Origin: Actinomycetota bacterium
GTDB taxonomy: Bacteria > Actinomycetota > Actinomycetes > Streptosporangiales > Streptosporangiaceae
Assembly (NCBI GenBank): GCA_027313705.1
Contig: DAHVDE010000026.1
Span: 1 to 64,000 of the forward strand
DNA: 64,000 bases
Reading direction: 5' to 3'
Made by a program: the position numbers and the translations under genes. Positions 1 through 64,000 of the stretch are shown here, piece after piece. Under the pieces are notes generated by a model that had not been told where the DNA came from, ran no database searches, and saw nothing but the letters and a program-made list of their open reading frames with translations. The stretch's first letter is position 1. Each line of letters begins with the position of its first letter.

Positions 1-276
1 GATTAGGTACGGCCGGACAGCGAGTGCAGCCGGACAGGCACCGCGAAGAGCCACCTCATGAGCAAGTCGCCAGCTAGTCGAACAATCGCCAAGTAGCGCC
101 AACTAGCTTCGCCGAGTCGCCAAGTATGTGCGGCCCCTACACCGCTTGCCAGTCAGCCGTCAGGTGGGCTGGAGGTCGTCGTGAGGTACATCGCAGGTCA
201 ACGACAGGTCCATGGTCACTGGCCGAGTTGGCGGTGAGTGTGATCGTCGGCGGGCCGGGGGCGATCCGCAGACACG
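1..276. other. No gene seen; degenerate short repeats at 57-125
   Basis: No reading frame here looks like a protein. Between about 57 and 125 a motif close to TCGCCAAGTAG or GCCAACTAG recurs about five times with small changes, so the stretch looks like a decayed tandem repeat. It lies beyond the 3' end of the toxin-antitoxin pair. No terminator or promoter was recognised. Confidence 0.3.
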
Positions 277-864
277 CTAGGGAGAGGTGTCGAGAGCCGC
301 TAGCAGCCGTTCGCCGAAGAGCGGGGTGCCATGTGCGGACAGGTAAGCGGCGATCTCTGATGCGGTCATCCTCGGGCCGGACTTTCCGGTTCTCCCGGCG
401 ATGGCGCGGACGGCTGTGACGACTTGACCGGGGTGGAGGTCCAAGAGGTCGAGCAGGAAGTCGTCAAGTGACTGCCGGGCTATCGATGCCGGGAGGGCGG
501 CGGGCGGGAAGTCGGCGAGGTTGTCGGTGACGATCACGTCGGCCCGCCCGGCCCGCGCGGCGGCGACTACGTGCCGGTCGTCCGGGTCGGGCAGGTAGAT
601 GGTGGAAACGAGTTCCTCCCACTCAGTGACGAGGGCATCGGGGAACGTGATCCGCATCTGCCGGAACAGGCGGGTCAGGTAGGCGTCAATCTCCTCGGCG
701 GATGCGCCCCGCTTGGCGAGGAGGACCCGGAGGGTGCGGTCGAGCTCGGCAAGGATCTCGGTGCTCCATAGCGGCCGGTAGGCGCCGGCACTGGCGATCT
801 CGAGCAGCACGTCGCGAGACCTGCTGGGCACGAGGACGCAGGTATCGAGGAGCGCGGTCGTCAT
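277..864 (-). CDS. PIN-domain toxin (VapC-like ribonuclease)
   Basis: This 195-residue protein has a PIN nuclease layout. An N-terminal hydrophobic strand ends in an acidic residue (LLDTCVLVP, D7), followed by a helix with WSTEILAEL. Later come LPDPDDRHV near residue 92-100 and VTDNLADF near 112-119. These supply the cluster of Asp/Glu residues that bind Mg2+ or Mn2+ in PIN RNases. It is longer than a minimal VapC (about 130 residues); the extra C-terminal part holds a helical segment. The start lies seven bases after the stop of the upstream HTH gene, so the two form an operon with the antitoxin first. The likely activity is RNA cleavage when the partner is lost. The exact RNA target cannot be told from sequence. 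Confidence 0.85.
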   Translation of the reverse strand: MTTALLDTCVLVPSRSRDVLLEIASAGAYRPLWSTEILAELDRTLRVLLAKRGASAEEIDAYLTRLFRQMRITFPDALVTEWEELVSTIYLPDPDDRHVVAAARAGRADVIVTDNLADFPPAALPASIARQSLDDFLLDLLDLHPGQVVTAVRAIAGRTGKSGPRMTASEIAAYLSAHGTPLFGERLLAALDTSP

Positions 865-871
865 TCGTTTT

Positions 872-1396
872 CTATCCCTCGGTCTTCCTGCGCGCCGCCT
901 TGAGGGCGGCCTTCACGTCCTCGGGGTCGGCGTCGTAGAGGCCGAGCCGCTCGGTGTCGGCGATCATGTCGGCGAGGGCGAGCTCGGCGGCGCTGCGTTG
1001 CCTCCTGCGGTATTCCAGCAGGTCGTCGAGGCGGACCTTGCGGTGTCGGCTGGGCTTCTCAAACGGGATGGCGCCGGTTTCCAGCAGGCGCACCAGGGTG
1101 GTGCGGGAGATGCGCAGGAGGTCGGCTGCCTCCTGGGTGGACAGCAGCAGGTGGTGCGGGGCGACGGTGACCGCGAGGCCTGCCTTCATCGCGGCGGCGA
1201 CCTGCAGGAGCACCTCGAACATCGGCGCGGGCAACTCGACGCTCCGGCCGTCCGGCCCGGTCAGCCGGGCGCGAGGCTCGGCCGCCTCCCTGCCGCGGTC
1301 GCGCAGGGCGCTGAGGAAGTCGATGATCTCGGCAGCGTCCTCATCGGGCAGGTAGGTCTCGTCCTGCAGCGGCTGGTTCTGTGCTGGCGATGACAT
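872..1396 (-). CDS. Excisionase-type HTH antitoxin of the PIN toxin
   Basis: This protein of about 174 residues has an excisionase/MerR-like winged helix (LLLSTQEAADLLRISRTTL, then PFEKPSRHRKVRLDDLLEY) in its central part. It is of the kind paired with PIN toxins in many actinomycetes. It probably binds its own promoter and neutralises the toxin through the C-terminal helical tail. I chose the ATG at 1396 because AAGGGA lies seven bases upstream; a GTG at 1426 in the same frame is the alternative. The N-terminal segment is acidic and probably flexible. It is immediately followed by the PIN gene (seven-base gap). Autoregulation is inferred from the family and from an inverted repeat just upstream. 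Confidence 0.8.
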   Translation of the reverse strand: MSSPAQNQPLQDETYLPDEDAAEIIDFLSALRDRGREAAEPRARLTGPDGRSVELPAPMFEVLLQVAAAMKAGLAVTVAPHHLLLSTQEAADLLRISRTTLVRLLETGAIPFEKPSRHRKVRLDDLLEYRRRQRSAAELALADMIADTERLGLYDADPEDVKAALKAARRKTEG

Positions 1397-1450
1397 GACC
1401 CGGTCCCTTATCTTCGATACGATCACACCGATCGTTTTGATCGATTCTAT
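1397..1450 (-). promoter_or_regulatory. Putative promoter/operator of the toxin-antitoxin operon
   Basis: Upstream of the antitoxin the sequence is unusually AT-rich for the window. It contains an inverted repeat CGATC-N5-GATCG at 1429-1443. Read on the minus strand, TAGAAT near 1445-1450 could serve as a -10 box. This is a plausible operator for antitoxin autorepression, but no -35 box could be fixed with confidence. Confidence 0.35.
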
Positions 1451-1786
1451 CCTGGGCCGGCGTTGACGGCAAACAGCGGCGGACCAGGTCGATGGGCGAG
1501 ATTCCGGCCAGTGGCCCAGCCGGACGGCACCTGCAGGCCACCGGAGGGACTCCCGGCGAAAGTGAACAGTCTCGTTCGATGTCGTCTCGAACCGCGACGC
1601 CCACGAGGCCCCTAGGGAGGAGGGCGATCGCCGACAGGTTCGGCATCAAGTCGTTCGAGTGCACGAACATCAGCCCCACCGTCCACGGCGGCGGTGAGGT
1701 GCTGCCCAGCCGGTCCCGCGCGTGCTGAGCGGTCAGCCCTCGCCTTCCCCTCGGCCAAGTGAACGTGCCCCGCAGCCAGTCCCAGG
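1451..1786. other. Intergenic stretch without a supported gene
   Basis: About 340 bases separate the toxin-antitoxin promoter from the broken ATPase gene. Frames on both strands are open only because of high GC, and none resembles a known family or has a good ribosome binding site. The region may hold the promoter and the lost N-terminal coding part of the following pseudogene. Confidence 0.4.
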
Positions 1787-2215
1787 TTGCCATGCGTTGC
1801 CGTTGCGGAGCGTCCTGGAACTCGGCGCGTTTCGCGGCGCAGCGCCTTGCGCTCGGTTGCACGCACGCCAGGTGTCTGGGAATCGGACCTCCCGAGGATA
1901 TCCGAGACTGCTGAGCTGCTGCTTTCCGAACTTGTGACTAATGCCGTGCAGGCCGCACCGGCCACCGGCAGCGACATGCCAGTGAATGTTCGCCTGTCCG
2001 CGAATCGTGCTCGTCTGCCTATTGAAGTATGGGACGGCAGCCTCCAGCCACCTGTAGCCCGCGTAGTTGAAAACGACTTTCCCGCGCTTGATGCGGAAGG
2101 CGGCCGGGGCTTGTTTCTCGTGGAAAGGCTGAGCGAATGATGGGGCTGGTATCCGACACGGAATCCCGTCGGCAACGTGACCTGGTGCGAGATATCCGCA
2201 CCGCCCGTCGGCTGA
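1787..2215 (+). pseudogene. HATPase-fold anti-sigma regulatory protein, broken by an in-frame TGA
   Basis: The frame encodes the core of a small GHKL ATPase of the RsbW/SpoIIAB-like group common in actinomycetes: the N-box TAELLLSELVTNAVQA, a strand with EVWDGS, and the GGRGLFLVERLS motif. A TGA at 2138-2140 stops it just after VERLSE. The same frame then continues for 24 codons as WGWYPTRNPVGNVTWCEIS, which matches the usual C-terminal strand of this family after a residue that is commonly Arg or Asp. One base change (for example CGA to TGA) would explain the stop. The start is uncertain: TTG at 1787 is the first possible one and the N-terminal part resembles the family only weakly. Stop-codon readthrough or a sequencing error are alternatives to true decay. 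Confidence 0.7.
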
Positions 2216-2377
2216 GGCCTTCCCAGATTCCTCTTGACCCTCGCGCAGCCAGGGGATGCCTGCGGAGACAAAGCGAGGGCGTCCACGATCCGTTTGTGAC
2301 GACAGAACTGGGTGCCATCGCTACCGCACTGTGCTTCTGGCACGGCGTAGGATCAGCATCCGGGCAGGCGGGCATCG

Positions 2378-3118
2378 ATGGTGGACGCCAGCCGCGTAAA
2401 TCCGTTGCATCGCGCATCGGCGCGCCGGTACGGTGCCGCTGTGCCAGAACTGAGTGCCGGCCTTCCTGGCATTCCCGGCCTGCCCTGGGAGTCGCTGTCT
2501 CATCGCCAGGTTCTGGCCGAGCTTGCCACAAGAGGCTGGGTGCCGTGCGGGGTGGGCGACTGGGCGGTGGCGCTGCGGTCCCCGGAGGGGACCCTCGTCG
2601 CGCGGGTATGCCCGTTTGACCCGGCGTACTGGGCGTTTGTGGACCTGTGCCGCGAGTGCGCCGGCAACCGGTGGCTGCCGAGGATCGAGCTGGCCGTCGG
2701 CCTCGAAGGCGGCGGCTCGGTCGTCTTCCTGGAATTTGTCGCTCCCGTGGACCATCCAGTCGTCAAGCAGTTCGCCGCCCAGTGGCAGGCCAGGGCGGAT
2801 GATCCAGAGTTCCAGGAGGTAAGCCGGGCGGCACGGCGGATCGATGCCGAGTACCGAGAATCGACACCCTGGTGGGGCAGGTGCGACCTAGACGAGGCCC
2901 ACATCTTCAGGGTCGGCGCCCGGCTTGTGCTGCTTGACGTTTACTGCATGGCCGGGGGCGAACTGTACGAGGCGATCGTTCAAGACGTCGCCAGGGTGCA
3001 CCGCAGGATTCCGCGCGAGCGGACGCGCTACGCGCTGGATATCCCGTACATCGCCCGGGAGAACAGCACCGCCGAGATCCTTGCCCTCAGAACAGCCTGG
3101 GCCCGCGCTGCCGGATGA
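2378..3118 (+). CDS. Unknown protein, possibly a degenerate kinase-like fold
   Basis: This is a protein of 246 residues (about 225 if translation starts at GTG 2441). I do not recognise it as a named family. It has the general look of an aminoglycoside-phosphotransferase/protein-kinase N-lobe: GWVPCGVGDWAVALRSPEG, then VARVCPFDPAY, then WLPRIELAVGL and VVFLEFV. A late segment, RVGARLVLLDVYCMAGG, could be the DFG-like strand. No clear HxD catalytic loop is visible, so catalytic activity is doubtful. Trp, Cys and Arg are frequent. It stands alone between a pseudogene and a PyrH paralogue. It might be a phage-derived or immunity-type protein, but nothing in the sequence proves that. Confidence 0.55.
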   Translation: MVDASRVNPLHRASARRYGAAVPELSAGLPGIPGLPWESLSHRQVLAELATRGWVPCGVGDWAVALRSPEGTLVARVCPFDPAYWAFVDLCRECAGNRWLPRIELAVGLEGGGSVVFLEFVAPVDHPVVKQFAAQWQARADDPEFQEVSRAARRIDAEYRESTPWWGRCDLDEAHIFRVGARLVLLDVYCMAGGELYEAIVQDVARVHRRIPRERTRYALDIPYIARENSTAEILALRTAWARAAG

Positions 3119-3536
3119 CCGCGCGAACGGAAGCCGCCGTCTAGCATCTTGTCTTGTGCAACGTGCCATTGGAGAAATTGGGTAGCGCAACGCGTGGGCT
3201 GCCAGCGGACGGTGCTGAATCGGTGCTGACCCTGGTGAGCCCGTTCCTTGAGCACGAGATGAGCCGGAAGGCGCGGCGGGGCACGGTGGAAGCTCTGGCT
3301 CGATCTCGTCTGCTATGGCTGGCGCGTACTCGCCGAGGCACTTGGGCGGTCGAACAGGACATCTGGCTAAGCAAGGCAGCGGAACTCGACTGGTCGAGGA
3401 ACCGCCTTCGCCTATTTCCAGTCGCCTCAATGACGAGGGCCGGTAATACCTGTCCTCGCTTATATAACGAGAGCTGGCCGAGGCTGGCGCGATCACCAGC
3501 GACGGAGGCGTGAAGGAAGTACGATAGGCTACCGCC
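3119..3536. other. Intergenic stretch, no supported gene
   Basis: The 418 bases between the unknown gene and the PyrH paralogue contain open frames on both strands (for example 3154-3513 on the plus strand). None shows family motifs, secretion signals or a ribosome binding site. The stretch is somewhat richer in A and T than its flanks, suggesting recently acquired or decaying DNA. A purine-rich GAAGGAAG at 3511-3518 lies about 18 bases before the pyrH-like ATG, far for a ribosome binding site. Confidence 0.4.
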
Positions 3537-4310
3537 ATGCCGAGCCGATATAAGCGCGTGGTTGTGAAGCTGAGCGGTCGAGCGTTCGCCGGAAATGATG
3601 AACGCGGCTTGTCTCCGCTCGCATTTGAGCATGTCACAGAAGAGCTACTGGCGGCTCGCCGTCATGGTATCGAGCTGATTGTCGTTGTGGGCGGAGGCAA
3701 TTTCTTTCGCGGTAACGTGGCTGATGAATGGGGAATCGAGCAGGCTGAGGCTGACAACGTCGGCATGCTCGGGACGGTGATGAATGGAATAATCCTGCGC
3801 AGCATCCTGAGGAAGAGCGGTCTGGAAGATGTCCGCCTGATGACGGCGCTGCCGATGCCGTCAATGGCCGAGCCCTTCATACGACTGCGCGCGCTTCGTC
3901 ACCTTGACCGTAATCGAGTGGTACTGCTGGCCTGCGGTATCGGCCAGCCGTACGTGACCACCGACTACCCGGCTGCCCAGCGGGCCGTGGAATTGGGCGC
4001 CGACGCGATCTTGCTGGCCAAGCATGGCACGGACGGCATCTACGACCAGGACCCGCGGGTGGAGCCGGCCGCCCGAAAGTACGTGACGCTCGGCTATCAG
4101 GACATTCTGGGCAAGGACCTTCGCGTGATGGACCAGACCGCGATCCTGCTCGCCAGGGAGCACAGCATGCCTCTGCACGTCTTCGACTTCGAGGAGAAAG
4201 GCGCCATCGCCGCGATATGCGCGGGCGAGAACCGAGGAACTTATGTTGGGCCGTCCGCGACTTTGATAATGGCCGGAGCGTCGGGAGCGGGTTCCGCGCC
4301 GGCGGGGTGA
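3537..4310 (+). CDS. UMP kinase paralogue (PyrH-like, amino acid kinase family)
   Basis: This 257-residue amino-acid-kinase-fold protein is built like bacterial UMP kinase, which phosphorylates UMP to UDP with ATP. It has an N-terminal KRVVVKLSGRAF (phosphate-binding Lys and Gly loop), VVGGGNFFRG, DNVGMLGTVMNGI, CGIGQPYVTTDYPAAQRAVELGADAILLAKHGTDGIYDQDPR and a C-terminal VMDQTAILLA. Several normally fixed positions differ: KLSGR where KLSGE is usual, GNFFRG for GNIFRG, and TTDYPAA for TTDTAA. The gene is also not in the usual rpsB-tsf-pyrH-frr cluster. It therefore looks like a second, diverged copy rather than the essential PyrH. The fold and phosphate-binding residues are kept, so it may still be a nucleotide or related kinase. 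Its substrate is uncertain. Confidence 0.8.
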   Translation: MPSRYKRVVVKLSGRAFAGNDERGLSPLAFEHVTEELLAARRHGIELIVVVGGGNFFRGNVADEWGIEQAEADNVGMLGTVMNGIILRSILRKSGLEDVRLMTALPMPSMAEPFIRLRALRHLDRNRVVLLACGIGQPYVTTDYPAAQRAVELGADAILLAKHGTDGIYDQDPRVEPAARKYVTLGYQDILGKDLRVMDQTAILLAREHSMPLHVFDFEEKGAIAAICAGENRGTYVGPSATLIMAGASGAGSAPAG

Positions 4311-4416
4311 CCAGCTTCCTGACCAGGTCGTGCAGGTACTCGCGGGTGTGGTAGGCACGTCGTAGTCTCGAATGGCGACGCGCTCACGAGGTGCCCGCGT
4401 GCGTGCTGGCAGACCG

Positions 4417-4683
4417 CTAGAGCGGCCGCTGGTCCTCATAGCTGCGCTCCTCGTAGGTACGCTGGTCGGCCGGGTAACCGGTACTGGTGGTGCGCCGGTA
4501 AATAGTGCCGCTCCGGCTCCATGGAGCCCAGAAGATGGCGAACAAGATCAGGCCGAGCGCACCGACTCCCATCAAGATGTCGCCGACCGTGTGCAGGTAC
4601 ACGCCGTGTGATACCACGGTGGTGAGGGCGAATCGCAGGATCGCGCCCACGGCGATCAGTACCAGGGCAGCGCCGAGTTTCAT
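4417..4683 (-). CDS. Small membrane protein, DUF6458 family
   Basis: This 88-residue protein starts MKLGAALVLIAVGAILRFAL, followed by a short hydrophilic turn with VYLHTVGDILMGVGALGLILF and FWAPWSR. This two-helix pattern matches the small actinobacterial DUF6458 membrane proteins. The C-terminal 30 residues are polar and rich in Tyr, Arg and Glu, probably cytoplasmic. The start at 4683 is set by AAAGGAG seven bases upstream. It is divergent from fumC, 109 bases away, so a bidirectional promoter region lies between them. The function of the family is unknown. Confidence 0.8.
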   Translation of the reverse strand: MKLGAALVLIAVGAILRFALTTVVSHGVYLHTVGDILMGVGALGLILFAIFWAPWSRSGTIYRRTTSTGYPADQRTYEERSYEDQRPL

Positions 4684-4792
4684 GGCGGATCTCCTTTCCT
4701 GACTCGATGACCAGCCTGCTGCCCGCAGATATGGCGGCCAAACACCCGCCGGTACTGAATGACGATGTGGCGTACCTGAGGCTGGAGGAGCG

Positions 4793-6277
4793 ATGACTGA
4801 GGCGAGCGAGGCAGCACCGGCGATTCTCGACCTGCCGGTCGGATTGCCTGAGCCAGGCATGCGGCGGGAGTTCGACAGCCTGGGCGAGGTGGAGGTGCCC
4901 GCTGACCGGTACTGGGGTGCCCAGACCCAGCGCAGCCTGGAGCATTTCAGCATCGGGCGGGACCGGATGCCGATCGAGGTTTATCACGCCTACGGCTACG
5001 TGAAGAAGGCTGCCGCCATGGTCAACACCGAAGCCGGGCGCCTGCCCGCCTGGAAGGGCGAACTGATACAGCGGGTGTGCGACGAGGTGATCGCCGGCGC
5101 GCTTGACCAGGACTTCCCGCTCTATGTATGGCAGACAGGCTCGGGCACGCAGTCCAACATGAACCTCAACGAGGTGATCTCCAACCGCTGCATCCAGCTA
5201 GTCGGAGGTACCCTCGGCTCGCAGCGGCCGATCCACCCGAACGACCACGTCAACATGGGGCAGTCGAGCAACGACACCTTCCCTACGGCCATGCATATCG
5301 CTACCTACGAGATGACGACAGCCAGGACGGTTCCGGCGTTGCGCGGGCTGCGCGATGCCTGCGAGCGCAAGGCAAGGAAATGGGCCGATGTGGTCAAGAT
5401 CGGCAGGACGCACCTTGAGGACGCCACGCCGCTCACCGTCGGCCAGGAGTGGTCAGGGTACGTCGGGGCGCTCGACGACGCGATCACCGACGTCGAGCGG
5501 GCCGCGGAAGGCTTGCTCACGCTTGCGATCGGCGGCACGGCGGTTGGCACGGGGGTCAACGCGCCGGCCGGCTTCGGCGACGAAGTGGCGGCGCGGATCG
5601 CCGCGATGACCGGCGTGCCGTTCGAATCGGCGGCCAACAAATTCACCGCGCATGGCACCCTGGACCGGATGGTGCGCGCCCATGGCGCGCTGAAGTCGGC
5701 CGCCGTATCGCTCTTCAAGATCGCCAACGACCTGCGCTGGCTCGGGTCCGGGCCGCGCACCGGCCTGTCCGAGCTGATCCTGCCGTCCAACGAACCAGGT
5801 TCTTCTATCATGCCTGGCAAGGTCAACCCGACCCAGGCCGAGGCGATGCTGATGGTGGCGATCCAGGTCATCGCCTCAGACGTCGCCGTCGCCATGAGCG
5901 GCGCTGAAGGCAACTTCGAGCTCAATGCGTTCCGCCCGATCGTGATCAGCAACTACCTGCACTCGGCTCTGATCATGGCCGACATGTGCGATCACTTCAG
6001 GATGTACCTGGTAGAAGGTGCGGAGCTGAATGAGGCCACTCTGAAGCAGAACATCGAGCGCTCGGTGATGATGGTCACCGCGCTTTCCCCGGTGATCGGC
6101 TATGACCGGGCGTCGGCCATCTCGCACTACGCGATCGACCATGACCTGACGCTTAAACAGGCCGCCCTGGCCAATGGGGTGACCGAGGAACTTTTCGACC
6201 AGATCGTCGACCCGCTTGCGCTGACCAGGGGCGGCACCGCCGACCCCGGCAGGCCGGACATACGGCGGGAGGGCTGA
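4793..6277 (+). CDS. fumC: Fumarate hydratase class II (FumC)
   Basis: This 494-residue fumarase catalyses fumarate plus water to L-malate in the TCA cycle as a homotetramer without iron-sulfur. Visible motifs are GAQTQRSLEHF, QTGSGTQSNMNLNEVI, HPNDHVNMGQSSNDTFPTAM (catalytic His and substrate residues), KIGRTHLEDATPLTVGQEW, and the family signature SSIMPGKVNPTQAE at about residue 338. The length is slightly above the usual 460-470 because of an extra N-terminal stretch of about 25 residues. GGAGGA lies just ahead of the ATG. A class I fumarase gene lies 5.5 kb downstream, so the organism appears to have both unrelated fumarase types. The mycobacterial fumC-glpX neighbourhood supports the assignment. 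Confidence 0.97.
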   Translation: MTEASEAAPAILDLPVGLPEPGMRREFDSLGEVEVPADRYWGAQTQRSLEHFSIGRDRMPIEVYHAYGYVKKAAAMVNTEAGRLPAWKGELIQRVCDEVIAGALDQDFPLYVWQTGSGTQSNMNLNEVISNRCIQLVGGTLGSQRPIHPNDHVNMGQSSNDTFPTAMHIATYEMTTARTVPALRGLRDACERKARKWADVVKIGRTHLEDATPLTVGQEWSGYVGALDDAITDVERAAEGLLTLAIGGTAVGTGVNAPAGFGDEVAARIAAMTGVPFESAANKFTAHGTLDRMVRAHGALKSAAVSLFKIANDLRWLGSGPRTGLSELILPSNEPGSSIMPGKVNPTQAEAMLMVAIQVIASDVAVAMSGAEGNFELNAFRPIVISNYLHSALIMADMCDHFRMYLVEGAELNEATLKQNIERSVMMVTALSPVIGYDRASAISHYAIDHDLTLKQAALANGVTEELFDQIVDPLALTRGGTADPGRPDIRREG

Positions 6278-6309
6278 CCGGCACGGTCAGGTCCACTCGG
6301 TGGGATCGT

Positions 6310-6350
6310 GGGGGTTGGGGCGCGCACGTTGTGGGGTTGTGGGGGTTGGG
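6310..6350 (+). other. G-rich tract with G-quadruplex potential
   Basis: Five runs of three to five G lie at 6310-6314, 6317-6320, 6333-6336, 6341-6345 and 6348-6350, separated by short GT-rich loops. They fall between the convergent 3' ends of fumC and the rhomboid gene. The pattern could fold as a G-quadruplex and might slow or end transcription. No ordinary hairpin terminator was seen here. Confidence 0.45.
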
Positions 6351-6365
6351 TGCCTGATTCGGGGG

Positions 6366-7253
6366 TTACAAGCCGAGGTCGTCTAGTTGCTTGTGGAGGT
6401 CGGCGCGGGGGTTGGACGGGTCGGCCGCGAAGCCCTTGCCGGGTTTGCCGGCCTTGCCGGGTTTGCCGGACTGCTTTCCTGGCGCCGAACCCGACGAACC
6501 TGACGGGCTTGACGTACCTGTCGGGGCCGGCGGCGGGATCAGGGGCGGGCGCGGGGCGGACGTGCCGATCGCGGCGCTCGGCGAGGTGGCTTTCCTGGGC
6601 TTGGCCACCTGCCCTGCCTTGGCTGCGGCGCGCCTGTCCATGAAGATCCAGCCGGACGCGAGGCCACCGACCAGTCCTCCGATATGGGCCTGCCAGCCGA
6701 TGCCCTGGTGCGGCAGCAGCACGGAGAACTGATAGGCGAAGCACAGTGCCATGACCGCTCCGACTAGGACGTCGATGACACGGCGGTCGAAGATGCCGCG
6801 GACCATGATGTAGCCGAAGTAGCCGAAGACCACACCGCTGGCTCCGGCGCCGAGCGAGCGCGGACTCTCGAAAATCCAGGCGGCGAAACCGCTGGTCAGT
6901 ACGACCACGGCGGTCACGGCGGCGAACTTGCCCAGGCCGCGGTAGGCGGCGAGGAAGCCGAAGATGAACAGCGGGCCCGAGTTGCCTTCGATGTGGGTCC
7001 AGCTGAAGTGCAGGAACGGCGCGGTCAGAATGTACGGCAGGTCGGGGATGTCGCGCGGCCTGATCCCGTAGCTGTAGGTCAGGTGGTAGTGGTCAGCGAA
7101 GTTCACTACCTGGATGATCCACAGCAGCGCCAGCACGCCGACCATCACGAAGAAGGCGCGCCGGGCATTGGCGACCAGGGTCTGAGCTTCTTCCTCGCTC
7201 AGTGTCCAGCCACCGCGCGGTGCCCTTGGTGTCGGGGTTCCGGCACTTGACAC
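6366..7253 (-). CDS. Rhomboid-family intramembrane serine protease
   Basis: This protein of about 295 residues has six or so membrane helices and rhomboid catalytic residues. Ser lies in SLGAGASGVVFGY (about residue 139) and His in GWQAHIGGLVGG (about residue 190). WTHIEGNSGPLFIFG corresponds to the conserved HxxxN region that forms the oxyanion site. The last 80 residues are a Pro/Ser/Lys-rich cytoplasmic tail. The frame is open to 7367, but GTG at 7253 has GGAGGC six bases upstream and the extra N-terminal residues look unconserved, so I chose 7253. Rhomboids cleave single-pass membrane proteins within the bilayer; the substrate here is unknown. It faces the transglycosylase gene divergently. 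Confidence 0.88.
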   Translation of the reverse strand: MSSAGTPTPRAPRGGWTLSEEEAQTLVANARRAFFVMVGVLALLWIIQVVNFADHYHLTYSYGIRPRDIPDLPYILTAPFLHFSWTHIEGNSGPLFIFGFLAAYRGLGKFAAVTAVVVLTSGFAAWIFESPRSLGAGASGVVFGYFGYIMVRGIFDRRVIDVLVGAVMALCFAYQFSVLLPHQGIGWQAHIGGLVGGLASGWIFMDRRAAAKAGQVAKPRKATSPSAAIGTSAPRPPLIPPPAPTGTSSPSGSSGSAPGKQSGKPGKAGKPGKGFAADPSNPRADLHKQLDDLGL

Positions 7254-7384
7254 GGGCCGCCTCCTTGCTCGCGATTCGCCCGCACCGTGTTCTGTTAGCA
7301 CGCTAGGCCCTCTTATCAAGCTAGCCTGCCCGCCGAGTGCATGGTAGGGCCGGCGTGTCGGGGTCAAGATGCCGGGCGACCGGT

Positions 7385-7447
7385 GATCACAGGCTGGCCG
7401 TCGTTACATCGAGTAATCGTTACGATACTGATGGCCAATCTGTGATC
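7385..7447. repeat. Inverted repeat in the divergent rhomboid/transglycosylase region
   Basis: Two-part arms pair perfectly: GATCACAG-N3-GGCC at 7385-7399 and GGCC-N3-CTGTGATC at 7433-7447. The 33-base middle holds two copies of TCGTTAC. The element is well placed to be an operator, or an RNA hairpin at the start of a long leader of the secreted transglycosylase gene. No binding protein can be assigned. Confidence 0.5.
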
Positions 7448-7564
7448 TGCGCGACACAAATTCCTTGTGGTTCGGCACAACTTTTTCATCGGAAACGCTT
7501 GGTCGGTCCCTTCACTTCTGGCAACGTGGTGCGGCAGCGGAGTTGGCTCCTCGTTTCGGTCATT

Positions 7565-7624
7565 GTGACCCGGTAGGTACGGGTCACTACGGACGGTAGC
7601 CAGTTCTTTACTGAAAGCCCTACC
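7565..7624 (+). promoter_or_regulatory. Structured 5' leader of the first transglycosylase gene
   Basis: Between 7254 and 7702 no gene is seen, but the part nearest the transglycosylase is rich in potential stems: GTGACCCG/CGGGTCAC at 7565-7587 with a seven-base loop, then GGTAG/CTACC closing an inner CAGT/ACTG near 7596-7624. Actinobacterial wall-hydrolase genes often carry c-di-AMP (ydaO-type) riboswitches, but I could not match the conserved ydaO bases here, so no family is claimed. Confidence 0.3.
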
Positions 7625-7702
7625 TGTATCGCTGCCTTACCCGCAGCGGTCGTGGCTCGCTGAGCGGCTTGCTCTTCGAGCTTGGCCGACGGAAGGACGG
7701 CA

Positions 7703-8368
7703 TTGTCACAGCATCGAAGGCGGTTGGTTAGCACTCGCAAGACACGCAGGAATGTCCGCGCCTTCTTGCTCACAACTGTTGTCGCCGCTGTCGCTATCGC
7801 TGTTGGCGCGAAGCTCATGATCGGCCCTGGTTCTGGGCCATCCGCCGATCCGCTGGCGATGTCGGTGAGCGGGCTCGCGCGTAGCCACCAGGCCGCGGAA
7901 CTGGTGCAGCAGCGCCAGCAGATCATCTTGATGACGGCCGCCACCAAGAGCTTCAAGGTGGTCGGCTCGCCGAAGGTCGCCAAGATTCCGCCGCCAGTCA
8001 ACCCGGCGACTAGCACCGCGAGCGGCTCAGGCGGGGGAGCGCCGATCGTGCCAACCGCACCGCCCAACCCAGGCACCGCTCAGGCGACCGCCTACAAGAT
8101 GCTCCCCTCGTTCGGCTTCAGCACCGACCAGTTCGGCTGCCTGAACAACATCTGGACCAGGGAGAGCGGCTGGCGTTACAACGCGGAGAACGCCAGCGGC
8201 GCCTACGGCATACCCCAGGCGCTGCCAGGATCGAAGATGGCAACCGCCGGAGCGGACTGGCTTACCGATCCTACGACGCAGATCAGATGGGGCCTCGGTT
8301 ACATCAAGGCGACCTACGGCTCGCCCTGCAATGCGTGGGCCTTCTGGCAGGTGCACGGCTGGTATTAG
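7703..8368 (+). CDS. Secreted lytic-transglycosylase-like wall protein (copy 1)
   Basis: The protein has about 221 residues with an N-terminal basic segment and a hydrophobic helix (FLLTTVVAAVAIAVGAKLMI) acting as signal or anchor. A Pro/Ser/Ala-rich linker follows, then a C-terminal domain of about 85 residues: GCLNNIWTRESGWRYNAEN, SGAYGIPQALPGSKMA, IRWGLGYIKATYGSPCNAW. This is the small lysozyme-fold domain of aggregation-promoting-factor/IsaA-type transglycosylases; the Glu in TRESGW is the presumed catalytic acid. Two Cys could form a disulfide. I chose TTG 7703 because GGAAGGA lies about seven bases upstream and the start then aligns with that of the next gene. It would act on peptidoglycan outside the cell. 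It is followed by a strong terminator. Confidence 0.82.
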   Translation: MSQHRRRLVSTRKTRRNVRAFLLTTVVAAVAIAVGAKLMIGPGSGPSADPLAMSVSGLARSHQAAELVQQRQQIILMTAATKSFKVVGSPKVAKIPPPVNPATSTASGSGGGAPIVPTAPPNPGTAQATAYKMLPSFGFSTDQFGCLNNIWTRESGWRYNAENASGAYGIPQALPGSKMATAGADWLTDPTTQIRWGLGYIKATYGSPCNAWAFWQVHGWY

Positions 8369-8371
8369 AGT

Positions 8372-8415
8372 GCAAAGCCCGGTGCGAGCACCACTTTGCT
8401 CACACCGGGCTTTGC
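8372..8415 (+). terminator. Intrinsic terminator after transglycosylase copy 1
   Basis: Perfect 13-bp arms GCAAAGCCCGGTG (8372-8384) and CACCGGGCTTTGC (8403-8415) enclose an 18-base loop four bases after the stop codon. The trailing T run is short, as is common in high-GC actinomycetes. Confidence 0.85.
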
Positions 8416-8481
8416 GTTATTCGCACCCGGCTCAGATTGCAAGGTCGCTCTTTTTGTGATTTTTCTCATACGACGGATTAG

Positions 8482-8549
8482 CCGGAGTTGCTGTTCTCCG
8501 GTGGCGAGTCAGGCAGGGTGGGTTGCTGAAGCGCCCGAGCGTGCCTGAC
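8482..8549 (+). promoter_or_regulatory. Structured 5' leader of the second transglycosylase gene
   Basis: The 280 bases between the terminator and the next start hold no gene. They contain two clear stems: CCGGAG/CTCCGG at 8482-8501 and GTCAGGCA/TGCCTGAC at 8508-8549. Further GC-rich pairing (CGCGACGCG/CGCG) lies around 8580-8610. A structured mRNA leader is likely. Its class was not recognised. Confidence 0.3.
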
Positions 8550-8694
8550 GGGCTGGCCTTAGTGCCTGGTCGCCTTGCCCCCGCGACGCGTCAGCGCGTC
8601 CCGCGTCCTATCCCGCGCCAGTTTCCTTAGCCGGGGCCGTCGCGGTGTCACGGGTGAAGGCCGGCACCTGCTGGTGCCCGACCAAAGGCACATC

Positions 8695-9456
8695 TTGTCC
8701 TCGCATCGACATTCGCATAACCACCGTTCCGTCCGCTCTATCTCTCGTCCAGCCCGCATCACGATCTCGGCAGCGGCAGGCACAGTACTCTCCGTTGGCC
8801 TGGTGGCGGCGACGCTTGCCATCTGGCCGGCTATCGCAGGACAGCACGCAAGAACCGGCACCGCAGCCGGGTCGTTCGGAATGGCGAGCGAGCTGAGCCG
8901 GGCCTCAGGGCAGCACAATGGCGCCGACTTCGCCGCGACGTCGCGCCTGACCAGCGAACTGCGCGCGGAGCGGGCGCGCGCTCAGTCCGCGAGCAACGCG
9001 GCGATCGCTCACCACGCCTTGGTCGCGGCGCGGCGGGCTGCGGCGCGGCGGGCTGCGGCGGCGAGAGCGGCAGCGGCCAGGGCGGCGGCCGCCGCGACGC
9101 CATCCGCCGCCCCCGTGACGGTGGCCACGCCGACTCAGGCACCGGTATCTCCTGCTGGCTCACCTCAGCAGATCGCGATGGCGATGCTCGGCAGCTACGG
9201 CTGGCCATCCAGCCAGTTCAGCTGCCTCGACAATCTGTGGCAGCGAGAGAGCGGCTGGAACCCGCTGGCCGTGAATACGTCCTCGGGTGCCTACGGGATA
9301 CCTCAGGCGCTGCCAGGCTCCAAGATGGCCAGTGCCGGCGCCGACTGGGCAACCGATGCGACCACGCAGATCCGCTGGGGCCTCGGCTACATCAAGGCCA
9401 CCTACGGCTCGCCCTGCGCCGCCTGGGGCCACGAGACGGCCTACGGCTGGTACTGA
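8695..9456 (+). CDS. Secreted lytic-transglycosylase-like wall protein (copy 2)
   Basis: This protein of about 253 residues is paralogous to the preceding gene. It has a His/Arg-rich N-terminus, a hydrophobic signal/anchor (ISAAAGTVLSVGLVAATLAI), then a long Ala/Arg-rich helical stretch (repeated AARRAAA near residues 110-140). A Pro/Thr linker leads to the same C-terminal domain: LDNLWQRESGWNPLAVN, SGAYGIPQALPGSKMASA, GLGYIKATYGSPCAAW. The presumed catalytic Glu is in QRESGW. TTG 8695 is chosen because AAAGG sits seven bases upstream and the first residues (MSSHRH) parallel copy 1 (MSQHRR); the frame is open back to 8575. The tandem copies probably arose by duplication and have diverged in linker and leader. 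Confidence 0.82.
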   Translation: MSSHRHSHNHRSVRSISRPARITISAAAGTVLSVGLVAATLAIWPAIAGQHARTGTAAGSFGMASELSRASGQHNGADFAATSRLTSELRAERARAQSASNAAIAHHALVAARRAAARRAAAARAAAARAAAAATPSAAPVTVATPTQAPVSPAGSPQQIAMAMLGSYGWPSSQFSCLDNLWQRESGWNPLAVNTSSGAYGIPQALPGSKMASAGADWATDATTQIRWGLGYIKATYGSPCAAWGHETAYGWY

Positions 9457-9498
9457 TGCCCTGCGGCGGGCCTGGCATCACGGGCCCGCCGCAAGGCA
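9457..9498 (+). terminator. Intrinsic terminator between transglycosylase copy 2 and the convergent kinase gene
   Basis: Arms TGCGGCGGGCC (9462-9472) and GGCCCGCCGCA (9483-9493) pair perfectly, extended by TGCC/GGCA at 9457-9460 and 9495-9498. The hairpin begins at the stop of the transglycosylase gene and lies before the end of the convergent kinase gene, so it may serve both directions. Confidence 0.8.
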
Positions 9499-9512
9499 CC
9501 CGGTCTGGCTGA

Positions 9513-11747
9513 TCAGCCAGGTAGCGGTCCGAACGATAGCATGGCCACCCGCAAGACCTTCGCTGCCCAGGTGACTCGCGGTCGAGGTGCGGACACCGAC
9601 AAGATGTATTCTTGCGGCCCGTTTGAGGTTTGCGCGCGGAACAGCAACTCGGTGACGTCGGTCGGGCTAACCGCGCTGGCCGGCTGCCAGCGGAAGGTCC
9701 ACCGAGCGGCAGCCCAGCCGTCGAACATCGTGCTCTTGATCGACAGCAATGCATAGCCAGGGAATCTGCCTTCCGCTTTCGCGACCGCCTGCAGCCGCCT
9801 GGCTTCCCTGACCGGTCCGACGCTCCACGGAACCATGTTGACGCTCAGCCTGGCCGCCCCGGTCCCCGGCTTGACAACCGATCTCTCGCCCGCGTTCAGC
9901 TGCCAGGCTGACGGGGCTCCGAGTTCGAAGCCTGCGTTCGTGCCCGCGGCTGCGGCGCTCACGGCGAACCAGGCAAAGCCGGGCGGCAAAGTCGCCTGGG
10001 TAGAGCTCGGACTCGGCGCAGGGGTCGAACTGGGACTAACCGAGGGGGTCGAGCCGGGCGACGTGGATGGCGAACCCGAGGCCGATGGCTTCGCCGAGGT
10101 CGAAGGCTTGCCGGACGGTGAGGGCTTGCCTGATTTGTGCTTGCCTATCCCGCTCCCTGTACCTGAGGAGGGCCTGGCAGAAGGCGCGGTAGTGCCATGG
10201 GCACCGCCAGCGCCGGCGCCAGGCCTGGCCTTACCTCGCGGATCTGAGGTTTTCCGCACATGGTCGGCCGCCATCGTGGTCCTGGCCGGCGAGCCGCCGC
10301 CAAGCTGGTACAACGGCAGCCCAAGTGGCGGCAGGACGAGGAAGATGACGCCGGCCGCCACGGCGAGCGCGGCCAGCGGCGCCACCACGGCCAGGCCACG
10401 CTTGGACCGCAGGAACCCGCCTGCGGACCTGCGGCCGCTAGCGGGCTCCTGCCCGCTAGCGGGATCGCGGCCCATGGAGTCGCCGCCGCCCTCGCCGTTG
10501 CCAGCTGCCTGCGGCGGTTCCCCGGATGCTGCGTCAGGCATCTTGAGTGCGGCGAAGTTGGGCGTGACCATCAGGTCAGGCACTACGCCCGTGGCACTGG
10601 CCGCGTTCGCGGCGGCACGGACGTCCGTGGTACTGGCGGCCGCCTGGGGCTTGCTGGCCATCGAATCCTGGCTGGCCGAACGGTCGCCCGCAGGCTGGTC
10701 GGCCCGGGCGTGCTCAGGTTCCCCTTGGTCGGCAGGCACCCGGACCTGCTGGGTGGCCGTCGTGGCCTCGCTGCGGGCCAGCGCTGGTGCCGCCGGTCCT
10801 GCCGCCGCCGGGGATCGCTCGCCAGCGACCTGATCGGCTAGGGCGAGCGGCTCTTCCCCGGCAGGCCCGCGCCTGGCCGAGGCGAGGCCGGCCCTGTCTG
10901 GGGTGCGCGCCTCCCGCCAGGCTTGCCTGAGCATTTCCGCTGTCGTCGCCGCATCGGGACGCTGCGCAGGGTCGGCGCGCAGCAGCGCGTCGATGACTGG
11001 TCCTAGCGGGCCCGCTGACGGCGCGCGGGGTGCGGGCTCGGTGGCGATGCTGGCGATAATGGCCGCCGAACCGCCGGCCCGGTCAAAAGGGCCGCGCCCT
11101 TCGACCGCGGCATACAGCGTCGCCCCGAGCGACCAGAGGTCGGAGGCCGGCGTGGCCGCCGTTCCCCTGACCCGCTCGGGCGGCGAGAAACCAGGCGTGC
11201 CGACTACCATGCCAGCCTGAGTCATCGCAGGGTCGCCCGCGATGGTGGCGATGCCGAAATCGGTGAGTACCGCTTTGCCGTCCGGGCTGATCAGGACGTT
11301 GCTCGGCTTGACGTCCCTGTGCAGCACGCCCGCCTCATGTGCCGTGTTCAGCGCGTCGAGCAGGCCGAGCCCTAGCTGGGCCGCCCTGGCTGGCGGCAGC
11401 GGACCGTCCTCGGCGATGACCTGGTCGAGCGGGCGTGCCCTGACGAGTTCCATCACGATCCAGGGCGAGCCCTCTTCTTCGACCACGTCGAAGACGGTTA
11501 CCACGCCAGGATGGGACAGCCGCGCCGCGCTCCTCGCCTCGCGCAGCGTGCGCTGGTAACTGGCTTGCGCCTGGGTCGCGGAGGTAAGGGGCGACAGGAG
11601 TATCTGCTTGATGGCTACGTTGCGGTCGAGCAATTCGTCGCGGCCTCGCCAGACGACTCCCATCGCGCCGCGGCCGATCTCGTCGAGCAGCCGGTAGCGT
11701 CCGGCCACGACGTGACCAGGACACGGGGCAGAGTGCATGGAGGGCAA
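9513..11747 (-). CDS. Membrane Ser/Thr protein kinase (PknB-type)
   Basis: This is a 744-residue Hanks-type kinase. The N-terminal catalytic domain (about residues 15-275) has the Gly loop IGRGAMGVVWRG, VAIKQ (ATP Lys), HRDVKPSNVL (catalytic loop), TDFGIA (Mg loop), GTPGFSPPER and SDLWSLGATLYAAV. A disordered Ala/Pro/Glu-rich linker follows to about 455, one membrane helix (LAVVAPLAALAVAAGVIFLVL), a Ser/Pro/Lys-rich wall-spanning stretch, and a C-terminal extracytoplasmic domain of about 150 residues with no PASTA repeats. It probably senses something outside and phosphorylates cytoplasmic targets. TTG 11747 has AAGGG close upstream; ATG 11738 is the alternative start. It is convergent with the transglycosylases, so a wall-related signal is possible but not shown. 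Confidence 0.93.
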   Translation of the reverse strand: MPSMHSAPCPGHVVAGRYRLLDEIGRGAMGVVWRGRDELLDRNVAIKQILLSPLTSATQAQASYQRTLREARSAARLSHPGVVTVFDVVEEEGSPWIVMELVRARPLDQVIAEDGPLPPARAAQLGLGLLDALNTAHEAGVLHRDVKPSNVLISPDGKAVLTDFGIATIAGDPAMTQAGMVVGTPGFSPPERVRGTAATPASDLWSLGATLYAAVEGRGPFDRAGGSAAIIASIATEPAPRAPSAGPLGPVIDALLRADPAQRPDAATTAEMLRQAWREARTPDRAGLASARRGPAGEEPLALADQVAGERSPAAAGPAAPALARSEATTATQQVRVPADQGEPEHARADQPAGDRSASQDSMASKPQAAASTTDVRAAANAASATGVVPDLMVTPNFAALKMPDAASGEPPQAAGNGEGGGDSMGRDPASGQEPASGRRSAGGFLRSKRGLAVVAPLAALAVAAGVIFLVLPPLGLPLYQLGGGSPARTTMAADHVRKTSDPRGKARPGAGAGGAHGTTAPSARPSSGTGSGIGKHKSGKPSPSGKPSTSAKPSASGSPSTSPGSTPSVSPSSTPAPSPSSTQATLPPGFAWFAVSAAAAGTNAGFELGAPSAWQLNAGERSVVKPGTGAARLSVNMVPWSVGPVREARRLQAVAKAEGRFPGYALLSIKSTMFDGWAAARWTFRWQPASAVSPTDVTELLFRAQTSNGPQEYILSVSAPRPRVTWAAKVLRVAMLSFGPLPG

Positions 11748-11791
11748 TCTAGCCCTTCCCGCTAGGAGATTTCTGTGAGCTTGATGGGAAA

Positions 11792-13450
11792 TCAGATGGC
11801 CGGCTTGCCGCCAATCGAGAGCAACGGCGACTTAGGTGACGTGACGTCGGCAAAGAAGTCGTTGCCCTTATCGTCCACGATGATGAACGCGGGAAAGTCT
11901 TTGACCTCGATCTTCCATACGGCCTCCATGCCAAGCTCCGGATACTCGATCACCTCCACCTTGGTGATGCACTCCTCCGCCAGCTTGGCCGCGGCGCCGC
12001 CGATGGAGCCCAGGTAGAAGCCGCCGTACTTTTGGCAGGCAGCCGTAACAGCGGCCGACCTGTTGCCCTTGGCCAGCATTACCAGCGATCCGCCCGCCGC
12101 CTGGAACTCCGCCACGTAGCTGTCCATCCGCCCGGCGGTTGTCGGCCCGAAGGAACCCGAGGCATAGCCCTGCGGTGTCTTGGCCGGACCCGCGTAATAG
12201 ACCGCGTGATCACGCAGGTAACCGGGCATCGGCTGGCCGGCCGCGAGCCGCTCGGCGATCTTGGCGTGGGCGATGTCCCTTGCCACGACCAGCGGGCCGG
12301 TAAGCGAGAGCCTCGTCTTGACCGGGTACCTGGACAACTGCGCCCTGATCTCGCTCATCGGCCTGGACAGGTCGATCGTGACCACGTCATCGCCTAGATC
12401 GCTTTCCCTGGTGTCTGGCAGGTACCTGGCCGGGTCGGTTTCCAGTTGTTCGAGGAAGATGCCATCGCGGGTGATCTTGCCTAGCGCCTGCCGGTCGGCC
12501 GAGCAAGATACCGCGATCGCGATCGGGCAGGATGCGCCGTGCCTGGGCAGCCTGATCACGCGGACGTCATGGCAGAAGTACTTGCCGCCGAACTGAGCGC
12601 CGATCCCGGTCCGCCTGGTGATCTCGAGCACCTGTTGCTCAAGTTCGGTGTCACGGAATCCGTGTGCTTCAGCAGAGCCAGCCGAGGGCAGCGAGTCGAG
12701 GTACTTCGCCGACGCGTACTTGGCGGTCTTGAGCGCGAATTCCGCGCTGGTACCGCCGACCACGATCGCGAGGTGGTAAGGCGGGCAGGCGGCCGTGCCG
12801 AGCGAGCGCAGCTTCTCCTCGAGGAAAGCGGCCATCCGCTCGGGGTTGAGCACGGCCTTCGTCTCCTGGTACAGGTAGGACTTGTTCGCCGAGCCGCCGC
12901 CCTTGGCCATGAACAAGAACTTGTATGCGCCGCCGCTCGTCGCGGATAGCTCGATTTGCGCGGGCAGGTTGGTGCCCGTGTTGCGCTCGTCCCACATCGT
13001 CAGCGGCGCGAGCTGGGAGTAGCGCAAGTTGAGCCTGGTATATGCGTCGTACACGCCGCGTGCGATGTGCTCTTCGTCACGGCCGTCGGTCAGCACGTCC
13101 TGCCCGCGCTTGCCCATGATGATCGCGGTGCCCGTGTCCTGGCACATCGGCAGCACGCCGCCCGCCGCGATGCACGCGTTCTTGAGCAGGTCCCCGGCCA
13201 CGAACCGGTCATTAGAAGACGCCTGCGGGTCAGCAAGAATGCTACTGAGCTGGCGCAAGTGCGCAGGGCGCAGCAGATGCGCGATGTCATGCATCGCCTC
13301 GGCGGTCAGCAACGTGAGCGCCGCGGGGTCGACCTCGAGGAAGTCACGCCCTAGTGCGTGTTTCTGAGTGACTCCCGCGTCGCTGACCAGGCGGTACTCG
13401 GTGTCGTCTGACCCTAGCGGCAGCATGTCTACGTAGCTGAAGTCGGGCAT
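11792..13450 (-). CDS. Fumarate hydratase class I (iron-sulfur)
   Basis: The protein has about 552 residues and catalyses the same fumarate/malate reaction as FumC but through an oxygen-sensitive [4Fe-4S] cluster. The N-terminal alpha domain contains [23 protein letters not shown] and [12 protein letters not shown]. The C-terminal beta domain has [45 protein letters not shown] and [30 protein letters not shown]. Cluster Cys are expected in MCQDT and in the VKCL/SCSA-type positions; several Cys are present. The frame is open to 13597, but ATG 13450 ([13 protein letters not shown]) fits the usual family start and length, with GAGGA ten bases before. It encodes a fused alpha-beta enzyme as in E. 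coli FumA. Confidence 0.95.
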
Positions 13451-13733
13451 CTTTGGCGCGTCCTCGAGATCGGCAGGTGATTCATCGTCATCGTATGACC
13501 TGACGCTGGACGGAATTTGCGAGGCCGGATCTTGCCGGGTACCGCTCGCCATCTGGATCACGGAGATCGCAGACCGGGGCAAGCCCTGGTTCGCCACCGA
13601 TGCTCAGATCGCCGCGCTGGCCGTCGCGGAGACCGGCGGGTAACCCCTGGCCGGCGTGTCGTGCATGTGATCGCCGGGACAGGGTAAATGGCAGGCAAAT
13701 AGCTGCGGTGGTCACGAGCTTTAGGGGAGCGGA

Positions 13734-13958
13734 ATGGACAGCACCGTCGAAATCGACAGCAATGGCGTCGTGATCGCCGAAGCCGCGCGGCAGCTTCAGC
13801 AGGCGGTGCACGACGCGCGGGTGGCCTTCGACTGCATCGGGCTCGACGAGGTTGACCGCGCCCACACCCATACCCTGATGGCACGGGCCGCCGTTGACGC
13901 GGCCGAGAACGCGCTGCGGGTGGCGCTTGGCGGCGGGCGCGGCGAGACAGAACTCTAG
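13734..13958 (+). CDS. Small protein of unknown function
   Basis: A 74-residue acidic protein with GGGGAG four bases ahead of the ATG. It is probably mainly helical (VVIAEAARQLQQAVHDARVAFD and HTLMARAAVDAAENALRVAL) and has no Cys, signal or membrane segment. It lies alone between the divergent class I fumarase gene and the DUF3224 gene. The good ribosome binding site and regular helices make it likely to be real. No family recognised. Confidence 0.55.
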   Translation: MDSTVEIDSNGVVIAEAARQLQQAVHDARVAFDCIGLDEVDRAHTHTLMARAAVDAAENALRVALGGGRGETEL

Positions 13959-14074
13959 CGTGCGGGCCTGCCGGGTCCGCTCAGTTTTCGGCGCATTCAG
14001 GGAACTCGCCCCCCCCGGGCCGGTCTGGCAGATTAGTGTGTGACTCACGCATTAGTCTGGATGAGAGGCACGTG

Positions 14075-14467
14075 ATGGCGGAGGCGACCGGTACTTTCGA
14101 GGTGTCCTCGTGGGACGAGGACACCTATAGCGAGCTAGCGAGCGGTGGCAAGCTGACCAAGGCGCGAGTCACGTTCGGGTTCAGCGGTGACCTCGAGGCG
14201 CAGGGCCAGTGGGACGCGGTGATGTGCTACAAGGACGACGGGACGGCCGCCTTCACCGGCTACCAGCGCACGACAGGCAGGCTCGCCGGACGCGCGGGCA
14301 GTTTCGTGCTGCGCGCCGACGGCACGTTTGAGGGCGGTGAGGCGAGGTCGCACTGGCAGGTAGTGCCAGGGTCAGCCAGTGGCGAACTGGCCGGACTGCG
14401 CGGCACAGGCACAGCGGTCGCGGGCGGGCCAGGCGGGCGGTTCACCTTTGAGTACGAGATTGCCTGA
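14075..14467 (+). CDS. DUF3224-family protein
   Basis: A 130-residue protein beginning MAEATGTFEVSSWDEDTYSE. It has the strand pattern of DUF3224 proteins, small cytoplasmic beta-barrels related to allene-oxide-cyclase-like folds: LTKARVTFGFSGDLEAQG, SVMCYK-like MCYKDDGTAAFTGYQR, GSFVLRADGTFEGG and LRGTGTAVAG. ATG 14075 is chosen over the open frame start at 14036 because GAGAGG is near and the family begins here. The next gene's start overlaps its stop, and that gene encodes a MarR regulator, so the pair is translationally coupled. The biochemical role of DUF3224 is unknown. Confidence 0.88.
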   Translation: MAEATGTFEVSSWDEDTYSELASGGKLTKARVTFGFSGDLEAQGQWDAVMCYKDDGTAAFTGYQRTTGRLAGRAGSFVLRADGTFEGGEARSHWQVVPGSASGELAGLRGTGTAVAGGPGGRFTFEYEIA

Positions 14468-15017
14468 AGCGGACCAGGATGTACCCGGTGGTCTCGACCG
14501 GGCAGGGAATTTGCTCGGCGCCCTGTCGTTGGTGATCACCGATCAGGCGACGGACGCGATCGCGGCTGCGGCGGGTCGCTCAGAGTCGGCCGCCGCCGCG
14601 TTGTCGGCGCTGCTGCAATTCCTTGACCGGCCCACTGTGGACTTGCTCAGGCAGGTGCTCGGGCTGACCTCTTCTGGCACGGTCAGGCTGCTCGACCGGC
14701 TAGAGGAGTCTGGCTACGTGCGCAGGGAGCCAGGAGCAGACGGCCGAAGCACCTCCGTGGTGCTTACTGACGCGGGCGGTCAGGCCGCACGGCGGGTCGC
14801 GGAGGCGCGGGCTCGGGTGCTGCGCGAGGCGATGGGTGCCTTGTCGCGGGACGAACGGGCCGTGTTCGAGGAACTAGTAAGCAAGCTGCTGGTCGGCATG
14901 ATGCGAGGACCGGGTGCGACCCGGTGGATCTGCCGGCTCTGTGAGATCGGGGTGTGCCGAGGGGCGCCAGGCGGCTGCCCGGTCGGTAAGGCAGCGCGAG
15001 CCCGCTATGGCGGTTGA
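14460..15017 (+). CDS. MarR-family regulator with a C-terminal cysteine cluster
   Basis: This protein of about 185 residues contains a MarR winged helix: LLRQVLGLTSSGTVRLLDRLEESGYVRREP, then DGRSTSVVLTDAGG (the wing with the conserved DGR). It is flanked by dimerisation helices. The last part reads ATRWICRLCEIGVCRGAPGGCPVG, with four Cys in CxxC-x4-C-x5-C spacing that could bind zinc or an iron-sulfur cluster, or act as a redox switch. The start is uncertain; TTG 14460 overlaps the stop of the DUF3224 gene. It probably regulates this operon. The ligand is unknown. Confidence 0.82.
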   Translation: MPEADQDVPGGLDRAGNLLGALSLVITDQATDAIAAAAGRSESAAAALSALLQFLDRPTVDLLRQVLGLTSSGTVRLLDRLEESGYVRREPGADGRSTSVVLTDAGGQAARRVAEARARVLREAMGALSRDERAVFEELVSKLLVGMMRGPGATRWICRLCEIGVCRGAPGGCPVGKAARARYGG

Positions 15018-15086
15018 AATGCCAATCTATAGGTTTTCCCGGTAACTGCGGGAATAGCTGAGGTTGTGCGCGATACTGTCACCGCC

Positions 15087-16061
15087 ATGGCTGACACGCA
15101 ACCGGCAGGGCAGCAACCGGCGGCGGACTCGGTGCCGATTTCCAAGATGCTGCGCGGTGCTGACGTCTCGAGCGCTCAGGGTGCCCCGGCGACCTGGCGA
15201 TCGGCGGCGGGGAGTATCTCCTGGGCTGGCGTCAAGTTGACCGAGTTGCAGCCCGGCGGCGTCAGGTACGTCAACCCCGACGCCGCGGCGGACTGGCATT
15301 ACCTGGGCTCGGCCAAACTCGGCCGGATCGCCTACCTGTTCGCGCATCCCAGCGTCGATCCGCAAGACAGCGTCGACTTCTTTGTCGCTGAGCTCCGCGG
15401 GCTCGGACTGCTGGAGACCGACGGCATCATGCTCGATCTGGAGCAGACCGACGGGCTCGGGCCAGGTGCCGTCAGTACCTGGGCGGTCAGGGTAATGACG
15501 AGCCTGGAAAAAACGCTGCACCGCACGCCGATCCTTTATACGTACCTGGACTTCGCATCTAGCGGAAACACGGTCGGCCTCGGCAAGTATCCCCTGTGGA
15601 TATCTGATCCTTCGAGTCCCGCTGGCATGCCGAAAGTGCCGCCGCCGTGGACAAGCTGGGCTATTCATCAGTACGCCACGTCCGGTGAGATCGACCGGGA
15701 CCTTGCGAATTTTGCTACCGTAAAGGCCATGCAAGAGGCCTTTGGAGTGGCACCTGCTCCGCCCGGTCCGAAGACCGGAAATCTCGGTGGTGCCATCACC
15801 GGCGGGGTAACCGCGGTGCGCTGGGACGATGGCAGCATGGTCGTGGCTGGCGTGGATGGGCTTGGGCACGTCGCGGTCAGGCGCTTCGATGGCGCGACAG
15901 CGCAGTGGGGCGTGTGGTGGAACCCGATGGGGACCACTAAGGCAGTCGGCCAGCCTGGCCTGGTCGCCTGGGAGAAGGGCAACGGACAACTGTTCTTCGC
16001 CGTCGAGTCGGGTGCCGTGATGGAAATGGCCACTGAGGATGCCGGCAAGACCTGGCATTAG
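15087..16061 (+). CDS. GH25-like (lysozyme-type) protein with a C-terminal propeller remnant
   Basis: A 324-residue protein. Residues 20-215 form a glycoside hydrolase family 25-like barrel: MLRGADVSSAQG at the first strand, IAYLFAHPS, MLDLEQTDG with the acidic pair D117/E119 expected to be catalytic, then PLWISDPS and SWAIHQYATSGEIDRDLANF. GH25 enzymes cut the muramic acid-GlcNAc bond of peptidoglycan. The last 100 residues resemble beta-propeller repeats and end in an Asp-box-like DAGKTW. No signal peptide or membrane segment is visible, so the route outside is unclear. ATG 15087 or GTG 15066 may be the start; neither has a strong ribosome binding site. Confidence 0.78.
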   Translation: MADTQPAGQQPAADSVPISKMLRGADVSSAQGAPATWRSAAGSISWAGVKLTELQPGGVRYVNPDAAADWHYLGSAKLGRIAYLFAHPSVDPQDSVDFFVAELRGLGLLETDGIMLDLEQTDGLGPGAVSTWAVRVMTSLEKTLHRTPILYTYLDFASSGNTVGLGKYPLWISDPSSPAGMPKVPPPWTSWAIHQYATSGEIDRDLANFATVKAMQEAFGVAPAPPGPKTGNLGGAITGGVTAVRWDDGSMVVAGVDGLGHVAVRRFDGATAQWGVWWNPMGTTKAVGQPGLVAWEKGNGQLFFAVESGAVMEMATEDAGKTWH

Positions 16062-16070
16062 CATGCCAAC

Positions 16071-16724
16071 GTGACACGGCCTCCGAGCGATCCTGGCAGT
16101 GGCGGCCTGGCGGCGCTGCGAGGGCTCGTCAGGTACCTTCAAGATGCCGCGACCCGGCCAGGTCCGCAGGACCTGCGCGCCAGCGACGCCGACCGCGACC
16201 TCGTGATCACGTTGCTCGGCGAAGCGGCCGCTGACGGCAGGCTGACGCTGGCCGAGCACGGCGAACGGGCTGAGAAGGCGCTTACCGCCAGGACTCTCGG
16301 CGACCTCGCCAGGCTCACCAGCGACCTCGCTCCGCCTGCCGGCCAGCCCATCAGGCTCTATCCAAGCCGGTCGGTGACCGCGTTGTTCGCACGGGAGCGC
16401 AGGGAGGGCCGTTGGATAGTGCCAGGCGAGTTCCCCGTTATGACCTTCTTCGGTGACATCGTGCTCGACTTCCGCGACGCGGTACTGCCGAGCAAGCGGG
16501 TAACCATCCACGCCAGCGCCGTGGCCGGGCAGATCAAGCTGATCGTCCCGGCTGGGATAGCCGTAGAAGTGGGCGGTCGGCTGGTGCTCGGCGCGAGGAG
16601 CGTGCGCGGCCGCCGGCCGGCATCGCCCGAGGCGCCGCGTGCGGTCATCGAAGTACAGACCAAGACCTTCGCGGGTTCTGTGCGAGTGACGACCGTGCGG
16701 CCGCCTCGGCGACGGCGCGGTTGA
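16071..16724 (+). CDS. DUF1707 domain protein with LiaF-like C-terminus
   Basis: A 217-residue protein. Residues 35-90 match DUF1707 (LRASDADRDLVITLLGEAAADGRLTLAEHGER and LTARTLGDLARLTSDL), a small helical domain very common in actinomycetes and often fused to membrane or stress-sensing parts. The C-terminal part (VTALFARERREGRW to IEVQTKTFAGSVRV) is a beta-helix-like region resembling the wall-stress protein LiaF. There is no membrane helix. The start is GTG 16071, ten bases after the stop of the lysozyme-like gene, so the two may be cotranscribed and share a cell-envelope role. It is convergent with glpX. Confidence 0.82.
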   Translation: MTRPPSDPGSGGLAALRGLVRYLQDAATRPGPQDLRASDADRDLVITLLGEAAADGRLTLAEHGERAEKALTARTLGDLARLTSDLAPPAGQPIRLYPSRSVTALFARERREGRWIVPGEFPVMTFFGDIVLDFRDAVLPSKRVTIHASAVAGQIKLIVPAGIAVEVGGRLVLGARSVRGRRPASPEAPRAVIEVQTKTFAGSVRVTTVRPPRRRRG

Positions 16725-16729
16725 ACGGG

Positions 16730-17818
16730 TTAGTAGCGGACGACCGAGTACCTTGAGACTTTCCACAGCGCGTGCTCGCTGTGGATCTGCCGGATAGTGC
16801 CTGAGCGGGCGCGAGTGACCAGCGTGTGCGTGGCCGCGCCGCCTGACCGGTATCGCACGCCCTTTAGCAGTTCGCCGTCTGTGATGCCGGTCGCGGCGAA
16901 GAAAGCGTCATCGGAACTCACCAGGTCATCGGTGGTCAGCACACGATTAAGATCGTGTCCCGCGTCTAGTGCCCGGTCGCGTTCTTCCTCGTCACGAGGC
17001 GCGAGCTTGCCGAGGATGATGCCTCCGAGGCACTTGACCGCGCAGGCGGCGATGATTCCTTCCGGGGTTCCGCCGATGCCAAGCAGCAGGTCGACGCCGC
17101 TGCCCTCGCCGGCCGCGAGGATGGCGCCCGCCACGTCGCCGTCGGTTATCAGCTTGATCCGCGCACCGGCCTGCCGTACCTCGGTCATCAATCCGGAGTG
17201 TCGCTCCCTGTCCAGCATGACCACGGTCACGTCGCTAGGCGCGCAGTGCTTGGCCCTGGCAACCGCGGCAATATTGGCCGCAGCGGGTGCGTCGATGTCC
17301 ACGAAGTCAGCGGCCTCTGGACCGGTGACCAGCTTTTTCATGTAGAAGACCGCAGTCGGGTCATACATCGACCCGCGCGGGCTCACCGCGATCACGGAGA
17401 TCGCGTTCGGCATGCCGTTAGCCGTCAGCCTGGTGCCGTCGATCGGGTCGACCGCGACATCGCAGTCTGGCCCCGTTCCGTCGCCCACTCGCTCACCGTT
17501 GAACAGCATCGGAGCATGATCTTTCTCGCCTTCGCCGATGACGACGACGCCGTTCATGGAAACCGTGCTGATGAGCTGGCGCATTGCGGAGACGGCCGCT
17601 CCGTCGGCCCCGTTCTTGTCACCCCGGCCGACCCAGCGGCCCGCCGCGAGTGCCGCGGCTTCGGTTACTCTGGCTAGCTCGAGCGCGAGGTTGCGGTCGG
17701 GGGCGCTCGGCTCCGCGCTCGCCTCGGTCAAGTGCGCGTTGCGCTGGCGGGCAGCGTGGACACCGGTAACTGGGCCGGTAACAGTTGGGTCATCGGTCAT
17801 CATGATCGCGTGGCTCAC
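16730..17818 (-). CDS. glpX: Fructose-1,6-bisphosphatase class II (GlpX)
   Basis: This 362-residue Li+-sensitive metal-dependent phosphatase removes the 1-phosphate of fructose-1,6-bisphosphate in gluconeogenesis. Motifs: [63 protein letters not shown] (metal-binding Asp residues), and [20 protein letters not shown]. The N-terminal 40 residues are extra and variable. The ATG at 17818 is followed by more Met codons (residues 6 and 7) that could also be starts. In mycobacteria glpX is likewise next to fumC and close to xseA/xseB, in line with this neighbourhood. Confidence 0.97.
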
Positions 17819-17901
17819 TCACTCCTGGCTAACCGGAGAGCCGCCGCTTCACCTCCTAGCAGATATTCGTTGTCAGAGTCGTCGTGCGGTCAATAGAGCC
17901 G

Positions 17902-17978
17902 GGTCAGTTCAGCCGGGCTAGTTCAGCCGGGGTTAGTTCAGTCGCGTCAGGTCAGTCGCGTCAGGTCAGTCGCGTCAT
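17902..17978. repeat. Short tandem repeats between glpX and xseB
   Basis: About five copies of a 14-19-base unit follow one another. The first three are versions of GGTCAGTTCAGCCGG and the last ones are GGTCAGTCGCGTCA, of which two are identical and next to each other. The array fills most of the glpX upstream region and ends about 20 bases from the xseB stop. It could affect glpX transcription or mark replication slippage. Confidence 0.6.
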
Positions 17979-17995
17979 GTTGCCAGCGGGGTCGC

Positions 17996-18235
17996 TCAGA
18001 ACGGCCTCGCCTGGTCCTCGCTGGCCGCAGAGTCCGCCGCTTGCTTGCTGACAACAGCCGCGAGCTTGGCGCGGGCACCTTCAAGCCATTCCTCGCAGAC
18101 TGCCGCCAGTTGCTCGCCATGTTCCCAGAGCTCAAGTGACTGCTCAAGAGTCAGGCCGCCGGCTTCAAGCCGCTTGACCAGTTCGACCAGCTGGTCGCGC
18201 GCCTGCTCATAGCTGATCCGCCGGTTTTCCGTCAT
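17996..18235 (-). CDS. xseB: Exodeoxyribonuclease VII small subunit (XseB)
   Basis: A 79-residue protein with the XseB helical pattern: SYEQARDQLVELVKRLEAGGLTLEQSLELWEHGEQLAAVCEEWLEGARAKL. Several small subunits decorate one XseA subunit to make exonuclease VII, which degrades single-stranded DNA into short oligonucleotides in mismatch and damage repair. The start overlaps the stop of the acyltransferase gene by an ATGA junction (18232-18235), so translation is coupled to that gene rather than directly to xseA. The length is typical. Confidence 0.95.
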   Translation of the reverse strand: MTENRRISYEQARDQLVELVKRLEAGGLTLEQSLELWEHGEQLAAVCEEWLEGARAKLAAVVSKQAADSAASEDQARPF

Positions 18236-20565
18236 GACGGCCTAGCGTAGCCAACGCGCAGAGGCTCGCCGCTACTATGCACAGGCAGCCGTGACCTCGC
18301 GGTGCGCGGCGGGTGACGCAGCGCCTTGATTACTACTGCGCGTACCACTTTGGCGTAGAAGATTCCGCCAATGGGCATCGGATGGATGCCGTCGCTCCAC
18401 AGCAGGTTGGTATGGTGCTCGATCGCGTTGTGCCAGTTGACGAGCAGCACGTTCGGGTAGCGGCGGACGGCGAGGCCGATGGTCCAGTTCACCTCGTCCT
18501 GCCAGGGTCGCGGCACGAACGTGTTGATGAGCAGCAGCCAGCGATGTGGGCCGATGGCCGCCCTGAGCTGGTTGATCTGCTCCAGGGTGATCGGCCCGTT
18601 GGTGCCGAGGCCGACGATGAGGATCGGCCTTAGCCTGTGCTCGGCCTGAAGCTGCTGTACCAGGATTACGCCGGCGATCATCGCCCGGCTGACCATGGCG
18701 TTCACGTAGACGCCGGGAAGTGCCTGGTAGAGACCCTCGGCCGAGGCAAGCATTACCGAGTCGCCGATCATCATGACCTTCGACCCGAGGACCCGCACCG
18801 GCTTCCGCTTGTCCCTGATCATCTTGTAGGGGACGCCGCCCGGCTTCAGCCACCAGGGACTGGCCTGCCCGGTTGTGTAGGTGGTGGCCGTCTGAGCGGG
18901 CGACTGGTTCGAGAGGACGATCTTGCTGTTGTTCTCGATCTGCTTCTGCAGGGTCAGGGCACCCGATTCGGTGTTCGCGAGCCCGTAGCCCGCGGTGCAG
19001 GCCAGGGCGATGAGGACGAGGGCGCCGGCAATGGCGGGACTGATGACCAGCGGGGTGCGGAACAGCGTCTTCGGCACGCTGCGCAGAATCTGTCCGCGTC
19101 TGTGCAGGTCGGCGCGGAACCCGTTCCGCAGGATCGGTTCCTCCAGCCAGCGCCAGGACGCGGCGGCCAGGCCCACCGGCATGACCGCGTCGATCAGGTG
19201 CGCCTCGATCGAGGCTGACCAGCGCGGGTACATGCCAACGGTGATCGCGATGACCGGCCAGTGCCAGAGGTAGATGCCGTACGAGCGGACCCCAAGCCAG
19301 CGGAGCGGTGCGCAGGACAGCCCTTTCCCCAGCCAGCCCGGCGCCGCCGCCGCCAGGACCAGGCCTCCGGCCGCCAGGGAAGCAAGACCCAGTCCGTAGG
19401 GGTAGACGAAGGGGTCGCTGCCCGCCAGGTGCCACATAGACCAGGCGAGCACTCCCAACCCGGCCACGCCGATCAGGTCAAAGCTCAGCCGCAGCTTCCC
19501 GCTAGCCGCAGCCACCTTCTTCAGCGGCCAGGTCAGCGCGATCGCCGCGCCGGCCAGGAGGCCGAGCGCATGCGTGTCGGTGCCGTAGTAGACCAGCGAG
19601 GGATCAGAACCACGCCGGTAGATCGCCCACATCGCGAATGCGGAGCCGATCGCCATCGCCCAGGCAATAAGCACACGGACCGCACGATTGCGTACCGCGA
19701 AGAGGATGACGGTCAGCAGCAGCGGCCAGATGAGGTAAAACTGCTCCTCTACGGCCAGCGACCACAGATGCTGGAACACCGGCGGCGGACCGTAAAGCGA
19801 GAAATACGACTGGTGCGCGAACGCCTGCCACCAGTTGCTTGTGTACGTGATCGCACCAAGCAGTGCCCCAGCCAGGGTGCCGCGCTGGCCAGGCTCGAGC
19901 ACCGTCACCGCGGCGGTCACGGTCAGCAGCATCAACCCGAGCGCGGGCAGCAGTCGCCTGGCGCGGCGCTGCCAGAAGGTGTTCAGGCCGACATTGCCGT
20001 CCCTGCCGAACTTGGCCACCAGGATGTCGGTGATCAGGAAGCCGCTGAGCACGAAGAACACGTCCACGCCGAGGAAGCCGCCAGGTATCCAGGTCAGGCT
20101 CTCGTGGAAGAACAGCACGGCAATTACGGCCAGTGCGCGAACCCCGTCAAGACCAGGAGCACGCCAGGACTTCTTGACGGGGGTTGCGGTGCTGGCGGCG
20201 GGCGTGGTGCTGGCGGCGGGCTTCGATGGTGCTTTCTCGCCGACAATCTTGGGTCTTCTGGCAGACTTGCCCGGTTGAGTGGCCAGCATCGCCCTGAGTT
20301 CGACCCGCGAGATCGGCCGGGTGGCGGTTAGCTGAGTTTCCGGCGCTTCCGGGTCGGCAGCGGTGCTTTCCTGCGAGTCGGCTGTCGGTAGCAGCTTGAT
20401 AGCTGGCCTGGGTTTAAGGTCGGTTTCCTGGGTTTTCGCCCCGGCCGTCGCCTGGTCGGCCAATATGGTTGTCACTGCGGGCAGATCAGGCGTCGTCGCG
20501 TCGAGTGACTGCTCCGCCGTGATGGCCGGCTCGCCGTTTTCGGCGTCAGTCGACTCAACCAGCAC
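18232..20565 (-). CDS. Membrane acyltransferase (AT3/OafA type) fused to an SGNH domain
   Basis: A 777-residue protein. After about 120 disordered residues comes the acyltransferase-3 membrane domain of about ten helices: APGLDGVRALAVIAVLFFHE (catalytic His region), FLGVDVFFVLSGFLITDIL, FWQRRARRLLPAL and SLAVEEQFYLIWPLLL. The C-terminal periplasmic-side SGNH domain starts at KVMMIGDSVMLASAEG (nucleophile Ser), has VGLGTNGP and ends with WSDGIHPMPIGGIFYAKVV (catalytic Asp-His). Such proteins O-acetylate cell-surface glycans. GTG 20565 has GGGAGGGG six bases upstream; the frame is open to 20721. It sits between xseA and xseB and overlaps xseB by four bases, an unusual arrangement. Confidence 0.92.
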   Translation of the reverse strand: MLVESTDAENGEPAITAEQSLDATTPDLPAVTTILADQATAGAKTQETDLKPRPAIKLLPTADSQESTAADPEAPETQLTATRPISRVELRAMLATQPGKSARRPKIVGEKAPSKPAASTTPAASTATPVKKSWRAPGLDGVRALAVIAVLFFHESLTWIPGGFLGVDVFFVLSGFLITDILVAKFGRDGNVGLNTFWQRRARRLLPALGLMLLTVTAAVTVLEPGQRGTLAGALLGAITYTSNWWQAFAHQSYFSLYGPPPVFQHLWSLAVEEQFYLIWPLLLTVILFAVRNRAVRVLIAWAMAIGSAFAMWAIYRRGSDPSLVYYGTDTHALGLLAGAAIALTWPLKKVAAASGKLRLSFDLIGVAGLGVLAWSMWHLAGSDPFVYPYGLGLASLAAGGLVLAAAAPGWLGKGLSCAPLRWLGVRSYGIYLWHWPVIAITVGMYPRWSASIEAHLIDAVMPVGLAAASWRWLEEPILRNGFRADLHRRGQILRSVPKTLFRTPLVISPAIAGALVLIALACTAGYGLANTESGALTLQKQIENNSKIVLSNQSPAQTATTYTTGQASPWWLKPGGVPYKMIRDKRKPVRVLGSKVMMIGDSVMLASAEGLYQALPGVYVNAMVSRAMIAGVILVQQLQAEHRLRPILIVGLGTNGPITLEQINQLRAAIGPHRWLLLINTFVPRPWQDEVNWTIGLAVRRYPNVLLVNWHNAIEHHTNLLWSDGIHPMPIGGIFYAKVVRAVVIKALRHPPRTARSRLPVHSSGEPLRVGYARPS

Positions 20566-20804
20566 GGCAGGCCCCTCCCTATCACGACCGCAGCGAGTCG
20601 CGCTCCACTGCGATCCGCCCCGGCAGAAGCCGCGCCATCGGCGGTCGGCGCGAGCCTCGTCCTCCCTGTTAAGACCTTTTGGAACCCCGTCCGTGATATC
20701 GGCATTCGATGTGTACGGCACGATAGCTTAGTTATGAGTCGACGTCTTCCGCTGGGAAACGCCACGGAGAGTAAGTAATACCACTGACGGCAATTACTTG
20801 TCAG

Positions 20805-22019
20805 TTAGGTAGCCGAAAGATCGCTTACCGTTACGGCAAGCTGATCGGCGGCGAACCTGACAAGCAGCATCTCTTCAGGAGCGACTTCCTTGGCTGAGCG
20901 CACGACCGTCGCGTCGGTACGCTGCACAATGGCGTAACCTCGGCTCAGGGTGGCGGCAGGTGACAGGGAGACAAGCCGCGCCCTGGTGTGCGCGATATCG
21001 GCTCCGGCATGGTCGAGCCTGCCAGCCAGGCAGCGCCGCCCTCGTTCGGCCAGGCCGATTACCTGCTCATGGCGCCGGTCGAGTTCGGCGGCCGGGCTGG
21101 CAAGCGCCGGTCGCGACCTGATCGCGCTAAGCCACGAGCTTTCCCTGTCCAGGCGCCCGGCTAGCTGCCGGCGAGCGCGTGACCTCAGCTCAGCCACGAT
21201 CGCCAGCTGCTCGGCGATATCGGGGACGACACGGCGCGCGGCGTCGGTGGGCGTCGATGCCCTGACGTCGGCGACGAGGTCAAGCAGCGGAGTGTCTTGT
21301 TCATGCCCGATCGCGCTGACGACGGGGGTGCGGCACGCTGCGGCCGCCCTGACGAGCGCTTCGTCGGAGAACGGAAGCAGATCCTCGACTGAGCCGCCGC
21401 CGCGCGCGACGATGATCACATCCACGCTGTCGTCCGCGTCGAGCACTTGCAGAGCGGTCGTGATCTCCTCGACCGCGAATGGCCCCTGGACAGCGACCTG
21501 TTCGACCCGGAACTGAACGGCCGGCCAGCGCCTGGCGGCGTTTTGCCGCACGTCGCGCTCTGCGGCCGAGTCCCGGCCGCAGATCAGCCCGATCTTCCGC
21601 GGCAGGAACGGCGGCCGCCGCTTGCGCTCAGGCGCAAACAGTCCTTCGGCAGCCAAAGACCTGCGCAGCCGGTCAAGCCTGGCAAGCAACTCTCCGATGC
21701 CGACTGCCCGCAACTCGATCGCGCTCAGCGAGAACGACCCTCTGGCCAGGCCGAAGTCGGGCTTCACCCACATCACGACCCTGGCTCCGTTGGCCGGCTC
21801 AGGGTCGGCGTTTTCGAACACCTGCCGGGGGCAGACGACACGCACTGACGCAGCGGCGATCGGGTCGCGGAGCGTCAGGAAGACCGCGCCGCCGCGCTTG
21901 TTGAGTTCCGCGATCTGACCCTCGACCCAGACCCGGCCAAGCTTGCCAATCCAGTCGCCAACCAGCCGCAATACCGTTCGCACCGGAATCGGTGCCTCCG
22001 CGCTGGTCTCAAGCGGCAT
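20805..22019 (-). CDS. xseA: Exodeoxyribonuclease VII large subunit (XseA)
   Basis: A 404-residue catalytic subunit of exonuclease VII. The N-terminal OB-fold is seen in [26 protein letters not shown] and [13 protein letters not shown]. The catalytic core has [65 protein letters not shown] and [32 protein letters not shown] long coiled coil then precedes the C-terminal SRGYAIVQ. The ATG at 22019 matches the family start. It is separated from xseB by the acyltransferase gene, whereas xseA and xseB are usually adjacent. A 16-bp inverted repeat lies upstream. Confidence 0.97.
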
Positions 22020-22063
22020 CGACTTGCCTCCCCGTCCTGCTCATCCGCCTCATCCTCCACCTC

Positions 22064-22119
22064 CCCCCACGATGTGGCGATGCAGGGACCAGGACCCCCT
22101 CACCGCCACATCGTGGGGG
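22064..22119. terminator. Strong inverted repeat between xseA and the LDAP gene
   Basis: Perfect 16-bp arms CCCCCACGATGTGGCG (22064-22079) and CGCCACATCGTGGGGG (22104-22119) enclose 24 bases. It begins 14 bases after the stop of the upstream (minus-strand) lipid-droplet-type gene and lies 45 bases before xseA. It is probably the terminator of the former, although there is no T tract. Confidence 0.65.
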
Positions 22120-22133
22120 CCTCGGGCCTGCGG

Positions 22134-22871
22134 CTACTCGGCGGATTTCAGCTTGATTATTCGTTTTTCGAACATGCTGGTGACGTCTGGGCGATTCGCG
22201 TGATCGGCCTCGTAGTCGGCTAGCAAGCGAAGCTGGACCGGGTCAAGACCGCGCAGCCTTGCCCGGAGCGATGCGATAGAAAGCCCGTCATATTCCGCGA
22301 TCGGCAGCGCTACCTGATCCGCGGCAGGACTGACCGGCTCGGCGCGGCTGAGAACCCCGGACTCCTCCTGGTCAGGCTCCTCAGGTGCCTGGTAATCAGG
22401 TGCCTCGTGGCCGGGCGGGGTGGTGGCCTCGGTGAACGACGTGGTCGGGCTGACCGGCTGGTGCCTGTTGAGCTCGTCCTCGGCCAGGTCCGCCTTGTCT
22501 TGTTCGGAAAGCACTCGCACGTTGCCAGTTGAGTCAAGTGAGCGGAAGCGCTCGTGAGCTGGCGCCGATCCCGGTTTCCTGGTCACTCGCTTGGCGGTGC
22601 CTTTGCCGGTCGTCCCGGCGGTTGTCGTCCCGGCGGTTGTCGGCTCGGCATTACCGGTGATCTTGAGCAGGCGCGGCTGGGACGGCTCGTCGAGCGGGCG
22701 GGAGCGGTCATCGTCGTCGTGAGTTCCGGTCTCCGCCTGGGCCCGGAGCTTGTCTTCTTCCCTGAACCGGTCGGCTGCCATCAGCAACTGTCCCACTCCG
22801 GAAAAGACCGCGCGCAAGGCCCGAACCGGGCCGAGCCTCGTCTCCTGCATGGCGTCCGGCGATTGTGCCAT
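22134..22871 (-). CDS. Lipid droplet-associated protein homologue (Rv1109c type)
   Basis: A 245-residue protein beginning MAQSPDAMQETRLGPVRALRAVFSG. The middle is long, acidic and disordered, with repeated AGTT segments. The conserved C-terminal module reads PIAEYDGLSIASLRARLRGLDPVQLRLLADYEADHANR followed by MFEKRIIKL. This module and the position between xseA and ispH match the actinobacterial family named after mycobacterial Rv1109c. The start at 22871 has GGAGG seven bases upstream. The name comes from localisation in mycobacteria; the molecular function is unknown. Confidence 0.8.
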   Translation of the reverse strand: MAQSPDAMQETRLGPVRALRAVFSGVGQLLMAADRFREEDKLRAQAETGTHDDDDRSRPLDEPSQPRLLKITGNAEPTTAGTTTAGTTGKGTAKRVTRKPGSAPAHERFRSLDSTGNVRVLSEQDKADLAEDELNRHQPVSPTTSFTEATTPPGHEAPDYQAPEEPDQEESGVLSRAEPVSPAADQVALPIAEYDGLSIASLRARLRGLDPVQLRLLADYEADHANRPDVTSMFEKRIIKLKSAE

Positions 22872-23056
22872 CTTCGCCTCCTTCAGATAGACCCGCCACA
22901 ACCGGTCCCTGATGACACTCGTCATCCGTCATCGTGCCGTAAGAGCACTGCTGGCGCTGGTTGATCGCCGGCGCGCCGCCTGCCCGGCTCGAATTTGGCC
23001 TGCCTGCGGGCCAGTGCGCCGGCCGTCGCCGAGGGCCAGTTGGGACTTCACTTACC

Positions 23057-24034
23057 ATGGATCACATGTCCAAGCCAACCAGGAGAGTCCTGCTTGCGAA
23101 GCCGCGCGGCTACTGCGCCGGTGTCGACCGGGCTGTCCAGACCGTGGAACAGGCACTTGAGCGGTTCGGTGCTCCTGTGTACGTCCGCAAGCAAATCGTG
23201 CATAACACGCACGTGGTCAGGACACTGGAGAAGCGCGGCGCGATCTTCGTCAACGAGACCGACGAGGTCCCGGAAGGCGCAGTGGTCGTGTTCTCCGCTC
23301 ATGGGGTCGCGCCGCAGGTGCATCAAGATGCCAGGCAGCGCAACCTGCGCAGCATCGACGCGACCTGCCCGCTGGTGACCAAGGTGCATAACGAAGCCCG
23401 CAGGTTCGCCGCGCAGGGTTATGAGATCTTGCTGATCGGCCATCAGGGTCACGAGGAAGTCATCGGCACTACCGGTGAGGCGCCCGCCAGCATCAGGCTG
23501 GTCGATGGCCTGGCGGGCGCGGCGTCAATAGAGGTCAAGGATCCGGCCAAGGTTGCGTGGTTGTCGCAGACGACGCTATCTGTCGATGAGACGAACCAGA
23601 CCGTTGCCGCCTTGCGCGAACGGCTTCCGCTGCTCCTCGATCCGCCGAGCGACGATATCTGCTACGCCACGCAGAACAGGCAGGCCGCGATCAAGCAGAT
23701 CGCCAGCGACTCTGACGTGGTCATCGTTGTCGGCTCGGCCAACTCATCGAACTCGGTGCGACTGGTCGAGGTCGCGCACGAGGCGGGCGCCAAGGCGGCT
23801 TACCTGGTTGACGACGCGAGCGCAGTTGACCCCGCCTGGCTGGAGTCGGCCACTACCGTCGGCCTCACCAGCGGTGCCTCAGTGCCTGAGAACCTGGTCG
23901 AGCAGGTCCTTGAGTTGCTTGCCGAGGCTGGTTTCAGCGCGGTCGAAGAAGTCGAGGCGGTGCACGAGAGCCTGAGTTTCGCTCTGCCGCGCGACGTGCG
24001 CAAGCGGTTAGCCGGAGTCAGCTCCGCCAGGTAG
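23057..24034 (+). CDS. ispH: 4-hydroxy-3-methylbut-2-enyl diphosphate reductase (IspH/LytB)
   Basis: This enzyme of about 325 residues performs the last step of the MEP isoprenoid pathway, reducing HMBPP to IPP and DMAPP with a [4Fe-4S] cluster. The three cluster Cys are visible in [26 protein letters not shown] and [11 protein letters not shown]. Other family signatures are [16 protein letters not shown] and [17 protein letters not shown] 23057 or 23066 could be the start ([17 protein letters not shown] is typical); the open frame to 22961 is not expected to be translated. Its 3' end overlaps the convergent rmuC gene by 27 bases. Confidence 0.97.
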
Positions 24035-25303
24035 CAGTTCAGCGGCGGTTACCACACGGGCGGAAACCTCTACCGGCTTAGCCTGCGAAAGCTCGGCGTC
24101 GGTCACGCCAAGTTGATTGAGCTTGCGCGCCGTGACGAGTACTCGGCTCTCCAGCGAGCCAACCGCGCGGTTATATGACAGCACCGCGTTGGTCAGGGCC
24201 TTGCCGACCGCGTCCACGTGCCCGCCAAGCCCGTTCAACCGCTCGTAAAGCTCCCTGCCCAGGTCGAAAACGGCCCGCGCGTTCTCCGACAACGCCGCCT
24301 GCTGCCAGGCATACTGCGCGGTGCGCAGCATCGTGACCAGAGTGGTCGGCGTCGCGATATGCACCTTGCGCCCGAAGGCGTGCTCAAGCAACGCTGACTC
24401 GCGTTCAAGCGCGGGTGCCAAGAACGCCTCGCCTGGAATGAAAAGCACCACGAACTCAGGGGCCGGGCTGAGCGCCGACCAGTAGCTCTTGGCCGCAAGC
24501 TGGTCTACGTGGTCCTTCAGGTGCCTGGCATGGGCAGCCAGCCTGGCCTCGCGCACGTCGTCGTCGGTGGCCTCCGCGGCTTCCAGGTAGGCCGCAAGCG
24601 ACACCTTGGAGTCGACGACGATGTTCTTGCCCCCGGCGAGCCTGATCACCATGTCGGGCCTGAACCGCCGGTCTTCGGTCGTGACCTGCTCGTCGAAGTC
24701 GCAGTGAGCGCTCATGCCGGCGAGCTCGACCACCCGCCGCAGTTGCATCTCGCCCCACCTCCCGCGTGCTTCCGGCCGGCGCAGAGCTGTCACCAGGGCC
24801 TGGGTCTGCATGCGGAGCTGCTCGGAAGCCGCCATCGCGAACTTGACCTGCTCGGTCAGCGCGGAATGCGCGCTCTGCCGCGCGACCTCGCTTTCGCGCA
24901 GTTGCGCCTCGACGCGGTTCAGCGTCTCCTTCAGTGGTTCGACAAGCTGCTCGACGGCGTGGCGCCGTGAATCCAGCTCGCCTGCCGCGCTCAGGTTCGC
25001 TGCCCGGAGCCGGATCTCGCTGAACTCCATGAGGCGCTGCTGACTTTGATCCAGAGCCTGCGCGGAGAGAGCCTGAAATCTTTCCGCCAGATAGCCATCG
25101 ACCAGCTCGGCACGCTCAGCGGCGGCCCGGTCAGCGAGCGCCGCCCGGTCGACCGCCGCCTGAGCGCGTTCCTGCGCCGCCCTGGCCTGCGCCGCCAGCT
25201 CGGTCGTAGTGCCAGCCAGTCGGCTACGCGCATAGAGATATCCGATAGCGATGCCGAGAACGGCTCCGACGATCAGTCCGGCAAGCAACAAGAGCGATCC
25301 CAT
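24008..25303 (-). CDS. rmuC: DNA recombination protein RmuC homologue
   Basis: A protein of about 431 residues with an N-terminal membrane anchor ([23 protein letters not shown]), then a long coiled coil rich in Ala, Glu, Arg and Gln to about residue 180. The RmuC nuclease-like core follows: [54 protein letters not shown] and [20 protein letters not shown]. RmuC limits inversion at short inverted repeats in E. coli. ATG 25303 is chosen; GTG 25321 is also possible. It is divergent from ychF with about 100 bases between them, and convergent and overlapping with ispH. Confidence 0.94.
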
Positions 25304-25402
25304 GGCGGCCAATGCTGCCACTCGCCTACGACAGTGTTAGACCCGCTCGCCGCAGGCGGACCGCGTCTCAGTCTGCCCGGGCAGCGCCATAGACTCGCGC
25401 GG

Positions 25403-26491
25403 GTGAGCCTTGAGATCGGAATCGTCGGGCTGCCTAACGTCGGCAAGTCCACCTTGTTCAACGCCCTGACCCGGGCGAGCGTGCTGGCGTCGAATTACCC
25501 GTTCGCCACGATCGAGCCCAACGTCGGGGTCGTCGGCATTCCTGATCCGAGGCTAGAGGCGCTGGCCAAACTCTATGATTCGGCGCGGATCGTGCCGGCC
25601 ACCGTCAGGTTCGTTGACATTGCTGGCCTGGTGCGGGGTGCGTCGACCGGACAGGGGCTTGGCAACCAATTCCTCGCCCACATCAGGGAAACCGACGCGA
25701 TCTGCCAAGTGGTGCGGGTATTCACCGATCCGGACGTCACCCACGTCGACGGTGACGTGTCTCCCGAACGTGACATCGAGACGATAGCGACCGAGCTTAT
25801 CCTGGCCGACTTGCAGACGCTCGATAAGGCAGTGTCCCGGCTGGCCAAGGAAGCGAAGTTCGCCAAGGATCCTGAGCGGGTGGCGGTCGCCGACGCGGCC
25901 GGCCGGGCGCAGGAGTTGCTCGATACGGGGACCACGCTCTTTGCGGGGGCCGCTGACGCTGGCATCGACCTGGCCAACCTGCGCGAGCTCCAGTTGCTGA
26001 CCGCCAAGCCGTTCCTTTACGCCTTCAACGTTGACGACGAGGAACTCGGCGATTCCGCGCTGCGCGACCGCCTTGGCAAGTTGGTTGCCCCGGCGCAGGC
26101 GGTGTATCTCGATGCCAAGGACGAGGCCGAGCTCGCCGATCTTGAGCCCGCCGAGGCGAAAGAGCTGCTGACCGAGCTGGGGCTCGGCGAACCCGGCCTG
26201 AATCAGCTCGCCAGGGCCGGCTTCGCTGCCCTCGGGCTGGCGACCTTCCTGACAGCCGGGCCGAAAGAGGCGCGGGCGTGGACGATCAAGGCCGGCGCTA
26301 CGGCGCCAGAGGCCGCCGGGGTCATCCACTCCGACTTCCAGCGCGGCTTCATCAAGGCCGAGATCGTGTCCTTCGATGACCTCATGGCCGCCGGGTCTGT
26401 CGCCGCCGCGCGAGCGGCGGGCAAGGCGCGCATCGAAGGCAAGGACTACATCATGCGCGACGGTGACGTCGTCGAGTTCCGCCATAGTTGA
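25403..26491 (+). CDS. ychF: Ribosome-associated ATPase YchF (OLA1 family)
   Basis: A 362-residue TRAFAC P-loop protein that prefers ATP: GIVGLPNVGKSTLFNALTRA (P-loop), NYPFATIEPNVGVV, VDIAGLVRGASTGQGLGNQFLAHIRETDAICQVVR (switch II region). A coiled-coil insertion follows, then the TGS domain near the end with ARAWTIKAGATAPEAAGVIHSDFQRGFIKAEIVSFDDLM and GKDYIMRDGDVVEFR. GTG 25403 fits the universal start (SLEIGIVGLPNVGKS); the frame is open far upstream only because of base composition. YchF binds ribosomes and affects stress translation. Neighbourhood with ispH and xseA is conserved in actinomycetes. Confidence 0.97.
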   Translation: MSLEIGIVGLPNVGKSTLFNALTRASVLASNYPFATIEPNVGVVGIPDPRLEALAKLYDSARIVPATVRFVDIAGLVRGASTGQGLGNQFLAHIRETDAICQVVRVFTDPDVTHVDGDVSPERDIETIATELILADLQTLDKAVSRLAKEAKFAKDPERVAVADAAGRAQELLDTGTTLFAGAADAGIDLANLRELQLLTAKPFLYAFNVDDEELGDSALRDRLGKLVAPAQAVYLDAKDEAELADLEPAEAKELLTELGLGEPGLNQLARAGFAALGLATFLTAGPKEARAWTIKAGATAPEAAGVIHSDFQRGFIKAEIVSFDDLMAAGSVAAARAAGKARIEGKDYIMRDGDVVEFRHS

Positions 26492-26544
26492 CGTCCCGAG
26501 CACTTGTTGATTTATCGCGGTGCCTCCTGCCTTAGAGTTACCTG

Positions 26545-26851
26545 GTGATCGAAGTGGTGTTCGAGACGCATTCCACGACGGTCGACAACAAGGAGGGGCG
26601 GGCCACCGGTTGGCTTCCAGGCCACCTGGATCACCCCTACCTCGGCGGGGAAAGCTGGCGGCAGGCCATCACCCGGGTTGACCGTTTTCTCGCGGACCTG
26701 TCGCTGCGCGGGAACGGGAAGCGGATCCTCGTCATCGGCCGCAACGCGACCCGATGGGGACTTGACCACATATCTGGGCGGGATCCCGCTTGAAGAACTC
26801 ATCGGCCGTGAATCAGCCTGGCAGGAGGGCTGGGAATACCGGATCGGCTAA
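26545..26851 (+). pseudogene. Remnant of a histidine phosphatase (phosphoglycerate-mutase superfamily)
   Basis: The frame opens with MIEVVFETHSTTVDNKEGRATGWLPG, the usual start of an actinobacterial histidine-phosphatase group. It then jumps directly to PYLGGESWRQAITRVDRFLADL, which normally lies some 60 residues later, so the middle is deleted. The second catalytic His motif reads VIGRNATRW, with Arg where His is expected. After LDH the frame ends (26793), but another frame continues as YLGGIPLEELIGRESAW-like sequence to a TAA at 26849-26851, showing a frameshift. Deletion, a catalytic change and a frameshift together make a functional enzyme unlikely. Confidence 0.8.
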
Positions 26852-26858
26852 CGACCGC

Positions 26859-27413
26859 CTATGCGGACGGCGCGCTTGGCGCGGGAGCGGCCGGGACTGG
26901 CAGGCTGACGCTGTAGAACAAGCGGCGCTTGCGGTCTTGCGCCGGGGCGTTGGCCAGCCTCGGCAACAACACTTCGGCCAGGTCGCGGGTCAGGTCGGTG
27001 AACTCATCGTCGGTCAGCCACATAGCACCGACCCGGTAGCTCGCGCCGTCGCGCACCGGATCGGCGTGACCGGAGGCCAGGTAGCGGTCAAAGTCGCCGA
27101 GCAGGCCCGCGATATAGGCCATGAAGGCCAGGGCGTGTTCCTCGAGCGTCATTGCCCTGGCCTCGCCCGGCTGGATCTGGGCGGCGAGCAAGCGCATCGC
27201 GTAGGTGCGCTCGACCGTACCGCGTACCCGCCGTTCGGTGATGACCTGGAGTATTCCCGCCCTGGTCAGCACCCCGACATGCCGGTAAAGGCTCGCGGCA
27301 GGCACGTCCGCGAGTTCGGCGGCAAGCTGACTCGTAGTGAGCGTCCGATCACCGAGGAATGCCTTCACGATACGCAGTCGCACCGCGTGCAGCAGGACGT
27401 CGGCGCTTGCCAT
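26859..27413 (-). CDS. HTH transcriptional regulator (ArsR/HTH_20-like)
   Basis: A 184-residue protein. The N-terminal half is a winged helix: LLHAVRLRIVKAFLGDRTLTTSQLAAELADVPAASLYRHVGVLTRAGILQVITERRVRGTVERTYAMR. The C-terminal half is helical (ALAFMAYIAGLLGDFDRYLA and WLTDDEFTDLTRDLAEVLLPRL) and probably dimerises or senses a ligand. It is divergent from the ABC transporter operon with 46 bases between the starts, so it very likely controls that operon. No metal-binding Cys motif is seen, so a small-molecule ligand is more likely than a metal. Confidence 0.88.
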   Translation of the reverse strand: MASADVLLHAVRLRIVKAFLGDRTLTTSQLAAELADVPAASLYRHVGVLTRAGILQVITERRVRGTVERTYAMRLLAAQIQPGEARAMTLEEHALAFMAYIAGLLGDFDRYLASGHADPVRDGASYRVGAMWLTDDEFTDLTRDLAEVLLPRLANAPAQDRKRRLFYSVSLPVPAAPAPSAPSA

Positions 27414-27459
27414 GCCATAAGCCTAGCCACAGTTCGCGGAACGGCTATCATTCGAAGAT

Positions 27460-28698
27460 GTGAGAATAATTGCGTTGCTGGGAATCCTGGTGGTCGTGGC
27501 CGGGTTCGCCGTCTACTGCCTGGTCGACTTGATCAGGGCCGGGAGCGTGCGGTATCTGTCCAAGCAGGTGTGGGCCGTTGTCATCTGCGTGTCGATGCCA
27601 TGGGGTGGCCTGCTGTATCTGCTCGTCGGCAAGGATCGCCAGGTAGCTGCCGGTTCACTCGACGCCAAGGTAAGCACGGACGTGAGCCGTCTGCCCGTTC
27701 GCCGTTCGGTACCGCTCAGCCAGGCCGAGATTCAGGTGGATCACCTGACCAAGCGATTCGGTTCCGTCCTCGCGGTAGATGACCTGAGCTTCACTGTGCC
27801 GCCCGGGCGGGTGACCGGATTCCTCGGCCCGAACGGTGCGGGCAAGACCACCACGATGCGGATGATCCTGGGCCTGAACACGCCCAGTTCGGGCACCGCG
27901 CTGGTTGGTGGTCGGCGGTATGCCGAGATCGTGCGCCCGCTGAGTCACGTAGGCTCGCTGCTCGACGCGGGTGCCCTGCACGGCGGGCGCACCGCATGGT
28001 TCCACCTGCTGGCGATCGCAAGCAGCAATGGCATCGGCAAGGCACGGGTCAGCGAGGTACTCGAGCGCACCGGCCTCGACTCCGTCGCCGATCGCCGGGT
28101 CAGCGGATTCTCGCTCGGCATGAAACAGCGGCTTGGCATCGCCGGGGCCTTGCTCGCGGATCCGGCTGTGCTGATCTTCGACGAGCCGGCGAATGGGCTT
28201 GACCCGGACGGCATGCAGTGGATACGCCAGCTCTTCTCGGCAATGGCGGCGCAGGGGCGCACCGTGCTGGTCTCCAGCCACCTGATGAACGAGATGGCAC
28301 TGATCGCCGATCACCTGATCATCATCGGGCGCGGCCGGCTACTCGCCGATGTATCCACCGAAGAGTTCATCGAGTCAAATACGCGCCGTGACGTGCTCGT
28401 TCGGTCGCCAAGAGCGGCCGAACTCGCTGACCTGATCAAGGCGAACGGCGGAACCGTGAGCCTGCAGGAAAGGGGCGGGCTCGCGGTGACGGGACTGGTC
28501 GCCGCCGCGATCGGCGAACTGGCGGCCGGGCGCGGCATCGCGCTGCACGAACTTGTGCCCAGGCGGGCCTCGCTCGAGACCGCCTATCTGGACCTTACCG
28601 GAGGCAGCGTGGAATACCCTGGCGCGAGCTTGGAGCCCGCCGACTTGACTACTGATCTGCGCCCTGATCTCAGCGCCGAGGGGAGCGCGCTGCGATGA
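27460..28698 (+). CDS. ABC exporter ATPase with an N-terminal PLDc_N-like membrane domain
   Basis: A 412-residue protein. Residues 1-62 have two membrane helices with the small PLDc_N pattern (FAVYCLVDLIRAG, then WGGLLYLLVGKDR). Residues 88-320 form an ABC-2-type ATPase: FLGPNGAGKTTTMRM (Walker A), VSGFSLGMKQRLGIAGALL (signature), LIFDEPANGLDP (Walker B) and VSSHLMNEMALIADH. A C-terminal substrate or regulatory segment follows. The start is GTG 27460. The frame is continuous, so this is a true fusion of two usually separate modules. The next gene is the permease, overlapping by four bases; the divergent HTH gene is the likely regulator. Confidence 0.9.
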   Translation: MRIIALLGILVVVAGFAVYCLVDLIRAGSVRYLSKQVWAVVICVSMPWGGLLYLLVGKDRQVAAGSLDAKVSTDVSRLPVRRSVPLSQAEIQVDHLTKRFGSVLAVDDLSFTVPPGRVTGFLGPNGAGKTTTMRMILGLNTPSSGTALVGGRRYAEIVRPLSHVGSLLDAGALHGGRTAWFHLLAIASSNGIGKARVSEVLERTGLDSVADRRVSGFSLGMKQRLGIAGALLADPAVLIFDEPANGLDPDGMQWIRQLFSAMAAQGRTVLVSSHLMNEMALIADHLIIIGRGRLLADVSTEEFIESNTRRDVLVRSPRAAELADLIKANGGTVSLQERGGLAVTGLVAAAIGELAAGRGIALHELVPRRASLETAYLDLTGGSVEYPGASLEPADLTTDLRPDLSAEGSALR

Positions 28699-29507
28699 CG
28701 CAGGAGATAGGCGCCCGCCCGCCGTCCGCGTTCTGGCGTGCTCGCGACGTGCTCGCGTTCGAGTGGATCAAGCTAAGGTCGCTCCGATCCAACTACCTGA
28801 CCTTGTTCTTCGCCTCCGTGGCCGCGCTCGGCGCGACCGCGATCGTGGCGGAGGCGATGACTACCGCCAGGGTGCCGCAAGCGTCTGGCAGTCCGCTCGA
28901 CGCCCTCGTCACTAGTTTCCTCGGGTATGCCGAATACGGTGTGCTGCCGATAAGCGTGCTTGGCGTGCTGGTGTTTACCTCCGAATACAGCACCGGGCTG
29001 ATCAGCACGACCTTCGTCGTGGTGCCGCAGCGGCGGGTAGTGCTCGCGGCCAAGGCGAGCGTGGCGGGCGTGGTCGCCTTGATAACAGGGGAGGCACTGG
29101 CGTTCGCCGGCTTCTGGCTGACTCAGGCGATCCTGGCAGGCAGCCATCGCGGCCTTAGCCTGTCTCATCCTGGTGTAGCCGGAGGCGTGCTGGCTGCCGG
29201 GCTGTTCCTGCCTGCCTGTGTCCTGACCGCGGTGGGGCTCGGTGCCGTCATCAGGCACACGGCTGGCGGTATCGCCGCGACGATCGGGGCGATCTACCTG
29301 CTTGCGCTGCTCTGCCTGGTCCTGCCCGCGCCCTGGAACACCAGGATCGGCAAGTTCACATTGCCGTTCGCCGCCTATCAGGCGGTCAGCCTGCACCCGC
29401 ATCCGGCGCTGTTCTCGCCAGGACTTTCCGTGCTTGTCATGGTCGCCTGGCCGGCCATCTCCCTGCTTGCTGCCGCCCTGGTGCTTGCTCGCCGTGACGT
29501 GTCATAG
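28695..29507 (+). CDS. ABC-2-type permease
   Basis: This 270-residue protein has about six membrane helices: YLTLFFASVAALGATAIVA, GVLPISVLGVLVFTSEYSTG, AKASVAGVVALITGEALAFAGFW, VLAAGLFLPACVLTAVGLGAVI, IAATIGAIYLLALLCLVL and LVMVAWPAISLLAAALVLA. EWIKLRSLRSN near the N-terminus is typical of actinobacterial ABC-2 permeases. It overlaps the ATPase gene (ATGA), so the two make an exporter. The substrate is unknown. Confidence 0.9.
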   Translation: MTQEIGARPPSAFWRARDVLAFEWIKLRSLRSNYLTLFFASVAALGATAIVAEAMTTARVPQASGSPLDALVTSFLGYAEYGVLPISVLGVLVFTSEYSTGLISTTFVVVPQRRVVLAAKASVAGVVALITGEALAFAGFWLTQAILAGSHRGLSLSHPGVAGGVLAAGLFLPACVLTAVGLGAVIRHTAGGIAATIGAIYLLALLCLVLPAPWNTRIGKFTLPFAAYQAVSLHPHPALFSPGLSVLVMVAWPAISLLAAALVLARRDVS

Positions 29508-29688
29508 GCCATCGGCGGGAGGGCGGGCTAGATGACTGACCTGAGTACCTGCCTGAGCTTCAGCCTCGGGCCGGTGCGCAAGATCGCGCCGGAGTAGATG
29601 GTGCTGGCCAGGCGGCGGGACTGTCGTGATCCTGGCTGCGGTGCCGATTAGGGCCTGGCCGGCGCGGCGGTTGCCTAAGATATTGGTC

Positions 29689-30186
29689 ATGGCAGGGGAG
29701 TCTTCATTCGACGTCGTGTCGAAGATCAACCGTGGTGAGGTTGACAACGCGCTCAATCAGACGGCCAAAGAGATCAGCACCCGTTTCGATTTTCGCGGCG
29801 TGGGTGCCTCGATCACCTGGACCGGCGCGAAAGAGGCGGTGGAGATCCGCGCCAACAGCGAGTCCCGCGCCAGCGCCGTCCTAGATGTCTTCAAGGAAAA
29901 GCTGGTCAAGCGCTCCGTCTCGCTTAAGGTACTCGACCCGGGTGATCCCAGGCCTTCTGGCAAGGAGTACAAGATCAGCGTCGCCCTCAAGGAAGGTATC
30001 TCCCAGGACGACGCGAGGAAGATCTCCAAGCTCATCAGGGATGAAGGGCCCAAGGGAGTGCGGGCTCAGGTGCAGGGGGATGAACTGCGGGTCTCGTCCA
30101 AGAAAAAGGATGAGTTGCAGGATGTCATCACCCTGCTCAAGGGCAAGGAGTTCGACATAGCCCTGCAGTTCATCAACTACCGCTAG
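29689..30186 (+). CDS. YajQ-family nucleotide-binding protein
   Basis: A 165-residue protein of the YajQ family. Its members in other bacteria bind c-di-GMP, RNA or phage transcription proteins. It begins [21 protein letters not shown] and continues [16 protein letters not shown], then [51 protein letters not shown]. The ATG at 29689 is the family start; an upstream open frame is ignored. The length is normal (about 163). It stands alone between the ABC exporter and the convergent amidohydrolase. The 180-base gap before it shows no other gene. Confidence 0.95.
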
Positions 30187-30203
30187 CGCGGTGACATCGG
30201 TGC

Positions 30204-31355
30204 TCAGGACGGCAGGTACGGCGCAGGCTCGGTGCCGATAACCTCGAGTTCGTCGAGTCGCGCCTGGCCGATGGCGATCGGATCGGCGGACAGCGTCGTG
30301 GTCCCTGCGGACTCATCGCAGGCGAGCGCGAGCGCGAGCGCGAGCGGAAGCCTCGAGCGTTCAGGCGCCGTGCGCTCGGTGCGGTAACCAGGCCGGCCTG
30401 AGTGCCCGTTCACCAGCCGTGCGAGCCCGACAAGCGGATCGAGGGTCTCAATCGGGTAGTCGGTGCCGACCAGCAGCCTGGTCCCGGCCTCCGCTAGCTG
30501 CGCCCAGGGATAGGCAATGGACTCTCGCTCAGTTCCGAGCGCGGGCCCGATGTCGGCGTCGTCGGTGACGGGGAACGATGGCTGAATGCAGGCCCATACT
30601 CCCAGCTCGGTCATCTCGGCAATGACGTCGGACGAAAGCAGGCTGGCGTGCTCGATCCGGGGAGCGGCGGCGGCGATCGCCTGACGGTCGTGGTCGAAGG
30701 CCAGTTTGTAGGCGTCAAGCACGGTCTTGACGGCGAGATCGCCGATCGCGTGGGTGGCGATCCGCCAGCCGTTCGCGATGAATGGCCCGATCCGGCGGGC
30801 CAGCGTGGCCGCGTCAGTGAACAGCAGGCCGGCCGAGCCGGTGTCGGCGAACTCGTGGCAGACCGCGCAAGTCCGCGGTACCAGCCAGCCGTCCGAGTAG
30901 AACTTGATCCCTTCGAGCCTTAGCCACGGGCCGCCCTCCGCTCGCCTGGCGGCCAGCTCGGTCAGCGCCGTCGCCTCGGCCAGGCCGCTTGCCAGGTAGA
31001 TCCGCACCCTGGCGGGCAGCGGACCTGACCGGCTGAGCCTGGTCAGCGCGTCAAGGTAGCCCCAGTCCCGCATGCCCATCTCGGTGATCTCGACCAATCC
31101 GGCTGCTGCGGCTTCGGTCAGCCCGCCGAGCAGCAGGCTGGCCAGTTCGTCCGATGCCGCCGCGACGGTCGGCTCGCCGATATCCATCGGCGTGGTTCCT
31201 TCGCGCCAGACCCGGTAATGGAAATCGCGAACCGTAGAGCCTTGCCACGGCCACGGCTGGCGCGCCGCCGTCTTGAGCAAATGGGTGTGGTGATCTACGA
31301 GTCCGCCGACCGTTACCGTGCCGGTCCCGCCTTTGCCTGTCCTGCCTTCGGTCAT
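30204..31355 (-). CDS. Amidohydrolase (YtcJ-like)
   Basis: This 383-residue metal-dependent hydrolase has the TIM-barrel amidohydrolase fold. It carries VGGLVDHHTHLL (HxH metal motif), EGIKFYSDGW (probable bridging Lys), WRIATHAIGDLA (His), PRIEHASLLSSD (His) and LLVGTDYPIETLDP (catalytic Asp). It lacks a normal N-terminal beta-sandwich, being shorter than the 500-540 residues usual for YtcJ-like members. The substrate cannot be told; relatives act on cyclic amides, formamides or deaminate bases. It is divergent from oligopeptidase B. Confidence 0.85.
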   Translation of the reverse strand: MTEGRTGKGGTGTVTVGGLVDHHTHLLKTAARQPWPWQGSTVRDFHYRVWREGTTPMDIGEPTVAAASDELASLLLGGLTEAAAAGLVEITEMGMRDWGYLDALTRLSRSGPLPARVRIYLASGLAEATALTELAARRAEGGPWLRLEGIKFYSDGWLVPRTCAVCHEFADTGSAGLLFTDAATLARRIGPFIANGWRIATHAIGDLAVKTVLDAYKLAFDHDRQAIAAAAPRIEHASLLSSDVIAEMTELGVWACIQPSFPVTDDADIGPALGTERESIAYPWAQLAEAGTRLLVGTDYPIETLDPLVGLARLVNGHSGRPGYRTERTAPERSRLPLALALALACDESAGTTTLSADPIAIGQARLDELEVIGTEPAPYLPS

Positions 31356-31453
31356 ATGTCCATGATGCGGCAGGCTGCCGCCCTGTGGCCGAGCCGGTCG
31401 CCTGCAGGGGAGAGGACGCGAGGCGCCGGCTGGCGGCTTCGTAGAATCAGAGG

Positions 31454-33616
31454 ATGACCACAGCCCCTGCAGCGAAGCAGATCCCGACCGAGCGAGTTCA
31501 TCACGGCGACACGTTTGTCGACGAGTACGCCTGGCTGGCCGACAAGGAGAATCCGGAGACTATCGCGTTCCTCGAGGCGCAGAACGCCTACACCAAGGCG
31601 ATCACGGCGGGCCAAGAAGGCCTGCGAGATGCCATCTTCGCTGAAATAAAGGGCCGCAACAAGGAAACCGACCTGACGGTGCCCGTTTGCAAGGGCGGAT
31701 GGTGGTACTACTCGAGGACGATCGAGGGCAAGCAGTACAGCGTGCACTGCCGGCGGGCGGTTGGTGACCCGGCCGAGCGCCCGCCGATCAGCGAGGACGG
31801 CTCGCCGCTGGCCGGCGAGGAAATCCTGCTCGACGGCAACGAACTGGCCGGCGATAAGCCGTTCTTCGCTATCGGCTCGTTCAGCGTCAGCCCTGACGCC
31901 ACCAAGCTCGCCTTCGCTACCGACTACACCGGCGACGAGCGGTTTACTTTGCGGATAAAAGACCTTGTCACCGGGGAGATCGCCGCCGACGAGATTCCAG
32001 ATACCTATTACGGTACCGCGTGGTCGCGCGATGGGTCCGCGCTCTTTTACATAACGGTCGACGATGCCTGGCGGCCCTACCGGATCTGGCGGCACCTGAT
32101 CGGTACGCCGGCCAGCGCGGACGAGATCGTATTTACCGAAACTGATGAGCGGTTCTTCGTGCGGGTGGACCTCGCTCGCAGCGAGCGGTATCTGATGATC
32201 ACCACCGGCAGCAAGCTGACCAGCGAGGTACTGCTGCTCAGCGCGGACCAGCCAACCGGTGAGTTCCAGGTCGTGGTGCCGCGCCGTCAGGGCGTGGAGT
32301 ACAGCGTCGATCATCAGGTCACCGCCGAGGGCGCCGAGCGGCTGCTGATCTTGCACAACGACGGGGCGGAAAATTTCGAACTGGCGACCGCCCCGCCAGG
32401 TGACCCGGCGGCCTGGACTCCGCTCGTGCCCCATCGAGAGGACACCAGGCTTCTCGACGTCGGGGCGTTCGAAGATCATGTAATGCTCTACTACCGTAAG
32501 GACGGGCTAACTGGGCTGCGGATCATACGGGCCGACGGCAGCGAGCATGACGTCGCCTTCGATGAGGCGGTATACGCGGTCGGGCCCGGCCAGAACCCGG
32601 AATACACATCGAAGCTGTTCAGGTTCGGCTACGTGTCGCTGGTGACGCCCGACTCGATTTACGACTGCGACACCCGCACCGGAGAACTGCTCTTGCGCAA
32701 GCGGCGGGATGTGCTGCCGCTGCCTGACCGGGGTGAGTACCGTATCGAGGACTACGAGCAGTTCAGGGAATGGGCGGTGGCGGCTGACGGTACCAAGATC
32801 CCGATCTCGCTGGTCAGGAAGAAAGGTACCCCGCAGGACGGCAGCGCGCCGCTGGTGCTGCACGGCTACGGCAGCTACGAAGCGTCCTCTGACCCGTATT
32901 TCTCTATTGCCAGGCTTTCACAGCTTGACCGGGGCTTCGCGTTCGCGATCGCGCACGTCAGAGGCGGCGGGGAACTCGGCAGGCGCTGGTACGAGCAGGG
33001 CAAGCTCCTGCACAAGAAAAACACCTTCACTGACTTCATCGCCTGTGCGAGGCACCTGGTGGCGAGGGGCTGGACAAGCGCTGACCGGCTGATCGCGCGC
33101 GGTGGCTCGGCGGGCGGGCTGCTGATGGGCGCGGTGGCGAACCTGGCTCCTGACGCGTTCGGCGGCATCGCGGCTCAGGTGCCGTTCGTGGACGCGCTCA
33201 CCTCCATCCTCGACCCCTCCCTGCCGCTCACGGTCACCGAGTGGGAGGAGTGGGGTGATCCGCTGCACGACCCGGCGTTCTACGAATACATGAAGTCATA
33301 CAGTCCGTACGAGAACATCGTCCCCGGCCGGGCTTACCCCCCGATCCTGGCGGTGACCAGCCTTAACGACACGCGGGTTCGCTACGTGGAGCCGGCCAAG
33401 TGGATCGCCAAGCTCCAGGCCATCGCCGGGGGAGGGCCGTTCTTGCTCAAGACGGAGATGGTCGCTGGCCACGGCGGACGCAGCGGTCGCTATGACGCGT
33501 GGCACGAGGAGTCGATAGTGCTGGCCTGGATCATCGCCACTGCGGGCCAGAACGCAGGCGAAACGGGAGGCGCAATGCCTGTCTCAGGCACTGCCAGCAC
33601 CACGCCTGCGGGCTAA
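31454..33616 (+). CDS. ptrB: Prolyl oligopeptidase-family serine peptidase, oligopeptidase B type
   Basis: This 720-residue S9A peptidase has an N-terminal beta-propeller (about residues 70-405) that limits access to short peptides, and a C-terminal alpha/beta-hydrolase. Catalytic residues are visible: Ser in ARGGSAGGLLMG, Asp in TSLNDTRVRYVEPAKW, His in MVAGHGGRSGRYD. The strand FAIAHVRGGGELGRRWYEQGK is characteristic of oligopeptidase B, which cuts after Lys and Arg. A carboxylate-rich EWEEWGDP near the end of the hydrolase domain fits the same subgroup. No signal peptide, so cytoplasmic. The ATG at 31454 has a nearby purine-rich stretch. Confidence 0.95.
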   Translation: MTTAPAAKQIPTERVHHGDTFVDEYAWLADKENPETIAFLEAQNAYTKAITAGQEGLRDAIFAEIKGRNKETDLTVPVCKGGWWYYSRTIEGKQYSVHCRRAVGDPAERPPISEDGSPLAGEEILLDGNELAGDKPFFAIGSFSVSPDATKLAFATDYTGDERFTLRIKDLVTGEIAADEIPDTYYGTAWSRDGSALFYITVDDAWRPYRIWRHLIGTPASADEIVFTETDERFFVRVDLARSERYLMITTGSKLTSEVLLLSADQPTGEFQVVVPRRQGVEYSVDHQVTAEGAERLLILHNDGAENFELATAPPGDPAAWTPLVPHREDTRLLDVGAFEDHVMLYYRKDGLTGLRIIRADGSEHDVAFDEAVYAVGPGQNPEYTSKLFRFGYVSLVTPDSIYDCDTRTGELLLRKRRDVLPLPDRGEYRIEDYEQFREWAVAADGTKIPISLVRKKGTPQDGSAPLVLHGYGSYEASSDPYFSIARLSQLDRGFAFAIAHVRGGGELGRRWYEQGKLLHKKNTFTDFIACARHLVARGWTSADRLIARGGSAGGLLMGAVANLAPDAFGGIAAQVPFVDALTSILDPSLPLTVTEWEEWGDPLHDPAFYEYMKSYSPYENIVPGRAYPPILAVTSLNDTRVRYVEPAKWIAKLQAIAGGGPFLLKTEMVAGHGGRSGRYDAWHEESIVLAWIIATAGQNAGETGGAMPVSGTASTTPAG

Positions 33617-33635
33617 GTCACACCGACTATCACAG

Positions 33636-33708
33636 CGCGGCTGCCTCAATACGGAAGGTGATCCGAGCTTTCCGGCCGGACCCACCTCGCGAGCGGGAGG
33701 CAGCCGCG
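33636..33708. terminator. Long hairpin between oligopeptidase B and the conjugation-type operon
   Basis: Perfect 12-bp arms CGCGGCTGCCTC (33636-33647) and GAGGCAGCCGCG (33697-33708) enclose 49 bases containing the palindrome TCCGGCCGGA. It lies 20 bases after the peptidase stop and likely ends that transcript. The rest of the 306-base gap to the next start holds no gene and presumably carries the operon promoter, which I could not pin down. Confidence 0.6.
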
Positions 33709-33922
33709 TCATGTGCCAGGCGAAAAGTCGCAGTCTTCCTGTCAGCCGTGCCCTGAGCCGCCGAAACTGGCGTCTTCGCAGGTCAGTTCGGTGCATACAG
33801 GTCAGCAAAGGTGCTGGACCGACATCATTCGCTTTAACAATTCGCAGGTCATCGGCGCGTCGGAGACCGCAAAGAGCCCTGAGGCCGGGCGTATTGCCGC
33901 AGAATGGTGCCTCAGGAGAGCG

Positions 33923-34996
33923 ATGGTGAGGGGCAATCGGGTACCGCCCGAGCCCTTGGCAATGACCGAACGAGCGGTGAGCACCGAGCAGCAGATGACG
34001 GTCGGGCGAGGAACCGGGACCGCCGGGACGACTACCGGAACCGTAGTCAGGTCAGGTGCGGAACCTGGATATGCGACAGGGCAGGACTTCGAGCAACCAA
34101 AGCGCGCCACCGGGCGTGGCGGCGGAGGGCGGTGGCTTGTCTGGATGCTGCGCGTCCTGGTTTGGGTGGTCGTGCTGCTGATCGGCTACCGCGGCGTGCT
34201 GGCGATCGTCGGAAGTTACACCGAGCCCGCCGGGGCCAGCAGTTCACCCGGGCAGGCGGCAGGCGGATTCCCCGTGCAACTCGCCGGAGCCTTCGGGCTT
34301 GAGTTCGCGCAGGTGTACCTGAACTTCAGTCCGGCCACGGCCGCGCAGCGCGCGGACGAACTCGCGCCTTTCCTGCCCGCTGGCACAACCGGCGACGCGC
34401 AGTTCGGCTGGAATGGCAGTGGCTCGCTCACCGTCTCGTCCGAGCAGCTTGCCGGGGTCGACGTCAAGAACGCGCACAGCGCCGTAGTCGACGTGCTTGC
34501 CCTGGCCAGTAATCAGATCATCGAGATCGGCGTTCCCGTCTACTATGCGGACGGCGGCATCGTGGTCTCCGGCCAGCCGGCGTTCCTTTCGCCGCCGCCC
34601 GGCCTGGTGCTGCCAGCACCGGGCAAGGCGACCGAGGACACGCAGGCTCAGCGGCAGCTCATGGTTCAGTTGCCCGCCTTCTTCCGTGCCTACTCTGGCT
34701 CTGATGTCGCGAAGATCAGCCAATTCGCGGCACCAGGTGTTAAATTGTCCGGTCTGAATGGCGAGGTCGAGTTCGGTAGCATCCTGAGCGTGACCGTGCC
34801 GGCGTCATCCGGGTCGGCCAGGCAGATCACGGTGACCGTCGCGTGGTTGCCTGCTAGCTCGCCTGCCGCGGGAGTGACGGGCGGCGGCCGGGCCCAGATC
34901 GACATGACTTACGCCATGACCGTGGTAGTGCGGGCCGGGCACTGGTATGTCAGTTCGATCGGAGCTTCGACCGCTTTGCCTGGACCGTCCTCATGA
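33923..34996 (+). CDS. TcpC-like conjugation channel protein
   Basis: A protein of about 357 residues. A polar cytoplasmic N-terminus (Thr/Gly-rich) is followed by one membrane helix (WLVWMLRVLVWVVVLLIGYRGVLAI, about residues 72-97). Then come two NTF2/VirB8-like extracellular domains: FPVQLAGAFGLEFAQVYLNFSP and LPAFFRAYSGSDVAKI open them, and ITVTVAWLP and HWYVSSIGA close the second. This architecture matches TcpC/conjugal transfer proteins of Gram-positive type IV secretion systems. The start at 33923 has AGGAGAG just upstream; the frame is open to 33713. It heads a seven-gene operon. The expected role is scaffold in the membrane, contacting VirB6- and VirB4-like partners. Confidence 0.82.
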   Translation: MVRGNRVPPEPLAMTERAVSTEQQMTVGRGTGTAGTTTGTVVRSGAEPGYATGQDFEQPKRATGRGGGGRWLVWMLRVLVWVVVLLIGYRGVLAIVGSYTEPAGASSSPGQAAGGFPVQLAGAFGLEFAQVYLNFSPATAAQRADELAPFLPAGTTGDAQFGWNGSGSLTVSSEQLAGVDVKNAHSAVVDVLALASNQIIEIGVPVYYADGGIVVSGQPAFLSPPPGLVLPAPGKATEDTQAQRQLMVQLPAFFRAYSGSDVAKISQFAAPGVKLSGLNGEVEFGSILSVTVPASSGSARQITVTVAWLPASSPAAGVTGGGRAQIDMTYAMTVVVRAGHWYVSSIGASTALPGPSS

Positions 34997-35066
34997 GCAG
35001 TACCTGGTCAGCACAGGACCTAGCGCGGGACCCCCGCAAGCCGTGCCCACTACCCCCGGAGTAAGG

Positions 35067-35321
35067 ATGTCACCGCAAATAATCGCCGCCGCATTCCCGC
35101 TGGCGCTGAGTAGCTCTGGTCTAGTGACATACCTTCAGGACCTGTTCGGGCCGCTGTTCCTGGGCATTGTCGGAATCGTTGCGATCTTCTTCCTGTTCAC
35201 CCGCGAGATCATCCGGTTTGTGCAATTCTTCGTGCTGGCGGTGGCGATCGCGGTCATTTTCTACGAGCCGACCATAGTTCGCTCGCTTGCAGTGGGCATC
35301 GCTCATGCGCTCGGAGTCTAG
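35067..35321 (+). CDS. Small membrane protein of the conjugation operon (TcpD-like)
   Basis: An 84-residue protein with two or three hydrophobic segments: FPLALSSSGLVTYL, FLGIVGIVAIFFLF and FVQFFVLAVAIAVIFYEP. Only a few charged residues are present (TREIIRFV between helices 2 and 3). ATG 35067 has GGAG five bases upstream. Size, topology and position between the TcpC- and TcpE-like genes fit the small TcpD/pilin-like inner-membrane component of such systems. Homology itself cannot be proven by eye. Confidence 0.72.
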   Translation: MSPQIIAAAFPLALSSSGLVTYLQDLFGPLFLGIVGIVAIFFLFTREIIRFVQFFVLAVAIAVIFYEPTIVRSLAVGIAHALGV

Positions 35322-35395
35322 GAAACTCATGGCGCTGAGTGCTATTTCCCGGCGTCCGGCATTCACGACTAGTTAGCGGAGGGGAGTGCGAGCAG

Positions 35396-37513
35396 GTGGA
35401 TTTGCCCACCTACACCAGTATCTGGCGGATTGAGAAGCGGCTTTACAAGCTATATGACTTCCGGCTGCCCATGCCGCTGCCAGTTGGTCAGATCACGGTG
35501 TTCGCGGCTATCGCCATCCCTTACGTGGTGCTGCTCACGCTGCTCGGCATCCCGTTGAGTCACACCCTTATCTGGCTTTACCTGCTCCCGCCTGGCGTCG
35601 CCACCTGGCTGGTGACCAGGCCGGTGCTCGAGGGCAAGCGACTGCCCGAGCTGGTCGGTTCTCAGCTGCGCTATTACCTGGCCGAACCTCGGGTCTGGTG
35701 CCGGATGGCCCCATCCTCAGAGAGCGACGTTACGGTGGTAAGCGCTAAAGTGTGGCGGCTGTCTCCTGACGTGCTGGCCCAGTTGAGCAGCCAGGTCGTC
35801 AGGCGCCGCGCGAGCCGCGCGGAAGTGATGCCGACTCTCAGGCGCAGGTCCGCGCTGCTGCTGGTAGGCGATCCCAGGTCGGAGTCAGCATCGTCAAAGT
35901 CATCGTCGTCAAAGTCATCGTCGTCAAAGTCAGCCTCTCCGCGCGGAGCAGAGCGGGAAGCTCAGGATTCGGCGGTATTGCGTCAGGAAGTGCGGCGACC
36001 TTTGACACCGCGCCGGGAGACACCGCGCCAGGAGACACCGCGCCAGGAGACACCGCACCAGGAGGCACGGCGCTCGGAAGTTCCGCCTGTGGCCTCGGCC
36101 GCGCCGCGGCAGGAACGGCAGCCAGAAGGCGGGCAGCCGGCGCCGGCACGTACCGGGATAAGGCTGCGCGGACGCGGCGCGGCGGCTGGCTTCGGCCTGC
36201 CGGCCGGCCAGCCGGTGCCCACCGGGCAGCCGGCACCGCCGGCTCAGGCTGGCAGCCGGCCGGAGAGGCTTACCGCCGACCGGCCGCCAGCCCCGGCAAT
36301 GTCGCTGCTGCCTGGTCGGCCAAGGGCGATCGACAGGCCGGCCGGTCAGGGCCGGCCGGCTCCGCTTGGGCGGCCGCTTCGCTCACCCACCGCCCCTCCG
36401 GCCAGAACGCCTGTGCCGCCCGCGCCTGTGTCTCCTGCGGCTGCCGCGCCTGTGTCTCCTGCGGTGCAGGCTGCGGTGCAGGCCGTGCCTGAGCCTGCGG
36501 TGCAGGCCGTGCCTGAGCCTGCCGAGGCCGGCTCGCGGACGAGCGTGACCGTGGTTAGCCCGGCCGCGAACCGTGGTGTGCCGCTTCCTGTTGAGCGCGC
36601 CCTGGCCGACCCTTCGGCCAGGCGCAATGACGGCCGTACTGGCCGGGTTAGCGTCGTGCCGGGCGGGCACCGGCCAGGCAAGCCCGACCAGCTTCAGCGC
36701 GACAGGGTTCGTGCGCAGCTTCCGCTCAAGGGTCATCGCAGCGTGATAGTGCTCGGCTGCACGGTCGGTGCAGGCCAGACCATAACGGCGCTGCTGACCA
36801 GTGAGGTGCTCGCCAGCTTGCGATCTGATTCGGTCGCCGTGCTTGACCTCAATCCAGCCGCCGAGTCGCTCGCCGAGCGTGCGCTCGTGCGGCCCGCGCT
36901 CGGCCAGGCAGCCTCGCTCGCGTCTTCACGCCTGAAGGTGCTCAGCGCTCCGCCTTTCCCTGGCGGCGGCATCGACCCCGCTGCCGCCGCGACTGCTTTC
37001 GAGCAGGCCCGCAGCGGACATCAGATCCTGATCGCCGACCCGGCCACGGTCGCGGTGCCCAGACTGCTGCCCGCCGCCGATCAGCTGATCCTCGTTGCGC
37101 CGGCCAGTTCGGCCGCCTCCCATGCGATCAGCATGACCTTCGAGTGGCTAGAAGCGCACGGCGAGGCCGACCTGGCCGCCGGGGCGATCATGGTCATGAA
37201 CGGGGTGAGCCGCCCTAGCCTGGCCCATGTCGAGCAGGCAGAACGCGTGTGCATCGGCCGCTGCCGCGCCATAGTCCGCATCCCGTGGGATGACCAGCTT
37301 CAAAATCTCTCCTCGGCCAGAAGGCCCGTGGCAGCGCAAGGGCAGCATTCGTCCGCGCACCAATGGGCGGGAGTGCTCAGCCCTGGCACCGTCAGCGCAT
37401 GCACCGCGCTTGCCGGGGTGCTCGTCGCCGCGCTTGCCGGTCCAGAGCCTGACCAGTCACCGGACCAGGCCGGTGATCCGGCTACCTCCGCGATCGGACA
37501 GGCGGCCAGATGA
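35396..37513 (+). CDS. TcpE-like membrane protein fused to a degenerate MinD/ParA-like domain
   Basis: A protein of about 705 residues. The N-terminal 130 residues resemble TcpE/PrgI-type proteins: SIWRIEKRLYKLYDFRLPMP, two membrane helices (VFAAIAIPYVVLLTLLGIPL and TLIWLYLLPPGVATWLV). A repeat-rich disordered middle follows (about residues 150-430, Ser/Lys, Arg-Gln-Glu-Thr-Pro and Pro/Ala repeats). The C-terminal 250 residues have a MinD/ParA-like Rossmann pattern: SVIVLGCTVGAGQT at the P-loop position (454-462), AVLDLNPAAESLAERAL, HQILIADPATVAVPRLLPAADQLILV and AGAIMVMNGVSR. The loop lacks the Lys of a true Walker A, so ATP hydrolysis is doubtful. GTG 35396 follows GGAGGGGAG. The stop overlaps the VirB4-like gene. 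Confidence 0.78.
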   Translation: MDLPTYTSIWRIEKRLYKLYDFRLPMPLPVGQITVFAAIAIPYVVLLTLLGIPLSHTLIWLYLLPPGVATWLVTRPVLEGKRLPELVGSQLRYYLAEPRVWCRMAPSSESDVTVVSAKVWRLSPDVLAQLSSQVVRRRASRAEVMPTLRRRSALLLVGDPRSESASSKSSSSKSSSSKSASPRGAEREAQDSAVLRQEVRRPLTPRRETPRQETPRQETPHQEARRSEVPPVASAAPRQERQPEGGQPAPARTGIRLRGRGAAAGFGLPAGQPVPTGQPAPPAQAGSRPERLTADRPPAPAMSLLPGRPRAIDRPAGQGRPAPLGRPLRSPTAPPARTPVPPAPVSPAAAAPVSPAVQAAVQAVPEPAVQAVPEPAEAGSRTSVTVVSPAANRGVPLPVERALADPSARRNDGRTGRVSVVPGGHRPGKPDQLQRDRVRAQLPLKGHRSVIVLGCTVGAGQTITALLTSEVLASLRSDSVAVLDLNPAAESLAERALVRPALGQAASLASSRLKVLSAPPFPGGGIDPAAAATAFEQARSGHQILIADPATVAVPRLLPAADQLILVAPASSAASHAISMTFEWLEAHGEADLAAGAIMVMNGVSRPSLAHVEQAERVCIGRCRAIVRIPWDDQLQNLSSARRPVAAQGQHSSAHQWAGVLSPGTVSACTALAGVLVAALAGPEPDQSPDQAGDPATSAIGQAAR
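35888..36065 (+). repeat. In-frame 15-bp tandem repeats within the TcpE-like gene
   Basis: Two separate arrays keep the reading frame. The first, about 35888-35935, is three copies of TCGTCAAAGTCATCG encoding SSKSS units. The second, 36006-36065, is four copies of CACCGCGCCAGGAGA-like sequence encoding RQETP units. Both lie in the disordered linker. Copy number probably varies between strains. Confidence 0.85.
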
Positions 37514-40131
37514 TGCGGTCCACGGCGCGTAACCGGCTTTCCGTCAGGTACTTCGATGACCGGATCTTGCTGACCGAGACGCACGCCTGGGCCTACTTCC
37601 GGGTACCGACCATCTCCTACGAGTTCCTGACCGGCATCCAGCGTGAGGCCCTGGCTACCAACCTGACGGTCGCCATGGCCGGGATCAGGATGGCCGACGC
37701 CGAAGTCCACCTGCGGATCGCGCATCGAAGCTACCCGGCCGCGCAGTGGGCGACCGGATTGCATGTAACCTCCGACGGCGGCCCTGGCTGGCTGCCTTAC
37801 CTGGATGAGATGTACCGGCAGGTCTGGGCAAAGGATTTTTGGACCAAGGAGGTCTACCTCGGCGTCAGGCTCGGCCAGCGGGGGGTCAGGGCGCAGCTTG
37901 CCGGCGGGGCGCTCGCTTCGATCGTGAACACCTACCGCGCAGGCGAGCAGGTGCTCGGCATCGAGGATCCGGCCGTGGCGCCCGCGGAGATCGTGCGGTG
38001 GACGGAGCAGGCAGAACGGGTCGGCAGGACCCTTGGAGCCAGTTCGCTGGCGGCCAGGCACGCGAGTGCCGACGACGTGGCCTGGTTGTTCCGCCACGCG
38101 CTTACCGCCGGGCTCGGTGACCCTCCGCCGACCGCCGTACGGAAACGGAAGTGGGGTTTCGGCGAGATCGAGTCGCTGGTGGAAGGCGAGGTCCACAACG
38201 GCCGGTCCGTTCTGCGCATCGTCCATCCGGCCGGCGAATCGTGTGTGGCCTTTCTTTCCTTTACCAGATTCCCCGACGTGATGTACTTCCCTGAAGGAGA
38301 ACCCTGGCTGCATTACGCCGACTCGCTGCCTTTCCCCGTCGAAGCGAGCCTGCGGATGAAGCTCATACCTCCCGCCAAGGCGAGCAAGGACGTCAGCCGC
38401 AGGCTGGCGCACGCCAGGGACATGGATGCCCACATCAGGGAGGCGGGCGCCGACCTGCCGATAGCTCTCGCCGAGCAGATCGAGGCGGCCAGGCTGCTTG
38501 AGCACGGCATCACCAAGGAGCGGCTGCCCTTCGTTTACGGGTGGCACCGGCTGGCGGTCACCGCACCGGACCGTGAGCTTTGCCTGCGGCGGGCCGATGC
38601 GGTGACAGAGCATTACCGCGACATAGGCATCGATGTCGTGAACTCGACCGGCGACCAGTTCTCGCTGCTCTGCGAGTCGTTGCCTGGCGACAAGGTGAGG
38701 CTCAACTCCTACCTGCAAAGGCAACCGCTCTACACGATCGCTGGCGGCATGCCGACGGCCACCGTTGATCTCGGCGACCGGCCCACCGATGAGGCCGGCT
38801 GGGTCGGGCCTTACATAGGCGAGACGATCGGCAGGGCCAGGTCGGTCGTGCACTTTGACCCGCTGGTCGCGGCCGCGCGTAACCGGCCGACGGCGGTGGC
38901 CATCACTGGCGAGCCAGGCGGCGGCAAGACGACCCTGGCACTCCTGCTCATACTCCAGCTCGCCTTGCGTGGCGTGACGGTAGCCGTCATTGACCCCAAG
39001 GGCGATGCCGAGTCGCTGGTCAGGCTGCTCGCGCACCGGGGCAGACGGGCGCGGGTGCTGCCGCTCGGCAGTGCGGCTGCGGGCTTGCTCGACCCGTTCT
39101 CTTTCGGCGATGACCTGGCTGAGCGCCGCACCATGGCCGCTGAAACGCTGAGGCTGCTGCTGCCAGGCATGAGCGAGGAGCGCGAGAGCGCGATGATCCA
39201 GGCGGTCGGCGCGGTTTCTGCCGCTGACCGGCCGAGCCTTGGCAAAGTCGTCGAGCATCTGGAGGCGGCGGCGGATCCGGCGTCGAAGAATCTGGGCGCG
39301 GTGCTCAGGTCGATGTCGGAAATGCGCTTGGCGAGGCTTTGCTTCTCGCCGTCAGGCGGCGACCAGATCGACGCGGAAGGCTGGACCACCGTGTTCACGC
39401 TCGGCGGCCTGACCTTGCCCGAGTCTGGTCTGAAGCGGGATGACTACTCCTACGAGCAGCGGCTGTCTGTCGCCCTGCTTTACCTGGTGTCGCAGTTCGC
39501 CAGGCGCCTGCTTAACGACATGGACAGGCGGATACCCAAGGCGATCGTGCTCGACGAGGCATGGGCGGTGACATCGACGCCTCAGGGCGCGAAACTCATC
39601 CCTGAGGTGTCGAGGATGGGCCGGTCAAGGAATACCGCACTGATCCTCGTCTCACAAAATGCGAGTGACTTGCTCAACGAGCAGGTGACCAACTGCATCT
39701 CCGCCGTCTTCGCGTTCAGGTCAACCGAGCGAGCCGAGGTCGCCAGCGTGATGTCGCTGCTCGGGGTCGATCTTTCCGACGAGCACGCGGCGGCGTTGCG
39801 CAGCCTCGGCAACGGCGAGTGCATCTTCCGCGACCTTGATGGCCGGGCTGGCCGGATCATGGTCGACCTGATCTCCGACGAGCTGCGGCGCTGGCTCGAC
39901 ACGAACCCGACCAGGGCCAGATCGGGTGACTCACCCCTGCCGTCCGATCAGGTCCGCCAAGCGAGCGAGCCGGCCGGCAACGGCCATCCGCCAGGCCGGA
40001 TGCCCGGCCGTGGCTTCCCTGCGGTCAGCTCAGAGCAAGCCTGGGTGCGTCCCACTGCGGGACCTATGCACACAGGTTCGGCTCAGGCGAACCCGACGCA
40101 GACACCTTCCCAGTTAGCCCGCGCCGACTGA
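37510..40131 (+). CDS. VirB4-like conjugation ATPase
   Basis: This 873-residue AAA+ ATPase energises the type IV secretion channel. The N-terminal 400 residues are the VirB4 docking domain (RYFDDRILLTETHAWAYFRVP, then VYLGVRLGQRG). The C-terminal motor has AITGEPGGGKTTLALLLILQ (Walker A, about residues 465-480), AVIDPKGDAESLVRLL, KAIVLDEAWAVTSTPQGA (Walker B, D682/E683), SRMGRSRNTALILVSQNASDL and ISAVFAFRSTERAEVA. A Pro-rich tail of about 60 residues follows. The start overlaps the TcpE-like stop by four bases. It lacks membrane helices, so it is cytoplasmic and held by partners. Confidence 0.88.
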   Translation: MMRSTARNRLSVRYFDDRILLTETHAWAYFRVPTISYEFLTGIQREALATNLTVAMAGIRMADAEVHLRIAHRSYPAAQWATGLHVTSDGGPGWLPYLDEMYRQVWAKDFWTKEVYLGVRLGQRGVRAQLAGGALASIVNTYRAGEQVLGIEDPAVAPAEIVRWTEQAERVGRTLGASSLAARHASADDVAWLFRHALTAGLGDPPPTAVRKRKWGFGEIESLVEGEVHNGRSVLRIVHPAGESCVAFLSFTRFPDVMYFPEGEPWLHYADSLPFPVEASLRMKLIPPAKASKDVSRRLAHARDMDAHIREAGADLPIALAEQIEAARLLEHGITKERLPFVYGWHRLAVTAPDRELCLRRADAVTEHYRDIGIDVVNSTGDQFSLLCESLPGDKVRLNSYLQRQPLYTIAGGMPTATVDLGDRPTDEAGWVGPYIGETIGRARSVVHFDPLVAAARNRPTAVAITGEPGGGKTTLALLLILQLALRGVTVAVIDPKGDAESLVRLLAHRGRRARVLPLGSAAAGLLDPFSFGDDLAERRTMAAETLRLLLPGMSEERESAMIQAVGAVSAADRPSLGKVVEHLEAAADPASKNLGAVLRSMSEMRLARLCFSPSGGDQIDAEGWTTVFTLGGLTLPESGLKRDDYSYEQRLSVALLYLVSQFARRLLNDMDRRIPKAIVLDEAWAVTSTPQGAKLIPEVSRMGRSRNTALILVSQNASDLLNEQVTNCISAVFAFRSTERAEVASVMSLLGVDLSDEHAAALRSLGNGECIFRDLDGRAGRIMVDLISDELRRWLDTNPTRARSGDSPLPSDQVRQASEPAGNGHPPGRMPGRGFPAVSSEQAWVRPTAGPMHTGSAQANPTQTPSQLARAD

Positions 40132-40151
40132 TACCCCCCAGGAGCCATCCG

Positions 40152-42701
40152 ATGCTCAAAGTCCCGCGGCTGGCCCGCAAGACCGCTGTCGCGTTGATCG
40201 CCCTCATCGCGCTGAGTTGCGTGCCGCACAGTTCAGGCGCGCCTGCCGCCGCGTACGCGAGCGGCAGGCGGCCCGCGTCCATCGAGGCGACGACGGTGGC
40301 CAAGGTGACTCCGGCCGCCCCTTCCTCGGGCGGCGGCATCTGCTCGGTGCCGGGCATCGGCGACATCGGCGGGTTGCTCGGCTTCTGCTCGCTCGGAAAG
40401 TCGGGCATCACCGGCGCGCTGAACAATCTGTGCGAGCCTGGAGTGCCAGAACCCGAGTCGACTACGGCAGGTATCGATTCGCTGGTCGAGCCGCCCGCCA
40501 CCACAGGCAAGCCGATCGCCACTCCTTATAACGAGTACGGAATGGCCGGCCAGTACTGGGCCGCTACCGACCTGCAGTGCTCCGACATGACCTCGCTCAT
40601 CGGCAACGACGTGGCGGGGATGATCTTTGACTTCGCCAAGGCATTTGACCGGGTCACTATCACCGTCTACCAGGCTTCGGCCAGCAACGGCATACTCAAC
40701 TGGCTGCAGAGCGTCACCGACCGCCTAGTGAGCGGGATCGGCAACGCGATCTACTTTCCTTACGTCGCGCTCGTCGTGATCATCGGCGCGATCTGGCTTG
40801 CCTGGCAGGGCCTGGTGCGCAAACGAGCCAGCCGTACCATAGAAGGCACTATCTGGATGGTCGTGGCTTGCGCGGCCGCACTCTGGCTGATCGGCAAGCC
40901 GGCCGACTTCACTGGCATAGGCACCGGTGTGTCCGATGGCATCAGCACGGCGCTCAACACCGCGTTCGCGCATCTGCCCACGCCAGGTGCAGCAACCTGC
41001 CTGCCGGTGACTTCGAGCGATCCGCAGATCAGCCCGACTAGTTTTGCATATACGTCCGGCCGTACCGTGGTCGATCAGAATGCCAACGAGCTTTGGACCG
41101 TCCTGGTATGCAAGCCCTGGCTGGAAGGCGAGTTCGGCACGACGACGTACGGAGCGCAAGGCCAGCCGGCCAACGTCGTGAACAGGTACGGCAGGTCGCT
41201 GCTCTGGGCTCAGGCCATCGCCGCCAACGAGACGCCGACCGCCTCGCTCATCAGCGCCAAACAGGCGGCTTACGTGGGCATCGCCCAGACCATGCAGCAC
41301 TCAGATCCCTCGACGTTTGCCCTGTTCCAGGGCAAACAGTGGACTACGAGGCTGGAAATAGCCTTCGCCGCCCTGCTGGCCGCGCTCATTGCCGGGGTGC
41401 TGATCTTGCTCATCTCGGTGACATTGATCCTGCTCAAGATCGGGTTCTTGCTCCTGCTGATCGTCGGGCCGTTTTTCCTGCTGGTTGGCACCCATCCAGG
41501 ATTCGGGCGCGTCATCGCGGTGCGCTGGTTCGAGTTGCTCGTCGGCGTGCTGCTCAAGCAGGCAGCGGTAGCGCTCGCGCTGAGCGTGCTGCTCTACTGC
41601 TACGCACTGATCATGGGCACTCCTGATCAGGTGCTCGGGTGGGGACTGAAGATTCTCATGATCACGCTGGTAACGGTGGCCGTGTTTATCTACCGCAAGC
41701 CGTTCCAGCACCTGTTCGCTGCCGTCGGCTACGGTGCCATCGGTTCGACCGACCGGGCGCAGACCGACCTGACGCTGGCCGGGGCAACCGCGCGAGCCAA
41801 CACCGCAAGCGCCGTGTCGCTGGCCGTGCCTGGCCTGGCCGCTTACCGTGCCGCCAGGTGGGCGAGGAACAACCCGGCTCAGGCGGCGGGCATCGCCGCC
41901 GGATCGGCCGGCGTGGCAAGCAGCGCCGGCGTCACTTCAGCCGGCGGAGATGGTGGCATGGCCGGCGGTGACACCGTTGTCGTCGCCGGGGCTGGAGGTG
42001 GTTCCGATCCGGTCGCGGCAGGCGCCGCGGCTCAGGCAAGTTCCGCTTCGAGGGCCAGGGCGCGCGGTGGTTCCGCGGGTGGCTCGGCGGGCAACCAGGC
42101 GCCGCCGCTTCGCCTGCCTGGGACCGCTAGCTCGTCAGCCGGATGGGCAGGCGGTGGCTCGGTCGCCTCGGGCGGCGGGACTGGCGGAGGTAACCGGGCT
42201 GGCAATGCCCCGCCGGCGCGGCTAAGCGGGCCGGCGTCAGGCTCATCGGCGCCCGCGCTGCCGCTAGGGAGCGGCACCGGCCGCCCGGCCGGCTCAGGCT
42301 CGGGTTCTGGCGGGAACGGCGCTGCCCAGGCGTCTTCAGGCGGAGCATCGCCCTGGGCAGGTGGTGACGCCGCCAGGGTGCAGCGAGCCGCACCGCGGCC
42401 GCCCGCGCAAAGACCCGCCACGTCTTCCCGCCAGGCGCCAGCACCGCCCAGGTCGGCGCCACCCCAGAGCCAGTCAGCCCGCCCGTCGCGCGGCGGTACA
42501 TCAGGATCGCTTTCATCGCGGCGGCGGCTGCCTAGAGGTGGCGCGGAGTCGGCAAGCAGCGGTGGCAGCGGGGCTTCAGGGGACTCCGGCGGCGTAATGC
42601 CAGGCAGGCAAGGACCCTTCAGCCAGCCGCCGGGTCCTGGCGACGGCCCTGACAGCCAGCGGCCGCCGTTCTGGCTGCGGCCGTTCGGACGGAGAAAGTA
42701 G
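40152..42701 (+). CDS. VirB6/TrbL-like polytopic conjugation protein
   Basis: An 849-residue protein. It starts with a signal-like helix (TAVALIALIALSCVPHSSGA), then a Cys-containing extracellular part (GGICSVPGIGDIGGLLGFCSL, LQCSDMTSL). Membrane helices follow: YFPYVALVVIIGAIWLAWQG (about 200-220), IWMVVACAAALWLIGKP, a long pair LLAALIAGVLILLISVTLILL and GFLLLLIVGPFFLLVG (about 400-450), KQAAVALALSVLLYCYALIMG, and ILMITLVTVAVFIYR. About 290 residues of Gly/Ser/Ala/Pro-rich tail end the protein. This is the layout of the large multi-pass channel subunit. CAGGAG sits seven bases before the ATG. Its place directly after the VirB4 gene supports the role. Confidence 0.8.
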   Translation: MLKVPRLARKTAVALIALIALSCVPHSSGAPAAAYASGRRPASIEATTVAKVTPAAPSSGGGICSVPGIGDIGGLLGFCSLGKSGITGALNNLCEPGVPEPESTTAGIDSLVEPPATTGKPIATPYNEYGMAGQYWAATDLQCSDMTSLIGNDVAGMIFDFAKAFDRVTITVYQASASNGILNWLQSVTDRLVSGIGNAIYFPYVALVVIIGAIWLAWQGLVRKRASRTIEGTIWMVVACAAALWLIGKPADFTGIGTGVSDGISTALNTAFAHLPTPGAATCLPVTSSDPQISPTSFAYTSGRTVVDQNANELWTVLVCKPWLEGEFGTTTYGAQGQPANVVNRYGRSLLWAQAIAANETPTASLISAKQAAYVGIAQTMQHSDPSTFALFQGKQWTTRLEIAFAALLAALIAGVLILLISVTLILLKIGFLLLLIVGPFFLLVGTHPGFGRVIAVRWFELLVGVLLKQAAVALALSVLLYCYALIMGTPDQVLGWGLKILMITLVTVAVFIYRKPFQHLFAAVGYGAIGSTDRAQTDLTLAGATARANTASAVSLAVPGLAAYRAARWARNNPAQAAGIAAGSAGVASSAGVTSAGGDGGMAGGDTVVVAGAGGGSDPVAAGAAAQASSASRARARGGSAGGSAGNQAPPLRLPGTASSSAGWAGGGSVASGGGTGGGNRAGNAPPARLSGPASGSSAPALPLGSGTGRPAGSGSGSGGNGAAQASSGGASPWAGGDAARVQRAAPRPPAQRPATSSRQAPAPPRSAPPQSQSARPSRGGTSGSLSSRRRLPRGGAESASSGGSGASGDSGGVMPGRQGPFSQPPGPGDGPDSQRPPFWLRPFGRRK

Positions 42702-42709
42702 CCGATGCT

Positions 42710-43366
42710 ATGGAACTCACGCCAGCTCAGCGGATTATCACCTTCGCGATTGTGGTCTTCTTGCTGGCCGGGATCGGGGTCTACCTGTTCCTGCCCGAAC
42801 CCGGCGGCGCCGTGACGGCAGGCAGCGGCAGCCAGGCGAGCCCGGCGGCGGGCGGCCAGCCATCGGCCCACAGGACCGGCCGGGCCGCGCCTTCGCCCGT
42901 TCCTTCCTCGCCTGCTACCGAGTCGCCTGGGCCGGGCAAGGCGCCTGACATCTACAACTGGCTGCCGTTCACGCAGTCAGAACTGGCCAGCGCGGCGCAG
43001 GTCACCGTAAAGTTCGCGGCCGACTACGGCACGTACTCCTACCGGCAGGACACCAGCAGTTACCTGGCTCCGATGAAGCCGATCATCACCGGCCAGCTCG
43101 CCGAGCTGATCGGGCGGGCATACGCGACTCCTGGCGTGGTGTCGAGCAGGGATGCGGCCAAGCAGGTAAGCGTCGGCTCGGGAACGATCACCTCGCTGCG
43201 TGCCTTCGGGTCATCGAGCCTTACCTTCGTCGTGGCGCTGACGGAGAAGCTCACGACCACCAAGGGCACGACCGACCAGGCCGCGAACTACGCGATCACA
43301 GTGACCGGCAGCGGGTCGAGCTGGCAGGTCAGCAACATCGAGTTCGCCCTGGCCGGCAATCAGTGA
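42710..43366 (+). CDS. Single-pass membrane protein of the conjugation operon (VirB8/TcpC-C-like fold possible)
   Basis: A 218-residue protein: an N-terminal anchor (IITFAIVVFLLAGIGVYLFL), a 55-residue Ser/Pro/Gly linker, and an extracellular domain of about 130 residues. That domain opens YNWLPFTQSELASAAQVTVKFAADYGTYSY and closes TTKGTTDQAANYAITVTGSGSSWQVSNIEF. The helix followed by curved strands ending in a W-containing strand resembles the NTF2-like domain of VirB8/TcpC, as in the first operon gene. The next gene starts within its stop codon (GTGA). I do not recognise a named family beyond that. Confidence 0.72.
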   Translation: MELTPAQRIITFAIVVFLLAGIGVYLFLPEPGGAVTAGSGSQASPAAGGQPSAHRTGRAAPSPVPSSPATESPGPGKAPDIYNWLPFTQSELASAAQVTVKFAADYGTYSYRQDTSSYLAPMKPIITGQLAELIGRAYATPGVVSSRDAAKQVSVGSGTITSLRAFGSSSLTFVVALTEKLTTTKGTTDQAANYAITVTGSGSSWQVSNIEFALAGNQ

Positions 43367-44478
43367 TCAGGTTCTCTGGCAGTCTGCTCAAGCCGTTCCT
43401 GTTCGGCGCGGCGGCCGTGATGGCCTTGCTGCTCGTCGGCGTGCTAGCCGCCCCGATGCTGTTGTTCTCGGCCGGCGGGCTGCTCTACTCGACTGGCAAC
43501 GCTTGTGCCTCGGCGGGGAACGGCAACGCGAACCAGCCGCCGCCGAGCACGACGGCGGAGAACTCCATCCCGGCCAACTATCTCTTCTGGTTCAAGCGCG
43601 TGGGCGCGCAGTACCACGTGCCCTGGGTAATCCTGGCCGGCATCGCCAAGGTGGAGAGCGACGACGGCCAGACCACGCTGCCAGGCGTGCACAGCGGCGC
43701 CAACCCGTTCGGCGCGGCCGGGCCGATGCAGATCGGCATCGGCGGTGCCGCAGGCAACAACTGGGGCGGCGCCCCAGTGCACCCGGCCAGCGAGAAAGTG
43801 AACGGGGTCGCGACCGACGAGAACGGCGATGGCGTGGCCAGCGTGTATGAGCCGGCCGACGCGATCGCGGGAACCGCGAAGTACCTCTTGGCGAACGGCG
43901 TACTCGACAACGTGCCGAACGCGATTTTCGCCTACAACCACCTGCAGTCCTACGTGCAGTCGGTGCTCGGCTGGGCCTCGACCTACGCCAAGGGCGGCTA
44001 CACGGTCAGCCCTGTCACGCTCGACAACGCGCCGACCTGCATCCCAGGAGTCGGGCTGGCGACCAGCAACGCGGCGGCTACCGCCATCGCCTTCGCCGAA
44101 GCTCAGCTAGGCAAGCCTTACCAGTGGGGCGGCGTCGGCCCCGATGCCTACGACTGCTCTGGCCTGGTCATGATGGCCTACCGAGCGGCGGGCGTCTACA
44201 TACCACGCACATCGCAGCAGCAGTGGACCTGGGGACCCAGGGTGCCTGCGAATCAGGTAGAACCCGGTGACCTGGTGTTCTTCGTCGGCGGTGACGGCAC
44301 TTCCAAGGCGCCTGGCCACGTCGGCATCGTGATAGGCAACGGCCTGATGATCGAGTCACCCGCACCAGGCCTCGCCGTCAGGGTCACCCCATACACCGAC
44401 CGAGACCCTATCGGCTTCACCCGCCCGTGGACCCATGCTGGTGTCAGCAAGTCAGCCGGCCAGGCATTCGGTGCGTGA
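43363..44478 (+). CDS. Conjugation cell-wall hydrolase: lytic transglycosylase plus NlpC/P60
   Basis: A 371-residue protein. The N-terminal helix (LFGAAAVMALLLVGVLAAPMLLF) anchors it. Residues 65-200 are a lysozyme-like transglycosylase: YHVPWVILAGIAKVESDDG (catalytic Glu) and GPMQIGIGG, with a helix carrying FAYNHLQSYVQ. Residues 235-350 are an NlpC/P60 endopeptidase: GKPYQWGGVGPDAYDCSGLVMMAY (catalytic Cys), GHVGIVIGNG (His) and a further polar residue. Two-domain hydrolases like this (VirB1/TcpG type) open the wall for the channel. The start GTG overlaps the preceding stop. It is the last gene of the operon. Confidence 0.92.
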   Translation: MIRFSGSLLKPFLFGAAAVMALLLVGVLAAPMLLFSAGGLLYSTGNACASAGNGNANQPPPSTTAENSIPANYLFWFKRVGAQYHVPWVILAGIAKVESDDGQTTLPGVHSGANPFGAAGPMQIGIGGAAGNNWGGAPVHPASEKVNGVATDENGDGVASVYEPADAIAGTAKYLLANGVLDNVPNAIFAYNHLQSYVQSVLGWASTYAKGGYTVSPVTLDNAPTCIPGVGLATSNAAATAIAFAEAQLGKPYQWGGVGPDAYDCSGLVMMAYRAAGVYIPRTSQQQWTWGPRVPANQVEPGDLVFFVGGDGTSKAPGHVGIVIGNGLMIESPAPGLAVRVTPYTDRDPIGFTRPWTHAGVSKSAGQAFGA

Positions 44479-44519
44479 ACCCGTACCGCGTCCTGGCCGA
44501 GCCGCCCGCAGGCGACACG

Positions 44520-44900
44520 TCAGTCGGCGTCTTCGCGCATTCCGCCCATGAAGCGGCGGAAGATGCCGCCCTCGCGGGGCAGGGACGGCTTGGGCGGGGG
44601 GGCCGCTGACCGTTCGCGCCCCTCGGGCTCGTCGTAGTCGGCCCGCGCGATCGCGTCGATGATCTGCGCTTCGTCGAAGTCCGCCGAGCCAGGGATCTCC
44701 GGGATGAAGCCCACCAGATCACCATCAAGCAGGACCTCCGCTTCCAGGCTTGACGTGCCCTCGCTGCCCCAGAGAGCTTCCCTGCCGTGATCAAGCAGCA
44801 CCTTCACGGCATAAGAGCCGACTCCGAGCGTCGCCACGTGCGCGTCAATGCCACGATCCCGCAGTGCGTCGACTACGTGGTGACAGCGGTTCTCATCCAT
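44520..44900 (-). CDS. Hypothetical actinobacterial protein
   Basis: A 126-residue protein. The N-terminal 85 residues look like a compact alpha/beta domain: CHHVVDALRDRGIDAHVATLGVGSYAVKVLLDHGREALWG, then LEAEVLLDGDLVGFIPEIPG and DEAQIIDAIARADY. The C-terminal tail is charged and Pro-rich with a short basic end. No signal or membrane segment. ATG 44900 has only a weak ribosome binding site. It is convergent with the last operon gene and divergent from the DrrA-type ATPase. No family recognised. Confidence 0.65.
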   Translation of the reverse strand: MDENRCHHVVDALRDRGIDAHVATLGVGSYAVKVLLDHGREALWGSEGTSSLEAEVLLDGDLVGFIPEIPGSADFDEAQIIDAIARADYDEPEGRERSAAPPPKPSLPREGGIFRRFMGGMREDAD

Positions 44901-44986
44901 GCCACCAACCTACCGTCATCGCGAACCCGCACCCCCTGGCCTCTGCTCGGGGTCTGCGTCATGGCAGCGGACTAGGATTCGTGCTG

Positions 44987-45985
44987 ATGAGTACCTTGCA
45001 GGAAACGAAGAGTGGCAGCGGGCGAACCGCAGGCTCGCCGGGGGCGGCGATCCACACCGAGAATCTCACGAAGATCTACCCTGGAACCGACTTCACCGCC
45101 GTCGATGCGCTCAACCTGGATGTCAAGGCGGGAGAGATCTTCGGCCTGCTCGGTCCGAACGGCGCGGGCAAGACGACCACGGCGGGGATGCTCACTACCC
45201 GGGTGGTGCCTACCGCGGGCAAGGCGTATCTGGGCGGCGTTGACGTGGCCGCGCATCCGGCGCTGGCCAAGCAGCTGAGCGGGATCGTCTCACAGCAGAA
45301 CACGCTTGACCGCCAGCTCACGGTCTGGGAGAACCTGTATTTCCACGGACGGCTCTTCGGCATGGGAGCGAGGGAATCTCGCCGCACCGCCGACCAGCTA
45401 CTTGGGCAATTCCAGCTCGCAAAGTGGGCTAAAGCGAGCGTCTACGCCCTTTCCGGCGGTATGGCACAGCGCCTCATGGTAGCCAGGGCCATCTTCCACC
45501 GGCCCGCCGTGCTGTTCCTCGACGAGCCGACGGCCGGCCTTGACCCGCAGAGCCGCCTGGCCCTGTGGGACCTGCTCGGCGAACTGCATCAGGCGGGTCA
45601 GACGATCCTGCTGACCACGCACTACATGGAGGAAGCGGACCGGCTCTGCGAGCGGGTCGCCATCATGGACCACGGCAAGATTCTGGCCATGGACACCCCC
45701 GCCGCCCTCAAGCTGAGCATCGGCGCCGACACGATCGTGACGGTCAAGACCACCGGTGACCCCGCCCGGCTGGCCGAGTTGCTGAGCAAGCAGGTCGAAG
45801 GCGTCACCCGCGCTAGGGTTGCCGAAGGCAGCGTGCAGCTAGACATCTCGGGCAACGAGCGGCTGGTGCCCGCGATCGTGGTAGCGGCCGAGCACGAGGG
45901 CTTCTCGCTGGTCGACTTGTCGATCTCAAAGCCGAGCCTGGAGACCGTCTTCATCAATCTCACCGGCAAGGAGCTGCGGGACTAA
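44987..45985 (+). CDS. ABC exporter ATPase, daunorubicin-resistance type (DrrA-like)
   Basis: A 332-residue ATPase: ENLTKIYPGTDFTAVDALNLDVKAGEIFGLLGPNGAGKTTTAGML (Walker A), YALSGGMAQRLMVARAI (signature), LFLDEPTAGLDPQSR (Walker B), TILLTTHYMEEADRLCERVAIMDHGKI (H-loop). The C-terminal domain of about 90 residues, ending SKPSLETVFINLTGKELRD, is typical of the DrrA group. ATG 44987 is chosen; GTG 44981 is possible. Its stop overlaps the permease start (TAATG). DrrAB-type pumps export drugs or lipids. No biosynthetic genes are near, so the cargo is open. Confidence 0.93.
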   Translation: MSTLQETKSGSGRTAGSPGAAIHTENLTKIYPGTDFTAVDALNLDVKAGEIFGLLGPNGAGKTTTAGMLTTRVVPTAGKAYLGGVDVAAHPALAKQLSGIVSQQNTLDRQLTVWENLYFHGRLFGMGARESRRTADQLLGQFQLAKWAKASVYALSGGMAQRLMVARAIFHRPAVLFLDEPTAGLDPQSRLALWDLLGELHQAGQTILLTTHYMEEADRLCERVAIMDHGKILAMDTPAALKLSIGADTIVTVKTTGDPARLAELLSKQVEGVTRARVAEGSVQLDISGNERLVPAIVVAAEHEGFSLVDLSISKPSLETVFINLTGKELRD

Positions 45986-46887
45986 TGACCGCACCGGCGA
46001 CATCACGGGCATCGGGTCAAGTGCGCGACGGCGCGGCCCCGTCCATAGGCACGGTGCCGACCAGGTCGGTCGCCGTGGCAAGCTGGATCGCACTCGGCGC
46101 GCTGCTGCTGCGTGACCTCGTGGTGCTGCGCAAGCACCTGTGGGAGTTCGTGGTCCGCACGCTGATCCAGCCGTTCTTGCTCTGTTTCGTGTTCTTGTAC
46201 GTATTTCCCAAGATCGGCCAGGGCATCGGCGGCCACGGCAGCGTAGAAGAGTCTGCCTTCGCCACGATCCTGGTGCCTGGCGTGGTCGGCATCTCGGTGA
46301 TGTTCCAGGGCGTGCAGTCGATCGCGCTCAACATGGCGCAGGAGTTCGGCTTCACTCGCGAGATCGAGGACCGGGTGCAGGCGCCTTGCCCGATCTGGCT
46401 GGTAGCCATCGCCAAGGTGCTGTCAGGCGCCGTCCAGGGCATCTTGTCGGCCATCATCGTGCTGCCGATCGCCTCGGTCGTGCACGCGCCAGGCGTGCAC
46501 GCTCACCTGACCTTGCACTGGTGGCTCATCGTCACCTTCGTGCCGCTCGCCGCCGTTGCCATGGCCGGCCTCGGGCTGGTGCTCGGCACTAGCTTCGAGC
46601 CGAGGAACATCGGGCTGATGTTCGGCTTCATCATCTTGCCTATCACGTTCCTCGGCGGCACCTACTACGGCTGGACCAGGCTGGCCCCGGTCACGATCGG
46701 AGGCTGGCACTGGCTGCAGACGATTGTGCTGATCAACCCGCTGATCTACGTGAACGAGGGAATGCGTGCCGCATTCACCTCCGCGCCGCACATGCATCTT
46801 TACGTCATTTATCCGGTGGTGATTGGATTCGCAGTGGTGTTCCTGTCGGTCGGGCTCAGGAACTTCAGGCGGCGCGTGCTCTCCTAG
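45985..46887 (+). CDS. ABC-2 permease, DrrB-like
   Basis: This 300-residue permease has six helices: VVRTLIQPFLLCFVFLYVFPKIGQ, FATILVPGVVGISVMFQGVQ, WLVAIAKVLSGAVQGILSAIIVLP, WWLIVTFVPLAAVAMAGLGLVLG, IGLMFGFIILPITFLGGTYYGW and LYVIYPVVIGFAVVFLSVGL. The FTREIEDRVQAPCP segment fits the coupling region of the ABC-2 family. It overlaps the ATPase gene by one base, so the two form a pump. The next gene, an acyl-CoA dehydrogenase, follows after 34 bases and may be cotranscribed. Confidence 0.93.
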   Translation: MTAPATSRASGQVRDGAAPSIGTVPTRSVAVASWIALGALLLRDLVVLRKHLWEFVVRTLIQPFLLCFVFLYVFPKIGQGIGGHGSVEESAFATILVPGVVGISVMFQGVQSIALNMAQEFGFTREIEDRVQAPCPIWLVAIAKVLSGAVQGILSAIIVLPIASVVHAPGVHAHLTLHWWLIVTFVPLAAVAMAGLGLVLGTSFEPRNIGLMFGFIILPITFLGGTYYGWTRLAPVTIGGWHWLQTIVLINPLIYVNEGMRAAFTSAPHMHLYVIYPVVIGFAVVFLSVGLRNFRRRVLS

Positions 46888-46921
46888 GACGCGCCGCGGC
46901 GGGCTGGCGGGAGGAGAAAAC

Positions 46922-48085
46922 GTGGACTTCGAGCTATCCGACGAACAGCGACTGCTTCGCGACACGATCCGGGCGTTCGTTAACGCCGAGATCAGGCCGG
47001 TGGCCAGGGAATTTGAAGCATCGGGCCAGTACCCGGAACAGATCGTGGCCGTGATGGCCAAGATGGGCCTCTTCGGCCTCCTGGTTCCTGAGGAGTACGG
47101 CGGCATGGCCGCTGACATGGTGTCGCTCGCCGTCGTGTTCGAGGAAATCTCCCGAGGCTGGATGGGAGTTGCCGGAATCATCGGCAGCCACTCGCTATCC
47201 TGCTGGATGATCGCCAGGTTCGGCACGCACGAGCAGAAGCGAGCCCATCTGCCCGCGCTCGCGTCAGGAGAGCGCCGTACCGGCATCGCCTTGACCGAGC
47301 CAGGGGCAGGCAGCGACCTTCAGGGCATCGCGACGACCGCCCGCAAGGATGGCGACCGCTACCTCGTCAACGGCGCGAAGACCTGGATCACCAATGCCCG
47401 CCACGCGAACCCCCTGCCCGTGCTCGTCAAGACCGACCCGTCAGCAAGTCCGCCGCACAAGGGCATGTCGGTCCTGCTCGTCGATCCGGCTACGCCGGGT
47501 TTCGAGGTCGTCAGGGACCTGCCGAAGCTCGGTTACCGCGGCCCTGAGACGTGCGAGATCACGCTTGACGACGTCGCGGTGCCGGCCGGGAACCTGCTCG
47601 GCGGAACGCAGGGGCGCGGCCTGCAGCAGGTGCTTGCCGCGCTCGAGAAAGGCAGGGTCAACATCGCCGCCCGTGCCGTCGGCGTCGCGCAGGAGGCGTA
47701 CGACCAGGCGCTGCGCTACTCGGGACAGCGAGAAGCGTTCGGGCGCAAGATCTCCGACTTCCAGGCCGTGCAGCTCAAGCTGGCCGACATGGCCATGAAA
47801 CTGCAGGCAGCGAGGCTGCTCACTTACTGGGCCGCCTCGCGGGCTGACGCGGGCCGCCGGGCCGACCTGGAATCGGGCCTGGCCAAGGTCTACGCCTCCG
47901 AGGTGGCGCAGGAATGCGCGTTCACGGCCATGCAAGTGCACGGTGGCTACGGCTATTCACGGGAATTCACGGTCGAACGGCTTTACCGCGACGCCCCGCT
48001 GATGGTCATCGGGGAAGGCACGAACGATATTCTCCGTACCGTGATCGCGGAGTCGCTGATCGACGGCCGCGGCATGATTGGCTGA
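46922..48085 (+). CDS. Acyl-CoA dehydrogenase
   Basis: A 387-residue FAD enzyme: DFELSDEQRLLRDTIRAFVNAEIRP at the N-terminal helices, GIALTEPGAGSDLQGI (FAD/substrate loop), YLVNGAKTWITNA, VNIAARAVGVAQEAYDQALRYSGQREAFGRKISDFQAVQ and the end MQVHGGYGYSREFTVERLYRDA followed by IGEGTNDILRTVIA. The Glu of the GEGTNDI region or the nearby one is the expected base. It oxidises acyl-CoA to enoyl-CoA; chain length cannot be read. GTG 46922 has GGAGG seven bases upstream. Confidence 0.96.
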   Translation: MDFELSDEQRLLRDTIRAFVNAEIRPVAREFEASGQYPEQIVAVMAKMGLFGLLVPEEYGGMAADMVSLAVVFEEISRGWMGVAGIIGSHSLSCWMIARFGTHEQKRAHLPALASGERRTGIALTEPGAGSDLQGIATTARKDGDRYLVNGAKTWITNARHANPLPVLVKTDPSASPPHKGMSVLLVDPATPGFEVVRDLPKLGYRGPETCEITLDDVAVPAGNLLGGTQGRGLQQVLAALEKGRVNIAARAVGVAQEAYDQALRYSGQREAFGRKISDFQAVQLKLADMAMKLQAARLLTYWAASRADAGRRADLESGLAKVYASEVAQECAFTAMQVHGGYGYSREFTVERLYRDAPLMVIGEGTNDILRTVIAESLIDGRGMIG

Positions 48086-48166
48086 TAGCCTGCTTGGTTT
48101 GCCGGGCTGCCCGGACGTGCGATCACTATGCTCTTAAGTGCTTTGCCCGTCTGGGAGGGAGATCTC

Positions 48167-48955
48167 GTGCCGCACAAGTTCGGCGTAAGCCTGGCCGCCA
48201 CCGGATTGCTCGTCGCCGCAACTGCGGTGGCTGCACTGGCCACAGCCGTGCCCGTCAGTGCCGCGTCAGGCACCCCAGCCGCGAAAGGTCACAAGATCCT
48301 GGCCGGGAAGATCGTCGGCATCGATCCCGGCCACAACGGCAAGAACTACACCGACCCCTCCTTTCTTAACCAGCAGATCTGGAATGGCAGGGAATGGGAG
48401 GACTGCGACACGACGGGCACCCAGACCGACGGCGGCTACACCGAGGCGAAGTTCAACTGGCTGGTCGCCAGGGACCTCGCCGCGATCCTGCGCAAAGACG
48501 GCGCCAAGGTGGTGCTGACCAGGACGAGCAACAACGGCATCGGCCCCTGCGTGAACAGGAGGTCGCGCATACTCGACCATGCCCATGCCGACGTGTCGAT
48601 CGATATCCACGCCGACGGCGGGCCAGCCTACGGTCGCGGTTTCACCGTGCTCGAACCGGTCGCGGACGGCCCGAACAACAAGGTGATCAAGTCGTCGCTG
48701 CGCTTCGGCAAGTACGTGCACCAGGCATTCCTGCGCTACACGCCCATGAAAGTCAGCGACTATTATGGGCATAATGGTTACATTTTTCGCAATGACCTGG
48801 CGGGACTTAATCTCACCACGATGCCTAAAGTCCTGATTGAATGCGGCAATATGAGAAACAAGGCCGACGCCAGGCTGCTGACTTCTGTGCACGTTCAGCG
48901 GCAGATCGCCAGGGCGCTGGCGATGGCGATCATCAAGTTCCTGACCGGCCGCTAG
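48167..48955 (+). CDS. N-acetylmuramoyl-L-alanine amidase, secreted (copy 1)
   Basis: A 262-residue protein with a signal peptide (LAATGLLVAATAVAALATAVPVSAASG) and a zinc amidase_3 domain: GKIVGIDPGHNGKNYTD (His ligand), TEAKFNWLVARDLAAIL (Glu ligand), ADVSIDIHADGGP (His ligand), and PKVLIECGNMRNKADARLL (catalytic Glu). It cleaves the bond between muramic acid and L-Ala in peptidoglycan. GTG 48167 has GGAGGGAG six bases upstream. Codons around 48755-48860 are unusually AT-rich compared with the rest. The next gene is a diverged duplicate. Confidence 0.95.
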   Translation: MPHKFGVSLAATGLLVAATAVAALATAVPVSAASGTPAAKGHKILAGKIVGIDPGHNGKNYTDPSFLNQQIWNGREWEDCDTTGTQTDGGYTEAKFNWLVARDLAAILRKDGAKVVLTRTSNNGIGPCVNRRSRILDHAHADVSIDIHADGGPAYGRGFTVLEPVADGPNNKVIKSSLRFGKYVHQAFLRYTPMKVSDYYGHNGYIFRNDLAGLNLTTMPKVLIECGNMRNKADARLLTSVHVQRQIARALAMAIIKFLTGR

Positions 48956-48991
48956 CCAGGAGAGCCGGCAGGAGAGCACAGCCAGGGAAGC

Positions 48992-49885
48992 GTGATCGGG
49001 TTGTTTAAGTGGGTGATAGTCCTGCTGCTCGGCGGGACAATGGCCGTCGGCTGTGCCTCCGTAGGCGGCGCGTCTCCCTCAGGTGCTTCCAGCCGCCAGA
49101 AAGCACCATCGGTCAGCCCCATGGCACGGAGGACAACGTCCGGTACGTCGCCGGGCAGAGGTGCTACCGCGTCCCCCCGGGCGAGTGCCGACCCTGGCTC
49201 GCCCGCCAAGCCGCTAGCGGGAAAAGTTGTCGGCATAGATCCCGGCCACAACGGCCTGAACTACACAGATCCCGCCTTTCTCGATCAGCAGATCTGGAAT
49301 GGCAGGGAAATGGAGAACTGCAATACCACGGGCACGCAGACCGCGAGCGGATACACCGAGGCGCAGTTCAACTGGAACGTGGCCGTCTACTTGACCTCCT
49401 ATCTGCGGTCACAGGGGGCCAAGGTCGTGCTGACCAGGCACAACAATCACGGCATCGGCCCGTGCGTGAACACCAGGTCCTACGTGCTCAACCGTGCCCA
49501 CGCGAACGTGGCGATCGACATCCACGCCGACGGCGGCCCGTCCTGGGGCCGCGGCTTCACGGTGCTGGAACCGGTGGCGGACGCCACGAACCACAAGGTG
49601 ATTGCTTCCTCCCTGCGCTTCGGCAGTTACGTGCATGCCGCGTTCATCGCAGACACGCCGTTGCGGCCGGCCAACTACTACGGTCACGACGGCTACATCG
49701 CCCGTAACGACCTCGCCGGACTTAACCTCGCCACGGAGCCCAAGGTCCTGATCGAGTGCGGCAACATGCCGAACGCGCAGGACGCCGCCCTCTTGACGTC
49801 TGCCAAGGTACAGCAGGAGATCGCCAGGGCACTCGACGACGCGATCATAAGGTTCTTGACCGGGCACTGGCCACGATCGCAGTGA
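48992..49885 (+). CDS. N-acetylmuramoyl-L-alanine amidase, lipoprotein (copy 2)
   Basis: A 297-residue protein with a lipoprotein signal (VIVLLLGGTMAVGC, Cys about residue 21), then a Ser/Arg/Pro linker and the amidase_3 domain: VVGIDPGHNGLNYTDPAF, TEAQFNWNVAVYLTSYL, ANVAIDIHADGGPSWGRGF, LATEPKVLIECGNMPNAQDAALL. The key metal and catalytic residues match copy 1, 37 bases upstream; the two are clearly tandem duplicates but differ in anchoring, one free and one lipid-tethered. Start GTG 48992. Probably in one operon with copy 1. Confidence 0.95.
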   Translation: MIGLFKWVIVLLLGGTMAVGCASVGGASPSGASSRQKAPSVSPMARRTTSGTSPGRGATASPRASADPGSPAKPLAGKVVGIDPGHNGLNYTDPAFLDQQIWNGREMENCNTTGTQTASGYTEAQFNWNVAVYLTSYLRSQGAKVVLTRHNNHGIGPCVNTRSYVLNRAHANVAIDIHADGGPSWGRGFTVLEPVADATNHKVIASSLRFGSYVHAAFIADTPLRPANYYGHDGYIARNDLAGLNLATEPKVLIECGNMPNAQDAALLTSAKVQQEIARALDDAIIRFLTGHWPRSQ

Positions 49886-49955
49886 TGCGGTCTTTCCGCA
49901 CTTCACAAGTAAGATCTGTCCCAATGGACCGGCCAAGGACACAGGTGAAGCCGTT

Positions 49956-50918
49956 ATGCGCCTGCTCATGAGGCGAACAAGTCAGCTTGCGGCCCTGTCC
50001 GCGTTCGCGGCCGCCGCAGCCGGCTGTGCGAGCGTTTCCGGCGCTTCGCCGGAAACCGGTCATAGCGCGACGGTAGCCAGCAGAAACAGCGGTTCGCCTG
50101 GCAGCACCTCTGGAGGACTTTCCAAGCCGAAGTCCACGCCGACGGCAAGTTCGCGGCAGCAACGATCGCCGTTCACCGGAATCGCCAGTTACGTGGCCAG
50201 CACGCATTACTACATCACGGCGGCTGTCTATGACCGGAAGACCGGCCGGACCTTCGTGTTCCATGCCAACCCTGGCGCGCGCATGCGCACGGCAAGCATC
50301 GTCAAGGTCGAGATCATGGGCACCTTGTTCCGCCAGCACGAAGTGAACGGCCAGCCAGTATCTTCAGCCGACCAGTCGCTGCTGATGACGATGATCGAGA
50401 ACAGCGACAACACCTCGGCGACCTCGCTGTGGAACGAGGACGGCGGTGCCGCCGGGATACAGAGCTTCGACACCAGCATCGGCATGACCGGTACCGTCGC
50501 CTCCACCGACGAGTGGATACCAGGATCGACCAATCTGCCCGGCTGGGGCTGGACCTCGACCACCGCACTTGACCAGGTGCGGATCGTCAGGGACTTCGCT
50601 TACCCGAACAAGTGGATCGACAACTACTACCGGCAGCAGGGCCTCACCTTGATGGAGCATGTCGAAGCCGATCAGGACTGGGGCGTGTCTGGCGGAGTGC
50701 CGCGCTCTGGGGTGACCATCGCGCTGAAGAACGGCTGGCTGCCGCTGGATCTGAGCACTTACACCGACTGGCAGGTCAATAGCGTCGGCTGGATCAAGGG
50801 CAACGGGCGGGACTACGTCCTCGCCGTGCTCTGTCAGGGCAGCGCGACCGAAGGAGCCGGCATCTCGGCGATCGACATGATCGCCAGTCACGTGTACGCC
50901 GCTCTGGGCAATAGCTAG
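49956..50918 (+). CDS. Class A beta-lactamase-fold serine hydrolase, lipoprotein
   Basis: A 320-residue protein. The signal ends in a lipobox (AFAAAAAGC), followed by a Ser-rich linker. Active-site motifs of the penicillin-binding/class A beta-lactamase family: TASIVKVE (SxxK, Ser about 114), ENSDNTSAT (SDN, about 150), and a KNG triad late (ALKNGWLP). Glu166-type residues of true beta-lactamases are not obvious. A D,D-carboxypeptidase or other wall role is therefore as likely as drug hydrolysis. It follows the two amidases, 70 bases after copy 2, which supports a wall function. Confidence 0.85.
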   Translation: MRLLMRRTSQLAALSAFAAAAAGCASVSGASPETGHSATVASRNSGSPGSTSGGLSKPKSTPTASSRQQRSPFTGIASYVASTHYYITAAVYDRKTGRTFVFHANPGARMRTASIVKVEIMGTLFRQHEVNGQPVSSADQSLLMTMIENSDNTSATSLWNEDGGAAGIQSFDTSIGMTGTVASTDEWIPGSTNLPGWGWTSTTALDQVRIVRDFAYPNKWIDNYYRQQGLTLMEHVEADQDWGVSGGVPRSGVTIALKNGWLPLDLSTYTDWQVNSVGWIKGNGRDYVLAVLCQGSATEGAGISAIDMIASHVYAALGNS

Positions 50919-50929
50919 CGGCAGCTAAG

Positions 50930-51433
50930 GTGCATCCGCGCGAAGGGGACCCGCAGCGAGCGGGGGAACTGCTCAGGCGACTCGGCTATACCCTCGCGAC
51001 GGCTGAGTCGCTGACCGGCGGCACGGTCGGTGCCCTGATTACTTCGGTACCCGGGGCGTCAGACTACTACCGCGGCGGCGTCATCGCCTACGCGGCAGCC
51101 GTCAAGTCCTCGCTGCTCAACGTCGATGCCGCGGTAATCGCCGCGCATGGCACGGTCAGTGAGGAAACCGCGATCGCGATGGCGACCGGTGTCCAGAACC
51201 TGCTTGGCACGTCGGTGGCGGTAGCCACCACCGGCGCGGCCGGACCTGACCCGCTCGAAGGGCACCCGCCTGGCACGGTATTCGTGGCCGTCGCCGATCC
51301 ATTCGCCAGCCGCGCAGAACTGCACACGATGGCAAGCCCGTCAAGCCGGGCGGCCGTGGTCACCTGGGCCGCCGCGCGCGCCGTCGGACTGCTGACCCGC
51401 CGCCTCGGGGAACTCTCCGCCGATCAGATCTGA
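50930..51433 (+). CDS. pncC: Nicotinamide-nucleotide amidase (CinA C-terminal domain, PncC)
   Basis: A 167-residue protein that deamidates NMN to nicotinic acid mononucleotide in NAD recycling: LGYTLATAESLTGGTVGALITSVPGASDYYRGGVIAYA (nucleophile and phosphate region), KSSLLNVDAAVIAAHGTVSEETAIAMATGVQ, VAVATTGAAGPDPLEGHPPGTVFVAVA. The CinA N-terminal half is absent, as usual in this group. GTG 50930 starts 11 bases after the preceding stop. Its end lies in a 30-bp palindrome shared with the convergent kinase gene, overlapping it by ten bases. Confidence 0.95.
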   Translation: MHPREGDPQRAGELLRRLGYTLATAESLTGGTVGALITSVPGASDYYRGGVIAYAAAVKSSLLNVDAAVIAAHGTVSEETAIAMATGVQNLLGTSVAVATTGAAGPDPLEGHPPGTVFVAVADPFASRAELHTMASPSSRAAVVTWAAARAVGLLTRRLGELSADQI

Positions 51434-51443
51434 TCGGCGGAGA
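51414..51443. terminator. Perfect 30-bp palindrome across the convergent pncC and kinase ends
   Basis: The 15-base arms, TCTCCGCCGATCAGA and its complement, meet with no spacer at 51428/51429. Both genes read into it and each ends with codons for Ser-Ala-Asp-Gln-Ile and TGA. In RNA it can fold on either strand as a hairpin at the stop codon, suggesting a bidirectional terminator embedded in coding sequence. The minimal loop requires opening several central pairs. Confidence 0.75.
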
Positions 51444-53505
51444 ACTGCTGAAGGTTGTACTGGCTGGCCAGCGGGTCCCAGTCATTGAGGAACGTCGCCT
51501 TCGCGGCCGTCGCGTTCGGGTTTTCGCTGGTGGCCTGGTCGTAGTAGCTCGAGTTGGTGCTGACAGAACAGCCGGAGCTTTGCTGCTGCCGTGCCCAGGC
51601 CAGGTAGTCCTTGTCGATATTCAGCGAGATCTGGAGCGCGTTCATCAGTTCGCTCTTCAAGGTGGCGCCGTTCGGGATAGCGCCGACCTGCAGATTCCTG
51701 GCCTGGGTGAGTTCGGATGTCCGCTCGGCGGCGATGTCGCCGATCTGGGTCACGTCCGAGTTGATGTTCACGCAGCTGCCCACATCGCTGACGAGCAGGT
51801 TGGCGTCCCACTGTGCCCGGCTCTGCGCGCTGTTGGACAGCAACGTGTTGATCGACGTCGCCTCGCTCTGCGCGGTCGGCTGCGGCTGAGTGTTCGACGA
51901 CGACGAGTTGCCTTTGGTCGGCGAAGTCGAGATCGAGGTCGAGTGCCCGCCTCCGCCTCCCGCGTTGTTGTGGTTCTTCTTCGGCACGATGACCAGGTAG
52001 ACGACGGCGACGGCGGCGGCGGCGATGACCAGCGTCGCGACCACGGCGCCGATCAGCAGGCCGCGGTTCTTGTTCTGCCGCTGTTGCTGCTGCCAGTTCT
52101 GGCCGCTCTGCGGACCCTGAGGACCCCAGTTCTGGATGGGCGGTCCGATCGGGCCTGTGCCGCTGATCGGCGGTCCGATCGGACCGGTACCGAACTGCGG
52201 CTGGTATTGCTGCTGGTATTGCTGCTGGTACTGGTACTGGGGCTGGTACTGGGGCTGGTACTGCTGCTGGTAACCAGGCTGGTAGTGCGGGCCGTAGCCG
52301 CCGCCCTGCTGCTGGCCGCCCTGCCAGGGCTGCTGCTGCGGCATCTGCTGTGGCGGCGTCTGCTGCTGCGGCGTCTGCTGCTGCGGCATCTGCTGCTGCG
52401 GCGTCTGCTGTGGCGGCGTCTGCTGTGGCGGCGTCGTCCGGGTCGGCTGCTCGCCGCCGACTGCGGCGAGCAAGGGACCTGCCGCGCCCCCCTCGGCCGC
52501 CGTCGCCTGGCTGGCCAGTTCGGTCATCGGATGCGGCGCCTGCCGGGGAATGTTTCCCGCCGCCGCGGTTGGCTGGGCGCCCGCGGTGACCACAAGCGGA
52601 GTCCCTGGCACCATTCCGATGGCCTTGCCGAGATCGGTGGCGAACTCTACGCAAGAGGCGTAACGGTCGGCCGGATTCTTCGCCATCGCCTTGGCCAGCA
52701 CCAGGTCGACGGCTGGCGGAAGTTCCTGGCGCCTGGCGGTGATCTTAGGCGGTGGCATGGAAAGGTGTGCGTTGAGCAGAGCCAGGCCTAGGTCGCGCTG
52801 GAAGGGCGGCTCGCCAGTGAATAGCTCGTAGCACGCGCACGCCAGTGAGTACTGGTCAACGCTCCCGTCGATGGTCTTGCCCTCGATCGTCTCCGGCGCG
52901 ATGTAATCGAGGGTGCCGACGAACTGGCCGGTCGAGGTGAGGTGGCTGGCCAGCGTCTGCTTGCTGATCCCGAAGTCGGAGAGGTACACATGGTCGGTCT
53001 CGTCACCGACCTGACCGCGCTTGCCGCCGGTGTTCCTGGCGCTGGTATCGAGCAGCATGTTGGCCGGCTTGACGTCGCGGTGAATGAGGTCGTGCGCGTG
53101 TGCCGCGTCGAGCGCGGCGGCGACCTGGCTGACGATGTTCCACACCCTGGCAGGCGACAGCACCTGACCAGAGGCGAACAATGAGCGCACGTCCCCGCCC
53201 TGCACGTAGCGCATGGCGATGAACAAGAAGCCGCCAGCGTCCCCGGCGTCGTAAACCGGGATGATGTTCGGGTGGTCGACGGCCGCGGCGGCCCGCGACT
53301 CCCTGATGAACCTGGTACGAAAGGCAGTATCGGAGGCCAGGCCAGGCGCGAGCAGTTTGAGCGCTACCCGGCGATCGAGGCGCTCGTCATGGGCGCGATA
53401 GACAACGGCCATGCCCCCTTGACCGACCTGCTCTTCCAGCCGGTACCCGGCAATCGTCTCTCCGGGGCTGACATTCGCAGCCGCCGAATTCGCTTCTTCG
53501 CTCAC
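51424..53505 (-). CDS. Membrane Ser/Thr protein kinase (copy 1, Gln-rich linker)
   Basis: A 693-residue protein. The kinase domain at residues 15-280 has EQVGQGGMAVVYRAHD (Gly loop), VALKLLAP (ATP Lys), IHRDVKPANML (catalytic loop), LSDFGIS (Mg loop), and GTLDYIAPETIEG. A linker rich in Gln and Pro follows (PQQTPPQQ repeats, then QPQYQ repeats), then one membrane helix (LLIGAVVATLVIAAAAVAVVYLVIV). The extracellular domain of about 160 residues has two Cys and no known fold. GTG 53505 has GAGGAAG five bases ahead. It is paralogous to the next kinase gene. The extracellular part is likely the sensor. Confidence 0.94.
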   Translation of the reverse strand: MSEEANSAAANVSPGETIAGYRLEEQVGQGGMAVVYRAHDERLDRRVALKLLAPGLASDTAFRTRFIRESRAAAAVDHPNIIPVYDAGDAGGFLFIAMRYVQGGDVRSLFASGQVLSPARVWNIVSQVAAALDAAHAHDLIHRDVKPANMLLDTSARNTGGKRGQVGDETDHVYLSDFGISKQTLASHLTSTGQFVGTLDYIAPETIEGKTIDGSVDQYSLACACYELFTGEPPFQRDLGLALLNAHLSMPPPKITARRQELPPAVDLVLAKAMAKNPADRYASCVEFATDLGKAIGMVPGTPLVVTAGAQPTAAAGNIPRQAPHPMTELASQATAAEGGAAGPLLAAVGGEQPTRTTPPQQTPPQQTPQQQMPQQQTPQQQTPPQQMPQQQPWQGGQQQGGGYGPHYQPGYQQQYQPQYQPQYQYQQQYQQQYQPQFGTGPIGPPISGTGPIGPPIQNWGPQGPQSGQNWQQQQRQNKNRGLLIGAVVATLVIAAAAVAVVYLVIVPKKNHNNAGGGGGHSTSISTSPTKGNSSSSNTQPQPTAQSEATSINTLLSNSAQSRAQWDANLLVSDVGSCVNINSDVTQIGDIAAERTSELTQARNLQVGAIPNGATLKSELMNALQISLNIDKDYLAWARQQQSSGCSVSTNSSYYDQATSENPNATAAKATFLNDWDPLASQYNLQQFSADQI
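52317..52440 (-). repeat. In-frame Gln/Pro tandem repeats in the kinase linker
   Basis: About ten 12-base units, most reading GCTGCTGCGGC or GCTGTGGCGGC with GTCT or ATCT between, encode PQQQ(T/M) and PPQQ(T/M) units. A second array at about 52199-52270 encodes QPQYQ units. Both keep the frame and probably vary in copy number. They are coding repeats, not a CRISPR array. Confidence 0.8.
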
Positions 53506-53727
53506 CGCATCTTCCTCACCGGCTCAAGCAGCAAACCCTCGCTCCTCGCGCAATGCCGGTCGCGCCGGCCTGCAGCGACCAGGGAACCCTCCCGCGCGAC
53601 AACTGTAGCCGCTTGTTCCCGCGCCGGAAATAGGACACTTACCAAGGACAAGAACGTCATCGGCCAGCACCGTCCAACCAGCACAAGTGTGCCATCTGAC
53701 CTTGATGATTCGACGACATGCCGCACC

Positions 53728-55443
53728 TCAGAAGGCCGGGTCGGTCGCGAAGCCGTACCGCCGGGCGATGGGCGCCCAGCCCGACCTGAACACGTCCTTC
53801 TCGCTCATCGCCTGCAGGTCAAGCGAATAGGCCTGCTCGAAGTAAGGAGAGGTGTAGTTGACGCTCGGATCGCAGCCGCCGAGCTGGGCACTTGCCCAGC
53901 TCACGTAGCTCTGATCGGCTTGTTCTGACGTCTGGAGCGCGGTGACCAGTTCGGACCTCAAGCCGATGCCGCCAGGGATCGCCCCGACCTGCAGGTTCCT
54001 TGCCGTCATGATCTCGGTCGCGCGTTCGCTGGCGATCTGCGTGATCTTCGAGTAGTCATAGCTCAGGTTGCGGCAGTTATGAACGTCGACGGTAAGGCCC
54101 TGGAGCGGTTGAAGGGTGCGGGCGCTTTCTTTCAGAAGGCTGTCAATCGCGGCGGCCTGAGCGGCTTCGGAACCGGCACCGGAGCCAGACAAGGTTGACC
54201 TGGTAACGGCCGGCGTCGTCGTGGGCACGGGCGTCGGTGCCGGCGCGTTCCTGAGGCTCGTCACCAGGAAAATAGCGGCAATCGCGACGACGGCGATCGA
54301 GATACCCCCGACGACGATCGCGATCGAGGTGCCTGACGACCGGCTCTGCGCAGGCTGCTGCATGACCGGCCAGCCGAGCGGGGCGTAACTAGGCGGGGCG
54401 TAACTAGGCGGGGGATATCCGGGCGGCAGCGTCTGGTGCGGTACGAGGAACTGCTGTGGCGGCGTGAACGAGTTCGCCGCGGGTCTGGCGAGCTCGGTGA
54501 CCGGGTGCGGGGTGAGCGGCGGCGCTGGCACCCCGCTGGCGTACTGCGCGGCAGTAGCCTGGGCGGCGGCCGTTCCGATGTCCGGCGTGCCAGGCGCAGT
54601 TCCGAGCGCCTTACTCAGGTCGGCGCTGAACTCGGTGCACGAGGCGTAGCGGTCGGCGGGCGCCTTGGCCATCGCTTTGGCGAGAATCAGGTCGACAGCG
54701 GGCGGCAGTTCGCCGCGCGTGCGCGTGACCGGCGGCGGCGGCAAGGTGAGATGGGAATGCAGGACCGCGAGCCCGAGGTCGGCGTGGAAGGGCGGTGCAC
54801 CGGTGAGCAGCTCAAACGCCGAGCAGGCCAGCGAGTACTGATCGGCCCGGCCGTCCGGGTCAAGTCCGGAGATGGACTCTGGTGCCATGTAGTCAAGGGT
54901 GCCGACGAGTTGCCCGGCGGATGTCAGGTGGCTGGCTACCGACAGCCTGCTGACTCCGAAGTCGGACAGGTACACATGCTCGTTTTCCAGCAGCATGTTG
55001 GCCGGCTTGACGTCACGGTGCACTAGCGCGTGCGCGTGCGCCGCGTCGAGCGCGGCGGCTACCTGGGTGATGATCTTGCAGGTCAGCTCGGGCGTCAGCC
55101 AAGGCCGGCCAGAAAGCGCAGACCGTGCATCTCCGCCGGGAACGTACCGCATGGCGATGAACAGGAATCCGTCGGCCTCGCCCGCGTCATAGACAGGAAC
55201 GATGTTGGGATGATCGACGGCTACCGTCGCCCGTGACTCCCTGACGAACCTGGCGCGGAACGCGGCATCGGCGGCCAGTTCGGGTGCAAGCAGTTTGAGC
55301 GCGACCCGCCGGCCGAGCCGGTCGTCATCGGCGCGGTAAACGACAGCCATGCCGCCCTGGCCAATTCGCTCCTCAAGCCGGTATCCGGCAATCATCTGGC
55401 CCAGGACGGCTTTGGCTGACGCGGAATGAGCTTCACCAGTCAT
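53728..55443 (-). CDS. Membrane Ser/Thr protein kinase (copy 2)
   Basis: A protein of about 571 residues, paralogous to the neighbouring kinase. It shows RIGQGGMAVVYRADD, VALKLLAPELAADAAFR, VHRDVKPANML, LSDFGVSRL and GTLDYMAPESISG. The linker is Pro/Tyr-rich rather than Gln-rich, followed by a membrane helix (TSIAIVVGGISIAVVAIAAIFLV). The extracellular domain is related to copy 1 (RNLQVGAIPGG, LRSELVTALQTSEQADQSYVSWA) with paired Cys. ATG 55443 has AGGGG upstream; the open frame to 55512 is probably leader. The two extracellular domains share a helical pattern not matching PASTA. A duplication is likely. Confidence 0.94.
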   Translation of the reverse strand: MTGEAHSASAKAVLGQMIAGYRLEERIGQGGMAVVYRADDDRLGRRVALKLLAPELAADAAFRARFVRESRATVAVDHPNIVPVYDAGEADGFLFIAMRYVPGGDARSALSGRPWLTPELTCKIITQVAAALDAAHAHALVHRDVKPANMLLENEHVYLSDFGVSRLSVASHLTSAGQLVGTLDYMAPESISGLDPDGRADQYSLACSAFELLTGAPPFHADLGLAVLHSHLTLPPPPVTRTRGELPPAVDLILAKAMAKAPADRYASCTEFSADLSKALGTAPGTPDIGTAAAQATAAQYASGVPAPPLTPHPVTELARPAANSFTPPQQFLVPHQTLPPGYPPPSYAPPSYAPLGWPVMQQPAQSRSSGTSIAIVVGGISIAVVAIAAIFLVTSLRNAPAPTPVPTTTPAVTRSTLSGSGAGSEAAQAAAIDSLLKESARTLQPLQGLTVDVHNCRNLSYDYSKITQIASERATEIMTARNLQVGAIPGGIGLRSELVTALQTSEQADQSYVSWASAQLGGCDPSVNYTSPYFEQAYSLDLQAMSEKDVFRSGWAPIARRYGFATDPAF

Positions 55444-55572
55444 CGCAACCCCTGGCTTAACTTTAGCCTGCTGGGCCGCCGCCGGAAATAGCCGGTTTAA
55501 TTGGCTAAGCATGTCAGATTTTTGTCGCGAAATAATCGGACCTCCCCAATCGGAGATCGCATGCTGGCGCGG

Positions 55573-58236
55573 TCAGGCTTGGCGTGATCCCGGCTGAGCG
55601 GGGGCCGCGCCGACGGCGTCAAGGGCTGATTTCGCCGCGCCTAGCTTCTCGTAGCTGAAGAGCACGGGACCGCCGCGGGCGAGGCTGACGGCCTCGCGGA
55701 GCGCACCTGTGGCGCCGGTCGCGTGCCTGATCTCGATGCCAGGGCGGGTCCTGCGCATGGCGGCTGAGATGAGTTGCCGCATCTCGCCAGGGCCGCGACC
55801 GCGCAGATCGTCGTCTTCATAGATCACAGCAGCGGGGAACCAGGTCGCGACGGCTTCCGCCGTCTCCGCGATAAGGTCGTCGCGGCGATCGCCAGGCAGG
55901 GTAATGGCGGCCACTCGCAGGCCAGGCCAGGTCGCCGCGACGAGTTCGCCGGTCGCGAGCAGGGCTGCGGCGTTGTGACCGTAGTCGAGCAGTACCGGGG
56001 TGCCCCCGGCCGCGACGTACACATTGGCCCGGCCGGGATTGGCCGTCTCAGGCGTGAAGGTGAGCAGCGCGGCCCTGATGTCCTTGACAGTGATGCCGAT
56101 AGAACGGCACGCCGCGGCGGCGGCGAGCGCATTGCCGACCACGTGCCTGGCCCGGCCGCCGAAGGCGCCAGGCAGTTCTGCCAGTTCGACGATTACCCGC
56201 TGCCTGCCGCCCTCGGTCTCGGTGAGCCTGCCCGCGCTGACCTCGTAGCAGATCCCGCCGGCCCGCTTGTGCCGCTCGAGCGGCGCGCAGCCAGGGGTCG
56301 CGCTGAAATACCTGATGACCGGCGAATTCCTGCGCACCCTGCCGCGCGTGGCGATGGCGGCCGTCACCGGGTCGTCGGCGTTGAGCACCACGCTGCCGCC
56401 CGGTCTGAGCTCTTCCGCCACCAGTGCCTTGACGCTGACCAGTTCCTCGAGGCCCTCGACGCCGTCATCGCCCAGGTGGTCGGCGCTGATGTTAGTGATC
56501 ACGGCTACGTCTGCCTGGTCGTAGCCGAGGCCGCGCCGCAAGATGCCGCCGCGCGCCGTCTCGAGCACCGCGGCCTCGACGCTGGTGTCGTCGAGCACCA
56601 TCTCCGCCGATCTCGGTCCCGAGGCGTCGGCTTCAAGCACGCAACGCTCGCCGATAAAGACGCCGTCCGTGCAGGACATTCCGGTGCGGTAGCCGGCCTG
56701 CCGCAGCACGTGCGCGATCATCCGCACCGTGGTCGTCTTCCCGTTGGTACCGGTGACGGCCAGGATCGGGATCCTTGACCTGGCCCCCGGCGGGTAGAGG
56801 TGGTCGACGATGGCTCCGGCCACGTCCCGCGGCGTGCCCTGGGACGGGCCAAGATGCATGCGCAAGCCAGGACAGGCGTTGATCTCGATCACCGCCGCCG
56901 GCTGTCCTGCGGGAATCAGCCCGGCGCCGATATCGGCCAGCCTGATGTCGACCCCGCAGATGTCGAGCCCGGCGGCTCCGGCCGCGCGACGGCACAACTC
57001 GGCCACGTCCTTGTGTACCTGGTCGGTAACGTCGACGCTGGTGCCGCCTGTGGACAGGTTGCCGTTCTGGCGCAGGCTCACCTCCTGGCCGGCGGCAGGG
57101 ACGGAGTCGGGGGTAAGCCCGGCCGCCGACAGGTGCGCGAGGGTCGCGTCGTCGACCGAGATGAGCGTCAGCAGGCGCGAATGGCCGGCGCCGCGGCGCG
57201 GATCGGCATTTGCCTCCTCGATGAGCGCCCGGATCGAACGGGTGCCGTCGCCGGTCACCGCGGCGGGCTTCAGCCTGGCCGCCGCGATGACCCCCCCGTC
57301 GACGACAAGTACCCGGTAGTCGTTGCCCGGTATGTACTGTTCGGCGATGACCTCCGCCAGGCCAGAGCCCGCTGCGGCCGCCCGGTAGGCAAGCTCCGCT
57401 GCGGCGGTGGTGCTCACGCCCACCGTCACGTACCTGCCGTGGTTGCCGTTGCGCGGCTTGATGACGATCGGCGCGCCGAGGCGATCGAGCGCTTGCGCCG
57501 CTTCGGCCGCATCCCGTACGACCGCGCCTGGCGGCACCGGGATTCCCGCCTGGTCGAGCACCCGCTTGGTGAGCGCCTTGTCGCATGCGATGTCGACTCC
57601 GATCGCCGAGGTCTGCTCGGTCATCGCGGCGCTGACCAGGCGCCGGTAGCACCCGTAGCCAAGGCGCAGCATCGACAGCCCGCCGGTGCGCCTGACCGGG
57701 ATGCCGCGGCGGCGGGCCGCGGCGGCGATGGCGGCAGTACTCGGGCCGAGGCGTTCACGCTCAGCCACGTGGGCGATCGCCGCCAGGTCGGCGGCGAATT
57801 CGGTGTTTTCTTTGCTGACAAGACTTTTGATCATGACAATCGCGAGTGCGCAGAGTCGTTCAGGCACGGCCGAGTCGTCAGGCTCGTCGGCCGGGCACTC
57901 CGTCATCACGTCGTAGCGACCCTCAGCGCCCGCCCACATCGTGCGTCCGAGGTGCACCTCGCGTCCGGCCAGTGCGGATAGCTCAAGCATCACGTGCTCG
58001 ACGACATGGCCGAAGTAGGTGCCCCGGTCAAGTGCAGCGAGGAACCCGCCTGGCCGCCCGGCGGCGCAGTGGTGGTCGCGCAGGCCAGGAAGAGCACACG
58101 TCAGCCGCTCGTGCAGGCCGGCGAACTCCCTGCTCTCGCGGCAGGTCAGTTCGTCGAGTTCCAGCCTGGCCAGGCTGACCGCAGCGGTCGTGAAGACGTT
58201 GGGGCCGCCGAGGCGGCGGACAAATTCCAGGTGCAC
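55573..58236 (-). CDS. cphA: Cyanophycin synthetase (CphA)
   Basis: An 887-residue enzyme that polymerises Asp and Arg into cyanophycin, a nitrogen and carbon reserve. The N-terminal domain is followed by an ATP-grasp domain (VIKPRNGNHGRYVTVGV, VIAEQYIPGNDYRVLVVDGGVIAAARL, AAVIEINACPGLRMHLGPSQG), which adds Asp. The C-terminal Mur-ligase-like domain adds Arg: PILAVTGTNGKTTTVRMIAHVL (P-loop near residue 495), TSVEAAVLETARGGILRRGLGYDQADVAVITNI and LLDYGHNAAAL. The length is typical. GTG 58236 has TAGGAGCT seven bases upstream and follows the cyanophycinase gene after 21 bases, so the two are an operon. Confidence 0.95.
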   Translation of the reverse strand: MHLEFVRRLGGPNVFTTAAVSLARLELDELTCRESREFAGLHERLTCALPGLRDHHCAAGRPGGFLAALDRGTYFGHVVEHVMLELSALAGREVHLGRTMWAGAEGRYDVMTECPADEPDDSAVPERLCALAIVMIKSLVSKENTEFAADLAAIAHVAERERLGPSTAAIAAAARRRGIPVRRTGGLSMLRLGYGCYRRLVSAAMTEQTSAIGVDIACDKALTKRVLDQAGIPVPPGAVVRDAAEAAQALDRLGAPIVIKPRNGNHGRYVTVGVSTTAAAELAYRAAAAGSGLAEVIAEQYIPGNDYRVLVVDGGVIAAARLKPAAVTGDGTRSIRALIEEANADPRRGAGHSRLLTLISVDDATLAHLSAAGLTPDSVPAAGQEVSLRQNGNLSTGGTSVDVTDQVHKDVAELCRRAAGAAGLDICGVDIRLADIGAGLIPAGQPAAVIEINACPGLRMHLGPSQGTPRDVAGAIVDHLYPPGARSRIPILAVTGTNGKTTTVRMIAHVLRQAGYRTGMSCTDGVFIGERCVLEADASGPRSAEMVLDDTSVEAAVLETARGGILRRGLGYDQADVAVITNISADHLGDDGVEGLEELVSVKALVAEELRPGGSVVLNADDPVTAAIATRGRVRRNSPVIRYFSATPGCAPLERHKRAGGICYEVSAGRLTETEGGRQRVIVELAELPGAFGGRARHVVGNALAAAAACRSIGITVKDIRAALLTFTPETANPGRANVYVAAGGTPVLLDYGHNAAALLATGELVAATWPGLRVAAITLPGDRRDDLIAETAEAVATWFPAAVIYEDDDLRGRGPGEMRQLISAAMRRTRPGIEIRHATGATGALREAVSLARGGPVLFSYEKLGAAKSALDAVGAAPAQPGSRQA

Positions 58237-58257
58237 GTGGTAGCTCCTAGATGCTGA

Positions 58258-59067
58258 TCAGTACCTGGCGTGGGCCGGGCCGATGGCCGGAGACCGGCTG
58301 GAGATGTCGAAGACGCAGCCGGCGGGCAGCAGATGCAGTCGCACGTCGAACAAGGTGATCGGGTCTGAATCTGAGCCGGCATGCACGACCGTCGCGCTCG
58401 CGGCGTCCACCACGCTGACCACGCCGCTGCCGAGCACTTCGAAGCGGTCGCCATGGACGCAGATCGCCGTGTTCTCGTCGATGCCCGCGCCCAGCCGGTC
58501 GGGATCGAGCGTGATCGCGCTCAGCAGCCGCGGCAGCCTGCCGCGCTCGCCGAAGTGCATGTCGATCAGCATGTTCGGCATCAGGCCGAGGCCAGGCCCG
58601 GTGCGCACGGTCGCGGTCGCGACTTCAGGACCCTTGCCGCCGAGTATCATCGTCCGGCCGAGCGCGGTCGCGCCTGCGCTCGTGCCGGCCACGATCAGGC
58701 CATCCGCCAGGCGCTCGCGCAACTGGCCGTTGATCTTGGAACCTACCAGCGTCCGCAGCCGCGACTGGTCGCCGCCGCTGAACAGCACTCCCGTTGCGCT
58801 GTCCAGCATGTCCCGCGCGGCGGCGCTGTCCGCATCGGCGCGACCGCTGATCGGGAGTTCGGCGACCTCTTTGACCCCGAGCTTGGTGAACACCTGCTCG
58901 TATTCGGCGAGCACCTGGTCTGGAGCGCCGGTGGCGGTGGTGACGACCACGATCCGTGCCTTGCCGCCGCCGCACAGGTCGGCGAAGCGCTCAAGAATCC
59001 CTGCGCCACAGCACCTGTCCTCGGCCCCGCCGATGATCAGCAGGCGGCCAGGTTTGCCCGTATACAC
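58258..59067 (-). CDS. cphB: Cyanophycinase (CphB)
   Basis: A serine hydrolase of about 269 residues (peptidase S51 family) that cuts cyanophycin to beta-Asp-Arg dipeptides. It has GRLLIIGGAEDR at the start, a Rossmann-like core with RIVVVTTATG, TGVLFSGGDQSRL, then VAGTSAGATALGR with the nucleophile Ser. LGLMPNMLIDMHFGERGRLPRLL and LGAGIDENTAICVHGDRFEVLG are family signatures. I chose GTG 59067 for the GAGGG seven bases before it; GTG 59103 in frame is the alternative. It is the first gene of the cyanophycin operon, placing breakdown and synthesis under one promoter. Confidence 0.94.
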   Translation of the reverse strand: MYTGKPGRLLIIGGAEDRCCGAGILERFADLCGGGKARIVVVTTATGAPDQVLAEYEQVFTKLGVKEVAELPISGRADADSAAARDMLDSATGVLFSGGDQSRLRTLVGSKINGQLRERLADGLIVAGTSAGATALGRTMILGGKGPEVATATVRTGPGLGLMPNMLIDMHFGERGRLPRLLSAITLDPDRLGAGIDENTAICVHGDRFEVLGSGVVSVVDAASATVVHAGSDSDPITLFDVRLHLLPAGCVFDISSRSPAIGPAHARY

Positions 59068-59144
59068 GCATCGGCCCTCGCTCTGGACCGCGGTGCGGCC
59101 CACGAGCCGATGTCTACCCGTCGCTACAGAGCGTTAACCTCCGG

Positions 59145-59768
59145 TCACTCGCTGCCGAGGATGCCCTGCGGCTGGCGGGGAGGCCTGCCCTGCCGGCCAG
59201 CCGAGCGCGGCCTGGACAGCTCATCGGGCAACTGGAGCAGCGGGTTGGTCGCGCTGGCGACCACGTCGCTTGCGATGTCGATGACTCGCCGGCCCCGGCT
59301 GCGGGCGGCGCTCCTCAGCTGCTCGAAGGCCTGGCGTGGCTGAATGCGGTGCCGCTCGGCGAGCACGCCGATGGCCTGCTCGACCCTGACCCTGGCCATC
59401 AGGGCGTGCTCAAGTTGCCCGATCGTCGTCTTGAGCTTGCCTGTCTCGCCAGATTCGGCGGCAGACCCGCCAGCTCCCGGCACGGTGGCCGGCGCCGCGG
59501 CCATGGCCCGGCGGGATTCCCCTGCGCTTGGCTGGTCTGCCTCGCCGGTCCCAGCCGCGGTGGCCAGGTCAGCCGCGAGCAGGTCGGCGAGCACCATGGC
59601 ACTGGTCAGGTCGGGCACCTCGGCGCTGCCTACCCGCCAGCCGTCCTTGGTCCGCCTGACGACCGCGTCCTCGGCAGAGGGCAGCACCTGGGCAGCCTCG
59701 TCTGGCTGGGGCCGGGCGCCGGGCGGCCCGCCTGCCTTGACGTTCTGACCGCCCCGAGCTGAGTTCAT
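59145..59768 (-). CDS. ANTAR-domain RNA-binding regulator
   Basis: A 207-residue protein. The C-terminal half has the ANTAR three-helix pattern: LEHALMARVRVEQAIGVLAERHRIQPRQAFEQLRSAARSRGRRVIDIASDVVA. ANTAR domains bind paired stem-loops in nascent RNA to stop termination. The N-terminal part has a short domain (VVRRTKDGWRVGSAEVPDLTSAMVLADLLAADLA) and a flexible Ala/Pro linker, but no clear GAF or receiver domain. Its start overlaps the mycoredoxin stop (ATGA), so both are translated from one mRNA. The target RNA is unknown. Confidence 0.9.
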   Translation of the reverse strand: MNSARGGQNVKAGGPPGARPQPDEAAQVLPSAEDAVVRRTKDGWRVGSAEVPDLTSAMVLADLLAADLATAAGTGEADQPSAGESRRAMAAAPATVPGAGGSAAESGETGKLKTTIGQLEHALMARVRVEQAIGVLAERHRIQPRQAFEQLRSAARSRGRRVIDIASDVVASATNPLLQLPDELSRPRSAGRQGRPPRQPQGILGSE

Positions 59769-60022
59769 GGGGTGACAGCCAATTCTTCCATCCGCTGCCT
59801 GATGGCGCGGACAGATGGGTTGGTGAGGGTGCTGCCGTCGCCGAACAGCACCGTGGGCACGGTTTGGTTGCCGCCGTTTACCTTCATCACGTACTCGGCC
59901 GCCGCAGGGTCACGCTCGATGTCCACCTCGGTGATCTCGATGCCCTCGCGGGCAAGCTGGCTCTTGAGCCGCCTGCAGTATCCGCACCAGGGCGTGGTGT
60001 ACATCGTGAGTGGCTGGGTCAT
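59765..60022 (-). CDS. Mycoredoxin (Mrx1-type glutaredoxin)
   Basis: An 85-residue thioredoxin-fold protein: MTQPLTMYTTPWCGYCRRLKSQL with the CGYC active site, EITEVDIERDPAAAEYV, NQTVPTVLFGDGSTLTNP with the cis-Pro. Mycoredoxins reduce mycothiol mixed disulfides in actinomycetes. ATG 60022 is set by AAGGAGG eight bases upstream. It is divergent from the UvrD2-like helicase gene, the same arrangement as mrx1 and uvrD2 in mycobacteria. Overlap with the ANTAR gene is four bases. Confidence 0.95.
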   Translation of the reverse strand: MTQPLTMYTTPWCGYCRRLKSQLAREGIEITEVDIERDPAAAEYVMKVNGGNQTVPTVLFGDGSTLTNPSVRAIRQRMEELAVTP

Positions 60023-60220
60023 GCGTTCGCCCTCCTTGGCCGCCATTGTCGCACCTGAACCTCACTAACGTCCGTATCTGCCTGCAGCTTCCTTGCGGGC
60101 GGCACGGGTTTACCTGCGCAGCTAGCTAACCACGGCGGTACCCGGCGGTGGTGGCGCGAATGTCGGCAGCATAAGGCAGGATGGCGGCGAAACCGAGTCG
60201 CGCAGGAGGTCCGTTTTCCC

Positions 60221-62020
60221 TTGACCCAGCTACAGGCTGAGCCGGCCGACGCGGCGACGGGACCTGACGCGGTGCTCGCGGCCCTCGATCCAGAGCAGCG
60301 CGAGGTGGCGCTGGCCGTTCGCGGGCCGGTCTGCGTGCTGGCGGGCGCGGGCACGGGAAAGACGCGGGCGGTAGCGCACAGGATCGGCTACGCGGTCGCC
60401 ACCGGCGTGGTGCGGCCGGACCGGGTGCTCGCGGTCACGTTCACTACCAGGGCGGCCGGCGAGCTCAGGGGACGGCTGCGCCAGCTAGGCGAGGTGGCGG
60501 GGCCAGGGGCCGGCCTCACGCAAGTGCAGGCGCGCACGTTCCACGCTGCGGCGCTGCGGCAGCTCACACACTTCTGGCCTAAGGCCGTCGGCGGCACGCC
60601 GCCGGCCGTACTCGACTCGAAGGTGGCGCTGGTCGCGGAGGCGGCGAGGCGGTTGCGGCTGTCCCTCGAGCCTGCCGCGCTGCGCGATGTCGCCGCCGAG
60701 ATCGAGTGGGCCAAGGTCACCCAGGCGCGCCCGCCCGATTACGAGGCAGCCAGCGAGAAGGCAGGCAGGACACCGCCACTGGCGGCTGGCCGGCTGGCCG
60801 CGCTCTACGCCGCCTACGAGGAACTGCGGTCGCAGCGGCACGTAGTCGACTTCGAGTCGGTGCTCGAACTGACCGCCGCGATCCTGGCGGCCCATCCGCT
60901 CGCCGCTGCTGCGGTCAGGGACAGGTACAGGTACTTCGTCGTCGATGAGTACCAGGATGTGAACCCGCTTCAGCAACTGCTCCTCGACCAGTGGCTAGGT
61001 CCAAGGGACGACATCTGCGTCGTCGGTGACCCGCGCCAGACCATTTACTCGTTCGCGGGCGCCACGCCCGGCTACCTGACCGGGTTCCGCCAGCGTTACC
61101 CGCAGGCGAGGGTCATCGAACTGGTGCGCAATTACCGGTCGACACCGCAGGTGGTGGCGCTGGCCAACCGGGTATTCGCCGCCTCAGGCCCGGTTGTGCC
61201 GCTGGTCGCGCAGCGTGATCCTGGCCCGCCGCCCAGCTTCACCGAGTACCAGGACGAACGGGCCGAGGCCAGTGCCGTCGCCAGGCAGGCGGCGCTGCTG
61301 GTCGAGGGCGGCACCGAGGCCGGCGAGATCGCCGTGCTGGTCAGGACCAACGCCATGACGCTCGCATTCGAGGACGCGTTCGCCGGCGCCGGGCTTCAGG
61401 TGCAGTTGCGCGGTGCCGAGCGGTTCTTCGAGCGCGGCGAGGTCAAGCAGGCCGTCGGCCTACTCAAGGTGGCGGCGAGGTCGGCTGCGCCGGATGAGAA
61501 TCCGGCGGCTCAGGTGCGCCCGATCCTGGTCGGCCTTGGCCTGACCAGGGAGCCCCCCGCAAGCCGCGGCCGGGCCAGGGACCGCTGGGAGTCCCTCGAT
61601 GCCCTCGCCGGGTTCACGGACGGCTTCTTCGCCTCGGTACCTGACGCCAGGCTCGCTGACCTGGTGGCGGAGCTTGAGTTGCGTGGTGCCATCGGGCACG
61701 CGCCCAGGCCAGGCGGGGTCACGCTGGCGTCGCTGCACGCCGCCAAGGGCCTGGAATGGGAGGTGGTTTTCATGCCCTGCCTCACCGAGGGCGCGCTGCC
61801 GATCGTTTACGCACGGGCCGAGGAGGCCGTCGATGAGGAACGCAGGCTGCTTTACGTCGGGCTGACGAGGGCGAGGCAGCGCCTTTACCTGTCCTGGGCG
61901 ATGGCCAGGGAGCCAGGCGGCCGGTTCGCCAGGACGCCCTCTAGATTCATCGAAGAGTTGCGGTGCCCGCCTGTACCGGGATCACGTAGGAAGGAACGCC
62001 GGCATGACCAAGGCGCTTGA
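60221..62020 (+). CDS. uvrD2: UvrD/Rep-type ATP-dependent DNA helicase (UvrD2-like)
   Basis: A 599-residue superfamily 1A helicase. Motif I is VCVLAGAGTGKTRAVAHRI, Ia VLAVTFTTRAAGELRGRL, II FVVDEYQDVNPLQQLLLDQWL, III CVVGDPRQTIYSFAGAT, IV ELVRNYRSTPQVVALAN, V VTLASLHAAKGLEWEVVFMP, VI RRLLYVGLTRARQRLYLSWA. It unwinds DNA 3' to 5' in repair. UvrD2 of mycobacteria is about 700 residues with a C-terminal HRDC domain; this protein ends soon after motif VI, so that domain is absent. The start is TTG 60221 with AGGAGG about 11 bases before. The next gene overlaps by 17 bases. Position beside mycoredoxin and whiB7 supports uvrD2. Confidence 0.93.
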   Translation: MTQLQAEPADAATGPDAVLAALDPEQREVALAVRGPVCVLAGAGTGKTRAVAHRIGYAVATGVVRPDRVLAVTFTTRAAGELRGRLRQLGEVAGPGAGLTQVQARTFHAAALRQLTHFWPKAVGGTPPAVLDSKVALVAEAARRLRLSLEPAALRDVAAEIEWAKVTQARPPDYEAASEKAGRTPPLAAGRLAALYAAYEELRSQRHVVDFESVLELTAAILAAHPLAAAAVRDRYRYFVVDEYQDVNPLQQLLLDQWLGPRDDICVVGDPRQTIYSFAGATPGYLTGFRQRYPQARVIELVRNYRSTPQVVALANRVFAASGPVVPLVAQRDPGPPPSFTEYQDERAEASAVARQAALLVEGGTEAGEIAVLVRTNAMTLAFEDAFAGAGLQVQLRGAERFFERGEVKQAVGLLKVAARSAAPDENPAAQVRPILVGLGLTREPPASRGRARDRWESLDALAGFTDGFFASVPDARLADLVAELELRGAIGHAPRPGGVTLASLHAAKGLEWEVVFMPCLTEGALPIVYARAEEAVDEERRLLYVGLTRARQRLYLSWAMAREPGGRFARTPSRFIEELRCPPVPGSRRKERRHDQGA

Positions 62021-62930
62021 TGCGGTCGTCGAGTTGCTTGATCTGGAGCAGATCGAGCTCAACATTTTCCGCGGCCGAAGCCCGGAAGGTGAGCGGCGGC
62101 AGCGGGTATTCGGCGGGCAGGTGGCTGGCCAGGCGCTGGTGGCGGCCGGGCGCACGGTGCCTGCCGACCGGCCGGTGCACTCGCTGCAGGCCTACTTCAT
62201 CAGGCCAGGTGACCCCGCCGTGCCGCTGATCTACCTGGTCGACCGGGTCAGGGATGGCCGGTCGTTCACCACCAGGCGGGTATCGGCCGTGCAGCACGGG
62301 AAGACGATCTTCACTCTGTCGGCCTCCTTTCACCATCCAGAAGAAGGCGTGGCCCATCAGCGGCGATCGATGCCAGAGGTGCCGCTGCCCGGGGAACTGC
62401 CCACGATGGCCGAGCGGCTCAGGCAGCGTTTCGGCGCGGCGGCGGCGGACTACTCGGGCAATAACCCGATAGATATCCGCCAGATTGGCCCCATGAGCAT
62501 CGAGGCAGTAAGCGACTCTTCGCTGGGTGAGCAAACCCCTGGTGCTGAGCCCGCCGACGCCGGCCTGCGGGCCGGGCAGCGGGTCGCATCGACCATGGCC
62601 TGGATCAAGGCGGACGGTGACCTGGCCGACGACGAATTGCTGCACGTCTGCCTCGTGACCTACGCCTCGGACATGACGCTGCTCGACTCCGTGCTACTGG
62701 CCAACGGCCTGTCCTGGGCAGACGGCAGGACGATGGGGGCCAGTCTCGATCACGCGATGTGGTTCCACCGGCCGTTCCGCGCCGACAGGTGGCTGCTTTA
62801 CGCCCAGGAGTCGCCGGTTGCCGCCGGTGCCAGAGGACTGGCCAGGGGCGAGCTTTACACCGAAGCAGGCGAACTCGTCGTCTCGGTTGTGCAAGAAGGT
62901 CTGGTCCGGACCGTCAGCCAGAAAAAGTGA
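62004..62930 (+). CDS. tesB: Acyl-CoA thioesterase II (TesB)
   Basis: This 308-residue double-hotdog thioesterase hydrolyses acyl-CoA: VVELLDLEQIELNIFRGRSPEGERRQRVFGGQVAGQALVAA, HSLQAYFIRPGDPAVPLIYLVDRVRDGRSFTTRRVSAVQHGK and SFHHPEEG in the first hotdog; LVTYASDMTLLDSVLLANGLS and ASLDHAMWFHRPFRADRWLLYAQESP in the second. Asp in LDHAMWFH-type and neighbouring residues are the expected catalytic set. ATG 62004 has GGAAGGAA nearby and overlaps the helicase gene. The whiB7 promoter begins directly after its stop. Confidence 0.94.
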   Translation: MTKALDAVVELLDLEQIELNIFRGRSPEGERRQRVFGGQVAGQALVAAGRTVPADRPVHSLQAYFIRPGDPAVPLIYLVDRVRDGRSFTTRRVSAVQHGKTIFTLSASFHHPEEGVAHQRRSMPEVPLPGELPTMAERLRQRFGAAAADYSGNNPIDIRQIGPMSIEAVSDSSLGEQTPGAEPADAGLRAGQRVASTMAWIKADGDLADDELLHVCLVTYASDMTLLDSVLLANGLSWADGRTMGASLDHAMWFHRPFRADRWLLYAQESPVAAGARGLARGELYTEAGELVVSVVQEGLVRTVSQKK

Positions 62931-62932
62931 CG

Positions 62933-62970
62933 AAAAAAAGTTGCCTGCACGTGGTACCGCTGCTTAAGGT
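62933..62970 (+). promoter_or_regulatory. Putative WhiB7-type promoter of whiB7
   Basis: A run of seven A (62933-62939) stands directly before a -35-like TTGCCT (62941-62946). An 18-base spacer follows, then TAAGGT (62965-62970) as a possible -10. An AT-rich block touching the -35 is the hallmark of promoters activated by WhiB7 with the housekeeping sigma factor. Transcription would start near 62977, giving a leader of about 530 bases. Confidence 0.6.
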
Positions 62971-63030
62971 CGGTGGTAGTTCATCTCAGCCAGGCGGTCT
63001 CGTGATGCTGCAAAGAGGGAGGTGCCCGTG

Positions 63031-63381
63031 ATGCTGAGCCTGATTACACCGGCCGACGCCGCGCCCGCGTGCGCGCCTTCCCGCATGGGCACGTGGTTCT
63101 TCTGCGGCAGCACGGCCGTCCCTCGTGACCTAGCCGATTGGCCGGCCGTCCTGGGTGCGCCCGACTGCGCCCAGAGGAGTGCCATGCCATTTGCGCGACC
63201 GAAGGCGCGCGAAGCGGTTTATCAGCTCGGCGACGGCACCCAGGCGTCTGGCCAGGCGGGATTCGCCGGGCAGCAGCGCAGCAGCAAAGTCAGGAACGCC
63301 CACACGACCCGTATCGCCGCCCGTCGCATGACCAAGGGTGGCGGTCATCTGGGTCCGCAACCGCCAAGGGATCCGGTCTAG
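63031..63381 (+). CDS. Leader ORF of whiB7 (attenuator peptide)
   Basis: A 116-codon frame begins at ATG 63031 with AGGGAGG eight bases before it. A second in-frame ATG at 63184 has AGAGGAG four bases before it and would give 65 residues. The product is basic towards its end (AHTTRIAARRMTKGGG) and matches nothing I know. The stop TAG (63379-63381) lies inside a hairpin (CCGGTCT/AGACCGG, 63373-63390), just ahead of the intrinsic terminator. Its last codons contain the antiterminator segment. It is most likely a translated control ORF rather than a functional protein. Which ATG is used is open. Confidence 0.6.
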   Translation: MLSLITPADAAPACAPSRMGTWFFCGSTAVPRDLADWPAVLGAPDCAQRSAMPFARPKAREAVYQLGDGTQASGQAGFAGQQRSSKVRNAHTTRIAARRMTKGGGHLGPQPPRDPV

Positions 63382-63416
63382 CCAGACCGGCCAAGATCCC
63401 CTAAGGCCGCGGACCC
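63351..63416 (+). promoter_or_regulatory. Antiterminator pairing in the whiB7 leader
   Basis: GGGTCCGC at 63351-63358, inside the last codons of the leader ORF, is the perfect complement of GCGGACCC at 63409-63416. The latter is the left arm of the terminator. The two foldings exclude each other. A ribosome near the stop codon would cover the first copy and permit termination; a ribosome stalled earlier would leave it free to block the terminator. Confidence 0.6.
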
Positions 63417-63437
63417 GCAGATCGGGTCCGCGGCCTT
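63403..63437 (+). terminator. Intrinsic terminator/attenuator upstream of whiB7
   Basis: Perfect 15-bp arms AAGGCCGCGGACCCG (63403-63417) and CGGGTCCGCGGCCTT (63423-63437) close a five-base loop. It lies 22 bases after the leader ORF stop and about 70 bases before the whiB7 start, so it must be overcome for whiB7 to be expressed. Confidence 0.85.
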
Positions 63438-63508
63438 ACTCATGCAAGGCCAAGGTTGCCGGTCAAGACGACAGACGTTGCGACAGCAGATGAGAGGGGA
63501 TGAAGCCG

Positions 63509-63955
63509 ATGTACCGGCGAGGATCCGCCGCAGTCATAGAGGACTCAGCGGCGGCCGAGGCGGAATTCGTGCGGGTGACCGCGATCAGCGGAAGCGTACC
63601 GGTCGCCGTGGTGGTGAGGTCGGATGTGGATTCGGCCGAGGCAACGGAGCCGGCCGGCCTGGGTTTCGGGCCTGCTGGTGTCGGGGTGGCTGGGGTCGGA
63701 TCTGTCGTGGTCGGGCGGGCGAGCGCGCCGGCCTGCTCGCAGGATCCTGACTTGTTCTTCGCCGAGTCGCCCGTTGACGTCGAGCTTGCCAAGTCCATTT
63801 GCCTGGGCTGCTCGGTCAGGGTTGCGTGCCTGGCCGGAGCGGTCGAGCGCAGGGAGCCTTGGGGCGTATGGGGTGGTGAGCTGTTCATTCGCGGCGAGAT
63901 AGTGCCAAGGAAGAGGGCACGTGGCCGCCCGCGCAAGGACGAAGTTGCCGCCTGA
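63509..63955 (+). CDS. whiB7: WhiB7-type iron-sulfur transcription factor
   Basis: A protein of about 148 residues. The WhiB domain fills the C-terminal half: first Cys in PACSQDPDLFFAESP, then CLGCSVRVACLAGAV (CxxC-x5-C), completing four ligands for a [4Fe-4S] cluster. It is followed by RREPWGVWGGE (G[VI]WGG turn contacting sigma) and the AT-hook RGRPRK near the end, the mark of WhiB7. WhiB7 induces intrinsic drug resistance genes when ribosomes are blocked. The first 75 residues are an unusual Val/Ala/Gly-rich extension. ATG 63509 has GAGGGG nine bases upstream; ATG 63500 has no spacing. The uvrD2/mycoredoxin neighbourhood agrees. Confidence 0.93.
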   Translation: MYRRGSAAVIEDSAAAEAEFVRVTAISGSVPVAVVVRSDVDSAEATEPAGLGFGPAGVGVAGVGSVVVGRASAPACSQDPDLFFAESPVDVELAKSICLGCSVRVACLAGAVERREPWGVWGGELFIRGEIVPRKRARGRPRKDEVAA

Positions 63956-63975
63956 TTGCCCGGCTGGTATGGGGT

Positions 63976-64000
63976 AGCCGCAGGCGCCGGACCTGCGGCT
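63976..64000 (+). terminator. Terminator after whiB7
   Basis: Arms AGCCGCAGG (63976-63984) and CCTGCGGCT (63992-64000) enclose CGCCGGA. The hairpin begins 21 bases after the whiB7 stop and reaches the last base of the window, so its tail is not visible. Confidence 0.7.

Follow-up and report, generated by a model that had tools for sequence, protein, structure and literature searches.

A chromosomal, probably domesticated type IV secretion operon of Streptosporangiaceae with a predicted MinD/ParA-like domain fused to TcpE

Nearly all functions known for Gram-positive type IV secretion systems (T4SSs) amount to DNA translocation, with effector roles being a long-standing question, and the systems lacking VirD4 that are treated in the accessible parts of a 2025 review are Gram-negative (PMC12857230). 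Few T4SSs or T4CPs were found in actinobacteria, going by the accessible text of an earlier survey (PMC3158045). In Streptomyces, deletion of cmd impairs sporulation and chromosome segregation and leaves the transfer of an SLP2-derived plasmid unchanged; the Cmd ATPase is homologous to VirB4-like proteins, and the Cmd authors report that mutating the paralogs SCO6878 and SCO6881 causes no such defect (PMC2782261, in its accessible portions). The Tcp/MPF_FA conjugation systems (pCW3 tcp, ICEBs1, Tn916 and plasmids of Bacillus and Niallia) are the closest known class to the operon that we analyze here, which lies at 33923-44478 of a 64,000-nucleotide stretch of DNA (hereafter, the window) and of which we found no description in the accessible text of the open-access literature searched.

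The operon and its mobile relatives

The operon consists of seven ORFs, all present and in the same direction in an ORF check of the window, that encode VirB8 (TcpC), a TcpD-like protein, VirB3 (TcpE), VirB4, VirB6, a second VirB8-like protein and a VirB1-like wall hydrolase. This gene set is a Gram-positive core T4SS without VirD4 or relaxase:

33923..34996, + strand: TcpC, VirB8-like (Pfam PF12642, 7.3e-13, above cut-off)
35067..35321, + strand: TcpD-like small membrane protein (likely start ATG 35067; longest ORF from 34947)
35396..37513, + strand: VirB3/TcpE with a long linker and a C-terminal, predicted MinD/ParA-like domain (Pfam PF12648, 7.5e-21; likely start GTG 35396, longest ORF from 35339)
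37510..40131, + strand: VirB4/TcpF-type ATPase (Pfam AAA_10, 7.5e-65; NCBIfam NF052333, 3.3e-70, under the curated cut-off)
40152..42701, + strand: VirB6/TrbL-like polytopic membrane protein (Pfam PF04610, 1.3e-6; NF046089, 1.6e-17, under the curated cut-off)
42710..43366, + strand: second VirB8-like protein (gene 6), one TM segment and a predicted NTF2-like fold (AlphaFold2 pLDDT 84.1)
43363..44478, + strand: VirB1-like wall hydrolase, SLT-like and NlpC/P60, one TM segment (PF00877, 4.6e-24)

The co-directional ORFs and the Pfam matches of TcpC, TcpE, VirB4, VirB6 and the NlpC/P60 domain, among them the profile matches that the original prediction had proposed to seek for the first three, bear out its seven-gene T4SS-like operon. 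The VirB8 (TcpC), VirB3 (TcpE), VirB6 and VirB1 hydrolase components of an MPF_FA/Tcp-type T4SS are all found. TcpC displays one N-terminal TM segment predicted from hydropathy and may start further downstream (e.g., ATG 33962). TcpD has no Pfam match; its counterpart by position on a Niallia plasmid aligns with it over 48 aa at 46% identity (1.4e-6). As first listed from its longest ORF, TcpD overlaps TcpC by 50 bases; for most of its homologs, the alignment does not begin before about residue 41-57 of that ORF (for a few, at residue 13-34), and the alignments of TcpE relatives begin at residue 20 of the long TcpE ORF (residue 8 in one exception, locus L094). At the sequence level, later starts are suggested at 35067 for TcpD and 35396 for TcpE, which would leave gaps of 70 and 74 bases.

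VirB4 retains both Walker motifs, with GEPGGGKT (A) at residue 467 and IVLDEA (B) at residue 679. Its nearest NCBIfam model is the conjugal ATPase TcpF (NF052333, as against 5.4e-12 for VirB4_CagE), and its assignment to the TcpF/ConE branch derives from the profile scores and the Niallia match rather than from a full VirB4 reference tree; against PDB sequences, it has two matches, one to a VirB4-like chain (1.4e-5) and the other to a HerA-like chain. VirB6, with six hydrophobic segments and a long, low-complexity C-terminus, is nearest to the CD3337/EF1877 model. Gene 6 has no Pfam match, and its AlphaFold2 model resembles VirB8/NTF2 structures, with 3ub1_D (Z 13.0, 2.8 Å over 112), 7sh3_B (Z 12.9) and 7aed_A PrgL (Z 12.5, 2.8 Å over 117) tied at the top of VIA-align and a best Foldseek value of 1.6e-4 (query TM 0.38), in line with the earlier description of it as a single-pass NTF2-like protein. 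The hydrolase displays the motifs KVES, YDCSG and PGHVGI, which we take to be catalytic, and an SLT_2 match of 22.7 bits, under the cut-off of 24.3. Scans of the operon returned no promoter (1.0 expected) and three terminator-like sites (4.8 expected). The pN/pS ratios are 0.18-0.27 for VirB4 and 0.48-0.68 for TcpC, TcpE and gene 6, which are fairly fast evolving.

The order TcpC-TcpD-TcpE-VirB4-VirB6-(gene 6 position)-hydrolase is also that of the Bacillus and Niallia plasmids, and the VirB4 of the latter aligns with that of the window over 855 aa (2e-102, 30%). Unlike the window operon, these plasmids feature a coupling ATPase and a replication-relaxation (Replic_Relax) gene directly upstream, as well as an extra gene of about 147 aa between VirB4 and VirB6. 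Two further differences from the Tcp/MPF_FA systems are the fusion of TcpE to a predicted MinD-like pseudo-ATPase and the presence of the operon as a family-wide chromosomal gene set rather than on a mobile element. Closer in sequence are two Nocardiopsis plasmids (NZ_CP099838 and NZ_CP080600), whose VirB4 is 67-69% identical to that of the window and which encode blastp-detectable homologs of seven and six, respectively, of eight segments, each along with an annotated SLT-domain protein. Their gene order is rearranged, their MinD/ParA is a separate gene with an intact Walker A (KGGVGKT), and a MobF relaxase and VirD4 are found on the same plasmid. A free tree, with very long branches leading to its outgroup rows, places the plasmid copies inside the chromosomal clade (100/99), and the alternative, in which the chromosomal rows form one group with the plasmid copies as its sister, withstands the AU test (p 0.166). 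Given this identity and nesting, the machine could have been exchanged with mobile elements and may have kept its competence for DNA transfer.

The C-terminal domain of TcpE

The original call of this protein as TcpE-like stands for the part covered by the Pfam match, but it had overlooked about 250 C-terminal residues that are predicted to form a MinD/ParA-like domain:

36719..37513, + strand: predicted MinD/ParA-fold pseudo-ATPase domain of TcpE (AlphaFold2 pLDDT 83.6, pTM 0.83; top Foldseek match FlhG/ParA, 1.5e-7)

Matches of this domain to PDB sequences are few and weak (five, the best at 0.0083); its MinD/ParA fold is recognized from the structural model. The deviant Walker A KGGxGKT with its catalytic lysine is absent; the corresponding motif is GCTVGAGQT, with a glutamine (36776-36778) where the lysine is expected, and all 21 chromosomal rows show GAGQ[T/S] here. 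In a profile alignment, the count on which we rely, glutamine replaces the Walker lysine in 78 of the 78 copies read among 80 examined (the best 80 of 285); the two unread are L149 and L166, the latter on a contig that begins 594 bases before virB4. Two sequence patterns read 77 and 73 of the 80, all with glutamine, and a third, looser one gave glutamine alone in 69, glutamine plus a glutamate hit in one, leucine in one and nothing in nine, the leucine and glutamate hits being taken as chance matches. This fusion of TcpE to a MinD/ParA-fold domain with a lysine-to-glutamine exchange in the Walker motif is new, and we predict from the motif that the domain is probably incapable of nucleotide hydrolysis. 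That it and the plasmid MinD represent one gene split in two is unsupported: the plasmid MinD reaches 51% with other chromosomal MinD genes, compared with 28-37% for the TcpE domains, and its tie to the plasmid T4SS may therefore be separate.

Distribution, neighborhood and the missing transfer genes

VirB4 was recovered in all 49 distinct same-family genomes sampled, that of the window included, at 71-85% identity to the window copy. Two surveys underlie this figure (25 of 25 and 28 of 28 same-family genomes); in the second, only 12 of 268 other genomes had a match, at no more than 37% identity, where the exclusion of same-family genomes from 236 unlisted misses is judged from row order. All eight tested segments are present in 16 of 20 relatives, with three others clipped by contig ends and no MinD domain detected in L047. 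In a scan of named genomes, limited to the best 80 of 285 confirmed stretches, all eight were found in 29 of the 80 loci, many of which are on short contigs. Three genes upstream of the operon serve as markers common to relatives:

22961..24034, + strand: LytB/IspH (PF02401, 2.9e-95)
24008..25321, - strand: RmuC (PF02646, 3.9e-98)
25394..26488 (match coordinates), + strand: YchF GTPase (2.7e-163 and 72% identity to that of L175; family name assigned via another member of its cluster)

Both rmuC and ychF lie upstream in 31 of the 37 loci with enough sequence, 26 of these 37 being from Actinomadura; the neighborhood is missing in L114, L119, L125, L145, L157 and L184. An IMG/VR scan gave 13 pattern matches, with no relative among them. 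The earlier view of the operon as chromosomal and perhaps domesticated is well supported, with domestication now probable, by a VirB4 in every same-family genome sampled, by a mostly shared neighborhood in the kind of synteny comparison that it had proposed, and by the lack at the locus of the relaxase and coupling genes of its mobile relatives, such genes being patchy in the family.

No coupling protein (TcpA/VirD4/DUF87) was found in the seven genes or in 29 selected flanking ORFs of the window, and neither was an integrase or relaxase in the latter, five of which lack any family match. In these ORFs, the original prediction of a locus free of all three holds, as does the absence of the integrative element that it had named as its own refutation. 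Its proposed genome-wide search had a divided outcome: TrwC has no match in the genome, whereas VirD4-like and Replic_Relax genes are paired on two other contigs, C44 and C78, to which Replic_Relax is confined, and a partial T4SS-DNA_transf match is seen on C56. The element on C44 carries its own VirB4 and hydrolase; the window hydrolase is closer to the latter, at 42%, than to its Niallia counterpart, at 31%.

One alternative is that the operon is a still-working DNA conjugation channel kept on the chromosome. It might be used in trans by plasmids or integrated elements that supply a relaxase and coupling protein themselves, or for interhyphal chromosome transfer. This would fit the preserved VirB4 and hydrolase motifs, the MobF and VirD4 of the closely related Nocardiopsis machines, and the relaxase or VirD4 types present in many of 17 genomes surveyed from the family. 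However, the C44 element has no need to borrow a channel, and the presence of such genes does not track the operon: G003 (77% complete), G004, G005 and G013 matched no relaxase or VirD4 type. The congener G004 (96% complete) keeps the operon with no match to any coupling or relaxase query used, FtsK being its sole PF01580 match, and G005 and G013 have several PF01580 matches beyond FtsK. A diverged coupling protein, or a relaxase of the MobA/MobL, MOB_P, MOB_V or Rep_trans families rather than of the TrwC and Replic_Relax types searched, could exist. Family-wide conservation also exceeds what would be predicted for a helper of parasites, and we accord this channel a low probability.

A machine for DNA uptake in the manner of Helicobacter ComB is quite improbable. 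It would share the same subunit logic, with VirB4 as the only intact motor and no VirD4, as described for ComB in the accessible text of PMC12857230. The window further encodes CinA (50930-51433). CinA is a common gene, and no competence machinery apart from it was found in the 29 flanking ORFs. The gene order of the Bacillus and Niallia transfer modules might suggest that an ICE or plasmid of the ordinary sort has integrated here, which we regard as very improbable in view of the 29 flanking ORFs, with no relaxase, coupling gene or integrase among them, and the neighborhood kept in those 31 loci. A decaying ICE remnant, for which the absence of relaxase, coupling and integrase genes from those flanking ORFs could speak, is in the main refuted by an operon intact across the family, with a constrained VirB4 and a mostly kept neighborhood.

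Predicted role and comparison with known systems

We favor, at a probability of roughly 70%, a T4SS of the Tcp (MPF_FA-like, firmicute/actinobacterial) class that has been domesticated on the chromosome, serves its host without VirD4 and is analogous, not orthologous, to Streptomyces Cmd. The mostly conserved neighborhood, the absence from the operon of genes for choosing and delivering DNA, and the ParA-like domain without its key residue point to what is probably a host job of an undescribed kind. In such a machine, VirB6, TcpE and TcpD would build the channel in the membrane, both VirB8 proteins would span the wall zone, the hydrolase would open peptidoglycan, and VirB4 would be the power source. 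The MinD-like domain on its long linker might be a fixed module for docking or positioning and stand in, perhaps, for the coupling protein. By analogy with Cmd, the machine would work for the host cell rather than for plasmid spread, most likely by exporting or positioning a host protein or complex during envelope or aerial development. More tentatively, and as a possibility that we would not yet call probable, the family core might include a VirD4-less Gram-positive nanomachine, in which a dead MinD/ParA on VirB3 replaces the coupling protein as a receptor or positioning module for a host protein exported or positioned in development.

A T4SS without an adjacent coupling gene in every sampled family member makes the effector question testable in cultivable strains, and the pseudo-ParA of VirB3, whose ParA counterpart beside related plasmid machines looks active, offers a handle on how a T4SS might work without a coupling protein. 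If the more tentative reading is true, the nanomachine would be a second T4SS domesticated independently, beside Cmd. A common cellular need would be suggested if actinomycetes maintain two different T4SS branches in the form of chromosomal operons.

Like the window operon, cmdABCDEF (SCO4126-4131) is a chromosomal membrane operon with a VirB4-like ATPase, its role being non-conjugative by the accessible text of PMC2782261. It differs in a VirB4 apparently split over two genes, as judged from the SCO6880-family profile, in the weakly VirD4-like CmdA (TraG-D_C, 6.6e-4, under cut-off) and in that no hydrolase is seen in its six genes. We identify a Streptomyces-type locus (L210) as cmd by its gene order, its SCO6880-family match and the CmdB Walker lysine at residue 90, the K90 of the accessible part of PMC2782261. 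Orthology was rejected: the window VirB4 matches CmdB at only 5.6e-4, the window TcpC and TcpE have no match, and neither has CmdC. The SCO6880 family was not found among the 7 of 20 first-look candidates scored in the genome of the window. The MOBless T4SSs of Guglielmini et al. 2011 (PMC3158045, accessible text) are likewise chromosomal, with VirB4 and without relaxase, and differ from the window cluster, from which the coupling gene is missing too. Bordetella Ptl, Brucella VirB and Helicobacter ComB share with it a cluster of channel genes without a coupling protein; these are diderm systems, whereas that of the window is a monoderm one with a predicted pseudo-ParA.

Subunits of the operon

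As originally predicted, the window carries a seven-gene T4SS-like operon, in which all genes are encoded in the same direction and family matches assign most of the subunits:

33923-44478, seven co-directional genes: TcpC, TcpD-like, TcpE, VirB4, VirB6, second VirB8-like protein, SLT/NlpC-P60 hydrolase

In the unified nomenclature, this set corresponds to VirB1, B3, B4, B6, B8 and B8 (TcpC = VirB8, TcpE = VirB3, with a VirB1-like hydrolase). VirB4 retains both Walker A (with Lys473) and B, and the hydrolase retains catalytic-type motifs, which we take to be the catalytic ones. Gene 6 has no Pfam match; its AlphaFold2 model (pLDDT 84) features a single N-terminal helix and an NTF2-like domain. 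Against known structures, its top ranks are T4SS VirB8-type chains, most tied within about 1 Z, namely 3ub1_D ('NTF2-like protein involved in plasmid conjugation', Z 13.0), 7sh3_B (Z 12.9), PrgL of pCF10 (Z 12.5) and TraH of pIP501 (Z 11.9), with the remaining NTF2-fold proteins ranking lower, near Z 9-10. Judged from this model, the gene 6 product is a second VirB8-like protein. On profile and BLAST ranks, the operon is putatively of the MPF_FA type. Among the six signature subunits named for most Gram-positive mobile elements in the part of a review consulted here (PMC12857230), VirD4 is the sole absentee.

The MinD/ParA-like domain of TcpE

The TcpE-like gene is present as predicted, but its C-terminal domain had been overlooked: about 250 residues, placed on a long linker, adopt a MinD/ParA fold in the structural model (pLDDT 83.6, pTM 0.83) and recover FlhG first in Foldseek (1.5e-7), then ParA, HypB and MinD entries. 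The TcpE ORF ranges from 644 to 1706 aa across relatives; where both its N- and C-terminal domains were detected (42 loci), 39 loci carry them in a single ORF and three in separate ORFs. At its end, the Walker A-like motif reads GAGQ[T/S], with Gln replacing the catalytic Lys in 21/21 aligned chromosomal rows; this Gln is found in all 78 TcpE copies read by profile (80 named loci examined). By sequence, the domain is a conserved pseudo-ATPase, which has presumably lost its activity.

We propose that VirB6, TcpE and TcpD would form a membrane channel driven by VirB4, with two VirB8 assemblies occupying the wall zone and the hydrolase making an opening in the peptidoglycan. The dead MinD-like domain might bind a partner without cycling, either as a stand-in for the coupling protein or as an anchor for the complex. 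Our best guess for the operon's job is protein export or positioning in the course of envelope or aerial development.

Conservation and chromosomal setting

A protein search recovered VirB4 in all 25 same-family genomes (own genome included), in the one genome from a second family of the order, in 0/3 of a third family and in 1/12 from the rest of the class (28-31%). When the class was sampled evenly, VirB4 was present in 28/28 same-family genomes at no less than 71% and in 12/268 others at 37% or below, the absence of same-family genomes among the unlisted misses being read from the sorting of rows. These two sets share four genomes and thus cover 49 distinct same-family genomes. A scan of named genomes confirmed 285 stretches, the best 80 of which, our named loci, include Actinomadura, Nonomuraea, Thermomonospora, Trebonia, Spirillospora and Sphaerimonospora, as well as numerous MAGs, some of them placed in Microbispora and Nocardiopsis. 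A Nonomuraea gerenzanensis record, NZ_LT559118 (L094; 11.85 Mb), is listed as a plasmid by PLSDB; judged by its size, it is the chromosome.

All eight tested segments are present in 16/20 relatives; three of the incomplete ones (L040, L042, L054) end at contig edges, and L047 lacks a detected MinD domain. Of the 80 named loci, a good number of them short contigs, 29 likewise have all eight. By script, gene order matches the window in 25 of these 29; four were flagged owing to overlapping extended ORF starts and were read as collinear. Several named loci (L112, L115, L116, L118, L128, L130 and L131 among them) are contigs of ~5 kb in which virB4 is preceded by about 1 kb and followed by at most 2 kb; perhaps these assemblies were broken by the low-complexity linkers of TcpE and VirB6. 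Compared with four relatives, VirB4 shows a pN/pS of 0.18-0.27, with TcpC and gene 6 being less constrained (0.60-0.68).

The flanks, predicted to be ordinary chromosomal genes, proved so for the 29 tested flanking ORFs (5 matched no family); they feature fumarases, glpX, xseA, ispH, rmuC, prolyl oligopeptidase, ABC transporters, acyl-CoA dehydrogenase, wall amidases and cinA. Three upstream genes serve as neighbourhood markers:

22961-26488, upstream of the operon: ispH, rmuC, ychF

About 7 kb of further genes separate ychF from the operon in the window. Across 37 loci having >1.5 kb before tcpC, a sample skewed to Actinomadura (26; Nonomuraea 4, Spirillospora 1, others 6), synteny in related genomes is borne out by rmuC and ychF upstream in 31, DUF6542 in 21 and ispH in 19; none of these four markers lies upstream in L114, L119, L125, L145, L157 and L184 (6/37).

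Coupling genes, mobile relatives and Cmd

The original prediction saw no relaxase or VirD4-type gene; none adjoins the operon in the 29 flanking ORFs, but elsewhere in the genome contigs C44 and C78 each encode a VirD4-like and Replic_Relax pair, and C56 has a partial T4SS-DNA_transf match. The C44 pair belongs to a second T4SS element:

G000:C44:84001-97134, 6037-13067, minus strand, at contig end: VirB4, VirD4-like, Replic_Relax, SLT/NlpC (locus L060)

As it has its own VirB4 (nearest family CD1110) and hydrolase, this element is distinct from the operon. In the 17 family genomes that these searches share, Replic_Relax occurs in 6, TrwC above cut-off in 5 (one weak), T4SS-DNA_transf in 6 and a DUF87-type coupling gene in 4; C44-type VirD4 occurs in 4/19. 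Four family genomes (G003, 77% complete; G004; G005; G013) have no match for any of these five types. Given this patchy occurrence, none of the five tracks the operon. FtsK is the only PF01580 match in G004 (96% complete); G005 and G013 have 6 and 12, so TcpA-like proteins could still be present there.

Outside the family, the nearest of the full modules examined lie on plasmids of Niallia and Bacillus; these modules start with a DUF87 coupling ATPase, a replication-relaxation protein and a small gene and continue TcpC-TcpD-TcpE-VirB4-(about 147 aa)-VirB6-(about 210 aa)-hydrolase. With database size set by hand, window proteins match Niallia at 2e-102 (VirB4), 1.6e-31 (hydrolase), 1.6e-10 (TcpE), 1.4e-6 (TcpD), 2e-6 (TcpC), 2.6e-5 (VirB6) and merely 0.17 (gene 6); the window hydrolase is closer to that of the C44 element (4.5e-61). 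Although the Niallia and Bacillus subtilis plasmids (L191, L192) carry the DUF87 ATPase, Replic_Relax and a full T4SS, they are typed non-mobilizable; the typing likely misses their Replic_Relax-type relaxase.

A closer T4SS copy (VirB4 67-69%) is found in rearranged gene order on Nocardiopsis plasmids, where MinD/ParA is a separate gene with an intact KGGVGKT. Unlike the chromosomal operon, these plasmids encode a MobF relaxase and VirD4, located apart from the T4SS genes (TrwC 5.7e-48 and T4SS-DNA_transf 1.2e-15 on the N. exhalans plasmid). In a VirB4 tree (43 rows, midpoint-rooted, with long outgroup branches), the family clade has 98/98 support and the plasmids nest inside it, but the test does not reject a clade of chromosomal copies alone (p 0.166). 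NZ_CP099838 and NZ_CP080600 combine MobF, VirD4 and T4SS, yet MOB-suite types them as 'non-mobilizable'; they are probably conjugative.

In the portion of PMC2782261 consulted, cmdABCDEF is a chromosomal Streptomyces operon with an ATPase homologous to VirB4-like proteins; deletion of the operon delays sporulation and disturbs chromosome segregation, leaves SLP2-derived plasmid transfer unaltered (data not shown there), and is not mirrored by such a defect in mutants of the paralogues SCO6878 and SCO6881. In a cmd-type locus of a Streptomyces-like genome (L210, 7742-12357), the CmdB Walker Lys lies at 90, as in the same portion of that study, and CmdB and CmdC look like one VirB4 divided in two. 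CmdA there has a weak TraG-D_C match below cut-off (6.6e-4) and is perhaps a degenerate VirD4. Orthology of the operon with Cmd is rejected: the window VirB4 matches CmdB at 5.6e-4, and the remaining Cmd proteins are unmatched. In the class sample, with 7 candidates scored per genome, the SCO6880 family (CmdC type) scores 173-193 bits in 15 Streptomyces-like-family genomes among the matches listed and 480-575 bits in 5/16 window-family genomes, with none in the own genome. It thus seems that two actinomycete groups have each come to keep a different T4SS branch as a fixture of the chromosome.
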